From positions 11,672,974 through 11,736,973 of the forward strand of contig CM046853.1 in assembly GCA_025617745.1 (NCBI GenBank): 64,000 nt of DNA, in the 5' to 3' direction. The notes under the pieces were generated by a model. That model was not told the DNA's origin and did no database searches. It saw only the letters and a list, made by a program, of their open reading frames with translations. Of this stretch, positions 1 through 64,000 are shown in pieces. Made by a program: the position numbers and the translations under genes. Each line of letters opens with the position of its first letter. The stretch's first letter is position 1. The DNA is from Heliocidaris erythrogramma (Eukaryota; Echinodermata; Echinoidea; Camarodonta; Echinometridae).

Positions 1-12
1 GGTGGAACTTGC

Positions 13-3000
13 CTGAGATATAAATTGAGTTGTGGATATAACAAGCTACATGGTGATGCATTGCTACAGGAATTTCTGCAAATGACGCCCATTGTTCCCA
101 TCTTTTGCCAGGTCGATATTCCAGCTTCTCAATATCACTGTGCACACAGTCATCCTTCCATGTTCTGGAAATTCCACCGATACGCACCACCTGCACATTT
201 GTTTCATTCTCTGCATATTCTTGTTCTCCAAGATTCAGTTCTCCAAGATCTTCATTCGATGCAACTGGTGATGCTGATACATCTTGAGATACGCTGACCC
301 GAATAGGAGTTGTATCGATTTCGTGATAAGATGGAAATGGCACTGCTATTTTCATCATAGAATGGGATGCCTTTGATGAAGATGGTGATTTCTGGCAGGG
401 AGAAAATGATCTATCACCTTGAGTATGAGACGAAGGCTGTTCTTCTTTCGATGGACTGATGCGCTTCTCCTTGTCAGATTTTTTAAAGGATAGATCGCTC
501 TTCGTAGATTCGATGCTCTCCGAGTCCTTTGTTCTTACGGTGCGACACTCAGTCACTTCCGCAATGCGTTGCCTAATGATAGGAGGATCGAAGTGCAGTT
601 GATCTATTTCCAGACAAGATGTTCGCTTTCTTGCATCTTGAATATAACGCTTCACTGAATCATTGGCAATAGAATTGAGGTGGCTTTTCTCGATCTTATC
701 AATTATTGCAAGGGGGATGTATTCAAATCGCACATGTCTCAGCAGTCTCAAGTTCGAGCTGGTGTCTCTCGCGTGGTGCTCAAGCCAGAGCAAGACTGCA
801 TAGAGGACATCTGTCTCCTCGCTTATCCAAAGATTGTCATCTGATAAGATCGATGATGCATGTTCAACAGGACACAGGGCAAAGTGTTCCGAGGAGGACA
901 CCTCGACGAAGTGGATCCGAATATAATTCAAAATCTCCTTGTAGAGGTCATGCAGACCTGCAGTTTGTGCCAAACAGAACGCACCAATGCATTGCCCTTT
1001 CCAAGTATTCAGGAGAAAATCCTGAAGTGCATTCGTAAGAGATTCGATTGTCAGAAATAGTGATCCTCTTAGAAGGTGAGATACCTGACTGAACTCAATG
1101 TCAACATGTCCTGTATACATGTACCTGAGAATGACACGGAAAACATCTGCAGACATATCTGTTACGTATACTGTAAGTAAATCGGTCCTGGGAGGAGAGT
1201 TAAGGAAGAATTTTTCAAAGTATTCACTGTTTGCCGCCAGTACAACACGGTGTGCCAAAAACGCATGATCATCTACGACAATGTTGACGTCACAAAACTT
1301 GCCTTTCATCCACATGTCAAAGAAATATTTTTTGTGCGATCCTGTACTTGACAGTTCCATATTACCACGAATGGAGACTGAAGCATCGGTCGCCAAAGTA
1401 GAGTCCATTTCGGCTCTGATCAAGTCTGTCTTTACATCAGGCACCTCTTTACTAGAAGACTCTATTGATGCTGCTAGATCAGTCTCCTCTTTCTGCTGAC
1501 ATGGCTCATGTAATTCATCCGTGTCATCTAGCTTTCCTTGATAGTTGTGATCTGTCTGAATGAAAGGTGGGGTGCTACCTTCGTGATCATTTCTCAAATT
1601 TGATGGAAGCTCATTCTGCGGAGTAGACGACGATCTGCTTGGACGCTTGATATCTGCCTTCTGCCCACGTCTTTCATGATAGAGTGTTTTGTCATGTACT
1701 TTTCCTTCAAAGTTTTGAAATGTCCGAATCAAAGTTGGGGTGCTATCTCCATCATTTCTCAATTTGGTTGGTACATCATTCTGCACAGTAAAGGTGGATC
1801 CACGAGAATATTTAATACCTGCTTTCTGCGTACGTCTTTCAAGAGAGTATGCTTGTGTTTCGTCATGGAAGTTTCTTTCAAGGTTTTGAATTGTCCGAAT
1901 CAGAGGTGGGGTGCTATCTTCGTCATCAATTCTCAAATTGGTTGGAAGATCATTCAGAGGAGATTGAATGGACCCATCTGGATTAATAGCTGCTTTTTGC
2001 GTATGTCTTTCATGAGAGATTTGTGTTTCGTCATCTAAGTTTCCTTTAGAGTTTTGATTTGTGCGTTTCGAAGGTGGACTTCTTTTCACATCATTTCTCA
2101 AATGGTTGATAGGTAGGTCATTCTGCGGAACCTCTTCTCTTAGAAAACTGTTGCCACCACTTTGATTACAGGAGGATTCATGTGGATATTCTAAGCACTG
2201 AATATAATCCTTCCCTCTATTTTTAAGTAGATATTCTGTCTCATTTGTGTCTGCTTTTGGCGAAGGATCTCGACCATGACGAGAGAGTAAGTGATTTTCG
2301 TTATTTAACTTTCCTTTCAAGTATTCATTTTCCTCAGATGGTTGTGTCTGTCTTTTGTGGTCAGCGTTTTTCGATTGGTTGGTCGGTAGACCATTATATT
2401 GAAAGTTTTTTCTTTTGCCATCACTTCGTTTACAAGGTCCCTGTGAATATATCATAGGATGAACGGAAATTAACTTTTCAGTACCAAGTGAGTTTCCATC
2501 CGTTTCATCCCGCTTTTCACTATCAAGTAATTCATCTTTTCCCCTATTAACTGCGTTCTGCGTCTGTCTTTGATAAGATAGAGCATGTGTTTCGTCATCT
2601 AACTTTCCTTCTAGGTTTTTATTTTTCCCGTTTATGAAATGTTGGTCTCGTTTTTCTCGAGCGTCTTCCTCATCATCTCTCAAATGGTTTATTGGTAGAT
2701 TATTCTGCGGAACTTCATCCCTTAAGAAACCTCTGGCACCACTTTGATCACGAGAGGATTCCGGTACACCATTCTGCTTTCCATGAATACTTGATTTTGC
2801 TTGTCCTTTAGTGTCTTTCTTTGAAGGTTTCTGATTATTGTAAGAGAGGGATTGGGCATACCTTTCATCTCCAGAAAGTTGTTCAGTCTGTTTGTGGGCT
2901 CTTTGGGCATACCTTTCGTCTCCAACAAGTTGTTCAGTCTGTTTGGTGGCACGTTGGGCATACCTTTCGTCTCGATCTCCAAGTAGTTGTTCAGTCTGTT

Positions 3001-3493
3001 TTGGGGCACGTTGGTCATGAACTTGATGACCCCTCAATATCTTATCTGCCCTATTACAAGGGTCCATGTGATCATATTTTAACTGTACAGCGCTTTTATC
3101 TTTTTGCTGGTCAGAGAATCCAGACTGATCATCATATTCAGTCATACTCGAGACAGTGGGACATGCCTCTGATGATAATTGTCGATTGCCGATGACGAGT
3201 CCTACCCGTTTGGTGCTTACCCCAATGTTTCTCTCCCCTGCACTTTTGTTGTTCTCTAACGATCTGATCCTCATTATGTTCTCCAACGAACCAGATTTTA
3301 TATTTTCCTGGCATGCAACTGCTTCTTCACTATTTAACTTCTCTGAGCTGATACAATCTTTGATGGCACGATTTCTGGTAGATTGTGAATTCCATTCAGG
3401 TTCCGATTTTGAGACATCGTTTTGAGAACTGTGCTGTTCAGGCCTTGGCCTTTTTTCATCACCATTTTTTTCGTCAGCTGATTCACTCGAGTG
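13..3493 (-). CDS. BTB-kelch gene, exon 2 (repeat region, BTB, BACK, first kelch blade)
   Basis: A single frame stays open for 1,160 codons after the acceptor TTTTACAG|CACTCG at 3493. Near residues 240-303 are three copies of a ~20-residue unit (KQTEQLxGDERYAQ). At ~536-760 are four diverged copies of a 54-59 residue unit that begins PQNxLPxNLRND and ends ERRxQKAxI; another copy start lies near residue 347. BTB follows from the Met at 1360, then BACK (to ~690), a Ser/Lys-rich linker, and the kelch start VVRIGGISRTW with KRWEQWASF and NSIYISG near the edge. The frame lacks a stop inside the window. The exon probably ends at 13 in a GC donor (CAG|GCAAGT), in the place where kelch blades normally show GG. 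Confidence 0.85.
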
Positions 3494-5194
3494 CTGTAAA
3501 ATAGAATTTAGACAGGAATGAATACCTCCATTAAACTTAGTCTACTCCTTTCCTACCTTTAAAGCCCACCGCACACTATACGATCGGTCTACGATCCGAT
3601 TTTGAAAAATAACAGCTATAAACAGTTTAACACATAGAATATATTTTACTGAGGTTCTGAATAATTACATAGATAGTAAAATCGAAATTACGGCCCATTA
3701 CGAGCCTTCTAGTCGGGGGAAAGGCCAAATCGGTTCCGAATCGTAGTGACGTCAGAGTAGTCCTGCGATTGTCTACGATTTCAAGTTCAAGTTCAAGTTC
3801 AAGTTTATTTAACCAATTCATTAAACATAGACATTTTACAATAAGATATATGTAATAAGAATAATGAATGAAACTGATTTGGCCATTATTCCGGATATAA
3901 GGCTGACATCGCACCAAATTCATATGTTGAGTATTCATATTATTGTTCAGAACATGAATCAGGTAGCTCTCACTTATTAAACTGCCTATATTTAAATATA
4001 TTGCGACTTGTTTCCAACATCGGATCTTTGACCGATCGTATAGTGTGCAGTGGGCTTAAGAGGTTAAAAGGTAATAAGCATCGTTGAAAAGGGCCATGGA
4101 TTTGTTGATTCTAGAATGGCTAGGGCAAAGTCGATAACATATTTCGCTTAATAGGAAAGTTTTAAAACTTTCCTATTAAGCGAAATAACTATAAATTGAA
4201 CATAAAGTAGGATTGGGTTTATATCATAATTGTATTGGGGATCGGGGAAACTGCATCCATACTATATGTAGATATCAGAGTTTTAGGCACGTTTAACAAC
4301 CTTCAGGCAAAAGGCCTATTATTCGTATTCAGTAGGTTGGCGCATTTTCCTTGCATGGTCTTCCAAAATGAATCCTACTTCGTGAAATGTATACACGCAC
4401 GTCGTGTGTCCGGACAGGTTGCTTATCCCGACTGGTCACTTTTAAACAATAAATCGAACAATTATTGTAAATTATGTAAACATGTAAATTATTATAAATC
4501 TTTCACAAGATAGGTTGACCAAACAATAAATTGCAAATATTTGCCGATTTTAGTGTTAGGCCTATTTGATGCATAATTTTCGTAAAATCCGATGGCAAGA
4601 TTGGCAGGTCAAATTTTCAAGTGCCCGGATACACAACACCCCCCCCCCCCCCACCATCCTACGTGTAATCCGTCCTGCTGGACAAAAATGAATATTTCAT
4701 TATGTTGACATAATACTACTAGACCTAAAAGGTAATTATTCGAGGCATTTCGGCCTACTTTATGAATTTTTTAGCCCGTTAGGATTTCCTGTTTCACAAT
4801 TTTATAATTGTAAAAAATATACCTAGACGATATCTTTATAACCCCACCTTAAGCCAATCTTATAAGGCTTGCAAAACCTTTTTCTAGTTTTAGCTTAACT
4901 TGGCCCCCGTCCCCTTTATAACCGCCACTCATACCCACATAATCTTACCTGCAAACCATATTGAGTTTTTGTGTTTTTCATGTAGGCTCCAGATTCATCA
5001 TCTCTCTTTTGCCCTAATGGGCTGCAGATACAGTATTTGTAGTCATTATCATCACCATCATTCCATGTGCGGCATTCTATGTTACTGCCATCTTCCTCTT
5101 CGTCACTGTGGCATGAGCAAAATTCTTCTCCGGCACTCCAAAATTCTTCTCCATTCTGTCGATCATCCGGAGCAGTTTCAGCTAGATGATCCAT
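13..5194 (-). CDS. BTB-BACK-kelch (KLHL/KBTBD-like) gene, partial at 3' end
   Basis: Two exons (4949-5194 and 13-3493) join in phase 0 and encode about 1,242 residues before the gene leaves the window. The order is a short acidic N-terminus (residues 1-82), a long charged and repetitive region (to ~790), a BTB domain (~800-910, with FCDVNIVVDDHAFLAHRVVL and YMYTG), a BACK domain (~915-1030) and the first kelch blade (~1183 onward). Proteins of this class usually dimerise through BTB, bind Cullin-3 and present substrates with the kelch propeller; here that role is inferred from the family. Typical KLHL proteins have only a few dozen residues before BTB, so the ~790-residue extension is unusual. 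I cannot name a vertebrate ortholog. The ATG at 5194 follows an in-frame TAA with no earlier ATG, but an ATAG acceptor-like site just upstream means a further 5' exon is possible. Confidence 0.85.
3563..4056. mobile_element. MITE in intron 1 of the BTB-kelch gene
   Basis: Terminal inverted repeats of about 30 bp (AGCCCACCGCACACTATACG at the left, its near-complement at the right) flanked by TAA on both sides (3560-3562 and 4057-4059). A 3 bp TWA target duplication is typical of PIF/Harbinger elements. Inside is a short run of TTCAAG repeats (3780-3805). It has no coding capacity. Confidence 0.7.
4141..4186. repeat. Perfect 46 bp palindrome
   Basis: Two 23 bp arms meet at TTTTAAAA with no mismatch and no spacer. 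The outer end is ATTTCGCTTAATAGG. It lies in intron 1 of the BTB-kelch gene, just beyond the MITE. Confidence 0.85.
4949..5194 (-). CDS. BTB-kelch gene, exon 1
   Basis: 82 codons starting at ATG 5194 and ending at a strong donor (CAG|GTAAGA) in phase 0. The peptide is acidic and Cys-containing (stretches such as HSDEEEDGSNIECRTW and YCICSPLGQKRDDESGAYM) and matches no domain I recognise. The frame is open upstream to a TAA and has a GTG at 5209, but ATG 5194 is the first Met. Linkage to exon 2 rests on matching phase and the good donor/acceptor pair. Confidence 0.65.
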
Positions 5195-5727
5195 CTCATC
5201 TCCTTTCACCTCTCTCCTATTTAGAAATGCGATAATTTAAAATTTATTCATGATAGAGAACTCTGGGCACACCTTGCATCTAGATGATCGCTGGGAAAGA
5301 GAGAGAGAGGTGTTCATTTCGTTTTTGTTTGGGATATGGCCACATGAAATGTATTACGTTTCCAAATATTCTAACGCGGAGCTTGCGCATTTTCTACCTT
5401 TGGTTACACAGAGCGCAATTTGCGCGCGTACTAAATTATTTTGTCAAACTGTAAACTCCATTATCATTGTGACATCAGAGAATTTCTAGGACGCTACTTT
5501 GATTGTGACGTTCTATAGGTGCTTCCCCTCACAGCTCTGTTTTTAAACATGTGTTTGTCTATTTGCTTTGAGACTGAAAACGTTCAATTCCTTTCATGAT
5601 TTTCATTAGTTCTATCCTGCATTGATTTTCTCAAGAAATGCGTTATTTCTCTTCTTTTTTGTTGTTGTAAATTTAATTGCAAAAACCAATTATTTGTTCA
5701 TGTTTATATGTCAGCTACTAGATTTCA
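5195..5727. other. 5' flank of the BTB-kelch gene
   Basis: No reading frame with gene-like features. This should contain the 5' UTR and promoter of the minus-strand BTB-kelch gene, or an intron if there is a further upstream exon. No clear TATA box at a sensible distance was seen. Confidence 0.4.
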
Positions 5728-5847
5728 GGGGTCTGCACGCTATTTATAAGGACCGCTATTTATAAAGGACCGCTATTCATTTAGTCACGCCTTATGGGTG
5801 GCGGTCATTATGACTAGCGGTCCTTATGCCTATAGCGATGTTACCCC
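5728..5847. mobile_element. 120 bp hAT-like MITE, copy A
   Basis: Ends GGGGTCTGCACGCTA / TAGCGATGTTACCCC with repeated internal GGACCGCTATT units. It is flanked by an 8 bp duplication, AGATTTCA (5720-5727) and AGATCTCA (5848-5855), with one mismatch. A second copy lies at 39213-39347. Confidence 0.75.
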
Positions 5848-5855
5848 AGATCTCA

Positions 5856-7470
5856 CGGTCAGATTACAAAAGAGAAAGTCTTTGTAGCCTCACTTTAAAA
5901 TGATCCATTATTATATGAATTATCAGCATTCTACGTATTCCGTTTTCAATTCATTCCTGGGTTCTAATCTGCTCTTGCAAGGTCTGGAAAATATAGATCT
6001 ATCTTAATGAATCCATGGTATGTCATCCGATATCTAAGTGCCGGTATCAATATCTTATTCAATCTCAAAATCTATCCTTGCACGAAAGATTGTCATATCA
6101 AAATACAGGTATTATCAGAGAGAGAAATGGAGGGATTCGAATACTATCATACATGTATATGGTGCTCATAGATGAGAAAAACCCCAGAACACGGTCTACA
6201 CATTATTTTTAACGCTACAGTGAGACATAATCTGATACACTATGGCCAGATAGAATCACGGAGTATATGAAGATTCAGTATTGATCATATAGATTTACAG
6301 AGATTATGTCTACAAATGTGAAAATATACCCAAACTGTATTCGCACTTAAAGCTGGAAGACAAACTGGCTCCAGAGCAGTGGCGCAAATCCATTTTGAAA
6401 TTCGGGTGGGGGAACACCACATGATTTAACTGTCCGAAATGTCTGAAATTTTCTGACAAAAAAAATAAAAATAAAAATAAAAAGGTTATCACATTTGCGC
6501 CCATGCTCCAGATAGAATCACAGAGTATGCATACACTGCATGTGGGACCACTTGAATTCAGAACATGTTTATAATTTCCCCACTTTTTCGCAATGACTGT
6601 GTCTAACTGACTGTTTCCACACTGTCTTTACACTGTTTCCAGTTCGTGTTCACACTGTTACCACACTGTGTTAGATATCTTTATTTCTGTATAGATATCA
6701 TGTAGGACATGACATTTCAAAGGAGGCTGTTGTGATAGAGGGAATCACACTGTGCGCCATACACCGTGCAGTGTGTATTTGGAACGTTTTCATATTATTG
6801 ATAATAATGGTAGACACACTGTTTTCACACTCTCTCACATTGTGATACATTTTGTAGTTTTACGGTACCGGTACTGAGGGCTAGTAGGCCTACATGGGGA
6901 AATTTTTAAAGGGTGATCTTTTTCTCCCCCACCACGTTTCACAGAGATGTCTGAAATTTCACAGTCCTTGAAACTAATTATCATTTTCATGGAGTGTTAA
7001 CCATGCATTTCTCCATCCCTATATACTCACTTCTGTACCTATTTTGCTTTTCAACTTCTCTTTCATTCATTTTTATTTTCATGATTCTAGTCTTTCATAG
7101 GCCTACATGTATACTTCTCTTGTCACGTCCTATTTTGTTTGGGTTCGGTCTCATGTCCTTGTCGTCCTCACCTTTACTCTTCTAATCATGTTCTATACCA
7201 TGATAGATCATTGTCAAAGGCGGAAGGATATTTCAGACGAACGTAGTACTTTATTTTCCATGTAAAACTAGGTAAAATTAATGTACAAGGCATTGATCTT
7301 TGAGCTGCAAGGTAATTCACAATAAGGGTCTTAGTGCATTGCACCAGCATCGTCACCAAGTTGTGTATTATCCCGTTTTACTGTTTGGTAAAGGATATAG
7401 TTACATTGATATCGGCCAACAGTGGTTTGCAAACCAAAGCCTCATACTTATAGTCTTCGCAGTAACACCT
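5856..7470. other. Intergenic stretch, no gene seen
   Basis: Only short shadow frames. It contains a small element at about 6378-6506 bounded by GGCGCAAATCC and its complement, and a cluster of ACACTGTTTCCACACTGT-like repeats at 6610-6840. Confidence 0.5.
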
Positions 7471-7962
7471 GGAGGTGTATCATAAAGCTGTTCGTAAGTT
7501 ACGAACGACTTTACGCACGACTGGCGATATGTTCTTGTGCTAAATGAGATATCCCAGATTTTCCCTCGTGTTTTAACCCTGTCAGGACGAAAGTCAACAA
7601 CACTATGTACAAAGTGAATATCATTTTAGTCTTGTGGTAACGAGAGGGTTAACATTTGGACTGAATTTCCAATAACCCTAATCAACTTTGACAAAATAAT
7701 AAACTTTGCATTCGGATGCTTGTTTAACGGCAAGAATATTAATCCACAAAGATCGGATTTCAACTTTAGCTGATGGAAATCAAAATGATTGAGAATCTGA
7801 TTAGCACCCAAGAACGGACTTGCAGAAGAACAGCCATTGGCTGAAGAAAGTGTTGCCGTGTTGGCTGAAATAAAATAAAATGAAAATGAAAAAAATGAAC
7901 AGGTACCAGTCCGGTGCGTAAAGTCGTCCGTAACTTTACGAACAGCTTTATGAAACACCCCC
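7471..7962. mobile_element. 492 bp MITE with ~48 bp inverted ends
   Basis: The left end (TTCGTAAGTTACGAACGACT at 7491 onward) and right end (GTCCGTAACTTTACGAACAG) are long imperfect inverted repeats; the outermost bases are GGAGGTGTATCATAAAGC and GCTTTATGAAACACCCCC. No convincing target duplication could be set. Confidence 0.7.
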
Positions 7963-9476
7963 AGGGTCAACTAATTTATAGTACTAAGGAGCTTTAGTAT
8001 GGATTTATTCATTTGTAATCTAAAATATAATGGTTTTCAAATTGTTAATTATTTTTGCCAATTTCCTTACGCTACTTACTTCAAATATGCATGAAAACTC
8101 TTGATAAACTTACTTCAGCAATGCATTTTTACATATTTATTTACAACATAGTAATGTTATAATTATATTGCAAATCAACTGACAAAATATATTTCTTTTC
8201 ACATTATATTTTAGAATAACGATGTTGATAGATTTCAATTAAATAGTACACAATTCTCGTCACCCTCTTTTATTGTGGATGGAAATTAGAATGCACATTA
8301 CACAGTGGAATTATATTTACATTATTTATACATTTCCTCACAGCATATAGGTCTTTTAAATTATTTACATTCTTATTGCAGCGAGTAAAGTGCAGTTATA
8401 AAGAGCCAGCTTTCACAAAAATATATTGCAGCACTTTCATTTTTGCATCCGCATTTGCTTCCGCATAACTTCCACGGAAATAAGAGACAATGCATTTATA
8501 CATGCAGCTGTCAAAATAGATAAAAATAATTCGTATATTCTAAACAAAATATAAGAAATGACCAGGATCTCTTTCAATTTGGATAACCTGTCGCATATCC
8601 GGGACCAAAACGAAAAGACCAATATACCATATATATTTCATATTTTGTTTGAGAAACAAAGTATGCTTCCATTTACAAAGATACGGGTATCAGCTTAGCT
8701 CAAGATGATATAAAACTTACAACACAAAGCATGTTTTTCAGCCATGCAGGTATTTCTCTTGATCAATTCCTAATTAAATTTTGTGAATTATAATGTGGAC
8801 ATTCTGCCCAGTGCAAGGTGTATTTTACTTCTAATTGACACCAAAAATTGATTTTTCAAATCTGATTTAATGTCTATTTCAACAAAAATTAATAACTGGT
8901 TTTTAAGTTTTAACAAACATTTCCTATATCGGTATGAATGAATAAACGCAGATAACAGCACATGTTAAACGAACCACTGCACAGGTAAAAATGAACACTC
9001 TTTACAATAAACAAAACAGAACACAACAATAATAACAAAAACCGCATAGATGATTACAATACAACTACTGTAATGGTAGCAATTGCACGAAGTAATAATA
9101 CGCTCATGCAACACTTAAAACCGAGAGGAGAGGAAATGGAAATACGGAGAGAGTAATACATAATGCGCGTAGAGAGGGAGGGATGAGAGAGAGAGAAAGC
9201 GAGAGAGAGAAAGAGACAGAGAGCAAGATGAGGGGGTATTTTGACAGAATGATGAAGAGATATAAAGGAGGTACATAACGATGAGAATGAATTAATCAGT
9301 TTGGATGACAGAGGAATGGCAGCTATGAAGTACTACTCTTTTCTTTGAAAAGAAAATATGTATAATAAAATATTTGGTATATTGCATTCTCATTAAACGT
9401 TATATTAGGAAAATCTGAATAAGAATAGATAGAGCCAGCACAAGGCAATTCATTATCAGGTATACGTCAAGGTAGT
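7963..9476 (-). other. Probable 3' UTR and downstream flank of the cytokine receptor gene
   Basis: AT-rich DNA after the receptor stop codon at 9477-9479. Minus-strand AATAAA signals are visible near 8269-8274 and 8136-8141, so a 3' UTR of about 1.2-1.4 kb is possible. A GA-rich tract lies at 9170-9230. No other gene was seen. Confidence 0.35.
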
Positions 9477-11048
9477 TCATGTGCAAACTGCATTGTTTAC
9501 GTAACCTGATACAGGATCAGTGAACAATATATTGCGTAGTGAGCCTTTCTTAGAAGGGTTGTCTGCTGTATTAAAATTGCACAATTTTGAGGGAGTTTCC
9601 TTTGATATAACGGCAGAGATCTTGCAAGATTGCAAGGCTGATATTTTGGTTGCTTCCACGTGTGAGACATATCCACCCTTTTTACCACATTTAACCTCCC
9701 TTAGATGATCGTCCGAAGAGTAAGCATGAGGCGCAAGGCCACATAGGGCATCTGAAGCCATTCCTTCTTCCTCGAAATCTCTCGCAATATGCGACATGCT
9801 CTGTTTGTCCTCAAGTACTGATGGTATTTCAGACACAGTGGAGAGAGGAGAGGAGCCTACAGAAGAACAGGGTGATGAGCCGACTGACCCGGGTAAGGAG
9901 AGAGAAGATGGTGTTGGTATTGCAATGCAGACTGGGCTATGACAGTTTTCTCCACAGTGGATATCTCTTGATGACGAAGTGCAGAATAGTTCAGTTTTCG
10001 TGGTCATATGTGCCGGCGTATCTGTGCAAAAATCGGTCATATCGTAAGTGGATATGGCTTTATCTTGTTCTCGACTTGACACAAACGCCATTTCGTCACC
10101 TTCTTGTGCACTACTGCCATGATCCTTTGCGACATATCCGTAGTCATTGTCGCTTTCCTCTTTGGTCGCCATGGACATGTAACCTGAAAAGACGTCACTT
10201 TCACTCCCCGAGCTCTTATTGGACGATTTCCTGCGATACTGCGTAAATGACGGTAATCTATAAGGGAAATCTTCGCCATCGGAGAACGCCATGGAACTGC
10301 ATATGCTTTCAATTTCATCCAGACCAAAGTAATCTGCTTTGTCTTTCGTGTCGACATTTGCAATCAGCTGGAAGTCTGGAAATAAGGGAGATGTTGTTTC
10401 TGTTGGACTGACCTGTCGAGAATCTGGATCACTGTCCACACTTCCAAATCCCTGATCACTCAGAGAGGTCAGGACAGTACGAGTGTCACTTTGACTTGAT
10501 TGATACCTATGCTTCGTGGTAGGTTTATCGTACACGTTTCCTTTCAGGATAATCCTTGACAAACCCTCTGTACCCGGTTCAACATCGTTGGGATTGACGT
10601 AACCATCGCTGTCTTCATCTTCCTCTACTTCTTCTGCTATATCATAATTCTCATTCTTAACCAACAAGGATTGCGTGTTCTCGTTTTCTGATGTAACGTC
10701 ACGTTTATTGGTTACGGAAGTTGCTACAGAATAGCCCGTTTCAGGATCTTTCATCAAGACCATTTGTTTGTTGCTTGTCAGATTAACACTACAACGCAAA
10801 GTGGAAATACTATGATAGTTGGACGAATTGTATTGAGACGATGAACACGACGATGAACCACTTCCACTGTTGCTGCTACTGCTCTGCATATCATAGAAAC
10901 CGTGATCGACGCTCGAACCTCCACTGTTGCTTACTATGGTTGGGGCGAGCTGAGGTGGACTGTCAAGTAACGACTTGTCTTCCTTGTACTCCCGAAGTTC
11001 GTTAAAGAACTCACCAGAGCAGGGGGCTCGAGGGGTCAATGCTTCTTG
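9477..11048 (-). CDS. Receptor exon 10: cytoplasmic tail
   Basis: 524 codons after acceptor CTGCAG|CAAG, ending TGA at 9477-9479. Ser-rich and acidic, with YDMQ (~565; YxxQ, STAT3-type), YVNP (~663) and C-terminal YVNN (~1029) (YxN, Grb2-type), and YMSM (~803; YxxM, PI3K p85-type), plus GYVAK and GYVSH. The frame shows no disruption. Confidence 0.88.
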   Translation of the reverse strand, partial: QEALTPRAPCSGEFFNELREYKEDKSLLDSPPQLAPTIVSNSGGSSVDHGFYDMQSSSSNSGSGSSSCSSSQYNSSNYHSISTLRCSVNLTSNKQMVLMKDPETGYSVATSVTNKRDVTSENENTQSLLVKNENYDIAEEVEEDEDSDGYVNPNDVEPGTEGLSRIILKGNVYDKPTTKHRYQSSQSDTRTVLTSLSDQGFGSVDSDPDSRQVSPTETTSPLFPDFQLIANVDTKDKADYFGLDEIESICSSMAFSDGEDFPYRLPSFTQYRRKSSNKSSGSESDVFSGYMSMATKEESDNDYGYVAKDHGSSAQEGDEMAFVSSREQDKAISTYDMTDFCTDTPAHMTTKTELFCTSSSRDIHCGENCHSPVCIAIPTPSSLSLPGSVGSSPCSSVGSSPLSTVSEIPSVLEDKQSMSHIARDFEEEGMASDALCGLAPHAYSSDDHLREVKCGKKGGYVSHVEATKISALQSCKISAVISKETPSKLCNFNTADNPSKKGSLRNILFTDPVSGYVNNAVCT

Positions 11049-14000
11049 CTGCAGATAACATATAAAAGAATATAGAAAAGCTTAGGACAAGGTTAATCTA
11101 TGGCTGTGAGTATACCTCTCATGGCTGTAGTATAATTATAATGCCAGGGGCGGATCCAGGATTTAGTATAAAGGGTGGGGGTACACAAATGCAGGTTTGT
11201 CAACTTTTGGAAAAGGTAGACCCGTATTTTTTGGTCTTGCCAGCTTCTCGAAAGTCGCGCAGTTGGGGGGGGGGGGGGGGGGGGGGGGGGTGGCGACAAA
11301 ATAAACTTTTTTCGCCAGACCTCCAAAATTCGTTCAGTGGGGGGGGGGGGGGGGGGTATGGGGTCCAGTTTTCTTCCATACTTCGCTGACAAGCAAAAAA
11401 AGTGTTCATTCTAAACGGAGGGACACAATAGACAAAAGGGCGGATTCTTTATGGTCAAAATGCATATATTTTCTTCCAAAGGGGGGGGGGGGGGCACGGG
11501 ATGGAAGTGCCTTGGATCCGCCACTGTATAATGCAACGATATGACAATAATAAAAAGACTTCCCTTTTATCATGTTTATTGATACAATTTAAGATTGACA
11601 AGACTGAATGACTTTATTCACATTGCACTGATGGATGATGAACAAGCCTGAGAAGTTTGTGTATATAGGAATGATTTCAACCCAACGGTACAGCTACAAG
11701 GGGCACGACCGGGGCATGTGCATTTCCACAGAACGGCAAAAAGAAAACTAGAAATATCACTGAAGATGATGATTAATACCCCCGCCCTGTGACAACAACC
11801 TTTCTTGACTTTTGGTCGAAAACTGAGGAAGTAGTTCGATCCGCAAGGTGTTTCCTTGATTTTCTGCCATAAATATGCCATTACCATGGCAACGCAGATT
11901 CCGACTCATCCGAAAAATATGTCTTGCACATCTTCCCATCAAGACCAATGTGTGTACCAAATTTCATGACTTTCGGTCAAAAACTGAGGAAGTGGTTCGA
12001 TCCGCAATGTGTTTCCTTGATTATCTGCCATAAATATGCCGTTACCATGGCAACGCATATTCCGACTCATCCGAAAAATATGTCTTGCACATCTTCCCAC
12101 CAAGACCAATGTGTGTACCAAATTTCATGACTTTCGGTCAAAAACTGAGGAAGTCGTTCGATCCGCAAGCTGTTTTCCTTGATTTTCTGCCATAAATATG
12201 CCGTTACCATGGCAACGCAGATTCCGACTCATCCGAAAAATATGTCTTGCACATCTTCCCACCAAGACCAATGTGTGTACCAAATTTCATGACTTTCGGT
12301 CAAAAACTGAGGAAGTAGTTCGATCCGCAAGATTTGCAACGGACCGACCGACCGCCCGCCCGCCCATCGACTGATTCCAGTATACCCCCTTCAAACTTCG
12401 TTTGGCGGGGGTATAAAAAAGGATGAAGGGGAAGGAAAAACAAAAGGAACATGATACAAATACTCGATTTCCTTGCTCTCTCGCATTTCATTCACCAAGT
12501 AAGACCTTTGAACCCCCATCCCCCCACCCGAAACAGTGCCCTCTCAATAGCTCGACCCATGCTATGCCACTGTTCCAATCTATCATAACTGGTTAGCTCA
12601 CCTTCAAGGCTAGTACATCAGGCGGGATATAGGGCTGAGGTAGTCGACGATTTCTTTTGAATGGATCAATACCAGCTTGCCAGCAACACAAACCAAGAGC
12701 AATGATGAAGATGACTTGACACATGGTTATGGCAGACACGATCATCACACCTGTTCTACCCCTTCTTCTACCTATTGGTTGTTTTAAATGGAAGTGAAAA
12801 GTGCATATGAATCAAACGAGTTTTCTGGGCACAGAATTATTTCGATATGCCTGCAGATGATATCCAAATTTACCAGATGGTTATACACGTACATTAATCA
12901 TGTCATAACTGAGAAGAGGAACGAACAATGCATAGAGTCAATAACAGTTTGGGCTTATGGTAACAAGATTAACTCCTGTGAATCATTGTTTGGTAGTTAC
13001 TGATAAAGAAATCGATCAAAACTGATATATGTAAATAAAAGTTATCTATATCACAGCGATTGTTATTTTGTCTCGAAATGCCCATGTAGCATGAAATGTT
13101 TAAATTTTCAAAGAAAACCTTTGTGAATATGGTTATGCGAAAGAGACGCATTCGCATTTCGCCACAAGAATATCGAACCTTGTCAACAGAGGATTTTGTA
13201 AATTTATACTAATTATTCAATCATTATGTAGGTTTTTTAGTGCATAGCATAAAAATCAATTTGAAAAATGTCTGGTCGTCATACGCACTTTCTTGGATGC
13301 TTGGGAGAGCAATGATGCCAGGTTCAGTCGAAGGGCTTTCTCCTGCCATGCTGAAAGCGCTCACCCATACAAGATACTTCTCTCCTGCTTCGGAGTTGAT
13401 CAAAGTGTATTCAACCAGATCTTCTCCCCGTTCCTCTGCTATTATAGTGATGTTTTCCACTCTTGTTTCGTCTATTATAAGGATTTAAAACACATTCGAA
13501 GACATCATTATCATTCCTTAAAATGATCATACAATCTTGGGCACTTATTATAACATTCGTCAAGAACGTATTTACTTTGTGAAATAATGTACTTATGTAT
13601 AAATCTTAATTTTTATTTTTCCTTACAGGAAATCCCCCGCAACTTTGATTTTCTTCGAAATATTTGTTTAACCCTGCCTGCCATTCAATATATTTTGTTC
13701 TTCTATAAAACACGTCTCTGTAGGTCTTTGTAACATGAAATGTCATGGTAGTATCCACATGGTTATTGTTAGATTTCCATTCCTTCACTTGAAAAGTGGA
13801 TTATCCACTTATAAGCATCATAACAGTAGCAATATCGGTCAGAAGTAGAACTGCTCTGAAAAATGGAAAATAAATCGCAATTTATTAAAATAATTACTTT
13901 ACCTATGCAAAGGAGATCTGTCCACTCCACATAGTCTTTACTATTCCTGACAGTCTCCTCTACGAGAACCTGTGGATAAGAACTATTCAGTGTGCAGGAG

Positions 14001-17000
14001 TAGATCAAATAACCCAAGATGACGCCATTTTCTTCCATAGGATCCATAGGGAACCACGTGACAGAAATCCAATCGTCATTTTCCGATGACTCGTTCAAGG
14101 TGAGGTTTCGCGGCGCAGCGGACGGAGCTGCAAGAAATTGAAGACACAAAGCTCAACCTTACTCTATCATTCGGAGATCATTTAAAAACCTGCTCAAATT
14201 AATTATTGGGCTGGTATTAATGATACAACGTTTCTGATAATATCATATCATTTTTCATGATCGAGCTTATCATTCTCTCGAAACTTATAAGGTTGCTACC
14301 ATCGGCAAAATTTGACGTAGTTATCAAGTTAATAAATCTTACCAGTCATCAGAGTTCTTGCTGTCACTGGGTTCGACCAGGTTATCATAGGTACAACATT
14401 GAAATTAAGTGCGCATGATATTGAAGTCTTCACTTCATATGTGGCGTAGGATCTCAACTGGCAAAATGTGCAGTTTTTATTCAAGCATTCATGTTTCACC
14501 TGAAACATGAAAAGTTACAACGAAATCATTAAAATATTTTTAGGGCTAAAAAAATGGACAAGAATTAATTGAGAGTAAATTAACCAACATAAATATAAAG
14601 CACAAGGACCAATATATGGCTTTAAAATGAAATAAGAGGTAAAGACAAACAAACAAATGAGAAGAAGTGCATTCTTCCCTCCAAAACGAACCCAGGAAAC
14701 AAAGAAATACGAAAGAGTTAAATTTCTCTCCGTATTTTTGCCTGAAAATAGCCAGCATATTTTAGGCACAAATGAACTGATCCTTTTTTTTAATGTTAAG
14801 ATTGTACCTTGAAAGCAACATGACGAAAAAGCAAGATATAAAAACGTAAAGGGGGAAAATTGTAAATAGTTCTAGTCAAGTGCATGGCTCTGCACACCAA
14901 TCTGAGCGGATAAAGGGAAGGCAGCATTTTATTTTTCATTTTTTTTAAATATAATACCCGCAGAATCCCAACAACCATTCTCATTTTCAATGATAACAAC
15001 TATTTCCAAAGTCCTAAACATGCTTCCATGCACGAAAAACAATCTTCTGACAAAAGTCTGGAGCGATGATGATCATCTTTGTGGGTGATCACCATTCTGG
15101 GAGCATTCTGGGATCTTGGGGGAAGAGTCTGCACGAGAAATCAGGGTTCGATCCTTATACTCTGTGCATACACACCCTTGGACAAGGTATTTTACCCACG
15201 TCCCAAGGCGTATTAATTTGGTACCTGACAATGTTGGGATAATAATAATCGCTGGGCCCTTAGGGAGAACAAAATGAATACTGATGAGACTATATAGGCC
15301 TACCCTAAGTAAATAAGACCGCATGCATCGTTGTTCTTATTGTTGTTATTATATTTTATCATTATATCATTATCAATATCATAATCATTATCATCAACAT
15401 CATCATCATCATTAAAACCTATTATAACATGGAAATGGATCAGAAATGAAGGATTTCACCTACCCGGATCCACTCTGAGTTCAATGATGGATGATGCAGA
15501 TCTCGATATTCGATCGTGTTAGTCAAGAGTTTGTCCATTCCTCACTCCCAACCGCTTGGTTGCTTCCACGTTACTGTTAAGCATCCTGGTTTAGGCACCG
15601 TCACGTCGACTTCTCGAACAGAATTTGGCCGAACTAAAAAGGGAAAAAGCACATGCCGATCAATGGTGCCATGCAAAATCCTAAACGTAATGCGCAGGGT
15701 TTGTCAATGCTATAGATTCTGTGGAAATGTGTAATGAATTTAAAACAAAATAAAATCTCAACTTTACATTGTGACAACTTATCGGTGAAAAATTCTTCAA
15801 CGATTCAGTAGTAATCACAGGTGACTTTGTAAAATTTCTTTGATTTTCACTAACACTCTGTACTATCTTTACAGCAAAACAACATAAATTACTTATAATT
15901 TTTGATAGACCGCACTGAACTTTGATACATAATTGTCTTCAAACATTTGGATGAATGTAAATAACAATATATGGAATTAAATTTCAAGCAATCTTTGAAA
16001 CTTACTAATGTTGAAGTAGTTCAACTGCTGCTGAAGAGAGTTCATCCCGAGTTTGTTTGCAGAAATCACACGAATTTGCACCATGTCGTGACAACCCTTG
16101 CATATACCCTCACATCTATTCCGTTCAGTCTGCGTGCATGTTTGCCACCATCTATTTAAAGAAAGAAAAAATATATATACATGTATTATGCTAATTATGA
16201 TGATTCGCACATCAGTTGTAAGGTAAAGAGAAAGTTTCGAGAGAAACTGTGCTACATAAATATTCTACTACACGTATAGATTAAAAAAAATCCCCAAAAC
16301 AAACAAACACGAACAAATCATAATGATTTTGAATAATCTTTCTTTCCCTGCAGGCAATTTCAAAGAGGATCATCCAGGCAAATTTGGACAATAATTGTGT
16401 CTTTGTAGGAGGTTAATTCCTTTTTAGCATTTATTTTCAATACTTCGCACAGTACATGTTATGTTGAGTGCTGATTAAAAAAGTAGAACCATTTTATTGA
16501 ATATGAGCAAACGCTATTCTCAAATGTTGCCTTAGTGAGATATATACCGGTACATAATTATTGTGTAATATAAAGGTTTGGGAAAAATACAAATTATCAC
16601 ATTAATAGATCTTGCTATCCTGAATATCACAAACCCACAAAAGCACTATACACATATTGATATAATCGTGGGAATGTGGCTTGAATTTCTTGGTCCAGGG
16701 GAAAAAAAGTTATTTCTAGTTATATCTGATATATAATATCAGATATATATATAAAAAAATATATATAATGATAGCATTTCACATGCAATCATGTTCTTCA
16801 TCATTGATGACATGAATCTTTTGAAGCCGTATCCGGACAACTACCCTCTGGACATTTACCCCCCCCCCCCCGGACAACTACCCCCGGCCAACTACCCCCT
16901 GAACAACTACCCCTAGGACAACTACCCCGCCAGGACAACTATGGAACTAAAAAAAAAGGTAGAATGAATTCAAGTTAACTTTGACCTTGAATATATGCAC

Positions 17001-20000
17001 CTGCATAGTAAAAAAAAACGTGAACGTGGTGAATCAGGATTTTTTTAAACATAAAATACAACAGAAAGGTTCCCCCTAATTACTAAATCCTTCCACTATA
17101 TTTACGCTCAAAATAGTTGGATGAAATTTTACCCAACGTTGGGTAAAAGGGGATAAAATCTTACCCAACGTTGGGTAAAAGGGGATAAAATCTTACCCAA
17201 CGTTGGGTAAAAGGGGAACGTGTTTGTTGTGTAAAATATAACCTAATATTGGGTAAAATGTACTCATAACTGGGTAAAATTTCACCCAACGTGTTTAGAG
17301 TGTAGGCTTCAATGATTGTACCCGAACAAGAGGAACATCACTTTATCTTCGATGTTAGGCTTGTCTTCATTACGGATTTAAGATGAAGGTCAACTTTGGA
17401 ACACCTTGGACTATCATCTTTATATAGAGAACTACATTTTGTGACGATTCTTTTTTTAAAGGGCTTTCTTACGGAAAAGAACATATCGCACAAATAAGAC
17501 TTCACAGTCTTTAAGACAATGTCATCTCCTATAAAATGATATTATGATCAACGAAAATAGACATATCAAGAACACAACTTAACGAAGAGGAACAAATTTT
17601 CCTCCATCACGACAGCACATTTCAGTTGATTAAGAGATATCTGGGGAGCGTTTCATCAAGCGTTTTGTCAGTGATTTTGACCGACAAATTGGCTCTCAGG
17701 CCATCAGATTCAAGGATTTCAGGAGCTTATAACAGTTGTCAGTAAAAATCACTGACAAAACGCTTGATGAAACGCTCCCCTGAAATGACCATCTTGCCAA
17801 TGGTTCTGTCACCGGTGTCCTGAATAAACCGCGACCTCATTGGGAAACGTGCATACACTAATTCCACGATATACCAGTACAATTAATTTGAAAGCACTTG
17901 TATTATCATGAGTGTAAAAGGATTATTAAGGATATAGCTGAATGGAGATGTCCATGTATGAAAACCATCTCTCTGGTAGTTGTTGAACACTTAGAATTAA
18001 ATCGTCAATGCTTTACACCCTGAATGTGAGCATGCAAATTAGTGAAATACTTCAACCAATTATTTGTTCATTCTGTAATAGTCCAAATATTTTTATAACT
18101 TATTTTGGAAGAGTGGAATGCGAAATAATAATGAAATCGTGCATAGTAAAGTAACCCAAGTAGAATTTATATGAATTTAAATCAATTCCTTGGAAAAAAA
18201 AGAAAGCTGGTATCCTCACCCTCATCCACATCCTCATGTTTCATTGTTTCATTTTAATCAAAGCACGAATATTACGAACACGGAGAGGTCAACAGCTTTT
18301 TCAGATGACAAGGGATAGTTTATTTTTCAAATCCATAAAAGTTTTCCTGAAATACAGAATCATGTTTCAAAATATTAAGTGAAACGAAAGATTTTATTTG
18401 CATTATAGAGTAAAATTAAATATCGAATGACAGATATCCTCTTTCTGAAGGTCCTGCTGCAATATCATACCTTAAGGATGTCAATAAATTTGACATTTAA
18501 TATCATCGCGGATTTAGGCCGAATGCCTGCATATTTTGTTGTTTCATGGAGTGGGATTTGTCCCCTACATTCACGCACGTGAACTTTAATATCAACGTTA
18601 AGCAACATGTATCGATAATTATAGTTTCATATATATATCTTCAGTTCAGTTATTTATTTCAATCATAAAAACATTATAAAAGTAGAATACAAAAGTAACA
18701 TGAGTCAATCATAATTATACATTTGGAAATCATGATGAAATGGGAGACTTTAAGGAAGTTTGGATAACTTGTAAACAATAGTCCCCTGACGTACATAATG
18801 AATAATGATATGTCTTACCTAAATGTCCATACTACATGACATGGCGCTTCTCTTTCTCGTTCGTAATATCATAATATATAATTTTTAAGGGGCTATACAT
18901 ACATGCATTTGCTACGATTTCTTGTCATGGCCATTGGTTGCTGTACACAATTCAAAATTTTTTGGGACGCGTCCCCCGTCCCCCCCCCCCCCCCCCCGGC
19001 ATCGCCACGCTTGCATACATGTATCAATGGTGTATCCAGAAATTGAAATAAATGTTGTCTGCGGCGTCCTGCTTGTCGTAAAAACCACTGGTCCATATTC
19101 TGAACTCCGGTTTAACTTAAACTCCAGTCTTAGTTAAATCAGAGTTTAATGAAACCGACTTAAACCCCAAATCCTGGCTAAATTTTCTGTACAAAGTTAA
19201 ACCACACTAGTTTAAGTTAAACAGGAGTACAGAATGTGATTTTCTAAAACTCCGATTTAAAGGGCAGGTTTAAACCACACAGACCACGGTCTAAGTTAGA
19301 CCGGAGTTGTTATTTTTCTGGGCCTTTAAACATGAGGGTGGGGTGCGTAATTTTTACCCTTTAAGTGTACGCCATGCTCGCCCACCCCCACCCCCCACCG
19401 AAAAAAGGAGGGGGGGGGGAGAAAAAGAAATAAAAATAATAAAAACATAAATCAAACTTACTGGCCATATGGTCTGAACTGAAGGGTGTCGTTGACAGCG
19501 AGGTTAGAGATATGATGATGGCTATCCCATTTACACCAAAATTTGTATAAGGTAGGGGCCTCACACGTCAAATTCTCTACCGGATCAGGAGGTGCTGGTT
19601 AAAAGAATGTAGATAAACAATTTTTTACATGAGAACATGGCAAGGCATTTCAAATATTATGGATTGTGCTGAACATAATTATGATATAGTTTCTACTCTT
19701 AATGGCTAGAGTCTTTTTTTCTGGGGAGGGGGGGGGGGGGCGGGGGCGCAGTGTGATTGATTGACTTTCAGGGATGATGGGAGCTTGAAATTTAATTGTG
19801 ACTTGACCAGACTTAATGAAACTGTTTTTTGTCAACTTGAGGCAGAGAATAAGGAATCAGTTTAAAGAAATATGTGATATCGAGACTGTTTAACTTCGTT
19901 TCTCTTTTTGGTGAATGTTTATGCAAAATCCAACAACTTAATGAGACGTTACGATGTTTGTCCTTCACATTAACATCATGCCATCCAATATCACTGAAAT

Positions 20001-23000
20001 ACAATATGAGACGAGCCTGTAAACAATCACAAATATATATATATATATATATTGGCTGGCCTTGCATAAACACTACATAAAACTTTATACCTGACACGCT
20101 ATCAAATTATGTATTTGAACAATGTCTGAATAAAAGTTGCAGGAAAGAGCGATCTGATAAAACATACTGACCATTCAAAGGCACCTCAAGTTTATTGCAT
20201 GTATCATCTTACTATACTGTACAGGTATATATTTGCTCGACTAACTTTGTTTTTACATGTACATGTATATACGTGTATTGTCATATTCTTGGTAAATTTA
20301 AAAAAGCTTTCATATGTTAGTTTTAGGTTTTAAGATTATAATATCAAAGATTGTCGGTCTAAATTTTGACTTTTCTTGAATAGAAAACTACTGCCTTATG
20401 ACACAAGCACAGGAAAACTAACTATAATTTATCATTTTCCATTATTATGTTCATGATAACATCAACAGCTGAATTGGTCTTGTACTGGCCTCCATAGATG
20501 AGGAAGGTTTTCTGCTTATTAGGGTCATGTGATCAATTTGAAAAAAAAAAAGAACACAATAATTATACTGAGAAATGCCTTATCAGAGGTATAACAGAAC
20601 ATACCTTTGAAATTCCAATTACACAGCAAAAAGGGACTACAACAATGGCGGATCCAGGGGGGGGGGGGCAAGAAAAGTATGCATTTTGACCATAAAGGAT
20701 CCGCCCTTTTGTCGATTGTGCCCCCCCCCCCTTTTAGAATGAAAACTTCTTTTTTTGCTTGTCAGAGAATTATGGAAGGAAACTGGACCCCCCATAACCC
20801 ATAACTTGCAATAAGCCATCGGGGGAGGGGTGCGGGGTTCGGGCCGGCTGTGCTTCCCTTAACCCGCCAGTGTTATTCTATATGATATTTATTATCATTA
20901 TTCGTAAATACTTTTTTTAAAACTAAGAATAAAGTGTGCACTATCTTCCCCACCAGCTTTATCATGTTTATCAATCTTAATTCAGACCAACATCTCCTTA
21001 TTTTTACATACATTCTTTATACAAAAAAAATCATTCAATGGCTACTTTGCTAATTAATGTGACGAATTTACCGACGATCATTTTGCTTATTAAAAATATA
21101 GATAATGATGTAAAGATGTAGAATATTTTCATACGGTCTTACTCCCGATAAAAACATGAACGCCTGGTTTTCCCGACCACTTATCATCCTCAAATTGGCA
21201 GTAATATTTTCCTGCATCTGCAGTGGTGACGTTATGCAAATGAAGCAGTGACGTAGAGACGTTTGGCGTGGCGTAATGAGATGCTGGGATCGGGATGGAG
21301 CTTTTGGTCCATATAATGGAATGTGATGTCTGATTGGTATTGTGTCCATGGTGAAGGGTGCAGGAGAGGGTAAGGGAACTCCCGACCTGGATTACAGGGT
21401 CCACAGGCTGCAGTGATGCTTTAGAACGAAGAAAATGAAAATAAAAGTAAATTAAGGCTATTCTTATGTGTATGTGTGTGTGCAGGGGCGGATACGGGGG
21501 GATCAGCCGCCCCCTTTTGAAACCGAACTGGCATATATACCTTAAGTACAGAATTAAAAAAAAAAAAACCCTTAATTGAATACTTTGCTGGCTCCAGCCC
21601 CCTCTTTTACAAAATTCTGGATCCGCCCCTAGTGTGTGTGTGTGTATGGGTGGGTTTACATAGATTCATTTGTGGGGTACAGAGAAGAATAGAGCACAAT
21701 GATGGCCTTTATTCCGTCATGCTTGTGGGGTACAAAATACAATAGAAGTGCTTGCGGGGTACAAAATACAATAGTAGAAAACAATAAAGTTCCCCACAAA
21801 TCAATGTGTGTATGCGTGCGTTTGTTTAGCATTATGTCCGAGGACATTTTCGGACAGAGAACAAAAAAAAAATCATGACAACAATGGTCCTCGGAAGCCG
21901 GACAATAGTCCTCGAACGTCGAACAATGAATTTATGCCTTATTCCGTCGACTGTCCGAGGACGAGTAACAATAGAGGAACAATAGTTGTCCTCGGAAGTA
22001 AAGCCATGTAAACGTGGGTGCGTGTGTGGGTGTGGGTGTGTGAGAGAGAGAGAGGGGGGGGGGGGAGGTATATTTCGTTAAAAGTATGAGCTAAATGAAA
22101 TGTGCATATATATCACTCTCCTAATTCAATTTCGTATTACGTGTTAATGTCACTAGATGCGAAAATATCCAATCCAATCAGGGTATTTATATAGCGGCAA
22201 TATCTAGTTGCCTAATCAAAGGCGCTGTTGAGACTGAAAAACTACCAAAATTTCTGTTCATGATTCTACCTGGGAAAGACAAGAATATATGACTAGTTGT
22301 AAGCAATCTGAAATATGTATGTCTTAAGTTTGGTTCTGAAAGTGAATAGCTGGTCACAGGAAGAATTTGAGGAAGACCGTTCCACAACCACAACCTCGAC
22401 GCACAAGCAGTAAATGATCGATCACCTTGAAGAGATCGTGTTCGAGGACTCTCAAACAGATATTTACCTGCAGATCGCAAATTAGTTCGAGGATTATAAG
22501 AGGTCAGCAAGTCTGAAATGTACACAGATCCGTGCATTGCCTTCCATGTTAACAAAATAATTTTGTATTCAATTCTCTGTTTTACAGGAAGCCAGTAAAA
22601 TAACAACAACAACACGTAATGACGCGCTTTCATCACAGATATACAGCCATGGAAAATATTATTAGACCATGCTTCTGTAATAAGGGTACTATAATATGCA
22701 TACAAAATTATAAAAATTATTTGTCTTTGTATTTCATAAATGAATACCAAATTCCAGCAATTATACCTTGCTTTTATGATATCTTATTTCCTTCTTACCA
22801 CAAAAATAACACTATCTATCAGTAACCATTCTTGGTCTAATAATTTTTTTCCATGGCTGTACATTCCCCCCAAAACAAATAAGTTGTGTCACAGTGCAAC
22901 CATCACATCATAATCTTATGAGGGCAGTGAGGTTGTTTCTTTGTATTTGTTACATCTTACTTAATTATGCAATAACAATAACAACCTGCATGGGTGGACT

Positions 23001-26000
23001 AGATGGCCACAAAAACTACTCTGGGTTGACAATAAATTAAAACATCTGGGACACCTGTGACATAAGGAGTTGGAAGTGCTACACTGAATTGACTAAATGG
23101 CCAGAAACATACGTAAAATGTTTAAGTTCCCATCGACCCGGGGTTGGTCTACCCAGGGGGCCCTACCCCGGGTAGACTCTCATATGCATTTTTTTTCACA
23201 TGCAGTTTTTGTCAACATAAAGTCTATAATCAATGTTTTATGTGTTTCCATCCCTCCATTTCAATAGTTAAAGCTGTCCTTAAATCTTTCTTAATGTTTC
23301 TGAATTTTACTTGTCAGTTAAACTATAATCACATTACATGATTATCTTACTTCTTCTTTGAAGGTAATTCTATCCATTCCTTGACAGATAAAATTCATAG
23401 AACAATAACATCACGTGCACACACATAAATTACGGTTAAGTGGGTATTTAGTGCGAACAACGAACGTGGTAATAACATATTGATATATTTCTGATTAATG
23501 TCAGGTGAATGGAATGCACTTTGGAAGTACTTATGACCCCCTACTAGGATGCGGGTTCGCCTCAAGTATTTTCTTCGTAAGAATTTGTAATTGATTACTC
23601 CCCTAAAAAGTGCAAAATAACACTAAATGATAATTGTGATAAAACACATTTAACACTTTTGAGAGTAATGAAATCTGACACCCCTTCTGAAATTCTGACG
23701 GCAACATTGACCCAAACCGCAGCAATGACAGCAAATCTGTATAAGCTGTCGAGGAAACAAAATAAGAGAGAAAAGAAAATATAGAAAGAAGACAATTGAA
23801 AATGCGGAAGAAGAGAAGAAAGGGGAAGGAAAAAAATCAGTCTCAAAATAGGCCCGGGGGACTGTTGGCAAATCTTGATGGTGGTAACCTTTTAAACAAC
23901 AGCAGGACATATTATTAAAATGCTCTAGCGGCTCTCTATTTGTACTCTCTTTTAATTATCTCTAAACATGCTAAACGGGATATTCAGTACATTCAAGCTA
24001 AAAACAAAAACCACGATGATTTTCTATCAGTTTTGACGTTAGTTAAGCTAGGGCCATTTTCCCTTTTTAAACATGGGAATTGTAGAATTAATAATTTCAT
24101 CGAAATTATTATCTCAATGGTGTCTTTGCTTGAAAGTTGGAATACAAGGGGTTTGCCCCAAACTGTTCATTACGATGATCATTCGGTATCAAACATATTT
24201 GACACAATTTTAACGACAGTATAGCATTTCGAGAATGGTCAGATGGCTACATCCATACCCGTTCATCTATAATACTGTAAAATTGTGATCATTTATGCTT
24301 TTAACCTTGCATAAGCTGATGTACTTTTGTCCCGACACTTCCTATACATTAAATGTATATACACCATCGTCATCGTAATAAATAGCGATTTCAGACAAAA
24401 CTAATACGGGTTTTATTTGCTTTTTACCAGCTCATAGGTGGTTCCACTACATTAATTTATATACATGTAAATGTTTAACGGTCCTCTCAGAATGAAACAA
24501 ATATTAATGATAGTACATTCTCAAAGGTTAAGAAAAATTATTTCTGTTGAGGTTGAAATAAGAAATTCACATGCTAATCAAGTCCACAAATTGCCAAAAA
24601 TAAAGTTCATTTTCATTTAGACTTTACATAACGGTTTTTCCCGATCTCTCTAATAATTTCTATCTGCAATCTCTTTTATAAGCACGATCACAATACAGTG
24701 CCTCCCCAAAAAAGTTAACAGTTGGAAAAAGTCTCCCAAAATATGTATTTCAAAATATTTGTAGGAAAGTTTCATACCTGTGGATAGATTAGGGTCTCTT
24801 CTATATCAAATAACACCATAGCTCCAGTGAGCTAAAGCGACTTTTGCGAAAGGGTACAAAATCCAGACTTGACTTGGTATTTTGTGCTGACTATAGTGTT
24901 GACAAATTTTAGAACCGTAAAAAGTTGACAGTTGGAGAAAATCTCCCCAAATAAACATTTCAAAATATGTGCATGAAATGTTCACACCTATTAATAGCTT
25001 AGGGTTTCTCCTATATCAAATGACACCAAAATATCTAACGATATCATGGATATGTTACGCATGAGTGAGCAAAACCCATTATTGTGAAATGGTGCAAAAA
25101 TCTATGGTTGACAAAACTTTGTAATGGTTCTGTCTGATATCAGCAAAGTTAAGAGTCTTGAAAAGGCTTAGAAACTTTCATATTCAGATCATTAAAAGGC
25201 AATTTATGAAAATTTATGAAAGAATAGGCTTTGTTTTCTGTATGTCTTGACATATCCCATCAAAACTTTATGGTTGACTGAGAAAACCAGTTTGAATTAA
25301 AAACCTTGCCAAAACTAATATTTCAAAACACTCAGCATGCTCAGTTAAGCAGTTAACTACTACCTGAAGCATGGAAATATTGATTAGATACATAAAGGCA
25401 TATAGAGAACAGAACATCTTTTTTAATAAATTGTATATTATTGATCAAATATGAATATTATAAGCCTTTTCATGACACTCAACTTTGCTGATACCAGCCA
25501 AAAGAAATACCAATTCTTGTCAAGTCTGGATTTGGCACCTTTTCACAAAAGTGGACTTTGCTCACTCGAGGGTAAAATATGGCTAGATCTTTAGGTGTCA
25601 TGTAATAGAAGAGACCATAAGCTATCCACAAGTATGAAATTTTGCTTAAAATATTTTGAAATATTTACTTGGGGAGACTTTTACACCATTCTACACCATT
25701 GCCGACACGCGGGGAAACTGTTCTGACACTTTGTTCGTGGACGGTGGTCCCTTAAACATGATATGACCTTCACAATTATTACCGGTTCCCTGAAATGATC
25801 ATCTTTCCTTCAAAGCAGGACAGTATTCAAGAACCCTGTTTGTAAAGATATCAAAGGGCGATCCAACTTTATAATAAGATGATTTGTGTGAAAGAAGAAG
25901 AATTATAAAAAAGAAAAATAGGATTGAGAAAGTTGAGGAAGTTATGGATGTTGAAAAATGAGATCACTACATCTACGCGAATCTCAAATTGGCAATTTGG

Positions 26001-29000
26001 TGGGTCGATTGTGACCCCCCCCCCCAAAAAAAAATAATTAATTTGCCGTTTTCTCCAAAGCGCCTTTAGCCTCGGGGCAGTACTCAAATTTTATTGGAGA
26101 GAGTATATTCTTTTAGGTCCTCACGAAAGAAAAAGATCCTACTGAGTAAGGCATGTTTGTAAAATGACATTTTAGTCATGTTGTGTGTTGGAGCCCAGGC
26201 CCGTAACTAGGATTTTTGCGGGGGTTAAACATTGGGAAAAGTGGACCTTTCTGAAGGAGCGAAGCGACCGAGTAGGGGTGGCGGGTGGGGTGGGGGGGGG
26301 GGGTCAGGGGGCGTGCCCCTCGAAGCGTAGTCAGAATTATGTGACAGGGGTGGGTCGAACGTGAAGCCCGAACATAATTATGCTACCACTGTGTAGCATT
26401 CCAAATACTGCAAGCGAGCAAAACGATCGAGAGAAAAATAAAAATGTACTTTTAAATGGCAAAAATTTATTTCATTAGTCACCAATAGGTGAAATGTAAA
26501 GCTATATCTCCTCATCTTGTTGCCATATGCAGGAATCATTCATATTAATAAAGTTTTTAGGAAGTGAAGCGAAGGGGGGCACTTTGCTGTTGTTCTTTTA
26601 TAGAAAGTAAGCCTAATATCGCCATGGCGATAGGGCAGTGACGTGCCCGAAATTGTTATAACATTGAATATTCATGGTCCTCGCTGCATGAAACTATCTC
26701 GTTTATAATGTGTGCGAGCGAGCGATGCGAGCGAGGAAAAATGCACTTTACTTTGCTGTTGCTCATTTCAATATAGAAAGTGGACCTAACAAGTATTCTG
26801 GTGCCATGGCGATAGGGCAGCGACCTGCCTGGATATTGCAATAACATCCTTATGGAAATATTCATGGACCTGGCTGCCTGAAATTAATTTATAAGATTTG
26901 CGAGCGAGCGAAGGAAAATGCACTTTAATTCGTTGTTGCTCATTTCAATATAGAAATTAAGGTTACCCTAATTTCTGGGCGCCATGGCGATAAGGCAGTG
27001 ACGTGCCCGAAAATTGTCATAACACTGAATATTCGTGGCATAATTATAATAACATACTATGGAAATATTCATGGTGCCCGCTGCCTGAAACCAGAGCTAT
27101 CCATATCAACGCGCTCTGCCTGAAACTATCTCGTTTCAAAGTTTTGTGAATGAGCGAAGCGAGCGACGGAAAACGCACTTTTCTATCTCCCAAATGTTAT
27201 TTCCAAAACACCCCAAGTGTTATATCGGGGCATCTTGTTATTTATGATTATAGTTTTCAAGAAGTCGATGTTTTATAAAATACTCTCATGGCACTCCGTT
27301 GAACAGGCTGGATTAGAGGGCCATAAATTAAGGGCCTGAATGACTAGACCGGGTCCGCCAGGAGTACTCCATGCAACTTGAGAGCGGGAAAATTTTCCAT
27401 TTTATAGTGAACAAACACATTCAATACCCCTCTCTCTTTTCCAGTATGGTTTCTATATTTCACTATTATATTCCATTACCACAGATTTCATTTGAGTCTT
27501 ATCATGCTTATCACTGCTTATCTTCCCACGTTATCTGTGCATGGTGTTTTAAGCAATCTATTTCCTTGTTTTGTCAGGATTTCCTGTTCAATCTAACACT
27601 TTTGAAAGATCAAAATGCTATTCAATTTCGTCCTATAGGCTGATAGGAATCAATAATCATCCAAATGTCAGATGTCAAAGATAGTTTAATAATTACAATG
27701 TCATTCAACAGTTTCAATGGTCAATCAACTTCAACATATCTCCATTCATTTTCGTTAGATTTCAATTGAATTCGTCTGACCCTAGCAATCCGCTGCAAAA
27801 TTTTATCATCAAATCCATCTTTGGGAAGTCGATTTCAAGAAATTGTCATTCGAATTCGTCACATAAAGACAAGACCTTACAACGAGCTGGTGACGATTTT
27901 GAATAACTCTTTGAACTCTTTCAGTCTTTGACAAAATCGATAGCAAAATGAAAAAATAAATTCCGAAAATGAATGGCGAAAGACGTATATTGACTAGGCC
28001 TTATTATGAAGTTGCAGGACAAAAGCAAATAAAGAGTGTTCAAATTGACTGGAAACCCGGCTGGAAACCCTATTATCTCACATTATTGTCCACTTTCCTT
28101 CCTCTCTCCCCTTTCACGTGACCCCCTTGTGCGCCCTCCCCTATCTAAGCCAGTGGGTATATGGAAATGTTTAAAAAATTTTAACCTAAAAATCACTATT
28201 CTGATGTCACTTTGGAGCATTTTTTTCGCCTTATGATTTTTTTGGTTGTTGTTCAAGCAGATTTCTGCTCGCCAGCTTGACATTGACTTTGACATTACCT
28301 ATTAGGCCAATTTGTAATACAAAGTGATTACAACTTGCCAAAATTCATAACTTTCTCATTCCTTGTCCGATTTCGTTCAAACTTTCACCAATCTGCTTTA
28401 ATTCTGATTTGTCCTCTTTCTTTTATAGCAACTTGCCATTAAGGTTGGATTTTCCTTTAAAAATATCCTTCAAGAAACGGATTCATAGGGTGATGATCGT
28501 AATACATGACAGAAACTAAGCTGTTAATTTACCAACCACATTGATATCTATGTATGACCATACCGGATAAATATTAAGAACAAGACAAGCATCGAATTAA
28601 ATTCATCTAATTCATTTCATCGTTGCAATCATAGGCGAACGTGCCCAATTTAGCCGGGGAGTTGATGTCGCTTTTTTGCCGGAATATCAACTTGACAGTT
28701 TCTGGATTGATGTTTTATTGTAGTGAAATTTATATAGTTTGTCATTAAAATATACTAGATAAGATATAAGACCACTTCACTGCCTGAATATAAGGTGACA
28801 TGTACCCGAATATACAGGTGCCTGAATATAAGGTGGAAGGTGCCCGAATGCTAGTAATGATAATGTCAAAATTCCCAGGAAACAAAGAGGGACTGCAGCC
28901 CAAGCCTCATGCACCTGTGGTCATGATGGTTACAACACCAATCATACCAACAACATACATTATGCAGTATAAAAGCTTTTCGTTCTTCTCGACGCCCTTG

Positions 29001-31444
29001 GTAAAATGTATTTTGCATTTTATAATTTTAAACAAGTTATGCTGATATATTCAAATAATGTTAATTGTTATATTTTTGTTGTAATGAAAGTGAAACTAAC
29101 AGCCAGTACAGTTACTTCGAATGCGCATTCTGTGACTGCAATTTAAACTTATTTCATCCATTTACTCACTTTTATTGCTCGTTCTAAAAGACTATACATT
29201 ATATACATGATACAAATCTTACTACTCTTTGCAGCCTGTAACATACAAGCGTATATATAGTTTTCTACCTCCATAATTATTTCACTCTTCTTTTAGCCCA
29301 GCCTTTTCAATAATATCAATACTGCACGCAAACATTATGATGTACTCACCCTCTGTTATAGTCTTTGACAATGGAATTCATGTCTGTTTGTACCATTTTT
29401 CTTGTTTTTACAATCCATCTTGTTTGTACTATTTATATTGTGAAAACATTGTTAAATGTGAAATATAAAACAATAAAATAAAACTGAAACTGAAAGCGAG
29501 CTTAACATTTCAAAGCGCTTTTGATAACGCAGGCAAATAAGAGTCTAATCTAAATATCCAAAATTTTCTCCTTTGGAGTTAAATTCTCATTTAAACAAGC
29601 TTTTTGGCGACTTTCTTGGGGGACCAACCCCTTTAATATTTTCCAGGGAGAGGTGAGTCCTTCTCCCCCCTTGAATCGCTGATCCCGCATTTCGTATAGT
29701 ATAGGCCCCAATGGAAATTTGCCTTCTTTAATTCTTGTAAAAACACCATGGAATATATGCCTGCATGTGACGGTTTACATTATCTTCTACGATAATGTTC
29801 AAGTTAAAATAATTATGTTATGCTAGGGAGCACAGCGGCCGAGCGAGAAATTTTTCCATTTCTGAGTATATATAGTGAAGATTTGTACGTTGTCTTTTGA
29901 AACCAAACTTTGCTCTTAGTTTGTTTGTTTTTAAAACTATATGATATCGTGTTGGTTTTATTTGTTTGTTTGTTTGTTTGTTGTTTTTTTTTTTTTTTTG
30001 GGGGGGAGTGCATCTTTCAAATGTTGGGGGGGGGGGGGGTGAACGACCTCGTGAAACATTTTCGGGGGGGCGTGTCCTCACATTCCCCCTCCCGGGATCG
30101 CCGCCTCTGGTTACAACCTATCTACTGCATTGAGACATTCCGTTTACGGGCAGGACTGCATGGTTTATATTTCATAATCTCTTTTGTCTAGGTTATGCCA
30201 GTTCAAGTTCTTAGGGGAACCTAATCCTGGAGAATGTTTGAAAATATTGCAATACATTTCAAACCGTGTTTTCAAATGCACAATAAGCAACGCATAAGAA
30301 GGGCAGAGAAGGATTTTGTAACCTTTTATCTTCACCAAATACCGCGTAGGTTTGGGAATGTTGAACAAATGTATTTGATGTACTGTTTAACGTGCTATTA
30401 TTTTGTCTATGTCTGAGCGAAAAAATACAAATATTCACATCTACACCTAATTTATACCTACACCTAAAAGCTATATGAATTTCAGTCATCCGCATTATTG
30501 TAGCCGACCGGAGATTCGAAACTCCATTATGGGACATGAAACAATATTGATAGATTTAAGGTTGAAATCAGGGGTATTAACGTCGAGTTAAATAACGCCA
30601 AGCTTGGAGTAGGAAATTTTGCACTGAATTTTGATCAGAAAGGTTTTTGAATAGCTCGTCAGCTGAAAGGATTTAACAATTCATGCGAAGTTTGCGAACC
30701 TCAATAGAGATTGTGACTTTCCTATTATCTTATTTGCCACAAAAATACACCGAAAATGATATTTTCATCTTCTACTATCACTGCGCATTTGCGTGGGTCC
30801 AGTCAGATTCAGAATCAGAGTAAGGGTTATACACCGTTTTCAATCTTGAAATAAATACTATAAAAATAATGATAACAATGATTTTCATAGATCTGGGAAC
30901 ATACTTAAATATCAGTAAGTAAAGAAATAATGCACAAATATTGAACTAATTTATAATTTTTTGAGCTTGTATATTCATGTCCAGAAACTTAAATAACTAA
31001 AGCAAGGTTTGGTCATTCAATAATATCAATTTCATAAAGCATCATTAAGAATAACGAGATGTCATGTGGAGGGGGGGCACTAGAAGCCAAAGGGAATTAA
31101 ATGCGGAGTAGGGTTTAAGAGAGAGAGAGGTCATATCGTCTTTTTTCACAATTTTCCCTCATTCATGAAAATCATGACAATCAGTGGAACAGAATCAACA
31201 GACAACACTCGTATAAGTTCATAATACTGCCACAAGTGATATTCCGACTTGCGTTTCTTCACAATAAGCTGATGAATTATATTATCTCAATTCTAAAAGA
31301 AAAATAAAAACAAACAAACAAATACACACACAAAAAAAATAGCTGAAATATATGTGAAACCTTACCATATATGCTTTGACCACATTGTACACGAAGCATA
31401 CAAAGCATGATGACCAGGAGTAGTTGACCGGGACTAAACACCAT
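9477..31444 (-). CDS. Class I cytokine receptor, gp130/domeless-type, with one in-frame stop
   Basis: Ten exons with mutually consistent phases total 3,111 nt (1,036 codons plus stop if the internal TGA is read through). Order: signal peptide (1-26), Ig domain (27-118), cytokine-receptor homology module 1 (119-211) with paired Cys and Trp, module 2 (212-320) ending in a degenerate WSxWS (TWSNPVTARTL), one fibronectin III domain (321-456), transmembrane helix (464-487), box 1 (LPQPYIPPD, 500-508) and a long Ser-rich tail with Tyr motifs. Such receptors sit at the cell surface, bind helical cytokines, and signal through box-1-bound JAK and STAT. gp130 has three membrane-proximal FNIII domains; only one is found here. 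A TGA at 15542-15544 (residue 242) interrupts module 2, so this copy is a null allele, a recent pseudogene or a sequencing error. All other exons look intact. Confidence 0.88.
11145..11526. mobile_element. hAT-like MITE, CAGGGGCGGATCC family, with G-runs
   Basis: Ends CAGGGGCGGATCCAGG and CCTTGGATCCGCCACTG, flanked by a perfect 8 bp duplication TATAATGC (11137-11144 and 11527-11534). The 8 bp site and CAG terminus fit hAT elements. Three long G runs lie inside, which create artificial Pro/Gly-rich frames. Confidence 0.85.
11776..12414 (-). mobile_element. Hairpin-ended tandem-module element 1
   Basis: On the minus strand it starts ATACCCCCGCCAAACGAAG and folds back through GGGGGTAT, continues into a GGCGGGCGGTCGGTCGGTCC run, then three ~161 bp modules (each containing CCATGGCAACG; at about 11881, 12042 and 12204), and ends GGCGGGGGTAT, complementary to its own start. 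The start abuts an A/T run. Confidence 0.75.
12602..12771 (-). CDS. Receptor exon 9: transmembrane helix and box 1
   Basis: Encodes RRRGRT, the hydrophobic GVMIVSAITMCQVIFIIALG then LCCW, and the proline-rich LPQPYIPPD, which fits box 1, the JAK-binding site. Acceptor CAATAG|GTAG, donor TGAAG|GTGAGC, phase 0. The Arg run lies just outside the membrane, which is unusual. Confidence 0.85.
13289..13471 (-). CDS. Receptor exon 8: second half of membrane-proximal FNIII domain
   Basis: Encodes ETRVENITIIAEERGED and EKYLVWVSAFSMAGESPSTE, the F-G strands of FNIII. The donor GAAA|GTGCGT is weaker than the others and was chosen because its phase (1) fits exon 9; a nearby GTATGA would break the frame. 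Confidence 0.75.
13903..14127 (-). CDS. Receptor exon 7: first half of membrane-proximal FNIII domain
   Basis: Encodes APSAAPRNLTLNESSENDDW, ISVTWFPMDP and VILGYLIYSCTL, i.e. FNIII strands A to C. Acceptor TTGCAG|CTCC, donor CATAG|GTAAAG, phase 1. Several potential N-glycosylation sites. Confidence 0.85.
14343..14499 (-). CDS. Receptor exon 6: second half of module 2 with WSxWS-like motif
   Basis: Encodes VKHECLNKNCTFCQLRSYAT, YEVKTSISC and TWSNPVTARTL. The WSNPV sequence occupies the WSxWS position and is degenerate. Acceptor TTTCAG|GTGA, donor GACTG|GTAAGA, phase 1. Confidence 0.85.
15100..15375 (+). mobile_element. Degenerate tRNA-derived SINE
   Basis: A pol III B-box-like GGTTCGATCC (15145-15154) is followed by TTGGACAAGGTATTTTACCC and a TAAT/TTATTATT-rich tail, paralleling the SINE at 33199. 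It lies in receptor intron 5. Confidence 0.5.
15464..15633 (-). CDS. Receptor exon 5: first half of module 2, with in-frame TGA
   Basis: Reads RPNSVREVDVTVPKPGCLTV and TWKQPSGWE, then TGA at 15542-15544, then in the same frame GMDKLLTNTIEYRDLHHPSL. Both sides fit one FNIII fold (TVTW in strand B, IEYR in strand C), so the stop lies inside the domain. Acceptor TTTTAG|TTCG, donor CCGG|GTAGGT, phase 0. Confidence 0.8.
16006..16151 (-). CDS. Receptor exon 4: second half of cytokine-binding module 1
   Basis: Begins (Q)WWQTCTQTERNRCEGICKGC, rich in Cys as expected for module 1, and ends LNYFNI. Acceptor AAATAG|ATGG, donor ATTA|GTAAGT; both phases fit the neighbouring exons. Confidence 0.82.
16840..16940. 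repeat. GGACAACTACCCC cluster 1
   Basis: Six or so imperfect copies of a 14-18 bp unit (GGACAACTACCCC with variable C runs). Related clusters at 48945-49275 and 52143-52275. Confidence 0.75.
17098..17306. mobile_element. MITE-like repeat with TTACCCAACGTTGGGTAA palindromes
   Basis: Three direct copies (17129, 17161, 17192; period ~32 bp) of the 18 bp palindrome, bounded by diverged inverted ends (TTGGATGAAATTTTACCCA at the left, complement of GGGTAAAATTTCACCCAACG at the right). Confidence 0.65.
17644..17779. mobile_element. GGGAGYG MITE, copy 1
   Basis: ~36 bp inverted repeats starting GGGAGCGTTTCATCAAGCG and a CTG duplication on both sides (17641-17643, 17780-17782). Lies in receptor intron 3. 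The second copy is at 34500-34626. CWG/TWA 3 bp duplications fit PIF/Harbinger. Confidence 0.8.
19095..19320. repeat. AACTCCGGTTTAA inverted-repeat element
   Basis: Repeated AACTCCGGTTTAACTTAAAC-like sequence at the left and its complement (TAAGTTAGACCGGAGTT) at the right. AT-rich interior; no coding sense. Confidence 0.5.
19462..19594 (-). CDS. Receptor exon 3: first half of cytokine-binding module 1
   Basis: Encodes PPDPVENLTCEAPTLYKFWC then KWDSHHH. The ENLTC...CKW spacing is the hallmark of the first module of class I receptors. Acceptor AACCAG|CACC, donor GGCCA|GTAAGT, phase 2. Confidence 0.85.
20643..20870. mobile_element. CAGTGGCGGATCC-family element, diverged copy
   Basis: Starts TGGCGGATCCAGGGG and shares interior phrases with 11145-11526 (TTTTTTTGCTTGTCAGAGAA, GGATCCGCCC, long C run). 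The right end is near CCCGCCAGTG. No clean target duplication. Receptor intron 2. Confidence 0.6.
21143..21418 (-). CDS. Receptor exon 2: Ig-like domain
   Basis: 276 nt encoding an Ig domain with both Cys, the core Trp (SIIWTK) and the DAGKYYC F-strand motif. The acceptor is CTAAAG|CATC and the donor GGGA|GTAAGA. Its phase joins exon 1 (G|CA) and exon 3 (A|CA). This matches the N-terminal Ig domain of gp130-family receptors. Confidence 0.88.
21483..21631. mobile_element. CAGGGGCGGATCC-family element, short copy
   Basis: Ends CAGGGGCGGATACGG and CTGGATCCGCCCCTA, inserted within a GT microsatellite, so the target duplication is ambiguous. Receptor intron 1. Confidence 0.7.
22187..22641 (-). 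pseudogene. LINE reverse-transcriptase-ORF C-terminal fragment
   Basis: The frame reads FYWLPVKQRIEYKIILLTWK, AMHGSVYISDLL, NPRTNLRSAGKYL, GDRSFTACASRLWLWNGLP: the well-known C-terminal segment of CR1/L2/Rex-type non-LTR ORF2 proteins. Only this end is present and a MITE cuts it on the 5' side. Confidence 0.75.
22644..22859. mobile_element. Tc1/mariner-like MITE inserted in a LINE fragment
   Basis: Ends CAGCCATGGAAAATATTATT / AATTTTTTTCCATGGCTG, flanked by TA on both sides (22642-22643, 22860-22861). The TA duplication and ~30 bp inverted ends fit Tc1/mariner. Confidence 0.8.
24695..25745. repeat. Foldback element with two direct and one inverted ~200 bp modules
   Basis: Modules starting near 24715 and 24915 share AGTTGACAGTTGGA and TATATCAAATAACACCA-type phrases. 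A complementary module lies at ~25480-25700 (CTTGTCAAGTCTGGATTTGG, CTTGGGGAGACTTTTACACC). The left end is CAGTGCCTCCCC. Confidence 0.65.
26560..27190. repeat. ~180 bp tandem repeat, three copies
   Basis: GCCATGGCGATAGGGCAGTG recurs at 26621, 26803 and 26981, each followed by an ATTCATGG-type phrase and a GCGAGCGAGCGAAG tract. A diverged similar sequence starts upstream near 26200. Confidence 0.8.
31366..31444 (-). CDS. Receptor exon 1: signal peptide
   Basis: ATG at 31444 opens MVFSPGQLLLVIMLCMLRVQ, a standard hydrophobic signal sequence, and the exon ends in TATG|GTAAGG (phase 1). The frame extends upstream to a GTG at 31462, but the ATG is preferred. Confidence 0.8.
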
Positions 31445-31504
31445 CGTTGCTAGCCACGTCACGCGAAAAATTATTCTGATTTAAAGAGAAATTAAAGTAA
31501 AAGA

Positions 31505-31516
31505 CATTATATACTC
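31505..31516 (-). promoter_or_regulatory. Possible TATA box of the receptor gene
   Basis: GAGTATATAATG on the minus strand lies 63-72 bp upstream of the receptor ATG, leaving room for a short 5' UTR. No transcript evidence; position is the only support. Confidence 0.25.
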
Positions 31517-31734
31517 TCGAATATGAAGGATATCAAAAGGAGTGTACGTGAGAAACTGTCATGCACTGTCATTCCTTACACACGCAAACCAAGAACTTAC
31601 AATAAGCTGTCAAAATAATTGAGCAGTAGCCAATCAGGAATGGTGCTTGAGTTATAGCTACCAGATAAGCCGTGATTGGTTAATGAAGGTAGGTTACAAA
31701 TGCTCGGATATAGACAGCAATGTATACATACACT

Positions 31735-31985
31735 CATCTGTCTGTTTGTCTGTCTCTCTCTCTCTCTGTGCCACCCCCTCTCTCTCTCCCTCTCTCTCTT
31801 CTCTCTATCTCTCTTTCTTCCATCTGTATTTCTTCCTCTCCCCTCTTCCTTTCTTCCTTTTTATCTTCTTTGTCTTCTTCTTCTTCTTCTTCTTTTTTTT
31901 CTGCTCCTCTTTCTTTATCTTCTTCTTATTATTCTTCTCTTTCTTTTTCTTCTTCTTCTTCTGATCTCTCTTTCTTCCTTGTTCG
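31735..31985. repeat. Polypyrimidine (CT/TTC) microsatellite tract
   Basis: About 250 bp of nearly pure C/T on the plus strand, 290-540 bp upstream of the receptor start. It makes false Ser/Phe-rich frames. Confidence 0.9.
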
Positions 31986-32061
31986 CCCGGTAAAGAATTC
32001 CATTCCTCAGATAGGACGTATATTTAGGACGCGTACCATAGTAAGTTTGCATACCCGCATA

Positions 32062-32868
32062 CCCTGATAGCAGAAAGTGTTAAAAAATGACGTGATATTT
32101 ACGTCGTGGTTTTCGTCTTTTTTACGTCCTGTAATTTACGTCAATAAGACGACAACTTACTCCAACGCAAGACGTCAAGAGGACGTCTTATTTTGACGTC
32201 ATCTCTACGTCTTGTACATCGTAAAAACTAAAGTGCTACTTTTAGGGGCATGTATAGTGACTGCACCTGAAATGCTGTTGATAGCACTTGTAGTGTGCTA
32301 ATTTACCAGCAAAAAAAAAAAAAATGTGACCGTGGCGAGCCTCGAACCAGGTTCCGCTGATTGAGAGGCGCTGACGTTACCGATGGACTAACAAATGCTT
32401 CTTGCAATCCTGTTTAGTCATGGGAGTCAAGTAGATAACATGAACTATGTGGTGTCGTAAATTCACTATGTAACAATATGATCCGCTCTAAATCGTACAA
32501 TGTGAGTTAGTCTATATAGCGGTAATGCCAGCAATTCTCGATCAGCGGACCGTGGTTCGAAGCTCGCCCAAATCATTTTTTTTAATGAATGTTTAGCAGT
32601 TTAAGGAGCCGGTCCAGCTCCCGTGAAAGTGCTGAAATAGCACGCTGTGTGCATTCAATAGCACTCTGAGTGCAGTCCCTATGCATGCCCTCAAAAAGTG
32701 CTCAGCACTTCAGTTTTTGCAGTGTACAGATGACGTCAAAATAAGACGTCCTCTTGACGTCTTGCGTTGGTGCAAGTTGTCGTCTTATTGACGTAATTAC
32801 AGGACGTAAAAAAGACGAAAACCACGACGTAAATATCACGTAATTTTTACCACTTTCTGCTATCAGGG
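32062..32868. mobile_element. 807 bp foldback element with tRNA-like arms
   Basis: Starts CCCTGATAGCAGAAAGTG and ends with its complement; the outer ~140 bp arms are rich in GACGT/ACGTC. The inverted arms continue inward to about 380 bp and include tRNA-like stretches with B-box-like GGTTCGARGCTCG on each side (complement at ~32335-32355; plus strand at ~32550-32570). Flanked by ATA on both sides. Confidence 0.8.
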
Positions 32869-32964
32869 ATATACCCAAGCATGAGTCTTGATCTATCTCA
32901 CCATTCGGTTTCATCTTCATATGTGTATATGAATCCATAGTCATGATAATGGATAATATATTAC

Positions 32965-33001
32965 TTTTGTGTGTGCGTGTGTGGGTGTGTGTGTGTGTGT
33001 G
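32965..33001. repeat. GT microsatellite
   Basis: GT/GTGTGC dinucleotide run. Confidence 0.9.
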
Positions 33002-33057
33002 TAAACGGCCCAAGATTGAAATTTAGTTTACTATCGCTATGATGTATTTGTGATTTT

Positions 33058-33109
33058 TTACTTTCATATGATAAACATAACTTATAAGTTATGTTTATCG
33101 TATGAAAGT
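33058..33109. repeat. Near-perfect inverted repeat
   Basis: CTTTCATATGATAAACATAA is followed immediately by its complement around CTTATAAG, with one mismatch (CATATGA / TCGTATG). Could be a small foldback or a hairpin. Confidence 0.7.
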
Positions 33110-33198
33110 AGGTCTATGGACCTAATGATTATATAATGTCCAATATGACTGGATTTCCCTTCCCTTTCTCTCTCTCTCTCTCTCTCTTTCTTTGAGAG

Positions 33199-33555
33199 GT
33201 GTTGTGGATCAGTGGATAAGTCCCCGGACTGTGAACCACGAGGTCCGGGGTTCGAATCCCACCGCAGCACTAGCGTCCTTTGGCAAGACGTTAATCTACA
33301 TTTGCCACTCTCCACCCAGGTGTTAAATGGGTACCCGGTAGGATGGCGAAAGTTAACGTCATTTGCTTAGCATGTGAGCGTCACTGTACTGCCCATTGCT
33401 GGAATGCTCCCCAGGGAGTGGAGAATGTGCATACATTGTGTGCGGGCGTGCCAGCATCCAATGACCAGGGTAATCATATATATCTAGCGCTTTGGGCCAC
33501 TTTGGGAAAGGCGCGTTATAAATGCCAGGTATTATTATTATTATTATTATTATTT
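33199..33555 (+). mobile_element. tRNA-derived SINE, complete
   Basis: The tRNA-like head (33199-33272) has an A-box-like TGGATCAGTGGATAAG and a canonical B box GGTTCGAATCC (33249-33259). A central body follows (TTTGGCAAGACGTTAATCTA, CCACTCTCCACCCAGGTG, GCGCTTTGGGCCACTTTGGG) and a 3' tail of TATTATTATT. This is the best-preserved SINE in the window; the family name is not known to me. Confidence 0.85.
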
Positions 33556-34267
33556 CTCTCTCTCTTGCCCTATTTTTCTCTCTCTCTTTCTATTTTTTTC
33601 TTGCTCACTCTCTCTCCTCTGTCCATTCTCTGTCTCACCCTCTCCCCCTATTATGATTCCCTTGTTTCTTCTTTTCCAATCACTGGTATATAATTCTATT
33701 TATATCCCTCTGACCTATTCTATGTTCACCTAAAAGTATAGCACTATGCTTATAGCCAAATCGCACTGAAACAAAAATCAATGCAAGACATAAGTTGGCC
33801 ATCTGTATGTATCTGTATGTTTTACTCTCTCATTTGCTTTGGATTATATTCCTGAAACACGACAGTCTTGAATATAACGGTAAAAATTCATACATTTTGA
33901 TATTTGAATACAACTGAAATGCTATAAAAATTATGTTCAGTCATTGCTTAAATATTTACATGTATAAAAAAATCATACTTGGAAGGTTCAGATTATGTTT
34001 CGTATTAGTAACGACAATCTATCGCTTTAGTTTTCATTTTATTTCATATTATACTAAACAAAACCGAGTAACGAGATAGCAACAAAATAAGAACCTAAAA
34101 CACGATGTAGTATGTTTTAAATCTCTCTCCATTTCTTGATTTGAAATTATTCGTTTGATATGTGCATTTGTCTTTGTTACTTACGTTTTATTCTGTTACA
34201 TTTAGAAGTGACGTATACGAACTATTTTTTAAACGTAGAGGTGCGGTAAATATTAATTTGATGAAAT

Positions 34268-34656
34268 GAAGGCTTGCGGTTCACCATGTAGTTAGTCCTG
34301 AAAAGGACTCTTGAGTAAGAAGAACAAAGTGGAGAAAGTGGGGAAGAAATGGAAAGGCGAGATAGAAAGTAACAGAATGTATAAGTAATCTAAGTAACGG
34401 TGGAAATGTAAAAAGGACTGTAAACCAGATGAGAAGGCTGAAAGTGGAGAAGACTCGACGTTTCGGACAGGTTGACAGTCCGTCATCAGGGGAGTGTTTC
34501 ATCAAGTGTTTTGTCAGTGATTTTTACCAACAAATTTGCTTTCAGTCAATCAGATGCAAGGATTTCAGTAGCTTATAACAGTTGTCGGTAAAAATCACTG
34601 ACAAAACATTTGATGAAACGCTTCCCCAGGAGTCACATGGTGAACCGTAAGCCTTC
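34268..34656. mobile_element. Foldback element (GAAGGCTTGCGGTTCACC) hosting a nested MITE
   Basis: The left end GAAGGCTTGCGGTTCACCAT and right end ATGGTGAACCGTAAGCCTTC are inverted repeats. The GGGAGYG MITE at 34500-34626 is inserted inside. Confidence 0.75.
34500..34626. mobile_element. GGGAGYG MITE, copy 2 (nested)
   Basis: Starts GGGAGTGTTTCATCAAGTG and ends with the complement, flanked by CAG on both sides (34497-34499, 34627-34629). Homologous throughout to 17644-17779. Confidence 0.8.
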
Positions 34657-35312
34657 TTAACGTTATCAGTACCACCATGCAAACCTCTACATTCAAATGC
34701 AATTTTAGTGTTGCTATATACAGCTGCTTACAAAATGATGAGAGGCGAAACAGTTAAACAAAATATGTGTTGAACACTGTATAATCTGTATAATAGTCAT
34801 GGTTATGTAAATAACGACTTTAGTAAAAAAAAAAATTATTAATAAACATGACAACTGTGGCCGAATTCAGGAAGTTATAGACACACCAGACGGAAATGAT
34901 TTTTCTTGGGAAGGTACCTTCAGAACCACTAAACCAGTTTTAAATGGGAGAGCATTTTTGTGCACACATTATTAGAACTAGACAAAATTGAAGAGGTTTG
35001 TCATGTACATGCACTTTACGAAATTAAATATCAGTACCGTGCTGTCATAACAACATGTGTCTTTCAAGTAATAATTCTGTCTATTTCTAATAATCTGTGC
35101 ACAAAAATGCTCTCCCATCAGTGAAGCTGGTTTAATGGTCCTGAATGTACCTTCCAAGAAAAATCATGCTGATTAAGCAATGCTTCTTCTAATAATCTAC
35201 ACTTACCAGTAAATTGTCGTCATCATCATCGTCATTACCATCATTATTATGATTATTACTATCAATGTATTTACTATTATCATTATTATTATTATTATTA
35301 TTATTATCATTA

Positions 35313-35343
<31 letters not shown>

Positions 35344-35400
35344 TACTACTACTACTACTATTACTATTACTACTACTACTATAGTACTACTACTACTATC

Positions 35401-35459
<59 letters not shown>

Positions 35460-35480
35460 CAGTGTATTATCAGTATTATC

Positions 35481-35514
<34 letters not shown>

Positions 35515-38272
35515 TAGTGGTAGTAGTAGAAGCAGTGTTATCATTATTTGTATAAGTAATAATGATAATATTATTATTATTATCATCATTATTATTGCTT
35601 TATCATCGTCATTATCATTACGTATTCGGCGTCACTCATGTCTGGGAGGGGATAGGGTGGAATCAACCCTTTCATAGAAAGTTAGCTTGGATGTAGGCAG
35701 AGATTATCAGAGAAACACATTTGTGAAAGATTGGGATGAATCGTGCAAACAATGAGAAAGTTATGAATATTTGAAAGTTGAGATCGCATATGATTTTGAG
35801 ATCATTGCATTGGCAATGTGGTCAAAATGTGAAAATGTGGTGAAAATGTGGTGAAAATGTGGTCAAACATGGAGAGCTTTCTCAATTGTTGTGTACATGA
35901 AAATTAATCAAAGTCCCTTTTCTCAACTCTTGTGGTGAAACAGACATTTTTTTTATGGGACGACATGTAAAATGTTATCCATAATATATCATGGACAAAA
36001 AGTCTGTTCTATCACTAAAATGGACAAAGGGGATACTTACGATATTTTTGTACAACAAACTATGGGAGAGTTCTCCATGTAAACCGATGTATGACATCAC
36101 ACAACTTGACCCCAATGCCATTCGGAGATTACCCATATACCATTCTTTATTTTTTGTCTGATTTTCTCGAACTTTCACTATTCTACTATTATCTGCTTCT
36201 ACTCAATCCAAACTTCCTTTGCTGTAACCCTCTAGAGGGTCTCTCACCCTGATATAACTGACTGGATACAGTGGACAACTTAACCGGGGTTTCAGTGTAG
36301 TTGGTTCTTAATGTACATCGGTCGTAACTCTCCTACACAAACATGTATGGGACTGTTCTACACATTCACTGTAATTCCTTTGTCACACCACCAAGCTGAC
36401 TCCACACCCATTCCAAACCAACCGATTCTCTCCCATTTGGTGTAATTTAATTTTTTGATCGGTCTCGTGTCGGTCTTGTATATCGGTCTGGTGTCGATCT
36501 CGTTGGCGTGACTGGGATAGAAATATGGAGTTACAGGGCTTTGATTATGGAGATAAAGTAATTTCGTCTGAAATTCTAATAGAATGAGAGAGAACATGCA
36601 CCAACCTCAGGTATCAAAATACAAACACAGCATTTTTAAAATTCATTACTTACAATAATTTTCGTTAATCCCTCTACAGTCTTAGGGATATATTCAAGCC
36701 ATGAAGTTCAGGCGATCACATATAAAGACATCTTTGGTTCCTTCTCCAACTTTCTTGTTTCTTGAAAATCAAATAACGGATAGGAAAAAGTTAACTTTGG
36801 TATAATAATCGATTGACTTCAAATCACCCATATGGCGAGAGAGACCATCACATCAGTGTAGATAATGACGCAACATAACAATGAGCCGTTATAGAGAAAA
36901 TGTCCTTTCTTCCCAATTATAGAAGAACAAAATGGAGCCAAGATGAGAATATAGGTGGAGTTGTAGGACCAGATACACAGGTTTTGTTGTTTTGGTCAAC
37001 TTCTTGCTCCAAGCGTAGATCTTGGCATTGTACTGGTAGTATCAACATGATCAACACCCAGTCATTCTAGAATCCGGACTTCTTGTGTGCTGGTAGGCTG
37101 TTTTAATATCCCAGTAATTATTGCACCAGCTCTAGCTCTGTAACCCTTATCCCCCGTGTAGCAGTAGCAGGGTATCTTATATTTCTTTGTTAAAGCATTT
37201 TTAAAAGCTACGTTTAAGTTTGAAGTGGTTCCTGACTTTGGTCATTAGCTTCTTCATAATGAGGTTGATAGATATCACGATTCAAGGTTACAGCTACTCA
37301 CTTTGTTGACAAGTGTGTCATTATGAATGATAGTAGAATGAGTGCATGGTATATAGAATATAATATAATTACAATTCATATTACTCTCTCATCCTTTGTA
37401 TATTACAGTGAGTCTGGAAAGTAAGAATATTAGAGTTGTATAATGAACAATAATTCTGCTGTGTGTAAGCCAGAAAAGCACTAACTTCTTTGTAACATTT
37501 TCCCTGCTACAACATTACAGAGTTAACACCCATAATTATGACTCTCAACTAACGTTCTCGTCTCCTTATTGGACAAGACATTTTAATTCTCTACTTATTA
37601 GGCTTATTTCGTTCAAGATATAGGGTTAGAATTAGGTATCGATTGGTTTTTAGATTAGATTTAGGCCAGGGTTGGTTGATTCCAGGTTGAACTTGCATAT
37701 ACCAGAAAACTGACTTCGGTGCATTAAATTTGTCACGGAATATTGTGTTGCATAGTTAGATTTGCTTTTTTAAAATAAGTAGGTCTATGATGTGACCTAT
37801 TATTTTAAGCTCGTATTGGTGAGTATAATGACCCATCTCAACATCTCTGCCCCTTCATCAGGAGAAGATCACATGGTCATGATGTTCAAACAGTTGTGAC
37901 TGGCTGAAAGTCACTTAACTTAGCCACTACTTTAGCCAATCAAAAGGAGGATTCTGTTATATGCTGTTATTTTGATGTTAATTTATGCGAATGCTGTGTG
38001 TGACGTTACGTTTCATTTCACAGGCAGGAGTCATGCACCAGTTTCCTCACTAAATGACTAACCATATAGACATATATAGGGGGATCTCGAATCTTCCTAA
38101 TCCTTTGACAATCCCTCTGCTTTGTTCCTCTGCGAAGTTTTGCTTTGTTAAAGATAGGAAGAAGGCGACGTTTCTAGTGGTTATATGGCGCCGGGGTCAA
38201 TCAACAAATTGCGCCCCTCCCCTGCACAAATTTATCATCTTAACAAAACAAATAAGATAGATTTAATTCATG
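34657..38272. other. Intergenic stretch, no gene seen
   Basis: Holds the trinucleotide tract at 35270-35640 and AT-rich unique-looking DNA. A short inverted pair (TTTTTCTTGGGAAGGTACCT near 34900 and its complement near 35150) brackets ~250 bp. No frame has domain or splice support. Confidence 0.5.
35270..35640. repeat. ATT/ACT/AGT trinucleotide microsatellite
   Basis: Long runs of ATT, TAC and TAG triplets with ATC interruptions. Confidence 0.95.
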
Positions 38273-39571
38273 AAATGCGATTTTACTTTAAAATTATTTT
38301 ATTGCTTTTACACAGGGATCGGCTGCCAAAGTTTCATAAATAACTAAAAGCGAGGGAGCAAAGCTGTAATATTTTGTGCAATTTCAACCCTCAAAATGCA
38401 TTTTCTGATTCATGTTACCCTTCAAGTGCATGATCCCGGACACGTGCCCCTCCGCCCCCCACCCCGTAGAGCGTAAGACGGTGTAAGAAGGTGCTTGTAA
38501 TTGTCGTATGTTCTTAACAAGTAGGCTACATCCCCATGAATAAATTAAAAATTAAAAAAAAATTAGGGTCATCGAACCAGCAAGTAAATTTTGAGATGAA
38601 AAGAAAAACTAAGTTTCTGGAAAATTCTTTTCGTTTTCCTAGTGTGTCCCTGAAAGTGAAGAAATAAAAATGACTACAAATTGACAAAAGAGGTATATTT
38701 TAGGTTCACTTAGTGTGAAAATATGGGGGCCCTGGTAGGAAAAATAATTCTATATTGCTACTATATTATTTAGGTGCTGGAATTAACAGATTGTCATCAA
38801 AAGCAAATCAAGTATCTGAAGGCAATTTAAAATGAATGGGAATAGTATTAAGCAACTGTTATATGCTGAAAAAAAATAATGTAAGAAATAAGTGTAATAC
38901 TGTATGGAAAATTAGAAGTGAAATATGACATAATTAATAAAGCACATTTGATTTCATTCCATTGACGTTTTTCCCATCAAAATAGCCTGCCATCATCTAT
39001 TCGTACCCCTATGGAGCCGGTAAGGACCATAAATATTCGCTCACCCTGGTAAAACCCTTGAACTTCCGATGTCCCTACATTAAACTTCAATCTATATTTC
39101 ATTATGAAAGACATACTGGTATCAGTACAATAATTGTTATTACCATTGATGCATATTATGTTTTTTTCTTCATATTTTTTGTTTTGAAAATGTAAAGGTA
39201 AGAAGGCCTGTAGGGGTACGCTCGCTATTCATAAAGACCACTATTCATATAAAAACCGCTATTCATTTAACACGCGTTATGAATAGCGGTCCTTATGAAT
39301 AAGTGGTCCTTATGAATAGCGGTCCTTATGACTAGCGAGGTTGCCCCGGCCTGTATACTCAAAAGTTTAAGGACTTTTCACCTCGCCGAGGAATTTTTGT
39401 AAGGTCAACCCAAACCAACTAAACTTCAAGATATGACTTTGTAGAAAAACAACAATAAACAAACACGATCTTTTTCTTTAGCTGCAGTACAGGCCAGCAG
39501 ATGTATTGTCGTCATAATGGTAACATTACAACTGAGTGGGGAATCTGGAAAGTGGGAATGTGTAATAATTG
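38273..39571. repeat. ~1.3 kb tandem duplication, copy 1
   Basis: Shares order and sequence with 39823-41583 (for example GGTTCGGCTGCCAAAGTTTC-type start, GAAGGTGCTTGTAATTGTCG, CAACCCAAACCAACTAAACT). It contains a MITE (39213-39347) that copy 2 lacks. Confidence 0.85.
39213..39347. mobile_element. hAT-like MITE, copy B
   Basis: Ends GGGGTACGCTCGCTATTCAT / ATGACTAGCGAGGTTGCCCC with a perfect 8 bp duplication GGCCTGTA (39205-39212, 39348-39355). Absent from the second copy of the surrounding duplication. Confidence 0.85.
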
Positions 39572-39822
39572 GGTAATTATCATTATGCAAGAGAATACTG
39601 AATTCAGCTTACATGAAGTAAGATTGCAATATATTCAAAATGTTAACCACTTTAAAAATTGAACAATGATACACATTATATCAACATACATGTATAAAGT
39701 AAATTACTAGGTGTTAAAAAAACAGTGGACACTTTTGATCATTAATAACTCAAAAATCATACATCGTATCAGACTGAGATTTTTAGATTGTAAAGTTGAA
39801 GGATGCAAATTCATTTGGAGCA

Positions 39823-41583
39823 AATGCGACTTTACTTTGAAATTATTTTAATACTTTTACACAGGGTTCGGCTGCCAAAGTTTCATAAATAACTAAAAGC
39901 GAGGTAGCATAGATGTTATATTTTGTGCAATTTCAACCCTCAAAATGCATTTTCTGATTCATGTTACCTTCGAGTGCATGATCTCGGGACACGTGCCCCT
40001 CCGCCCCCCCCCCCCCCCCCCCCCCCTGTATAGAGCGTAAGACGATGTAAGAAGGTGCTTGTAATTGTCGTATGTTCTTAACAAGTAGGCTACATCCCGT
40101 GAATAAATAAATTTAAGAATTAAAACAAATTAGGGTCATCGAACCAGCAAGTAAATTTTGAGATGAAAAAGGGAAAACTAAGTTTTTGGAAAATTCTTTT
40201 TATTTTCCTAGTGTGTCCATAAGTGTAGAAATAAAATAGACCACAAAATGAGAAAAGAGGTATATTTTAAGCTCACTTTAGTGTGAAATTATGGGGGCCC
40301 TGGTAGGAAATGTAATTATATATTGCTTCTATATTATTTAGGTGCTAGAATTAACAGATTGTCATCAAAAGCAAATCAAGTATCTGAAGGCAATTTGAAT
40401 GAATGGGAATAGTATTCTGCAACTGTTATATGCTGAAAAAAAATTATGTAAGAAACTAGAAAGGCCGTCAAAGGCGGCAGACCCACGCCTTAGCGGCGCT
40501 ACAGATCGAGTAGTTGCATTCTTTCCCTAATCGATTCTTTCCTGTCACTATATTTTATATTTTATATTTTTCTCCTTTTTTTATCGCAATAAAGACTTCC
40601 AGATTTGGCATAATCTACTATTTAATATACATGCATGTAAAATATTATGGTTACTTATTGTTATTATTATGTAATTTGCCATAATGATACTGCATGTGAA
40701 TATATTTGTTTGTGTATTTTACCTTGATTATTGTGAAAAATGTTATTTTTAAAAAGGTAGTAATAAAATATTCTTAAAAACCAAAAAAACTATCCGAAAT
40801 GAAGTTCCTATAACCGATCATCACCAAAATCTAATCGATTCTTTCCTGTCACTATCTGAACATTCCCTAAAAATTTGGTGCAAAATCCGTTCACCCGTTC
40901 TCTAGTTATCTTGTACACAAACAAAAAACAACAACAAACAAACAAACAAACATACAAACAAACAAACAAACAAACAAACATACGGAGCCCTTTACATAAC
41001 CCTGCCGATTTTATCGGCGTGGGTAATAAGTGTAATGCTGTATGGAAAATTAGAAGTGAAATATGAAATAATTAATAAAGCACATTTGATTTCATTCCAT
41101 GGACGTTTTCCCATAAAAATAGCCTGCCATCATCTATTCGTACTCCTATATATGGAGTCGGTAAGGACCATAAATATTCGCTCACCATGGTAAAACCCTT
41201 GAACTTCCGATGTCCCTACATTAAACTTCAATCTATATTTCATTATGAAAGACATACTGGTATCAGTACAATAATTGTTATTACCAATTTACCATTGATG
41301 CATTTTTTATTTTTCATATTTTTTAGTTTGAAAATGTAAGGGTATGTATACTCAAAAGTTTAAGGACTTTTCACCTCGCCGAGGAATGTGGAGCACAACG
41401 TTTGTCAGGTCAACCCAAACCAACTAAACTTCAAGATATGACTTTGTAGAAAAACAACAATAAACAAACACGATCTTTTTCTTTAGTTGCAGTACAGGCC
41501 ACCAGCAGATGTATTGTCGGCATAATGGATAACATTACAACTGAGTGGGGAATCTGGAAAGTGGGAATGTGTAATAATTGCGT
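39823..41583. repeat. ~1.3 kb tandem duplication, copy 2 (with insertion)
   Basis: Same unit as 38273-39571, lengthened by a C-run near 40007-40026 and by the element at 40456-41025. A ~90 bp piece found just after copy 1 (39588-39678) recurs alone at 44334-44424. Confidence 0.85.
40456..41025 (-). mobile_element. Hairpin-ended element 4, inserted in duplication copy 2
   Basis: On the minus strand it starts TTACCCACGCCGATAAAATC with a small fold-back, has a (TTTG)n run and an AACTAGAGAACGGGTGAACG module, and ends GGCGTGGGTCTGCCGCC, complementary to the start. Comparison with copy 1 (AAGAAATAAGTG uninterrupted) sets its limits. Confidence 0.7.
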
Positions 41584-41746
41584 ATCATTGCGAGAATAAA
41601 TACAGTTCACACATGAAATTGCCATTTTCTCAACTTTATTCCACTGGGGACAATTCCCAGGTATTAAAATTAATTTCCATCATATTTTCATTAGCACAAG
41701 ATTTGTGATAGTGCAATAAGTATTCAATTGACATCAAATGACGAAA

Positions 41747-42028
41747 GGGGGGAATCCGGCTCACATGACTTGCCGGGAGGAAGACGTCCAGCCGGGATCC
41801 CAGGACAGGAGTTTCCTGGGGCGCGGATTCCCCTCAAACAGTTATCATCTATTCAATACAAACTTCTCAAATGTGTCAGAATATACACATGTACATGTAG
41901 GAGGGAGAGAGACTTCAAGACCTGAACATGAATTCTAGGAGGGGAACCTGGTCACGTGACCTGTCGGGAGGAAGACATCCAGCCGGCGTCCCGGGACAGG
42001 CGTTTCCAGGGACACTGATTCCCATCTC
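41747..42028. repeat. Two ~85 bp related copies
   Basis: CGGGAGGAAGACGTCCAGCC (41773 region) and CGGGAGGAAGACATCCAGCC (41968 region) head two copies about 195 bp apart. Confidence 0.7.
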
Positions 42029-42649
42029 CCGTTTTTCTTTACATCTTTCCTATAATTCCTGCAAAATAACTTCTCAATTCAACCTTCCTAATCCTCGTAC
42101 CTGAACTCCTTATACGTACATGACACAACACATTAAACACGCTTTCATATGAATTTCTCACCCCCTGATTTGTTCACATAATTTGAAGGTTTAATTCTGC
42201 TTTAGTCAGCTGTGCGCACATACAAACGCGACTCGAGTACGCGCTCGATCAGCTGGGTGGTCTTGGCATGGGTCCAGGTCATTGCTCTGTATAAATCGGT
42301 GTTTTGTTCGCGGCTGTTCTATTATAGCAATGGGGGGCAACGGAGAAGGGAGGGACAGAAGAGCTGCTATTTACGAATCTCACTCCGAGTACACAACAGT
42401 GCGTACGCGGGAAGGAAGAATTTTACACTTTCTCATTCGACATGATTCATCCACGGTATGCAACATATCACTCCACAGCTTTAACGACTGCTCAATTCGC
42501 ATTCACGGTCGTTCAACACACACATTGGATTGATGCGCCCCGTTTTACAATGGCACGGTCCAAATCGAGCCTATATACGCAGCATTACATACTGTACGTG
42601 ATTTATATACATGACATCTTTTTTGCTATGTTTCTTTTTAATTATGCAA

Positions 42650-42970
42650 AATAGACGGCGGTTTTTTTCGACCAATCAGGACGAACCTGATATCACAAGA
42701 AAGAGTAATATCTTGGCTATTTGCTAGTCTTTGCCCCCATACATTTTGACACGTAAGTCAGAAGCTATAGGAGGAATACGAGAGCAATGAGTGCAAAAAA
42801 GTGCTTCTCCTCACACAAAAAGCATGAAACCATGCATTTTCAGTCGAAAATAGACGGCGGTTTTTTTCATTCAATTAAAAAATAACTGATATCATGAGAT
42901 GTAGAATTAATCAAAGTTTTATAAACCGTTTGCCCCCATGAAAAATCTTGCGCGGTTCTCGAGATATGAT
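42650..42970. repeat. ~195 bp tandem duplication
   Basis: AATAGACGGCGGTTTTTTTC occurs at 42652 and 42848, followed in each case by a CTGATATCA and a TTTGCCCCCAT phrase. Confidence 0.7.
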
Positions 42971-43659
42971 TTAAAATGTGCCGAAAAGGACGTGTTTTCG
43001 CCAAATTTCCGTCGAAAGATCGGGGATCACGACCGGTTCGCGTTAAGTGAACATGACAAATTCATATGATACCAAATATTAATGGGATAGCCTTGCCCAA
43101 CGACTAGGAGCCGCTCGTTCGATATCGATGCGATTGCGAAATGCGCATTCGAAATAGTTCTTTACATATACACAAATGTTATGACCACAACTGAATAGGC
43201 CCTAACAGTTATTCTGCGACAAGTAGGCCCAGGGTAAAAAACCAGAGATAAAATCAAGAAGAAAAAACTCTGGAAAACCTTCGGATCCACTTTTGCAGAA
43301 ATTTTTTTTCCCCACAAATTTCCACAATAAAAACAAATTTAAAATTTGTCGTGATGAAAGAGCAAGCTAGAATGACTCCTCAAACATCTTCTACCACACC
43401 CTAATACTCGTGCCCCGCACCACCTGCGGAAAAAATTCTTGCATAATCACTTCTTACTCTTGGACAGCAACCTTTACCAAGCATAAGTATGCATATACAT
43501 TAACGAGACAAACAACACTTACCTGCTATACAAACGTAACGCAGGTAAATAATACTATATATAGAACCCCTCACCGTCAAGAGCCCTAAACTTTTATAAT
43601 TTTCAGCCTAACCAGCCAGCTCTCCTGACTGACTTAAGGAAATAGACACATGAACGTTG

Positions 43660-44335
43660 CACAGCCATCTTTCTTTTTTCTTTTGTTAGTTTTTGTTTTC
43701 AAGCACAACCAATCAACCAATGAATAACTGAAACATGCAATATCCTCCCCAACGTCAATGCATTCATGGTCCGACCGTATCCGAGAAAACCAACCAACCA
43801 ATGAATGAATGAAAAATATACCGGTAATCATGAATGCACACATTTATGCCCAGACCAACTTTCAGGTTTTCAAGCCCAATCAAACAACCAGTGAATGTAT
43901 CGGAAATACAATATCCTCACCAACATATATGCATATATTATTAGTTCACTTTTTTGTTTCTTTAAGTCTTCCAAGCCCGACCAACCAACCGATGGAAGAA
44001 TGATAATAGAATATCCTCATCAACACATTACATACATTTCAGGGTTTCCAGCCCAGGCAACCAACCAATTAATTAGTGAAAAATACAATATCCGCACCAA
44101 CAAATATGCATACATTGTATAACCATCTTTTTAGGTTTCCAAGCCCAACCAACCAACCACTATTTAACCTGTCTAGCTTTCCAAGCCCATCCAGCCAACC
44201 AGTGACAATCTCCTCACCAACATATAGGCATACATTATATAACCACCCTTTTAGTTTTAGGTTTCCAAGCCCAACCAACCAACCACTGTTTAACCTGTCT
44301 AGGTTTCAAACCAAACCAACCAAGCAGTGACAATA
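43660..44335. repeat. Minisatellite with CCAACCAACCA units
   Basis: About seven diverged ~100-130 bp units, each with TTTCCAAGCCCAACCAACCA and a following ACAATATCCTCACCAACATA phrase. Confidence 0.85.
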
Positions 44336-44424
44336 TGCAAGAGAATACTGAATTCAGCTTACATGAAGTGAGATTGCAATTTATTCAAAATGTTAACCAC
44401 TTTAAAAATTGAACAATGATTTAG

Positions 44425-47099
44425 ATTGAATTAATATACCTTACTTCTGCTCGACATCTAATCTCATTAATATATGGGATAACGACACATTGTTGAGAAC
44501 ACAACGGCACAACAATGAAGAAAAGGCGCTGAATCCCAAATAGCTTCATGGGGCATGGGGACACGTGCCCCAGAAAAGGACAAAACTAAACAAGAAAAGA
44601 GAGAGAGAGATGGGAAGGGACCGAGAGGGAGCGGCCAGAGTGGAAGACATTGTGAAAAGAAGACCATTTACAACCGCCTTCCACACCCTTCCCTCAATCG
44701 ATAATATATATTTTTGGTAAAGTATTCTTTTATTTATTTCATTTCAGTGAAATAACAGTTTATAATATATATACAAAAATGGAAATATTCCAATCATCAA
44801 TAAAGTATAAACTGAAACTTTTACAATTTACAAGTATATGAAAAATGTATACATTCATGGAAGAACAAAGCATTTATACATACATGTACTTGTAATTCAC
44901 TTAAAATCTCAGATTACGTCATGAATTATACAGATATATACAACTGAAATATATGTTTACGTATCTGGAAAAATGTGTACATTCATTGAAAAACAAAGAC
45001 TTTATACAACTTAAAATATACCTTAAACATAACTGTTCCTTTTATATGTTTTTTTAATGTTATCTCCCATTTGTTATGAGACATGCCCCCCCCCCCCCCC
45101 AGCTGCCCATTGGCACTAGCGTCTCGTCAGTGGCTGGAACCACTCTGCGCCGCAGATACCTGGCTTGGATCTGATTGGATTAACTTTGTGTTTAAGGGTA
45201 TTATAGTAGACAACATAAACCTCAATCAAATAAGCAGTGAATGACGCATTTAGCTTGAGATAATTATCATTCCAATCTAATGCATCATTCTGCGTGATCA
45301 GTATTTAATCAATCTTGGATAGCAGAGATACTCCCAATGATTTAATTAGAAGTTCTTTAACCTCTCTCTCGTGCAAAAGACGTGCATCATCATGTTAGCT
45401 TGCTCATGCACATGCATTAGTATAATTATCTTAAAGTTCATTTTATACCATCGATACCAGTACAAATCATGCGGCGCCTGAGTGACTGCTTGTATCTTAT
45501 ATAAACAAATTTCGGAATAAGGTTTAAAAGTTCAATAGTTTCATTTATTATTTCCCCTATAAAAATTCAAAGGAAGTAACGGAGCATTCAAAATAGACCA
45601 TAAATAAGAAGGAAATAGAAAACAAGGAAAACTTAAAATGGGAGAAACCTGCCTTATTTTTCTCCGCTGGTGGTGCTCAATGCTCTCTGTCATGGAGAAG
45701 GCTATTTCGGCGGTGTGAGGTAATAAGAATTGAAGAAAGTGAAAAAAAACCCACTAGCAGCAGATACCATCGAGCAAAAACCACTTTCTCAGAAGGGTCT
45801 TTTAAAAATTATTATTATTATTATTATGGAAAGAGAACTTTTCATTAGCACTGCACAATATCCACTTACAAACATTCATACAATCCTTGGCCCTTTCTTG
45901 GCCGGCAAAACAATTTTTTTCAAAAAACCTGTGCATTTTTAAACAAAGTTACCAAGGTGATGGTCTGCACATTCTTGATTGGCACAGGGGATTATAAACA
46001 AACAGAGAAAAAAATGAGACAAGAATTAGAAAACGGAGAAGACTGAAATACAATAAATGCATGCTTAATTTTTTGAGTGTTTGAATGATTGAAACAAAAT
46101 ATTCGCTTTACGTTCTTATGAAATCTCCTTTCTGCCTTGTGTTGTTCCTTTCTTTCCTTCCATTTCTTTCTCTCTTTGTTTCTTGTTCTTTTCTTTCCCT
46201 GTGAAAGCAACTAGTATCACCCAGGGACCGCCTTTCTGAGACAAGCTTAACATCAACTACAAAGCATATATGCATAGCCAACTTAAACTATATGACTGTT
46301 TTTGCAATAGTTTAAACGTATCTCACAAGTATACTATCAATGATGTCTAAAAGACAATTTCATTTTAACTGTTATTTTTCTTCTCCCAGTGTTTATTCAC
46401 TAAAAATGTATACAATTAGGGAATTTAGAATATTATTTTCCCCAAAAAAGTTATCATGAGTAGCAGCAATAGATCCTTAAACATAATGCACTATAACTTC
46501 TGAACATCTGAGCACTCGGACATGATTTTTTTTAGAAACTGCCCTTCAATAAAAATTGCGTACCGTACAAAATCCTCATGACCCAAATTGCTAATGACAT
46601 TTTTTAATGTGATGTTCGTGAAAATAAATTTGTCTTTGCATGCTTATAATGGTGTTAATAAAAAGAAACTGATAGGGATGTCGATCCGTTTTTCAGATTG
46701 GGGGGGGGGGGGGGGGGGAGACAGCCTAACGTAACGATGTTCATTTCGCACTCAATTCAATCATCATTAGGGCGGCGGAGCGTCTTTCAACCTGGGGGAG
46801 GGGGAGGGGCACCTACAAAGAGTGGAAACAAATACCATTTGAGACATTGGTATACCGGTACATTGTGATCAATACACAACCGAGGATCACTTTCGACACG
46901 CTAGTGCAGTTGAGTGTAATGGTCTGATTATTCATTTTACGAGCGAGCGAAGCGAAAGAGCAAAAAATGAAATATTTATTTCTAACACTGAAGGCAACAT
47001 GTGTTGAATATGTATCCAGCACTTTCCTTCATTACTTGCAAATGAAATTTGAGCAAAACAGAAAATATAAGGAATAAACATTCCAACAAAAGATATAGA
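44425..47099. other. Intergenic stretch, no gene seen
   Basis: AT-rich DNA with a LINE-like 3' end near 44750-44820, C-runs (45087) and G-runs (46700). No supported coding exon. Confidence 0.5.
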
Positions 47100-48700
47100 A
47101 GTTCAAAAGTTTAGCGAAGTAAAAATAACACAATTTGCCGATGATACAACTTTATTTGTTCACTCAATTGAATCATTAGATAATGTTATGAAGGAGTTAG
47201 ACGATTTTGGATATTTTGCAGGTCCAAAGATAAATTGGAGTAAAACGAAAGTACTGAAAATGAAAGAATTAGAAACAGAAAAATATGATATTGAATTTAC
47301 AGAAGAACCAATAAAAAAATGTAGATGTTTATGTTGGTAACAATGATAAATATTTAAGAAATATGAACTGGGAGAGTAAAGTTGAAAATGTTAATAATGT
47401 TCTTAAGACGTGGAAAATGATACGACTGTCATGTCATGGAATAATATATAATAATAAAATGTTTGATAATTCCTCAGCTCGTCTATGTAGGCACAGCTGT
47501 CTCAATGCCTACTCGACATAATATACAAGGCTTTACATAGAACTATATATATTTTTATATGAAATTCTAGACGTGAAAAATGTAAAACGGAATGTTTGTA
47601 TCAAGCCAGAAAGAGAAGGAGGGTTTGGTATGGTTGATTTATTTGTGAAAGCTAATTCACTTAGATGATCTCGAATATATAAGTTTTTTAATGCAGATGT
47701 TGCAATGTGGAAGACAATATTTTCATTTTGAACTGAAACATCCCATTGCTGAAGGGGACGCATTTCCCCCAAATATCAACTTTTCAATTTCTAAATTTTT
47801 GCAAGCGAGCGAGCAAAATTGTTTGAAACTCTTCGTAGTGAAAATGTACAGAAATTATATACACAAGTTACATACATGTAATATTATGGAAACCTTACTT
47901 CCCAAATATTTGGATATTCTAGCACCTTGCTGCCCGAATATGAATATCGGAACTTCGAAAATCCGCGGGGTGGGGGCTACAGCCCATTGCCCAAGGGGAC
48001 GCCTTTTGCCCGAATATATTAAAATTGCAGTGTTTTTTGCGAAAAAAAATTGGTCAGTTTTTCCTTCTTTTTCGTTCATTCCCTTTTCTTTTCCTTCTTT
48101 TCCTATCCTTCCCTTTTCTTTCTGTTTCCCCCATTTCCTTTCCCCTTTCTTTTTCTTTTCTTTTTTCTTCTACTTTCTCTTTTCTCCTTTTCCTTTTCTC
48201 TTTCCTCTTCCTTCTCCATTTTCCCCTCCTATTTTTTTGGACGACAGAGGTGGCGCATTTGTCGACAACAATTTTGAGTGGCGGGGGGGGGGGGGGGCGT
48301 GTGACACCCCACACCCCGCCACCCTTTTAGCGACGCCCCTGACTGTCAAACGAATGCAAGCTTTGTCACGAAAAGGAAACAATTGATCATTTTTTGTTTC
48401 ATTGTAAGAAGGTAAGAGTATCCTGGAAGATCATTTCAAGAATTATATATTTCATTTTTAAGATAGAAATTGAAGTTGATATGAAAATGTTATTGCTTGG
48501 ATATAAAATAGAAAGCAGAAAATTTGTTTACTTAATTTCATGATAAATGTTATGCACCACTTTTAATACACAAAGATTACGTAAAGCAAAACTTTGGAGA
48601 AGCGCAAACCAATCCAAGGCTGCTAATAAATAATTTTGCTTCATCATTAAAATCATATTTGAAATATAAGGAAAATATAAAATACTTCGATAATAAAGAA
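47100..48700 (+). pseudogene. Degenerate Tx1/L1-type LINE ORF2 remnant
   Basis: The plus strand encodes QFADDTTLFVHSIESLDNVM and GPKINWSKTKVLKM (reverse-transcriptase palm and following region), then stops, then KRNVCIKPEREGGFGMVDLF, and after other repeat sequence a CX2CX7HX4C motif (CKLCHEKETIDHFLFHC). The order matches ORF2 of the Tx1/L1 clade. Stops and a ~600 bp interruption (47712-48330) show it is dead. Confidence 0.8.
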
Positions 48701-48944
48701 GTTAAGAAAGAAACGACATGTTATAATGATCCTTTTTTAATAATTATGTTGATCTTGTATACAATTCATGTATTCCGTTTTATTTTGTATTATAAATATA
48801 TCATATATGTACATGTGTATTGTTAAATTGAATAATAAAGTCCCTCTGAAGAGGTAAAGAGAAAAAAATAGTTTGGGAAAAATACAAGCAACACTTGAAC
48901 CTTTACTGTGTACACAACCTTTTCCATATTCGTGAAGGATTCTA

Positions 48945-49275
48945 AGACAACTACCCCCTGGAAAACTACCCCCGGACAACTATCCCCCAGTACAACTATC
49001 CCCGGAAAAATTACCCCCCTAAAATGATGATTACCCCGATAACCACCCCTGAACAATTACGCCCCCCCCCCCGTACAACTACCCCAGAATCCGAGAGTAG
49101 TTATCCGGGGGGTAACTTTCTAGGGGCTAGTTGTCCGGAGGTAGTTGTCCTGGGGGTAGTTGTCTTGGGGGTAATTTTCCTGGGGTGGTAATTGTCCTTG
49201 AGGGGTAGTTTCCAGGGGGTATTGTCTGGGGGTAGTTGTCCGCGGGTAATTTTCGAGGGGGTAGTTGTCCGGATA
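48945..49275. repeat. GGACAACTACCCC cluster 2, in both orientations
   Basis: The left half reads GGACAACTATCCCC-like and the right half GGGGGTAGTTGTCC-like, so the whole forms an imperfect ~330 bp inverted repeat. Confidence 0.8.
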
Positions 49276-49479
49276 CGTCGTGAAGGTCTGAATTCATTAA
49301 AATTTTGACATGAAAGAAGAATTGTGTTTTGTAACACACTTGCAGATAACAAGATTGCTCCCGAACGACTGTACTGTACAGAAAAAAAATGGGTGTTGGT
49401 TATTATGGTATCTTGATTTCTTAAACAATAAAGATGAAAAGTACCGTGCCCATCTCGTTTCACGACTTTTCCTTTTTTG

Positions 49480-49586
49480 GTTTGACAACTCAACTGCACA
49501 TTACCGGTCTACGTAACGTAGCTAGCTAGCTAGCTGCCTTCAGTCCGGAAATTCAGCGGTGTGTCGCCTTTTTGAGTGCATTGTCG
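49480..49586 (+). promoter_or_regulatory. Candidate promoter / noncoding first exon of SLC35B4
   Basis: Locally CpG-richer DNA ending in TTGTCG|GTGAGT, a good donor. It could supply a 5' UTR exon spliced to the acceptor at 52675. No direct evidence; transcript data would decide. Confidence 0.25.
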
Positions 49587-49825
49587 GTGAGTTTCATCCA
49601 ATTTCAGTTTCATTTAATGATCAGTATATAGAGAAAACCAGTTTTTTAAATGTAGCTTGATAACTGATAAATATATATGTTTAAATATGTGATGTCATCG
49701 TTCTCTAGCCCCGACAATTAATTGTTTAGTTAGTGATTGTCCCATATGTTCAATATGACGTATGGCTAGAGTGCCCAAGTTAACTCCAGGGAGCTCCAAC
49801 GCGCAGCGTTGGAGCTCCAGGCACA

Positions 49826-51217
49826 CCACTCATAGCTACATTCCTATACTTCGTGTGTATAATGTAGGCAGTCATACACCTCATCTTTTTAAAACACCAC
49901 TGCACAAAAGTCACCAATATTCACTCAAAATTGGCATTTAATTTTCAAAAACCGACCCCAAAATATCCAAGAAATACAATAAATTCAACTCACCAATGTT
50001 GGAAAAGATATTTCCAAAAATGAAATCCGTAATTTACTGTTGATTCTCGCGAAACGAGCTATCGGAGTCATTGTGTACATTTCCTGGTCGCCGCGGGCGC
50101 TGACATCTCCCCAAAAGAGTTTTGTCCTCAAAAATTCGGTCCCTATGGCGTACACGGAAAAGTTCTGATTTTCTGTGTGCGCGATCGTAAAGATCGATGT
50201 GCGCTTGCGATCCCGAGTTTCTTCGTGGACAAAAATTATATTGGCCGATTTTAGTGTAAGACATCGGCAGTTTGTAAACAACACGCGATCGCGAAACAAA
50301 TCGGCGGGGATTTCTCCGGTTTTGGACAAGATTTTGACTTTGGATTTTGCTGAAAATATCAAAAGTTCTTCCTAACGGCCATTTGAGGTAGGAGTGAGAT
50401 TTTTAAGGGCTGAATTTGAAAGCAAGTATTTAAAATATTTATCTTATTTTTCCCCCCATACCTTTAGTACATGCGACAGAAAATACCAACTATTTTACAG
50501 TAATGTACCCGTGAGTGAGGCACACCACTCACGGGTACATTTCTGTAAAATAGTTGGTATTTTCTGTCGCATGTACTAAAGGTATGGGGGAAAAAATAAG
50601 ATAAATATTTTAAATACTTGCTTTCAAATTAAGCCCTTAAAAATCTCACTCCTACCTCAAATGGCCGTTAGGAAGAACTTTTGATATTTTCAGCAAAATC
50701 CAAAGTCAAAATCTTGTCCAAAACCGGAGAAATCCCCGCCGATTTGTTTCGCGATCGCGTGTTGTTTACAAACTGCCGATGTCTTAGACTAAAATCGGCC
50801 AATACAATTTTTGTCCACGAAGAAACTCGGGATCGCAAGCGCACATCGATCTTTACGATCGCGCACACAGAAAATCGGGACTTTTCCTTGTATGCCACAG
50901 GGACCGAATTTTTAAGGACAAAACTCTTTTGGGGAGATGTCAGCGCCCGCGGCGACCAGGAAATGTACACAATGACTCCGATAGCTCGTTTCGCGAAAAT
51001 CAACAGTAAATTACGGATTTGATTTTTGGAAATATCTTTTCCAACATCGGTGAGTTGAATTTATTGTATTTCTTGGATATTTTGTGGTCGGTTTTTGTAA
51101 ATTAAACGCCGATTTTGAGTGAATGTTTGTGACTTTTGTGCAGTGGTGTTTTAAAAAGTTGAGGTGTCTGACTGCCTACATTATACACACGAAGTATAGG
51201 AATGTAGCTATGAGTGG
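49826..51217. mobile_element. 1.39 kb palindrome with mirrored open frames
   Basis: Two 692 bp arms (49826-50517 and 50526-51217), each bounded by CACTCAY...TGAGTG, face each other across 8 bp. The arms are nearly identical. Each contains a frame reading inside to outside (minus 49985-50362, 125 codons; plus 50681-51022, 113 codons) starting MIFSAKSKVKILSKTG. The frames differ by a few substitutions; the right one ends early. Confidence 0.85.
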
Positions 51218-51889
51218 CTCCAGGTACAACTATCCAAAGTCGACCTAGCCCATAGAATCATTAGAATCAGACCTACCAGAAAACAGCCTTTTCCTTAACC
51301 TTGCGTTGACTGTACTGATGAAGCATGAATGAGCGTGCGCACACACACACACACACCCTTTCCGAACTCCCTATAATATGGTCGTGATACTATCCCCACG
51401 CTATGGGAAATCGAGTTTGTTTTCCACAGCAGCGGGGATAACTCCAACAGAATCATAATATACTCGTCATATTGTCCCCTCGCAACGAGAAATCTGATTC
51501 GTTTGGAAACGCGGTGGGGACAGTTTCCCAAAGGTTGTTAATAAACTGACATGGCATGGAAGTTTGACTTCCACTTCTATGAAATAAAATTGTGAAATTC
51601 ATTAATTATGCAAATTTATGCAAAATCAACGAAAAATGCTACTTTTCTATTTCACATCGGATTTTGAATCTAATTGTTTTATCTGATGGGGCTTGGTGAG
51701 GGCTTCCAAAATTCTACACAGAATTTCGAAATTCATTAATCATGCCAATTTATGCTAATTTATTCAAAATTAACGAAAAATGCTACTTCTCCTCTATTTC
51801 ACATCGCATTTTGAATTTCGTCAAGACTAGTCGGCATGAATTTTCATGAAAAACAAATTGTAGGGATATATTAAAAGGAGCGAACCTGC

Positions 51890-51970
51890 CTTGCAGTTGC
51901 TTGTGTGGCGCATTTGGATAAACTCTGCGCTTGTCATGTAAGTGACTCGAGTTCGAGTCTCGTCAGGAAT
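51890..51970 (+). mobile_element. tRNA-like SINE head
   Basis: TGGCGCATTTGG (A-box-like, 51905-51916) and GAGTTCGAGTCT (B-box-like, 51949-51960) at tRNA spacing. No flanking body recognised, and the cloverleaf is imperfect. Confidence 0.45.
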
Positions 51971-52142
51971 CAGAATGGATATTCAGTATTGACAAAATTT
52001 TCTTTTGCTGAAATAAAAATAGGGTGAAACTTTGGGAAAATACAAGTCTTAAAGTTGTAGTCTCTCTCAAAGTCTTCGAAAATGGGGCCTCTTGACCAGA
52101 GCCCTACATAAATGGCGCAAGTCCTGCCAGAAAAAAAATATG

Positions 52143-52275
52143 CCCCCCCCCCCCGGGACAATTACCCCCCAGGAAAAATTTACCCCCCCATAAAATCATA
52201 TAATGACGATTACCCTGATATCCCCCCCCCCCCCCCCCGACAACGACCCCCCAGTTGTCCGGGAAGTAATTGTCC
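52143..52275. repeat. GGACAATTACCCC cluster 3
   Basis: C-run-rich version of the repeats at 16840 and 48945, again with an opposite-strand copy at its right end (GTTGTCCGGGAAGTAATTGT). Confidence 0.7.
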
Positions 52276-52755
52276 TGGAATGGAACCATTACTATGTGGG
52301 GCTGTGTCAACTTCGTCGGCTGTCACGACCTCTAAATTGAGGTAAAAACACCAATATAGTCAGCAAAATTCTGAGAAAATACTTCCTTATAAATACATTT
52401 TAGAATGATAAAATATATCTGATTTCATGCCGCATTCTTCAATAGGATCTTTGATCATCTTGATCAAGTGAAATTTTAGGCTTTCTTTGGACGGTGATCT
52501 TGCTCCTTTCCAGCACACATCTGCTAGAGATCACACACTTGCTATGGGAGGCAATTTTTCGTGGTACGAAGGTACGGAGTGCGAGGTTATCTACAATAAC
52601 CTTGCATATGTTTGAGTGACATCAGCTCTTACAATATATTGTATTTTGTAATCTTTTCTCATCTTTAATTTACAGGGCTCTGGTTTTGTGTGTATCTGGA
52701 CAGACTGGACTAACTGTGGTTTATGTGTTGGGATTGAAATTAATCAGTTACAGAC

Positions 52756-52844
52756 ATGGCATACAGTATGTATGTGTATATGGCTATGGCCATGGTGTTT
52801 ATAGGATGTGCTGCTAATGTGTTCTTCTTAGAGCTTATAGTAAG
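52756..52844 (+). CDS. SLC35B4: SLC35B4 exon 1 (coding part)
   Basis: 29 codons plus 2 nt: MAYSMYVYMAMAMVFIGCAA then NVFFLELIV, first transmembrane segment. Donor AG|GTGAGT. A TTTACAG acceptor at 52675 suggests the exon begins at 52676 with 80 nt of 5' UTR. Confidence 0.9.
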
Positions 52845-55800
52845 GTGAGTAAGATCCTCTTCGGTTCTCTTTTTTTCATCAGTGTGGGTATGCTTATCCT
52901 TGTATTGTGAACACTTTAGTGAATTCATGTAGAGAAAATAAATATATAATCATGTATTTCCACTCTTGTGGAAGTTCACATCTGGAATGGTTGAATGTTA
53001 CTTCAATTTTTATGCCTCCGCCCACCGAAGGTGGGTGCCGGAGGCATTATGTTTTCGGGTTGTCCGTCCGTCCGTGCGTGCGTCCGTCTGTCCGTCCGTC
53101 CCACTTCTCGTTACCGCGATATCTGAAGAATCATTTGAGGTAGGAACCTCAAACTTGGTACTAGTATGTATCCCCATACGAAGATGAACTGATTAGATTT
53201 TGGGGTAAGTAGGTCAAAGGTCAGAGGTCACAGAGGTCAATTTACATGAAATTACATAAAAATTCTTGGTTTTTAGCACCGTTACCACGATATCTCAAGA
53301 ACTGTTTGAGGTAAGAACTTCAAACTTGGTACTAGTATGTTTCCCTATATGAAGATGAACTGATTAGATTTTGGGGTAAGAAGGTCAAAGGTCAGAGGTC
53401 ACAGAGGTCAATTTACATGAAATTACATGAAATTCTTGGTTTTTAGCACCGTTACCACGATATCTCAAGAACTGTTTGAGGTGAGAACTTCAAACTTGGT
53501 ACCAGTATGTATCCCCATAGAAAGATGAACTGATTAGATTTTGGGGTAAGTAGGTCAAAGGTCAGAGGTCACAGAGGTCAATTTACAGGAAATTACATGA
53601 AATTCTTGGTTTTTAGCACCGTTACCGCGATATCTCAAGAACTGTCTGAGGTGAGAACTTCAAACTTGGTACCAGTATGTATCCCCATAGAAAGAGGAAC
53701 TGATTATATTTTGGGGTAAGTAGGTCAAAGGTCAGAGGTCACAGAGGTCAATTTACATAAAATTACATGAAATTACTGGTTTTTAGCCTCGTTATCAAAT
53801 ATTTCTAGAAGAGTTTGAGCCATCAACTGAATTTAGGCGGAGGCATATAGGAGACGCAGTCGCATTCATCTTGTTTCCAAGTTATAGAACCGTTTATGTT
53901 CATTCTGAATCATAATTTATCATGACCAATTTTTTATTAATTTTTTTAATACAGTATGGTATTTCATTCATTCAAAGACAAACATAATGGTTGTATTTTA
54001 TTTAGTGTATATCCTTTTCATTTTTTTATGTGAAATCATTGAATCATATTCTTTCTTAATTTAGAATGTTTACCACTGAATTTAATCATGCCAATATGAA
54101 ACAACTTGATTATAAGAGGTACATGTACTAGCAGAAGCAGCCCGTGTACATCCCCGGCCGCTAGCTGTGTTTATAAACGATTAATCACCGTACCGTATAT
54201 TTGTCAAAATGATCAAGTGAATTAAAAAAAACAGTAGGGTAAATGTATTATTTTTTTACTAAGAAGTATTTACAACATTTGAGTATGTGTTATTTATCCA
54301 AATCTTGCATGAGTTCTAAAGAAAATCCATGTTTATCTTGATGAAGACTAAATGATATGGATATAATATTATGTTCGAGTAGTATATCCATGCATAGAGC
54401 TAGAGGGAGCGATTTGATCTTGCCTTGTATCTGTGGATTAAGGCCATGAAAACATAACATGCATAATTAGCGATATGTCCCTTGTGAAGGATACAAAAAT
54501 GAGCAAAAAACGAATTTATTGTCATTTTCTTTTCAGGGGGATTAGGGCCCCCTTATATGGGTCTTGGGATGACCGACGGATTGACTTTACCCTACTATCC
54601 TCCCGTCACCCCAGCACGAGGGGAGATGGGAGTACTATCCTCTATGTATTAATATCATAGTGGAAATATTTTCGAAGGAATTTTTGGTGGGGGGGGGGGT
54701 GCTCCTTCTTTACACCAGGCAACCGATACTCCTAAGTGACGTGATCTCCTACACCTCCCCTCCTCCGAATGATGTCTACAGATCTGTTTAGTCTGTCCTA
54801 TATTTGAGGCGATATAAAATAACATGTTTCCAAAGGTATGAGGGCCATTCTCCCCATTCATGTCAATTTAGTTGTTGATAATAGGAATGATTAATGCGAC
54901 AGTCATGCACCCAAATGTGCGGTTAGGTAAACCCTAAACACTAACCCCAACCCTAACCCTATATATTGTTTTCATTTTGGGTGGCTGTCGCAAAAGGAAG
55001 TTTACCCTATTATATGCTTCCATGATATGAGTAAAAAGTAGAAATAGAATAAATTTAAATAAAGAGTCCTTAAATATTAATTAGTAGCCGAACCCCCCTT
55101 TTTCTTACATGTTCCTTCCTTTCACCTTGTCTCATCGAACATCAATCCCCACAATAAAAAACAAAAACAATTGAAGCACAGAAAGAATTGAGTTCAACTA
55201 AGAAACAGCCTCCCCCCCAAAGTTCAGTTTATAAAGTAAAATTAATTCTTACACTAATCAAACTTCCAAAGGAGCCGAATTTTCACAAAATAATAAAAGG
55301 CAGAAAAGTTTACAGGCACCTGAATCGATCCGAATCGATCGCGACGACCGCTCCCGGGGGATGTCTCATTGAGACCTGTACACCATCCACTTAAATCACA
55401 AAAAATGACCTAATTTGGAACACATTACCGAACTATATTCCCCCCCCCCCCTTCAGCGGATCTTCTTCTTATTATATCTGAATTTGATACCCTTTTTCTT
55501 GACTTTTTTTTAATATCCTAAACGCGTAACCCGGGTTATGCCCTTGTTGCTGAAAAGGTACCCTTTTTATCCATTTTCTTGTACGTGGATGATGCCTGAT
55601 GTACCGGCCCCAATGAGAAATGCTCTCCCTCCCCTTAACCATGAAGCTACAAAGTAATGATGTAACTCTATGCGTGAAACCAAGGAGTTACAGATAACTC
55701 CTTGGTGAAACATAGTACCGGTACAGTACATGTAGAAATACACGTGCACTGTGCGAACGAATAATACGTGTGTTGATGCGTCGTATACATTGAAGCCATA

Positions 55801-58800
55801 CATGTGTACTATATGTTTGCCAAGTAGTAGACATTGAACGTGTACAAACACACAACAGCATGTTGAGCTATGCCAATGTAGAGCACACGTCACGCTGTTC
55901 TTGCAAGGCAATACACCAATTGAGGTTTCTCCCCTTCACAGGTAAAGGGTATGGGTTGGGCATGAAGCTACAAACCCACTTCATGGGTTGACAGAATTAT
56001 TACTCCCTCCGGAAATTCAATGTTTAAATATGAATTTATGAAATATGGACAGCACGTCAGCCCTTATGAAGTGCCTCCCACCACTCTAAGAACCATTCCC
56101 CGCCCGTGGGTACCAAAAGATGGGGATTGAAAGGGGCAGGGGAGACGCCTATTCACACCAATAAAAAGGCCCCAAATCCTTAGCGAGATGTTGAATGTCA
56201 TCTTTTCGGAGAGCATCATTAAACGAGTTCATTAATTACATGTAATTTCTAATGTTGGAGCTCAAACAATTTAATATTGCAGGGTAATTTATGAGAACAC
56301 ATGTTGAAGCTCTACATATTTTAATAAAGATATCAAAGACATGGACATGTATATGTGAAATTTAATGGCAATTGTTGTAATGTGTGTATTTCAGTCACTT
56401 GCATTATATTGATCATATTAGAATATAGAATAAACTAGGTGCAGTGTATTCTTATTTCATCCTGTACTGGCCCCTTTTTTATTTCACTCATTTGTAGTAT
56501 CCTCCTTTAATCTTTTAAACAGTGAATTCCCAGGGAGTGGTAACATCATTACTTTCGCTCAGTTTCTTCTCATTGCTGTGGAGGGATTTGTGACGACCAC
56601 TCAATTTTGCTCAAAGAGACCAGTTATACCTATCAAGTAAGTACATGGACAGGTGGGATGAATCAATTTAATACATTGATCAATCATTTTGCCCTGTTAT
56701 AGGTTATTGTACCTTTCAAATATGTATTTTGATTAAGACCTTTTTCAAAACTTTTGTGGAACTCACCTCATAATATCTTAGAAGAAAAATCACATAAAAT
56801 CCATTCATTTTCTCTGTTTATTTTTTTAACAAGTTCATGGATGTATCAAATGAAAATGGTTTTCATGAATGTGTAAAAAAATATGAATTCAATTTGTATA
56901 CAGTATTCTTTCAAATGAGATTATATGATATCTCCATCCAATCAATATCTGTAAAATATTTGATAAAACTTATTGTTGGTAATGTGTAATCTTTTTGCAG
57001 GTTTTACTTCATCATGGTGGCATTCTTCTTTACTACAAGTGTAGTCAACAATTATGCACTCAACTTTAAAATATCTGTCCCTCTTCATACAATTTTTAGA
57101 AGTGTAAGTACATGTATAAGGAAATTCTTCTTGTAGTTTGTTGATACAATTTATGTAAGAAATAAGATTATTGCCTTGTTGATGTTTTGCTATAAAATGG
57201 AGGAGATTGTTTTCCATGGGAAGGTTCATAAAAAAATACAGTACGAGGTTAAAAGGATATGCCTCAGATACATGTAAGAATATTTCAATTTTTGTCCAAG
57301 TATAGTTTCTGTATTATATATGCCAGTGTGCTACCCTTTTTTGTCTCGCCCACCGGAGGTGAAGGCGAGACTAAGGGATCCAAATGTCGTCCGTCCGTCG
57401 TCCGTTTGTCACAAACGTTATGACAGATAACTTTGCAACCGTCACTCACTTTTCAACCAAACTTGGCTTGTAGATGCACTGAGGGGACCTGCATGTTATG
57501 GTGCCGTTGGAGGTCACATGATAGGGTCAAAGGTCATTTGAGGTCATACGTTAAAGTTTACCTGCAAGACTCTCTTATGACAGATAACTTTGCAACCGTC
57601 ACTCACTTTTCAACCAAACTGGGGTTGTAGATGCACTGAGGGGACCTGCATGTTGTGCCGTTGGAGGTCACATGATAAGGTCAAAGGTCATTTCAGGTCA
57701 AACATTATAGTTTACCCACAAGGCTCTCTTATGACATAACTTTGTATACGTCACTTTCCAAACAGTAATGTATATGCAAGCATAACTTATGTTGCATGGC
57801 AACAGAGATCACGATATTTCTAGTTATCGCATGTGGGCGAGACACATTATCGCTAATGCCTTGTGTTTACAAGTAAATTATCATGTTTTATACATAGGTT
57901 GTGTTCTGCCACTGGTTATTTCCATCATAAATTTCTGTTTTTATAAATTCACAGGGGTCTCTTATAGCGAACATGGCTCTGGGTATCATCATCTTACACA
58001 AACGGTGAGTGTATCAAAAATATATTTTGACTACAATCTTGTAAATTTTGGTATTTTGATGATTCTAGAATAGCTTATTAAACTTAATTGTGTTCAGTAA
58101 TTCGCTTTTCATGTACTCACAAATAAAGTAATGGTTAAGTACCGCTAATCACATAATTTCATTTCAATTCTCTTTCTTTCTCCATGTGTTCTTTAGCTAT
58201 GCTCCATCCAAGTATATAGCTATATTCATGATATCAACTGGAATTTGTGTGTGTACTCTCATGTCAGCCAAGAATGTGGTTAGTGGAATGCTTATTTCTC
58301 AAATCAAACAAAGTAATCATATTCTGACATCAAAATGGAGTCTTACACTTGTAAACTTGCATGCTTAAGTAGTGAAAGATAAAAAGTCATATTTAAAATT
58401 TCGTGAGACAATCTAGAACTGAATTAAAGAAGAAAGTTTCCATGAGTTGTAAGTATCAAATTGTACAGTACAGTCACTATCATTTTCACCTTTTATGAAA
58501 AGAATAACAAAACTAATAGTTGTGCATGTTTGTAATAGAAGTGTATTGACATCCGTGTACATAATTATTATGTATGTGAAATTTAGCATGGAATGACAGA
58601 TGTTTGTTATGGAAACTGAACCTTCCTAAGTTCCTCGCATCAGCTTCTACTCTGTGGAATTTCATAACCATTAGGAATACATCCTCCCTTGACAATTTTT
58701 TAAAAGACGTACATTTTCTTGGAGTAGTGATTCATTTTTCTTTAGATACGTAAATTTTAGATTATTTTATTATATGTAAAGCGTGGAGAGATAACTAGAG

Positions 58801-61800
58801 AATTAATTATTGATTATTATGGGCTGGATATATTCAACATTATTATTATTATCATTATTCATTTCATTTTGTTGCATTTATTTAAAAAAATATATATACC
58901 TTGTCAACATTTTACCTTTTGCCACTCTCCACCCTGGTGTAAATGGGTACCTGAAATGCTAGAGCGCTACATATAAATTTGGCCGCTCGGCTATGACCAT
59001 GGTAATAATGTTGGAGCGCCATGAGCATCGCAGCGTGACGGACCTGTGTGCTATACAAAAAGCCATCATTATCATTATAATCAATATATGTAAAATGATG
59101 TAAATCAAAAGATTAATTGCAGTGATACCGTTTAAAAGCAAAGTACTTGTGAGCAGGGTCTCAATTAAATGGATTAATATTGATATATCAATATATTTTC
59201 CTTACAGGGTGGTGAAGATCAGCCTAAGACAGAGGGATTTGAATCTACCTCAGATTTCATGTTATGGGTTATAGGTAAGACAACCATTGTCAGATTCCTC
59301 TCTTTCTTTCTCTCTATCTCTCTCTCCAGGCTCTCTCCTTTTCTCACAATAAATGTTGCTCTAATCAAAATATCACTAAATACCTCTCTATAGCATTTAT
59401 TTGTATTTATAAGCAATTTTGCTAATACAGTTATGAGGGAGGCATAGTTGTTTGGGGAGCTTGTGTATGTGCATACCAGTACATTTTATCAGTGCTGTGG
59501 TATGATATTGCAAATTGTCATTATATTGGAGTGATTTGTCCATTCTTTATCACAACATTCCTGAGAGACAGTGTAAATATTTAATATGTGGGCTTGAATA
59601 GAAGAAATGAGGAAATTTGATAGAGAGGGGTAGGAGAAAGTACAGATAGGTCTTTTCAGTTTAGAATATTGTTAATGTGGTTTCTTGAGGTCCACAATAA
59701 AGATTATAATTCAACTTGTCTGAAGTGTGCATAGTCATGTCTAATAGGACTTAATAGCTTCTGGAATAAAAAAGGGCAAATAGAAAAAGTGTGTACATGC
59801 ACCCACAGTACACATAGACTCTGGAGTGAAAAGGGCAAATAAAAAATTTGTACATTCATTCTGGAATGACAAGTGCAAATGATAGAGTTCATAATGTATT
59901 GCAAGTCCAAATCTAGATGTCTGTAAAATATAAATACATATCTATTATTAGATATAACAAATAGGTATATTAGATATAGTGAATAAGTGCTAATTTATTT
60001 GCAGACAAGTACCTTATCTTTTCTTTATTCATGTATTAATTTGTGTTCCCTCTATCCAGGTATATGTATGTTGACCTTTGCACTCTTTCTGTCTGCTCGT
60101 ATGGGAATCTTTCAAGAAATTCTTTACAAGAAACATGGCAAACATCCAAGAGAAGCACTTTTCTATTCTGTAAGTAATCAGATTCATCTACTTGAAAGTT
60201 TGTACTTTGAATTTATAGATTGAAGCAGATACACAAGTTTTCTGTTAATACGGTATTTTTCATGCCATTTCACAAGAAAAATACCGTATTAACAGAAAAA
60301 CGGCCAAAACATGTAATTTTACAAGTAAAAAAAAACCTGTTAATCTACAGTTATTTTTTACAGTGTAATGAATTTAAAAATGAATATTTTGTGTTACAGT
60401 TATACATATTTAGAGTAGATGGATAATACATATTTTTTGTACGGTACTTTAGAATTGTGTATTATGAATGGTGCATGTTCATTCATGAATTAGAAAGAGT
60501 TGTGCAAATACAAGATTAAGTACCTTTTATGAGTTTTTAAAGTTAAAATTGACAAAAAATAAGCAACATGTAATTAAAAATACCACCTTCATCAATGGCT
60601 GAAGAAATTTAGCATTTTCTATCAAGAATATCACAAGTCATTCTGTCTCAATTGATTTAGTATACTTAATCCCTATTTTATTCCCTTTATTAGATGTTTA
60701 GCATGTTCTGCTTATACTTTCTGATATGCATAGCATGTAACATAGTTTGCTTTCATTATACCTGCACCATTCTCGACACTTGTGGTTTGTTGTATAGTGA
60801 CTGGTATATAACTAATAAATCCTGTCAGTTTAATAGTTTGTATTTATGTTATTCTTACTACCCATAACATTTAGAATTATGTGGTTTTTTGACCTGATCA
60901 TTGTTTGGAAATGATCAACTTCCTTTTTGACATAGGTTTGGTTTCTTTGAATTAATAGTACATGTAGCTTTATGGAAATATGACAATACAAATATGGTAA
61001 ACATCAAACCATGGTCAAGATATTTAATTGGAATAGTTCCGAGTAAAGGAACCTGTTTTCTGTCATGAAGTACAAAAAATAGTGCACCCAAGTAATGGAC
61101 AAACCTTTGAAACCTGATGAAAAAAGGGTGTCAAGATTATAAACATTCTGCAACATGTGAATTTATGGTTCTTGTTTGTAGCCTTGACTTCAGAGAATGT
61201 TATCATTTTAAATGTGTAGCACATCAAGATTTAAGAACCCTATCCACTTCCGAAGGTTAAGGGCATGGAGAAGAATTGTGTTTCATGATTTTCTGGAATA
61301 AATGGTGTATTTTTCACATTCTGGTATGTGGTTAAGTCACTTATAGATAAATTTGTTGTTGGGAGAATCTTGTAAAATGTAATTATGTCTCACACATACA
61401 TTTTTGTTCTAAGAATTACAAATGAAATTAATTCTATATTATCATTTTATTTTTAAAGTGTGATGTCATATTTGTGTTAATATTGAAAAGAAAATTTTAG
61501 AAAACCATGATTATCAGTGAACAAAAGTGTAAAAAAATAAAGATAATTTTTTTTTTAATCACAGTTCGCTAACGCATAATAATATTTAGATCACAACTCA
61601 CAAGTATGACACATTGTTCCTATGTTAATGCACGTTCAGGTATATTTACATAACTGTATGCAGTATTTTCAAGATGTCTCCCATTAATAGATGTATACAA
61701 GAGAAGCAAATACATTCAGCAATTGTGATTGAAAAATATTTTAGTATATAGTCAACCATGATTGAGGCTTCTTCTCTTAAAAAAATGTTCATATTTAGTT

Positions 61801-64000
61801 ACATGTAGGTTGCACTGTCTATAATGTTAATTCAATATAGCAAGTATCCGTTCCTAAGTAAAAAATATTCTGTGAAATTTAATGTAGTCACAGATCACAC
61901 ATATTGCACATATTGTCTTCTTGTACTAATGCCTGTGCAAGTACATGTATATTTACAGGAAGCTGTTTGCAGTATATTCAAGAAGTCTTCCATGAATGTA
62001 TGCACAAGACACCCAACAATTCAACAATTGTGATTGACTTGATAAAATCTTTTAGCAGTGAGGCAACTGTGATTTAGGCTTCCTCTGGTAGGTGTAAATT
62101 TGATATAAGTTAGATTGCACTGTTAATAATCAGTTCAATATGGCAAGTATCCATTTCAAAGTAAAAAGCATTCTATGGGAAATTTAATGTAGCTTGAAAA
62201 GTCTCGAATCTAAAACTTTTTTTTGTCTCTGATAATCTAGCATGCTCTACCTCTACCTGGGTTTCTTCTCATGGGTCGAGATATCTATCATCATGCTGTA
62301 ATGTACAGTGCTACTGGTGAGTTTAACCTCCGTACAATGACTACACCTCAAGAAAGGCCACAGTGAAACCTCAGAAGTAGTATTTTATTACCATCTCTTT
62401 ATTTGCAAGTAAACATGTCCAGAAGGACAAGTTGTCATTAAATGTCATTCTATTTTCACTCCCAACATATTCAAAATGATGTGGCTTGAAGGCATTTGAT
62501 CATAGTGGTTACCAACCAAAAATATTTTCTCTAATGTGTGCATTGTGTATTAATGATAAAAGGCCAGGTAATGAAGATTAAAAGTTTCACGCCAAAGCAT
62601 TTATAATTAAGTACGATGCAAGGAAAAAATATTAAATTTCTGTATTATTCAATCACGATTACAAAACCAGCAGTTACAAACATGCAGGAGGTATGTCTCT
62701 CTTTATTTCTATTTTTTTTTTACTTGTTTCCAGTATAATTAATATTTTAAATAGGAGCAAAATGTAACTGTGTAAAAAAACACTTCACAAAGTTGTACAT
62801 CTTTATAAAGGAGGGAACACATGGCTCATGAAATAAAGTAACTTTTATGAATGACCATAGTGTTTGTATTTACGAAAACAACAGTTGTGAGATCAAGAGC
62901 AACGTTGGCTGGATGCCTGTAACTGGTTATGCGTTAATGAGAAAGTTGACTGGGGTTCTTGTGGTTTTTATTATTACCTTGTTTACGCATAGTCGGTGTT
63001 ATGTTTGATAATGCGGTGGACACTTAACGGAAAAAGTGCATAGTTTATAGTGTAATGAGTACTAAAAAAGATATTTGTAATAGGATAGCTTGATTTCATT
63101 CATGAAACTTTGGAATTGATTACATTCATATTATATAAGCTTGGTTATTACATGCAGACAATAAATGAGAATTCATGGAACATAAAAGTACAATGGCATT
63201 AAATAGGACAGGTTTCTGCCCTTACAGTTCAGCCACTTTTCATAAGAGCTTTAAGATCTTGTAAACTTGCAGGTAAATCTTGTCTTTATATGTGCACTTT
63301 ATTTAGGACACTACCAGTAAATATTTCATTTATGCCCATTTAACATTTAATATTGCATCTATGAATTTCTGGCATTTATTTGGTTATTATTTATCTTATT
63401 TTTCTTTCCAGAATCTATTATGATTGGTCTTGGAATATCTTTACCAAAGATGTGGCTTTATCTTATTGGGAATATGCTGACACAATATCCTTTTTATTGT
63501 ATTTATGATCATATTATATGAAAGAGAAAATATTGGCAATGTGAAGGATCAAAACTCTGAGAATCATAATTTCTAGTTATACATGTATAAACAAAAGGGT
63601 GATAAAAAGATGATGTGATGACTGAAGACAGAAAGAGATGAGAGGAAGAAGATGAAGAAAAGGAAGAACATAAATAGAGATACAGAAACAGAACTAAGGG
63701 TAATGATTCAAGAATAAACAGCATTAGATGTAGTGTGAGAGAGAGAAGGATAAATTAAAGTGAATATTAGAGAAAGATATAACAGATATGAAGCAGACAA
63801 AATAAAATAAGTCTTATTGAGAGTTAAGAGATGGACTCGGTGAAAACAAACTACTTATTTCTTCCCTTAACCTTTGACCTTACGTATATATGTATTCGTG
63901 GTGTGTTCATCCTAACCTCGGAGTGTCCATCCCTCATCACCACGTTAGTTGTCACCCTCCGCAAGTTCATCAGCCTTGTTGCTTCCATCATCTACTTTAA
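52756..64000 (+). CDS. SLC35B4: UDP-xylose/UDP-GlcNAc transporter SLC35B4, partial at 3' end
   Basis: Ten exons with consistent phases give 293 codons plus 2 nt; human SLC35B4 has about 331 residues, so roughly 40 codons lie beyond the edge. Diagnostic matches to the family run throughout: GCAANVFFLEL, ITFAQFLLIAVEGF, TTSVVNNYALNF, PLHTIFRSGSLIANM, LSARMGIFQEILYKKHGKHP, EALFYSHALPLPGF and TQYICIRGVFILTSECPSLI. It is a multi-pass nucleotide-sugar/nucleotide antiporter of the Golgi/ER membrane supplying UDP-xylose and UDP-GlcNAc for glycan synthesis. The start Met at 52756 aligns with the family start. All introns are GT-AG except the last visible one, which is AT-AC. Introns hold two hairpin-ended elements with nuclear-receptor half-sites. 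Confidence 0.95.
53012..53847 (+). mobile_element. Hairpin-ended tandem-module element 2
   Basis: Starts ATGCCTCCGCCCACCGAAGG, folds back through GGAGGCAT, runs into GTCCGTCCGTCCGTGCG, then has four ~170 bp modules (from about 53111, 53281, 53451, 53621) plus a partial fifth, and ends GGCGGAGGCATA, complementary to the start. Each full module contains AGGTCAAAGGTCA. It follows a T run. Confidence 0.85.
53211..53734 (+). promoter_or_regulatory. Four perfect DR1 nuclear-receptor motifs
   Basis: AGGTCAAAGGTCA at 53211, 53382, 53552 and 53722, each followed by further AGGTCA half-sites (GAGGTCACAGAGGTCA). DR1 is the classical site of RXR heterodimers and HNF4. Function here is inferred from the motif only. 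Confidence 0.5.
54895..55010. repeat. Short inverted repeat with CCCTAA-like core
   Basis: GCGACAGTCATGCACCCAAA and GGGTGGCTGTCGC form the arms; the core reads AACCCTAAACACTAACCCC. Too short and too irregular for an interstitial telomere. Confidence 0.5.
56523..56636 (+). CDS. SLC35B4: SLC35B4 exon 2
   Basis: 114 nt: GSGNIITFAQFLLIAVEGFV and KRPVIPI. Acceptor AAACAG|TGAA, donor TCAA|GTAAGT. Confidence 0.95.
57001..57103 (+). CDS. SLC35B4: SLC35B4 exon 3
   Basis: 103 nt: FYFIMVAFFFTTSVVNNYAL and SVPLHTIFRS. Acceptor TTGCAG|GTTT, donor AAGT|GTAAGT, phase 0. Confidence 0.95.
57343..57845 (+). mobile_element. Hairpin-ended tandem-module element 3
   Basis: Starts TGTCTCGCCCACCGGAGGTG, folds back through AGGCGAGAC, continues GTCCGTCCGTCGTCCG, carries two ~155 bp modules (GACAGATAACTTTGCAACCG at 57422 and 57580) plus a decayed third, and ends GGGCGAGACA, complementary to the start. 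It sits after a T run in SLC35B4 intron 3. Confidence 0.85.
57524..57690 (+). promoter_or_regulatory. Two DR1 motifs in element 3
   Basis: GGGTCAAAGGTCA at 57524-57536 and AGGTCAAAGGTCA at 57678-57690, with nearby single AGGTCA half-sites. Confidence 0.45.
57955..58004 (+). CDS. SLC35B4: SLC35B4 exon 4
   Basis: 50 nt: GSLIANMALGIIILHK. Acceptor TCACAG|GGGT, donor ACG|GTGAGT. Confidence 0.95.
58197..58278 (+). CDS. SLC35B4: SLC35B4 exon 5
   Basis: 82 nt: YAPSKYIAIFMISTGICVCT then LMSAKNV. Acceptor CTTTAG|CTAT; donor GTG|GTTAGT is the weakest GT donor of the gene but keeps phase 0. Confidence 0.9.
58917..59075 (+). mobile_element. SINE body fragment
   Basis: TTGCCACTCTCCACCCTGGTG followed by AAATGGGTACC matches the body of the SINE at 33199-33555; the tRNA-like head is missing. 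Lies in SLC35B4 intron 5. Confidence 0.6.
59208..59274 (+). CDS. SLC35B4: SLC35B4 exon 6
   Basis: 67 nt: GGEDQPKTEGFESTSDFMLW, the hydrophilic loop before the next helix. Acceptor TTACAG|GGTG, donor ATAG|GTAAGA. Confidence 0.93.
60060..60169 (+). CDS. SLC35B4: SLC35B4 exon 7
   Basis: 110 nt with the conserved LSARMGIFQEILYKKHGKHP and EALFYS. Acceptor ATCCAG|GTAT, donor TTCT|GTAAGT, phase 0. Confidence 0.95.
60170..62240 (+). other. SLC35B4 intron 7
   Basis: 2.1 kb, AT-rich. Contains an inverted pair near 60240-60300 (TCTGTTAATACGGTATTTTT and complement) and two related ~300 bp stretches near 61620-61830 and 61920-62130 sharing GATTGA-GGCTTCYTCT and GCAAGTATCCRTTYC phrases. No exon. Confidence 0.5.
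62241..62316 (+). CDS. SLC35B4: SLC35B4 exon 8
   Basis: 76 nt: HALPLPGFLLMGRDIYHHAV. Acceptor ATCTAG|CATG, donor TACTG|GTGAGT. Confidence 0.95.
62317..63411 (+). other. SLC35B4 intron 8
   Basis: 1.1 kb, AT-rich, nothing recognised. Confidence 0.5.
63412..63484 (+). CDS. SLC35B4: SLC35B4 exon 9
   Basis: 73 nt: SIMIGLGISLPKMWLYLIGN then MLT and the first two bases of a Gln codon. Acceptor TTCCAG|AATC; the 3' boundary is an AT donor (CA|ATATCCTTTTT). Confidence 0.92.
63485..63883 (+). other. SLC35B4: AT-AC U12-type intron of SLC35B4
   Basis: 399 bp. The donor ATATCCTTTTT matches the U12 consensus ATATCCTTT exactly. The branch site TCCCTTAAC (63863-63871) matches TTCCTTAAC at 8 of 9, its second A 13 nt from the end. 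The intron ends CTTAC. Only this boundary gives Q-Y-I-C-I-R-G-V-F in frame. Confidence 0.92.
63884..64000 (+). CDS. SLC35B4: SLC35B4 exon 10 (runs off the edge)
   Basis: 117 nt visible: ICIRGVFILTSECPSLITTL and VVTLRKFISLVASIIYF, the conserved C-terminal helices. The exon is open at the window end. Confidence 0.95.
   Translation, partial: VYMYSWCVHPNLGVSIPHHHVSCHPPQVHQPCCFHHLL

What the first reader, a model, noticed from the sequence alone, without database searches (positions are those of the whole stretch)
63485..63883. AT-AC U12-type (minor spliceosome) intron in SLC35B4
The donor ATATCCTTTTT, a branch site TCCCTTAAC 13 nt upstream of the end, and a terminal AC together fit the rare AT-AC U12 class, and only this splice restores the conserved TQYICIRGVF peptide. 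All other visible introns of the gene are GT-AG. AT-AC introns are a very small fraction of animal introns, so this one makes SLC35B4 expression dependent on the minor spliceosome.
Basis: partly seen in the sequence, partly recalled or inferred. Interest (0 to 1): 0.75.

Follow-up and report, generated by a model that had tools for sequence, protein, structure and literature searches.

The report
Minor-spliceosome intron in a sugar-transporter gene
One intron of an animal sugar-transporter gene (SLC35B4) carries the rare AT-AC signals of the minor splicing machinery, which looks real but is an ordinary member of a well-known class of introns.

Summary
Window 63485-63883 (399 bp, phase 2) is the last coding intron of an SLC35B4-like gene rebuilt as ten coding exons. 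Its donor ATATCCTT matches the published U12 donor at 8 of 8 positions. The branch site CCCTTAAC matches at 7 of 8, its A 13 nt from the last base, and the intron ends in AC. The other eight introns are GT-AG with U2-type donors.

Motifs alone prove little: simulated sequence holds this grammar about twice per strand. The reading frame decides. Of 43 in-frame junctions compared, 63484/63884 alone gives LTQYICIRGVF and aligns best to human SLC35B4 as recalled; of seven scored with Pfam it is also best (96.0 bits, next 83.7). C at +5 disfavours U2-type AT-AC splicing. The genome carries at least 11 U12 snRNA matches.

Dependence on the minor spliceosome was not shown: there are no RNA data, U11, U4atac and U6atac searches did not complete, and conservation in other animals was untested. 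AT-AC is about 26% of human minor introns. A new member of a known kind; low interest.

The parts
63485..63883 (+). AT-AC U12-type intron (intron 9 counted from the first coding exon; the last coding intron), 399 bp, phase 2, 30% GC
63485..63492 (+). U12-type 5' splice site ATATCCTT, 8 of 8 positions
   Evidence: consensus from a passage of PMC2831892
63864..63871 (+). Branch site CCCTTAAC, 7 of 8 to TCCTTAAC; branch A at 63870 (or 63869), 13 (or 14) nt before the last intron base
63882..63883 (+). 3' terminal AC
63412..63484 (+). Exon 9, ends ...ATG CTG ACA CA
63884..64000 (+). Exon 10, starts G TAT ATA TGT ATT CGT; runs past the window's end to a stop codon 140 bases beyond it (last coding exon)
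52756..52844 (+). Exon 1, coding part from ATG
56523..56636 (+). Exon 2
57001..57103 (+). Exon 3
57955..58004 (+). Exon 4
58197..58278 (+). Exon 5
59208..59274 (+). Exon 6 (weakly conserved; placed by splice sites and frame)
60060..60169 (+). Exon 7
62241..62316 (+). Exon 8

Best explanation
Window 63485-63883 is a genuine U12-type (minor) spliceosomal intron of the AT-AC subtype, the last coding intron of the SLC35B4-like gene of an animal whose species I did not identify. Shown here: the boundaries dictated by the protein, the perfect U12 donor, the near-perfect branch site at the optimal distance, the terminal AC, U2-type GT-AG signals at the other eight introns of my gene model, and U12 snRNA matches in the same genome. 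Inferred from established knowledge: the U11/U12 di-snRNP reads the donor and branch site, U6atac replaces U11 at the donor, and the minor spliceosome removes the intron. If it is kept, translation reads 11 more codons after ...LTQ and stops, so the last 85 residues of the normal protein are lost (only the first of them, Y, recurs by coincidence). As this is the last coding intron, such a transcript would have no later coding junction to trigger decay, unless the 3' UTR has an intron; that step is inference. Productive mRNA would then need both spliceosomes. Whether this has a regulatory role is unknown.
For: Junction 63484/63884 alone yields LTQYICIRGVF. Of 43 junctions aligned to the recalled human segment it scores best (297, next 280). 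Of 7 of these 43 scored with Pfam UAA it is best: 96.0 bits against 83.7, 82.2, 75.5, 70.7, 68.3 and 64.1. Donor 8 of 8 U12 positions and 4 of 6 mismatched to GTRAGT; branch site 1 mismatch, 13 nt. The other 8 introns have donors with 4-6 mismatches to U12 and 0-1 to U2. U12 snRNA (RF00007): 11 matches in the window's own genome, all over the cut-off of 53 bits at 103-113 bits; in the 8 copies that were fetched, the stretch ATGAGTAAGGAAAAT, which by recall holds the branch-binding sequence, is present in 8 of 8. Optimum branch distance 11-13 nt: passage of PMC3584512. ATATCCTT / TCCTTAAC / AC as the class definition: passage of PMC2831892. Phase 2 agrees with the bias of minor introns away from phase 0 (PMC10639083 passages).
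Against: No transcript evidence. Searches of the genome for U11, U4atac and U6atac did not complete. The expected lack of a polypyrimidine tract is not seen: 80% pyrimidine in the 20 nt before the AC, within the 60-90% range of the other eight introns. Motif grammar alone is at chance level.
Confidence: 0.96

Rival explanations
1. A conventional GT-AG intron is used here and the AT-AC motifs are chance.
For: One in-frame GT-AG junction exists, last exon base 63426 to first exon base 63829. U12-like donors with branch sites occur by chance at this frequency in 64 kb.
Against: It removes GLGISLPKMWLYLIGNMLTQ and adds a stretch without counterpart in the recalled human protein. Pfam UAA falls to 70.7 bits from 96.0, and it is not among the best eight of 43 junctions by alignment. 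Its donor GTCTTGG is a poor U2 site (sequence; judged by eye).
Confidence: 0.02
2. The intron is AT-AC but spliced by the major spliceosome (U2-type AT-AC, as in SCN4A intron 21).
For: AT-AC termini alone do not define the pathway (PMC2831892 passage). The 3' end is as pyrimidine-rich as in the U2 introns of the gene.
Against: [quoted passage not shown] Here +5 and +6 are CC, the donor is a perfect U12 site, and there is a U12 branch site at 13 nt.
Confidence: 0.01
3. A locus that is no longer expressed, in which the intron is real by descent but not used.
For: No expression data were available.
Against: Ten exons are open and in frame from ATG to a stop codon, with recognisable splice signals at all nine introns of the model.
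Confidence: 0.01

Closest known systems
U12-type introns of the AT-AC subtype (ATATCCTT...TCCTTAAC...AC)
   Same: Donor, branch site, spacing, terminal dinucleotides; single minor intron among major introns; phase other than 0.
   Different: One mismatch in the branch site; pyrimidine content at the 3' end is not reduced against neighbouring introns. No paper of the held library joins SLC35B4 with 'minor intron', 'minor spliceosome' or 'AT-AC' in its main text, and the one with 'U12' was an unrelated sheep study seen in the listing.
U2-type AT-AC introns (SCN4A intron 21 type)
   Same: Terminal dinucleotides.
   Different: No G at +5; U12 donor and branch site present.
SLC35B4-like nucleotide-sugar transporters (Pfam PF08449 UAA; the substrate class is recalled)
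   Same: The host gene: match from residue 9 to the window's end.
   Different: Nothing unusual seen in the protein.

Membership tests
U12-type (minor) spliceosomal intron, AT-AC subtype | 5' splice site RTATCCTT | tested here: met
   8 of 8 positions
U12-type (minor) spliceosomal intron, AT-AC subtype | Branch site TCCTTRAY close to the 3' end (optimum 11-13 nt) | tested here: met
   7 of 8 positions, A at 13 nt
U12-type (minor) spliceosomal intron, AT-AC subtype | Terminal AT and AC at the junction dictated by the protein | tested here: met
U12-type (minor) spliceosomal intron, AT-AC subtype | No distinct polypyrimidine tract | tested here: inconclusive
   80% pyrimidine in the 20 nt before AC, against 60-90% in the other 8 introns
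U12-type (minor) spliceosomal intron, AT-AC subtype | Host genome encodes U12 snRNA | tested here: met
   11 matches over the cut-off, best 113.4 bits; counts are lower bounds
U12-type (minor) spliceosomal intron, AT-AC subtype | Host genome encodes U11, U4atac, U6atac | not tested
   searches not answered
U12-type (minor) spliceosomal intron, AT-AC subtype | Removed by the minor spliceosome in cells; sensitive to U12/U6atac loss | not testable with these tools
   no RNA data
U2-type AT-AC intron | G at +5 of the donor | tested here: not met
   +5 is C
SLC35B4 orthologue | UAA transporter family domain over the whole protein | tested here: met
   PF08449, 7.9e-100, residues 9-293 of the part inside the window
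SLC35B4 orthologue | Closer to SLC35B4 than to other SLC35B members | tested here: inconclusive
   172 of 287 identities to human SLC35B4 as recalled; only a weak match to the solved SLC35B1 (E 0.0017); no tree made

The most novel reading that the evidence does not exclude
The U12 AT-AC intron at this position is a lineage-specific gain, or is retained here but lost or converted in vertebrates, and acts as a throttle that couples nucleotide-sugar transport to U6atac levels. Being the last coding intron, its retention would give a truncated, decay-escaping transcript rather than simple loss. Not excluded, because no orthologous gene could be examined.
Probability: 0.08. Interest if true: 0.4.

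Novelty: new member of a known kind. Interest (0 to 1): 0.12.

Why it matters
It is a clean, correctly read example of a rare splice class that gene finders built for GT-AG introns tend to miss or misplace (general knowledge, not tested here), so it matters for annotating this gene. It adds one position for comparing minor-intron retention across animals. It changes nothing about what is known of minor splicing.

Tried and rejected
Tried without result: Rfam scan of the window at gathering thresholds (no match); relatives of the exon 9-10 peptide in viral contigs (61 pattern matches, none confirmed); genome searches for RF00548, RF00618 and RF00619 (by recall U11, U4atac and U6atac), asked 4, 3 and 5 times and never answered (42, 51, 55; 43, 50, 53, 57, 59). 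Paper searches: SLC35B4 with 'minor intron' (0), 'U12' (1, a sheep nutrition study, listing only), 'minor spliceosome' (0), 'AT-AC' (0); SLC35 with 'U12-type introns' (1, a dog copy-number study, not opened); 'U12-type', 'AT-AC' and 'sea urchin' (4, none opened); minor introns with AT-AC, echinoderm, conservation (55, 20 listed, of which three were opened by passages: PMC10639083, PMC2831892, PMC3584512); 'minor intron-containing genes' with 'sea urchin' (2, not opened).

Rejected: chance motifs with a GT-AG intron (the one junction scores worse); U2-type AT-AC (+5 is C). Considered and rejected: intron 1 as a second minor intron. Its 3' end holds a U12-like branch site with 2 mismatches, but its donor GTGAGTAAG has no mismatch to the U2 pattern and 6 of 8 to U12.

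Full report
Observation. The sequence at 63485 reads ATATCCTTTTT and the interval ends in CTTAC at 63883. Joining 63484 to 63884 gives, in the frame of the upstream exon, SIMIGLGISLPKMWLYLIGNMLTQYICIRGVFILTSECPSLITTLVVTLRKFISLVASIIYF. The branch site TCCCTTAAC is at 63863-63871; counted from its second A (63870) the last intron base is 13 nt away.

Gene. tblastn with human SLC35B4 (sequence recalled from memory, not fetched) found nine matches with E up to 0.002 on the + strand between 52780 and 63998, one of them (57877-58047) covering the short exon 4 with non-coding flanks. Reading splice sites around them by eye, plus one weakly conserved exon at 59208-59274 (one search match, E 0.19 in a search of that region alone), gives ten coding exons: 52756-52844, 56523-56636, 57001-57103, 57955-58004, 58197-58278, 59208-59274, 60060-60169, 62241-62316, 63412-63484, 63884-64000 and beyond. 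The part in the window translates without a stop into 293 residues, which match Pfam UAA (PF08449) from residue 9 to 293 at 7.9e-100 and the recalled human protein at 172 of 287 identities. The DNA after the window (L009) continues exon 10 to a TAA 140 bases past the window's end, and the translation keeps matching the C-terminus of the recalled human protein. Exon 10 is thus the last coding exon, intron 9 the last coding intron, and the whole protein has 340 residues by arithmetic. The nearest solved structures by sequence are of human SLC35B1, a weak match (E 0.0017). No tree was made, so orthology to SLC35B4 rests on identity to a recalled sequence. The 5' and 3' UTRs were not mapped.

Introns. 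Of the nine introns in this model eight are GT-AG, with donors at 0 or 1 mismatch to GTRAGT and 4 to 6 mismatches to the eight U12 positions. Intron 9 is AT-AC, with 0 of 8 mismatches to the U12 donor, 4 of 6 to the U2 donor, and 1 of 8 in the branch site; it is 399 bp long and in phase 2. The 20 nt before its AC are 80% pyrimidine, within the 60-90% of the other eight, so the 'no polypyrimidine tract' feature is not seen.

Chance. The motifs by themselves would not convince. ATATCCTT occurs 3 times on + and 5 times on -, against a mean of 2.12 in 100 first-order Markov sequences of 64,000 bases. Donor octamer plus a branch site with at most one mismatch plus AC within 5 kb has a null mean of 1.97 donors (0.9 for introns up to 1 kb); the window shows 3 such donors on + and 1 on -. 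What convinces is that the protein fixes the junction. The zero-order probability of ATATCCTT at one given position is about 3.5e-5, and that of an acceptable branch site 9-15 nt before a given AC is about 0.014.

Alternatives. Among junctions with the last exon base in 63440-63559 and the first exon base in 63600-63929, 42 with termini GT-AG, GC-AG, AT-AC, AT-AG or GT-AC stay open and keep CIRGVF. None is GT-AG or GC-AG, and only 63484/63884 gives LTQYICIRGVF. Over a wider range (last exon base 63420-63619, first exon base up to 63959) one GT-AG or GC-AG junction is in frame, 63426/63829, which removes 20 residues. Aligned to the matching segment of the recalled human protein, all 43 rank 63484/63884 first (297; next 280; lowest 232). 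Pfam UAA scores over exons 8-10 were 96.0 bits for the AT-AC junction, 82.2, 83.7, 64.1, 68.3 and 75.5 for five others, and 70.7 for the GT-AG junction: seven of the 43 were scored. Reading on into the intron gives TQY by coincidence (CAA TAT), then PFYCIYDHII and a stop; that truncated form, exons 8-9 only, scores 32.7.

Machinery. The window's own genome (unnamed; 1,064,227,859 bases in 26 contigs) has 11 matches to U12 snRNA (RF00007), all over the cut-off, best 113.4 bits. Ten of them lie in two groups on contig C6 (three near 35.74 Mb, seven near 36.36 Mb), with one more at 10.2 Mb; the tool gives counts as lower bounds, and its 14 control genomes gave none. In the eight copies read, ATGAGTAAGGAAAAT, which by recall holds the branch-pairing stretch, is intact (8 of 8). 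U11, U4atac and U6atac could not be searched.

Mechanism. Shown: boundaries and signals, and U12 snRNA genes. Inferred from established knowledge: the U11/U12 di-snRNP binds the donor and branch site, either of the two branch As may be used, and the distance of 13 nt is at the optimum (11-13 nt, passages of PMC3584512). AT-AC termini alone would not settle the pathway, since SCN4A intron 21 is AT-AC and U2-dependent, but those U2-type introns have G at +5 (passages of PMC2831892); here it is C. Retention would replace the last 85 residues by 11 others. No coding junction would follow the stop, so decay triggered by a later junction would not be expected (inference; 3' UTR introns were not examined).

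Known context. The consensus ATATCCTT / TCCTTAAC / AC is the founding definition of the class (PMC2831892 passage). [quoted passage not shown] In the held library no main text joins SLC35B4 with 'minor intron', 'minor spliceosome' or 'AT-AC'; the one with 'U12' was an unrelated sheep study (listing). Supplementary lists could not be read, so an earlier listing of this intron is quite possible.

Not settled. The species; whether the same intron is minor-type in other animals (I examined no other animal genome); and use in RNA. The verdict is a real, correctly identified but ordinary AT-AC U12 intron.

Noticed in passing
49826-51217: Near-perfect inverted repeat: two arms of 692 nt, 97% complementary, with 8 nt between them, some 1.5 kb before the first coding exon of SLC35B4. 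Could be a foldback element or an assembly artefact.
   Followed up: partly
L001-L008 (contig C6 of the window's genome): U12 snRNA is present in at least 11 copies, ten of them in two groups about 0.6 Mb apart on one contig; the eight copies read are nearly identical.
   Followed up: partly
2-3541 (-): Open frame of 1180 codons reaching almost to the window's start, with BTB and BACK domains, a KLHL-like gene.
   Followed up: partly
21132-21665 (-): Immunoglobulin domain exon, with a match to Lep_receptor_Ig at 30.3 bits among other Ig models. A frame at 13772-14152 (-) looks FN3-like by eye but had no Pfam match, so possibly a receptor gene on the minus strand.
   Followed up: partly
54009: Another ATATCCTTT donor-like site inside intron 1 of SLC35B4, with branch/AC matches ending at 55650 and 55718; at the chance rate and with no exon evidence.
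   Followed up: partly
56498-56522: The 3' end of intron 1 holds CCTCCTTTAATC, resembling a U12 branch site (2 mismatches), although the donor is a clear U2 site.
   Followed up: partly
22190-22783 (-): Open frame that reads by eye like the C-terminal end of a non-LTR retrotransposon reverse transcriptase; no Pfam match.
   Followed up: no
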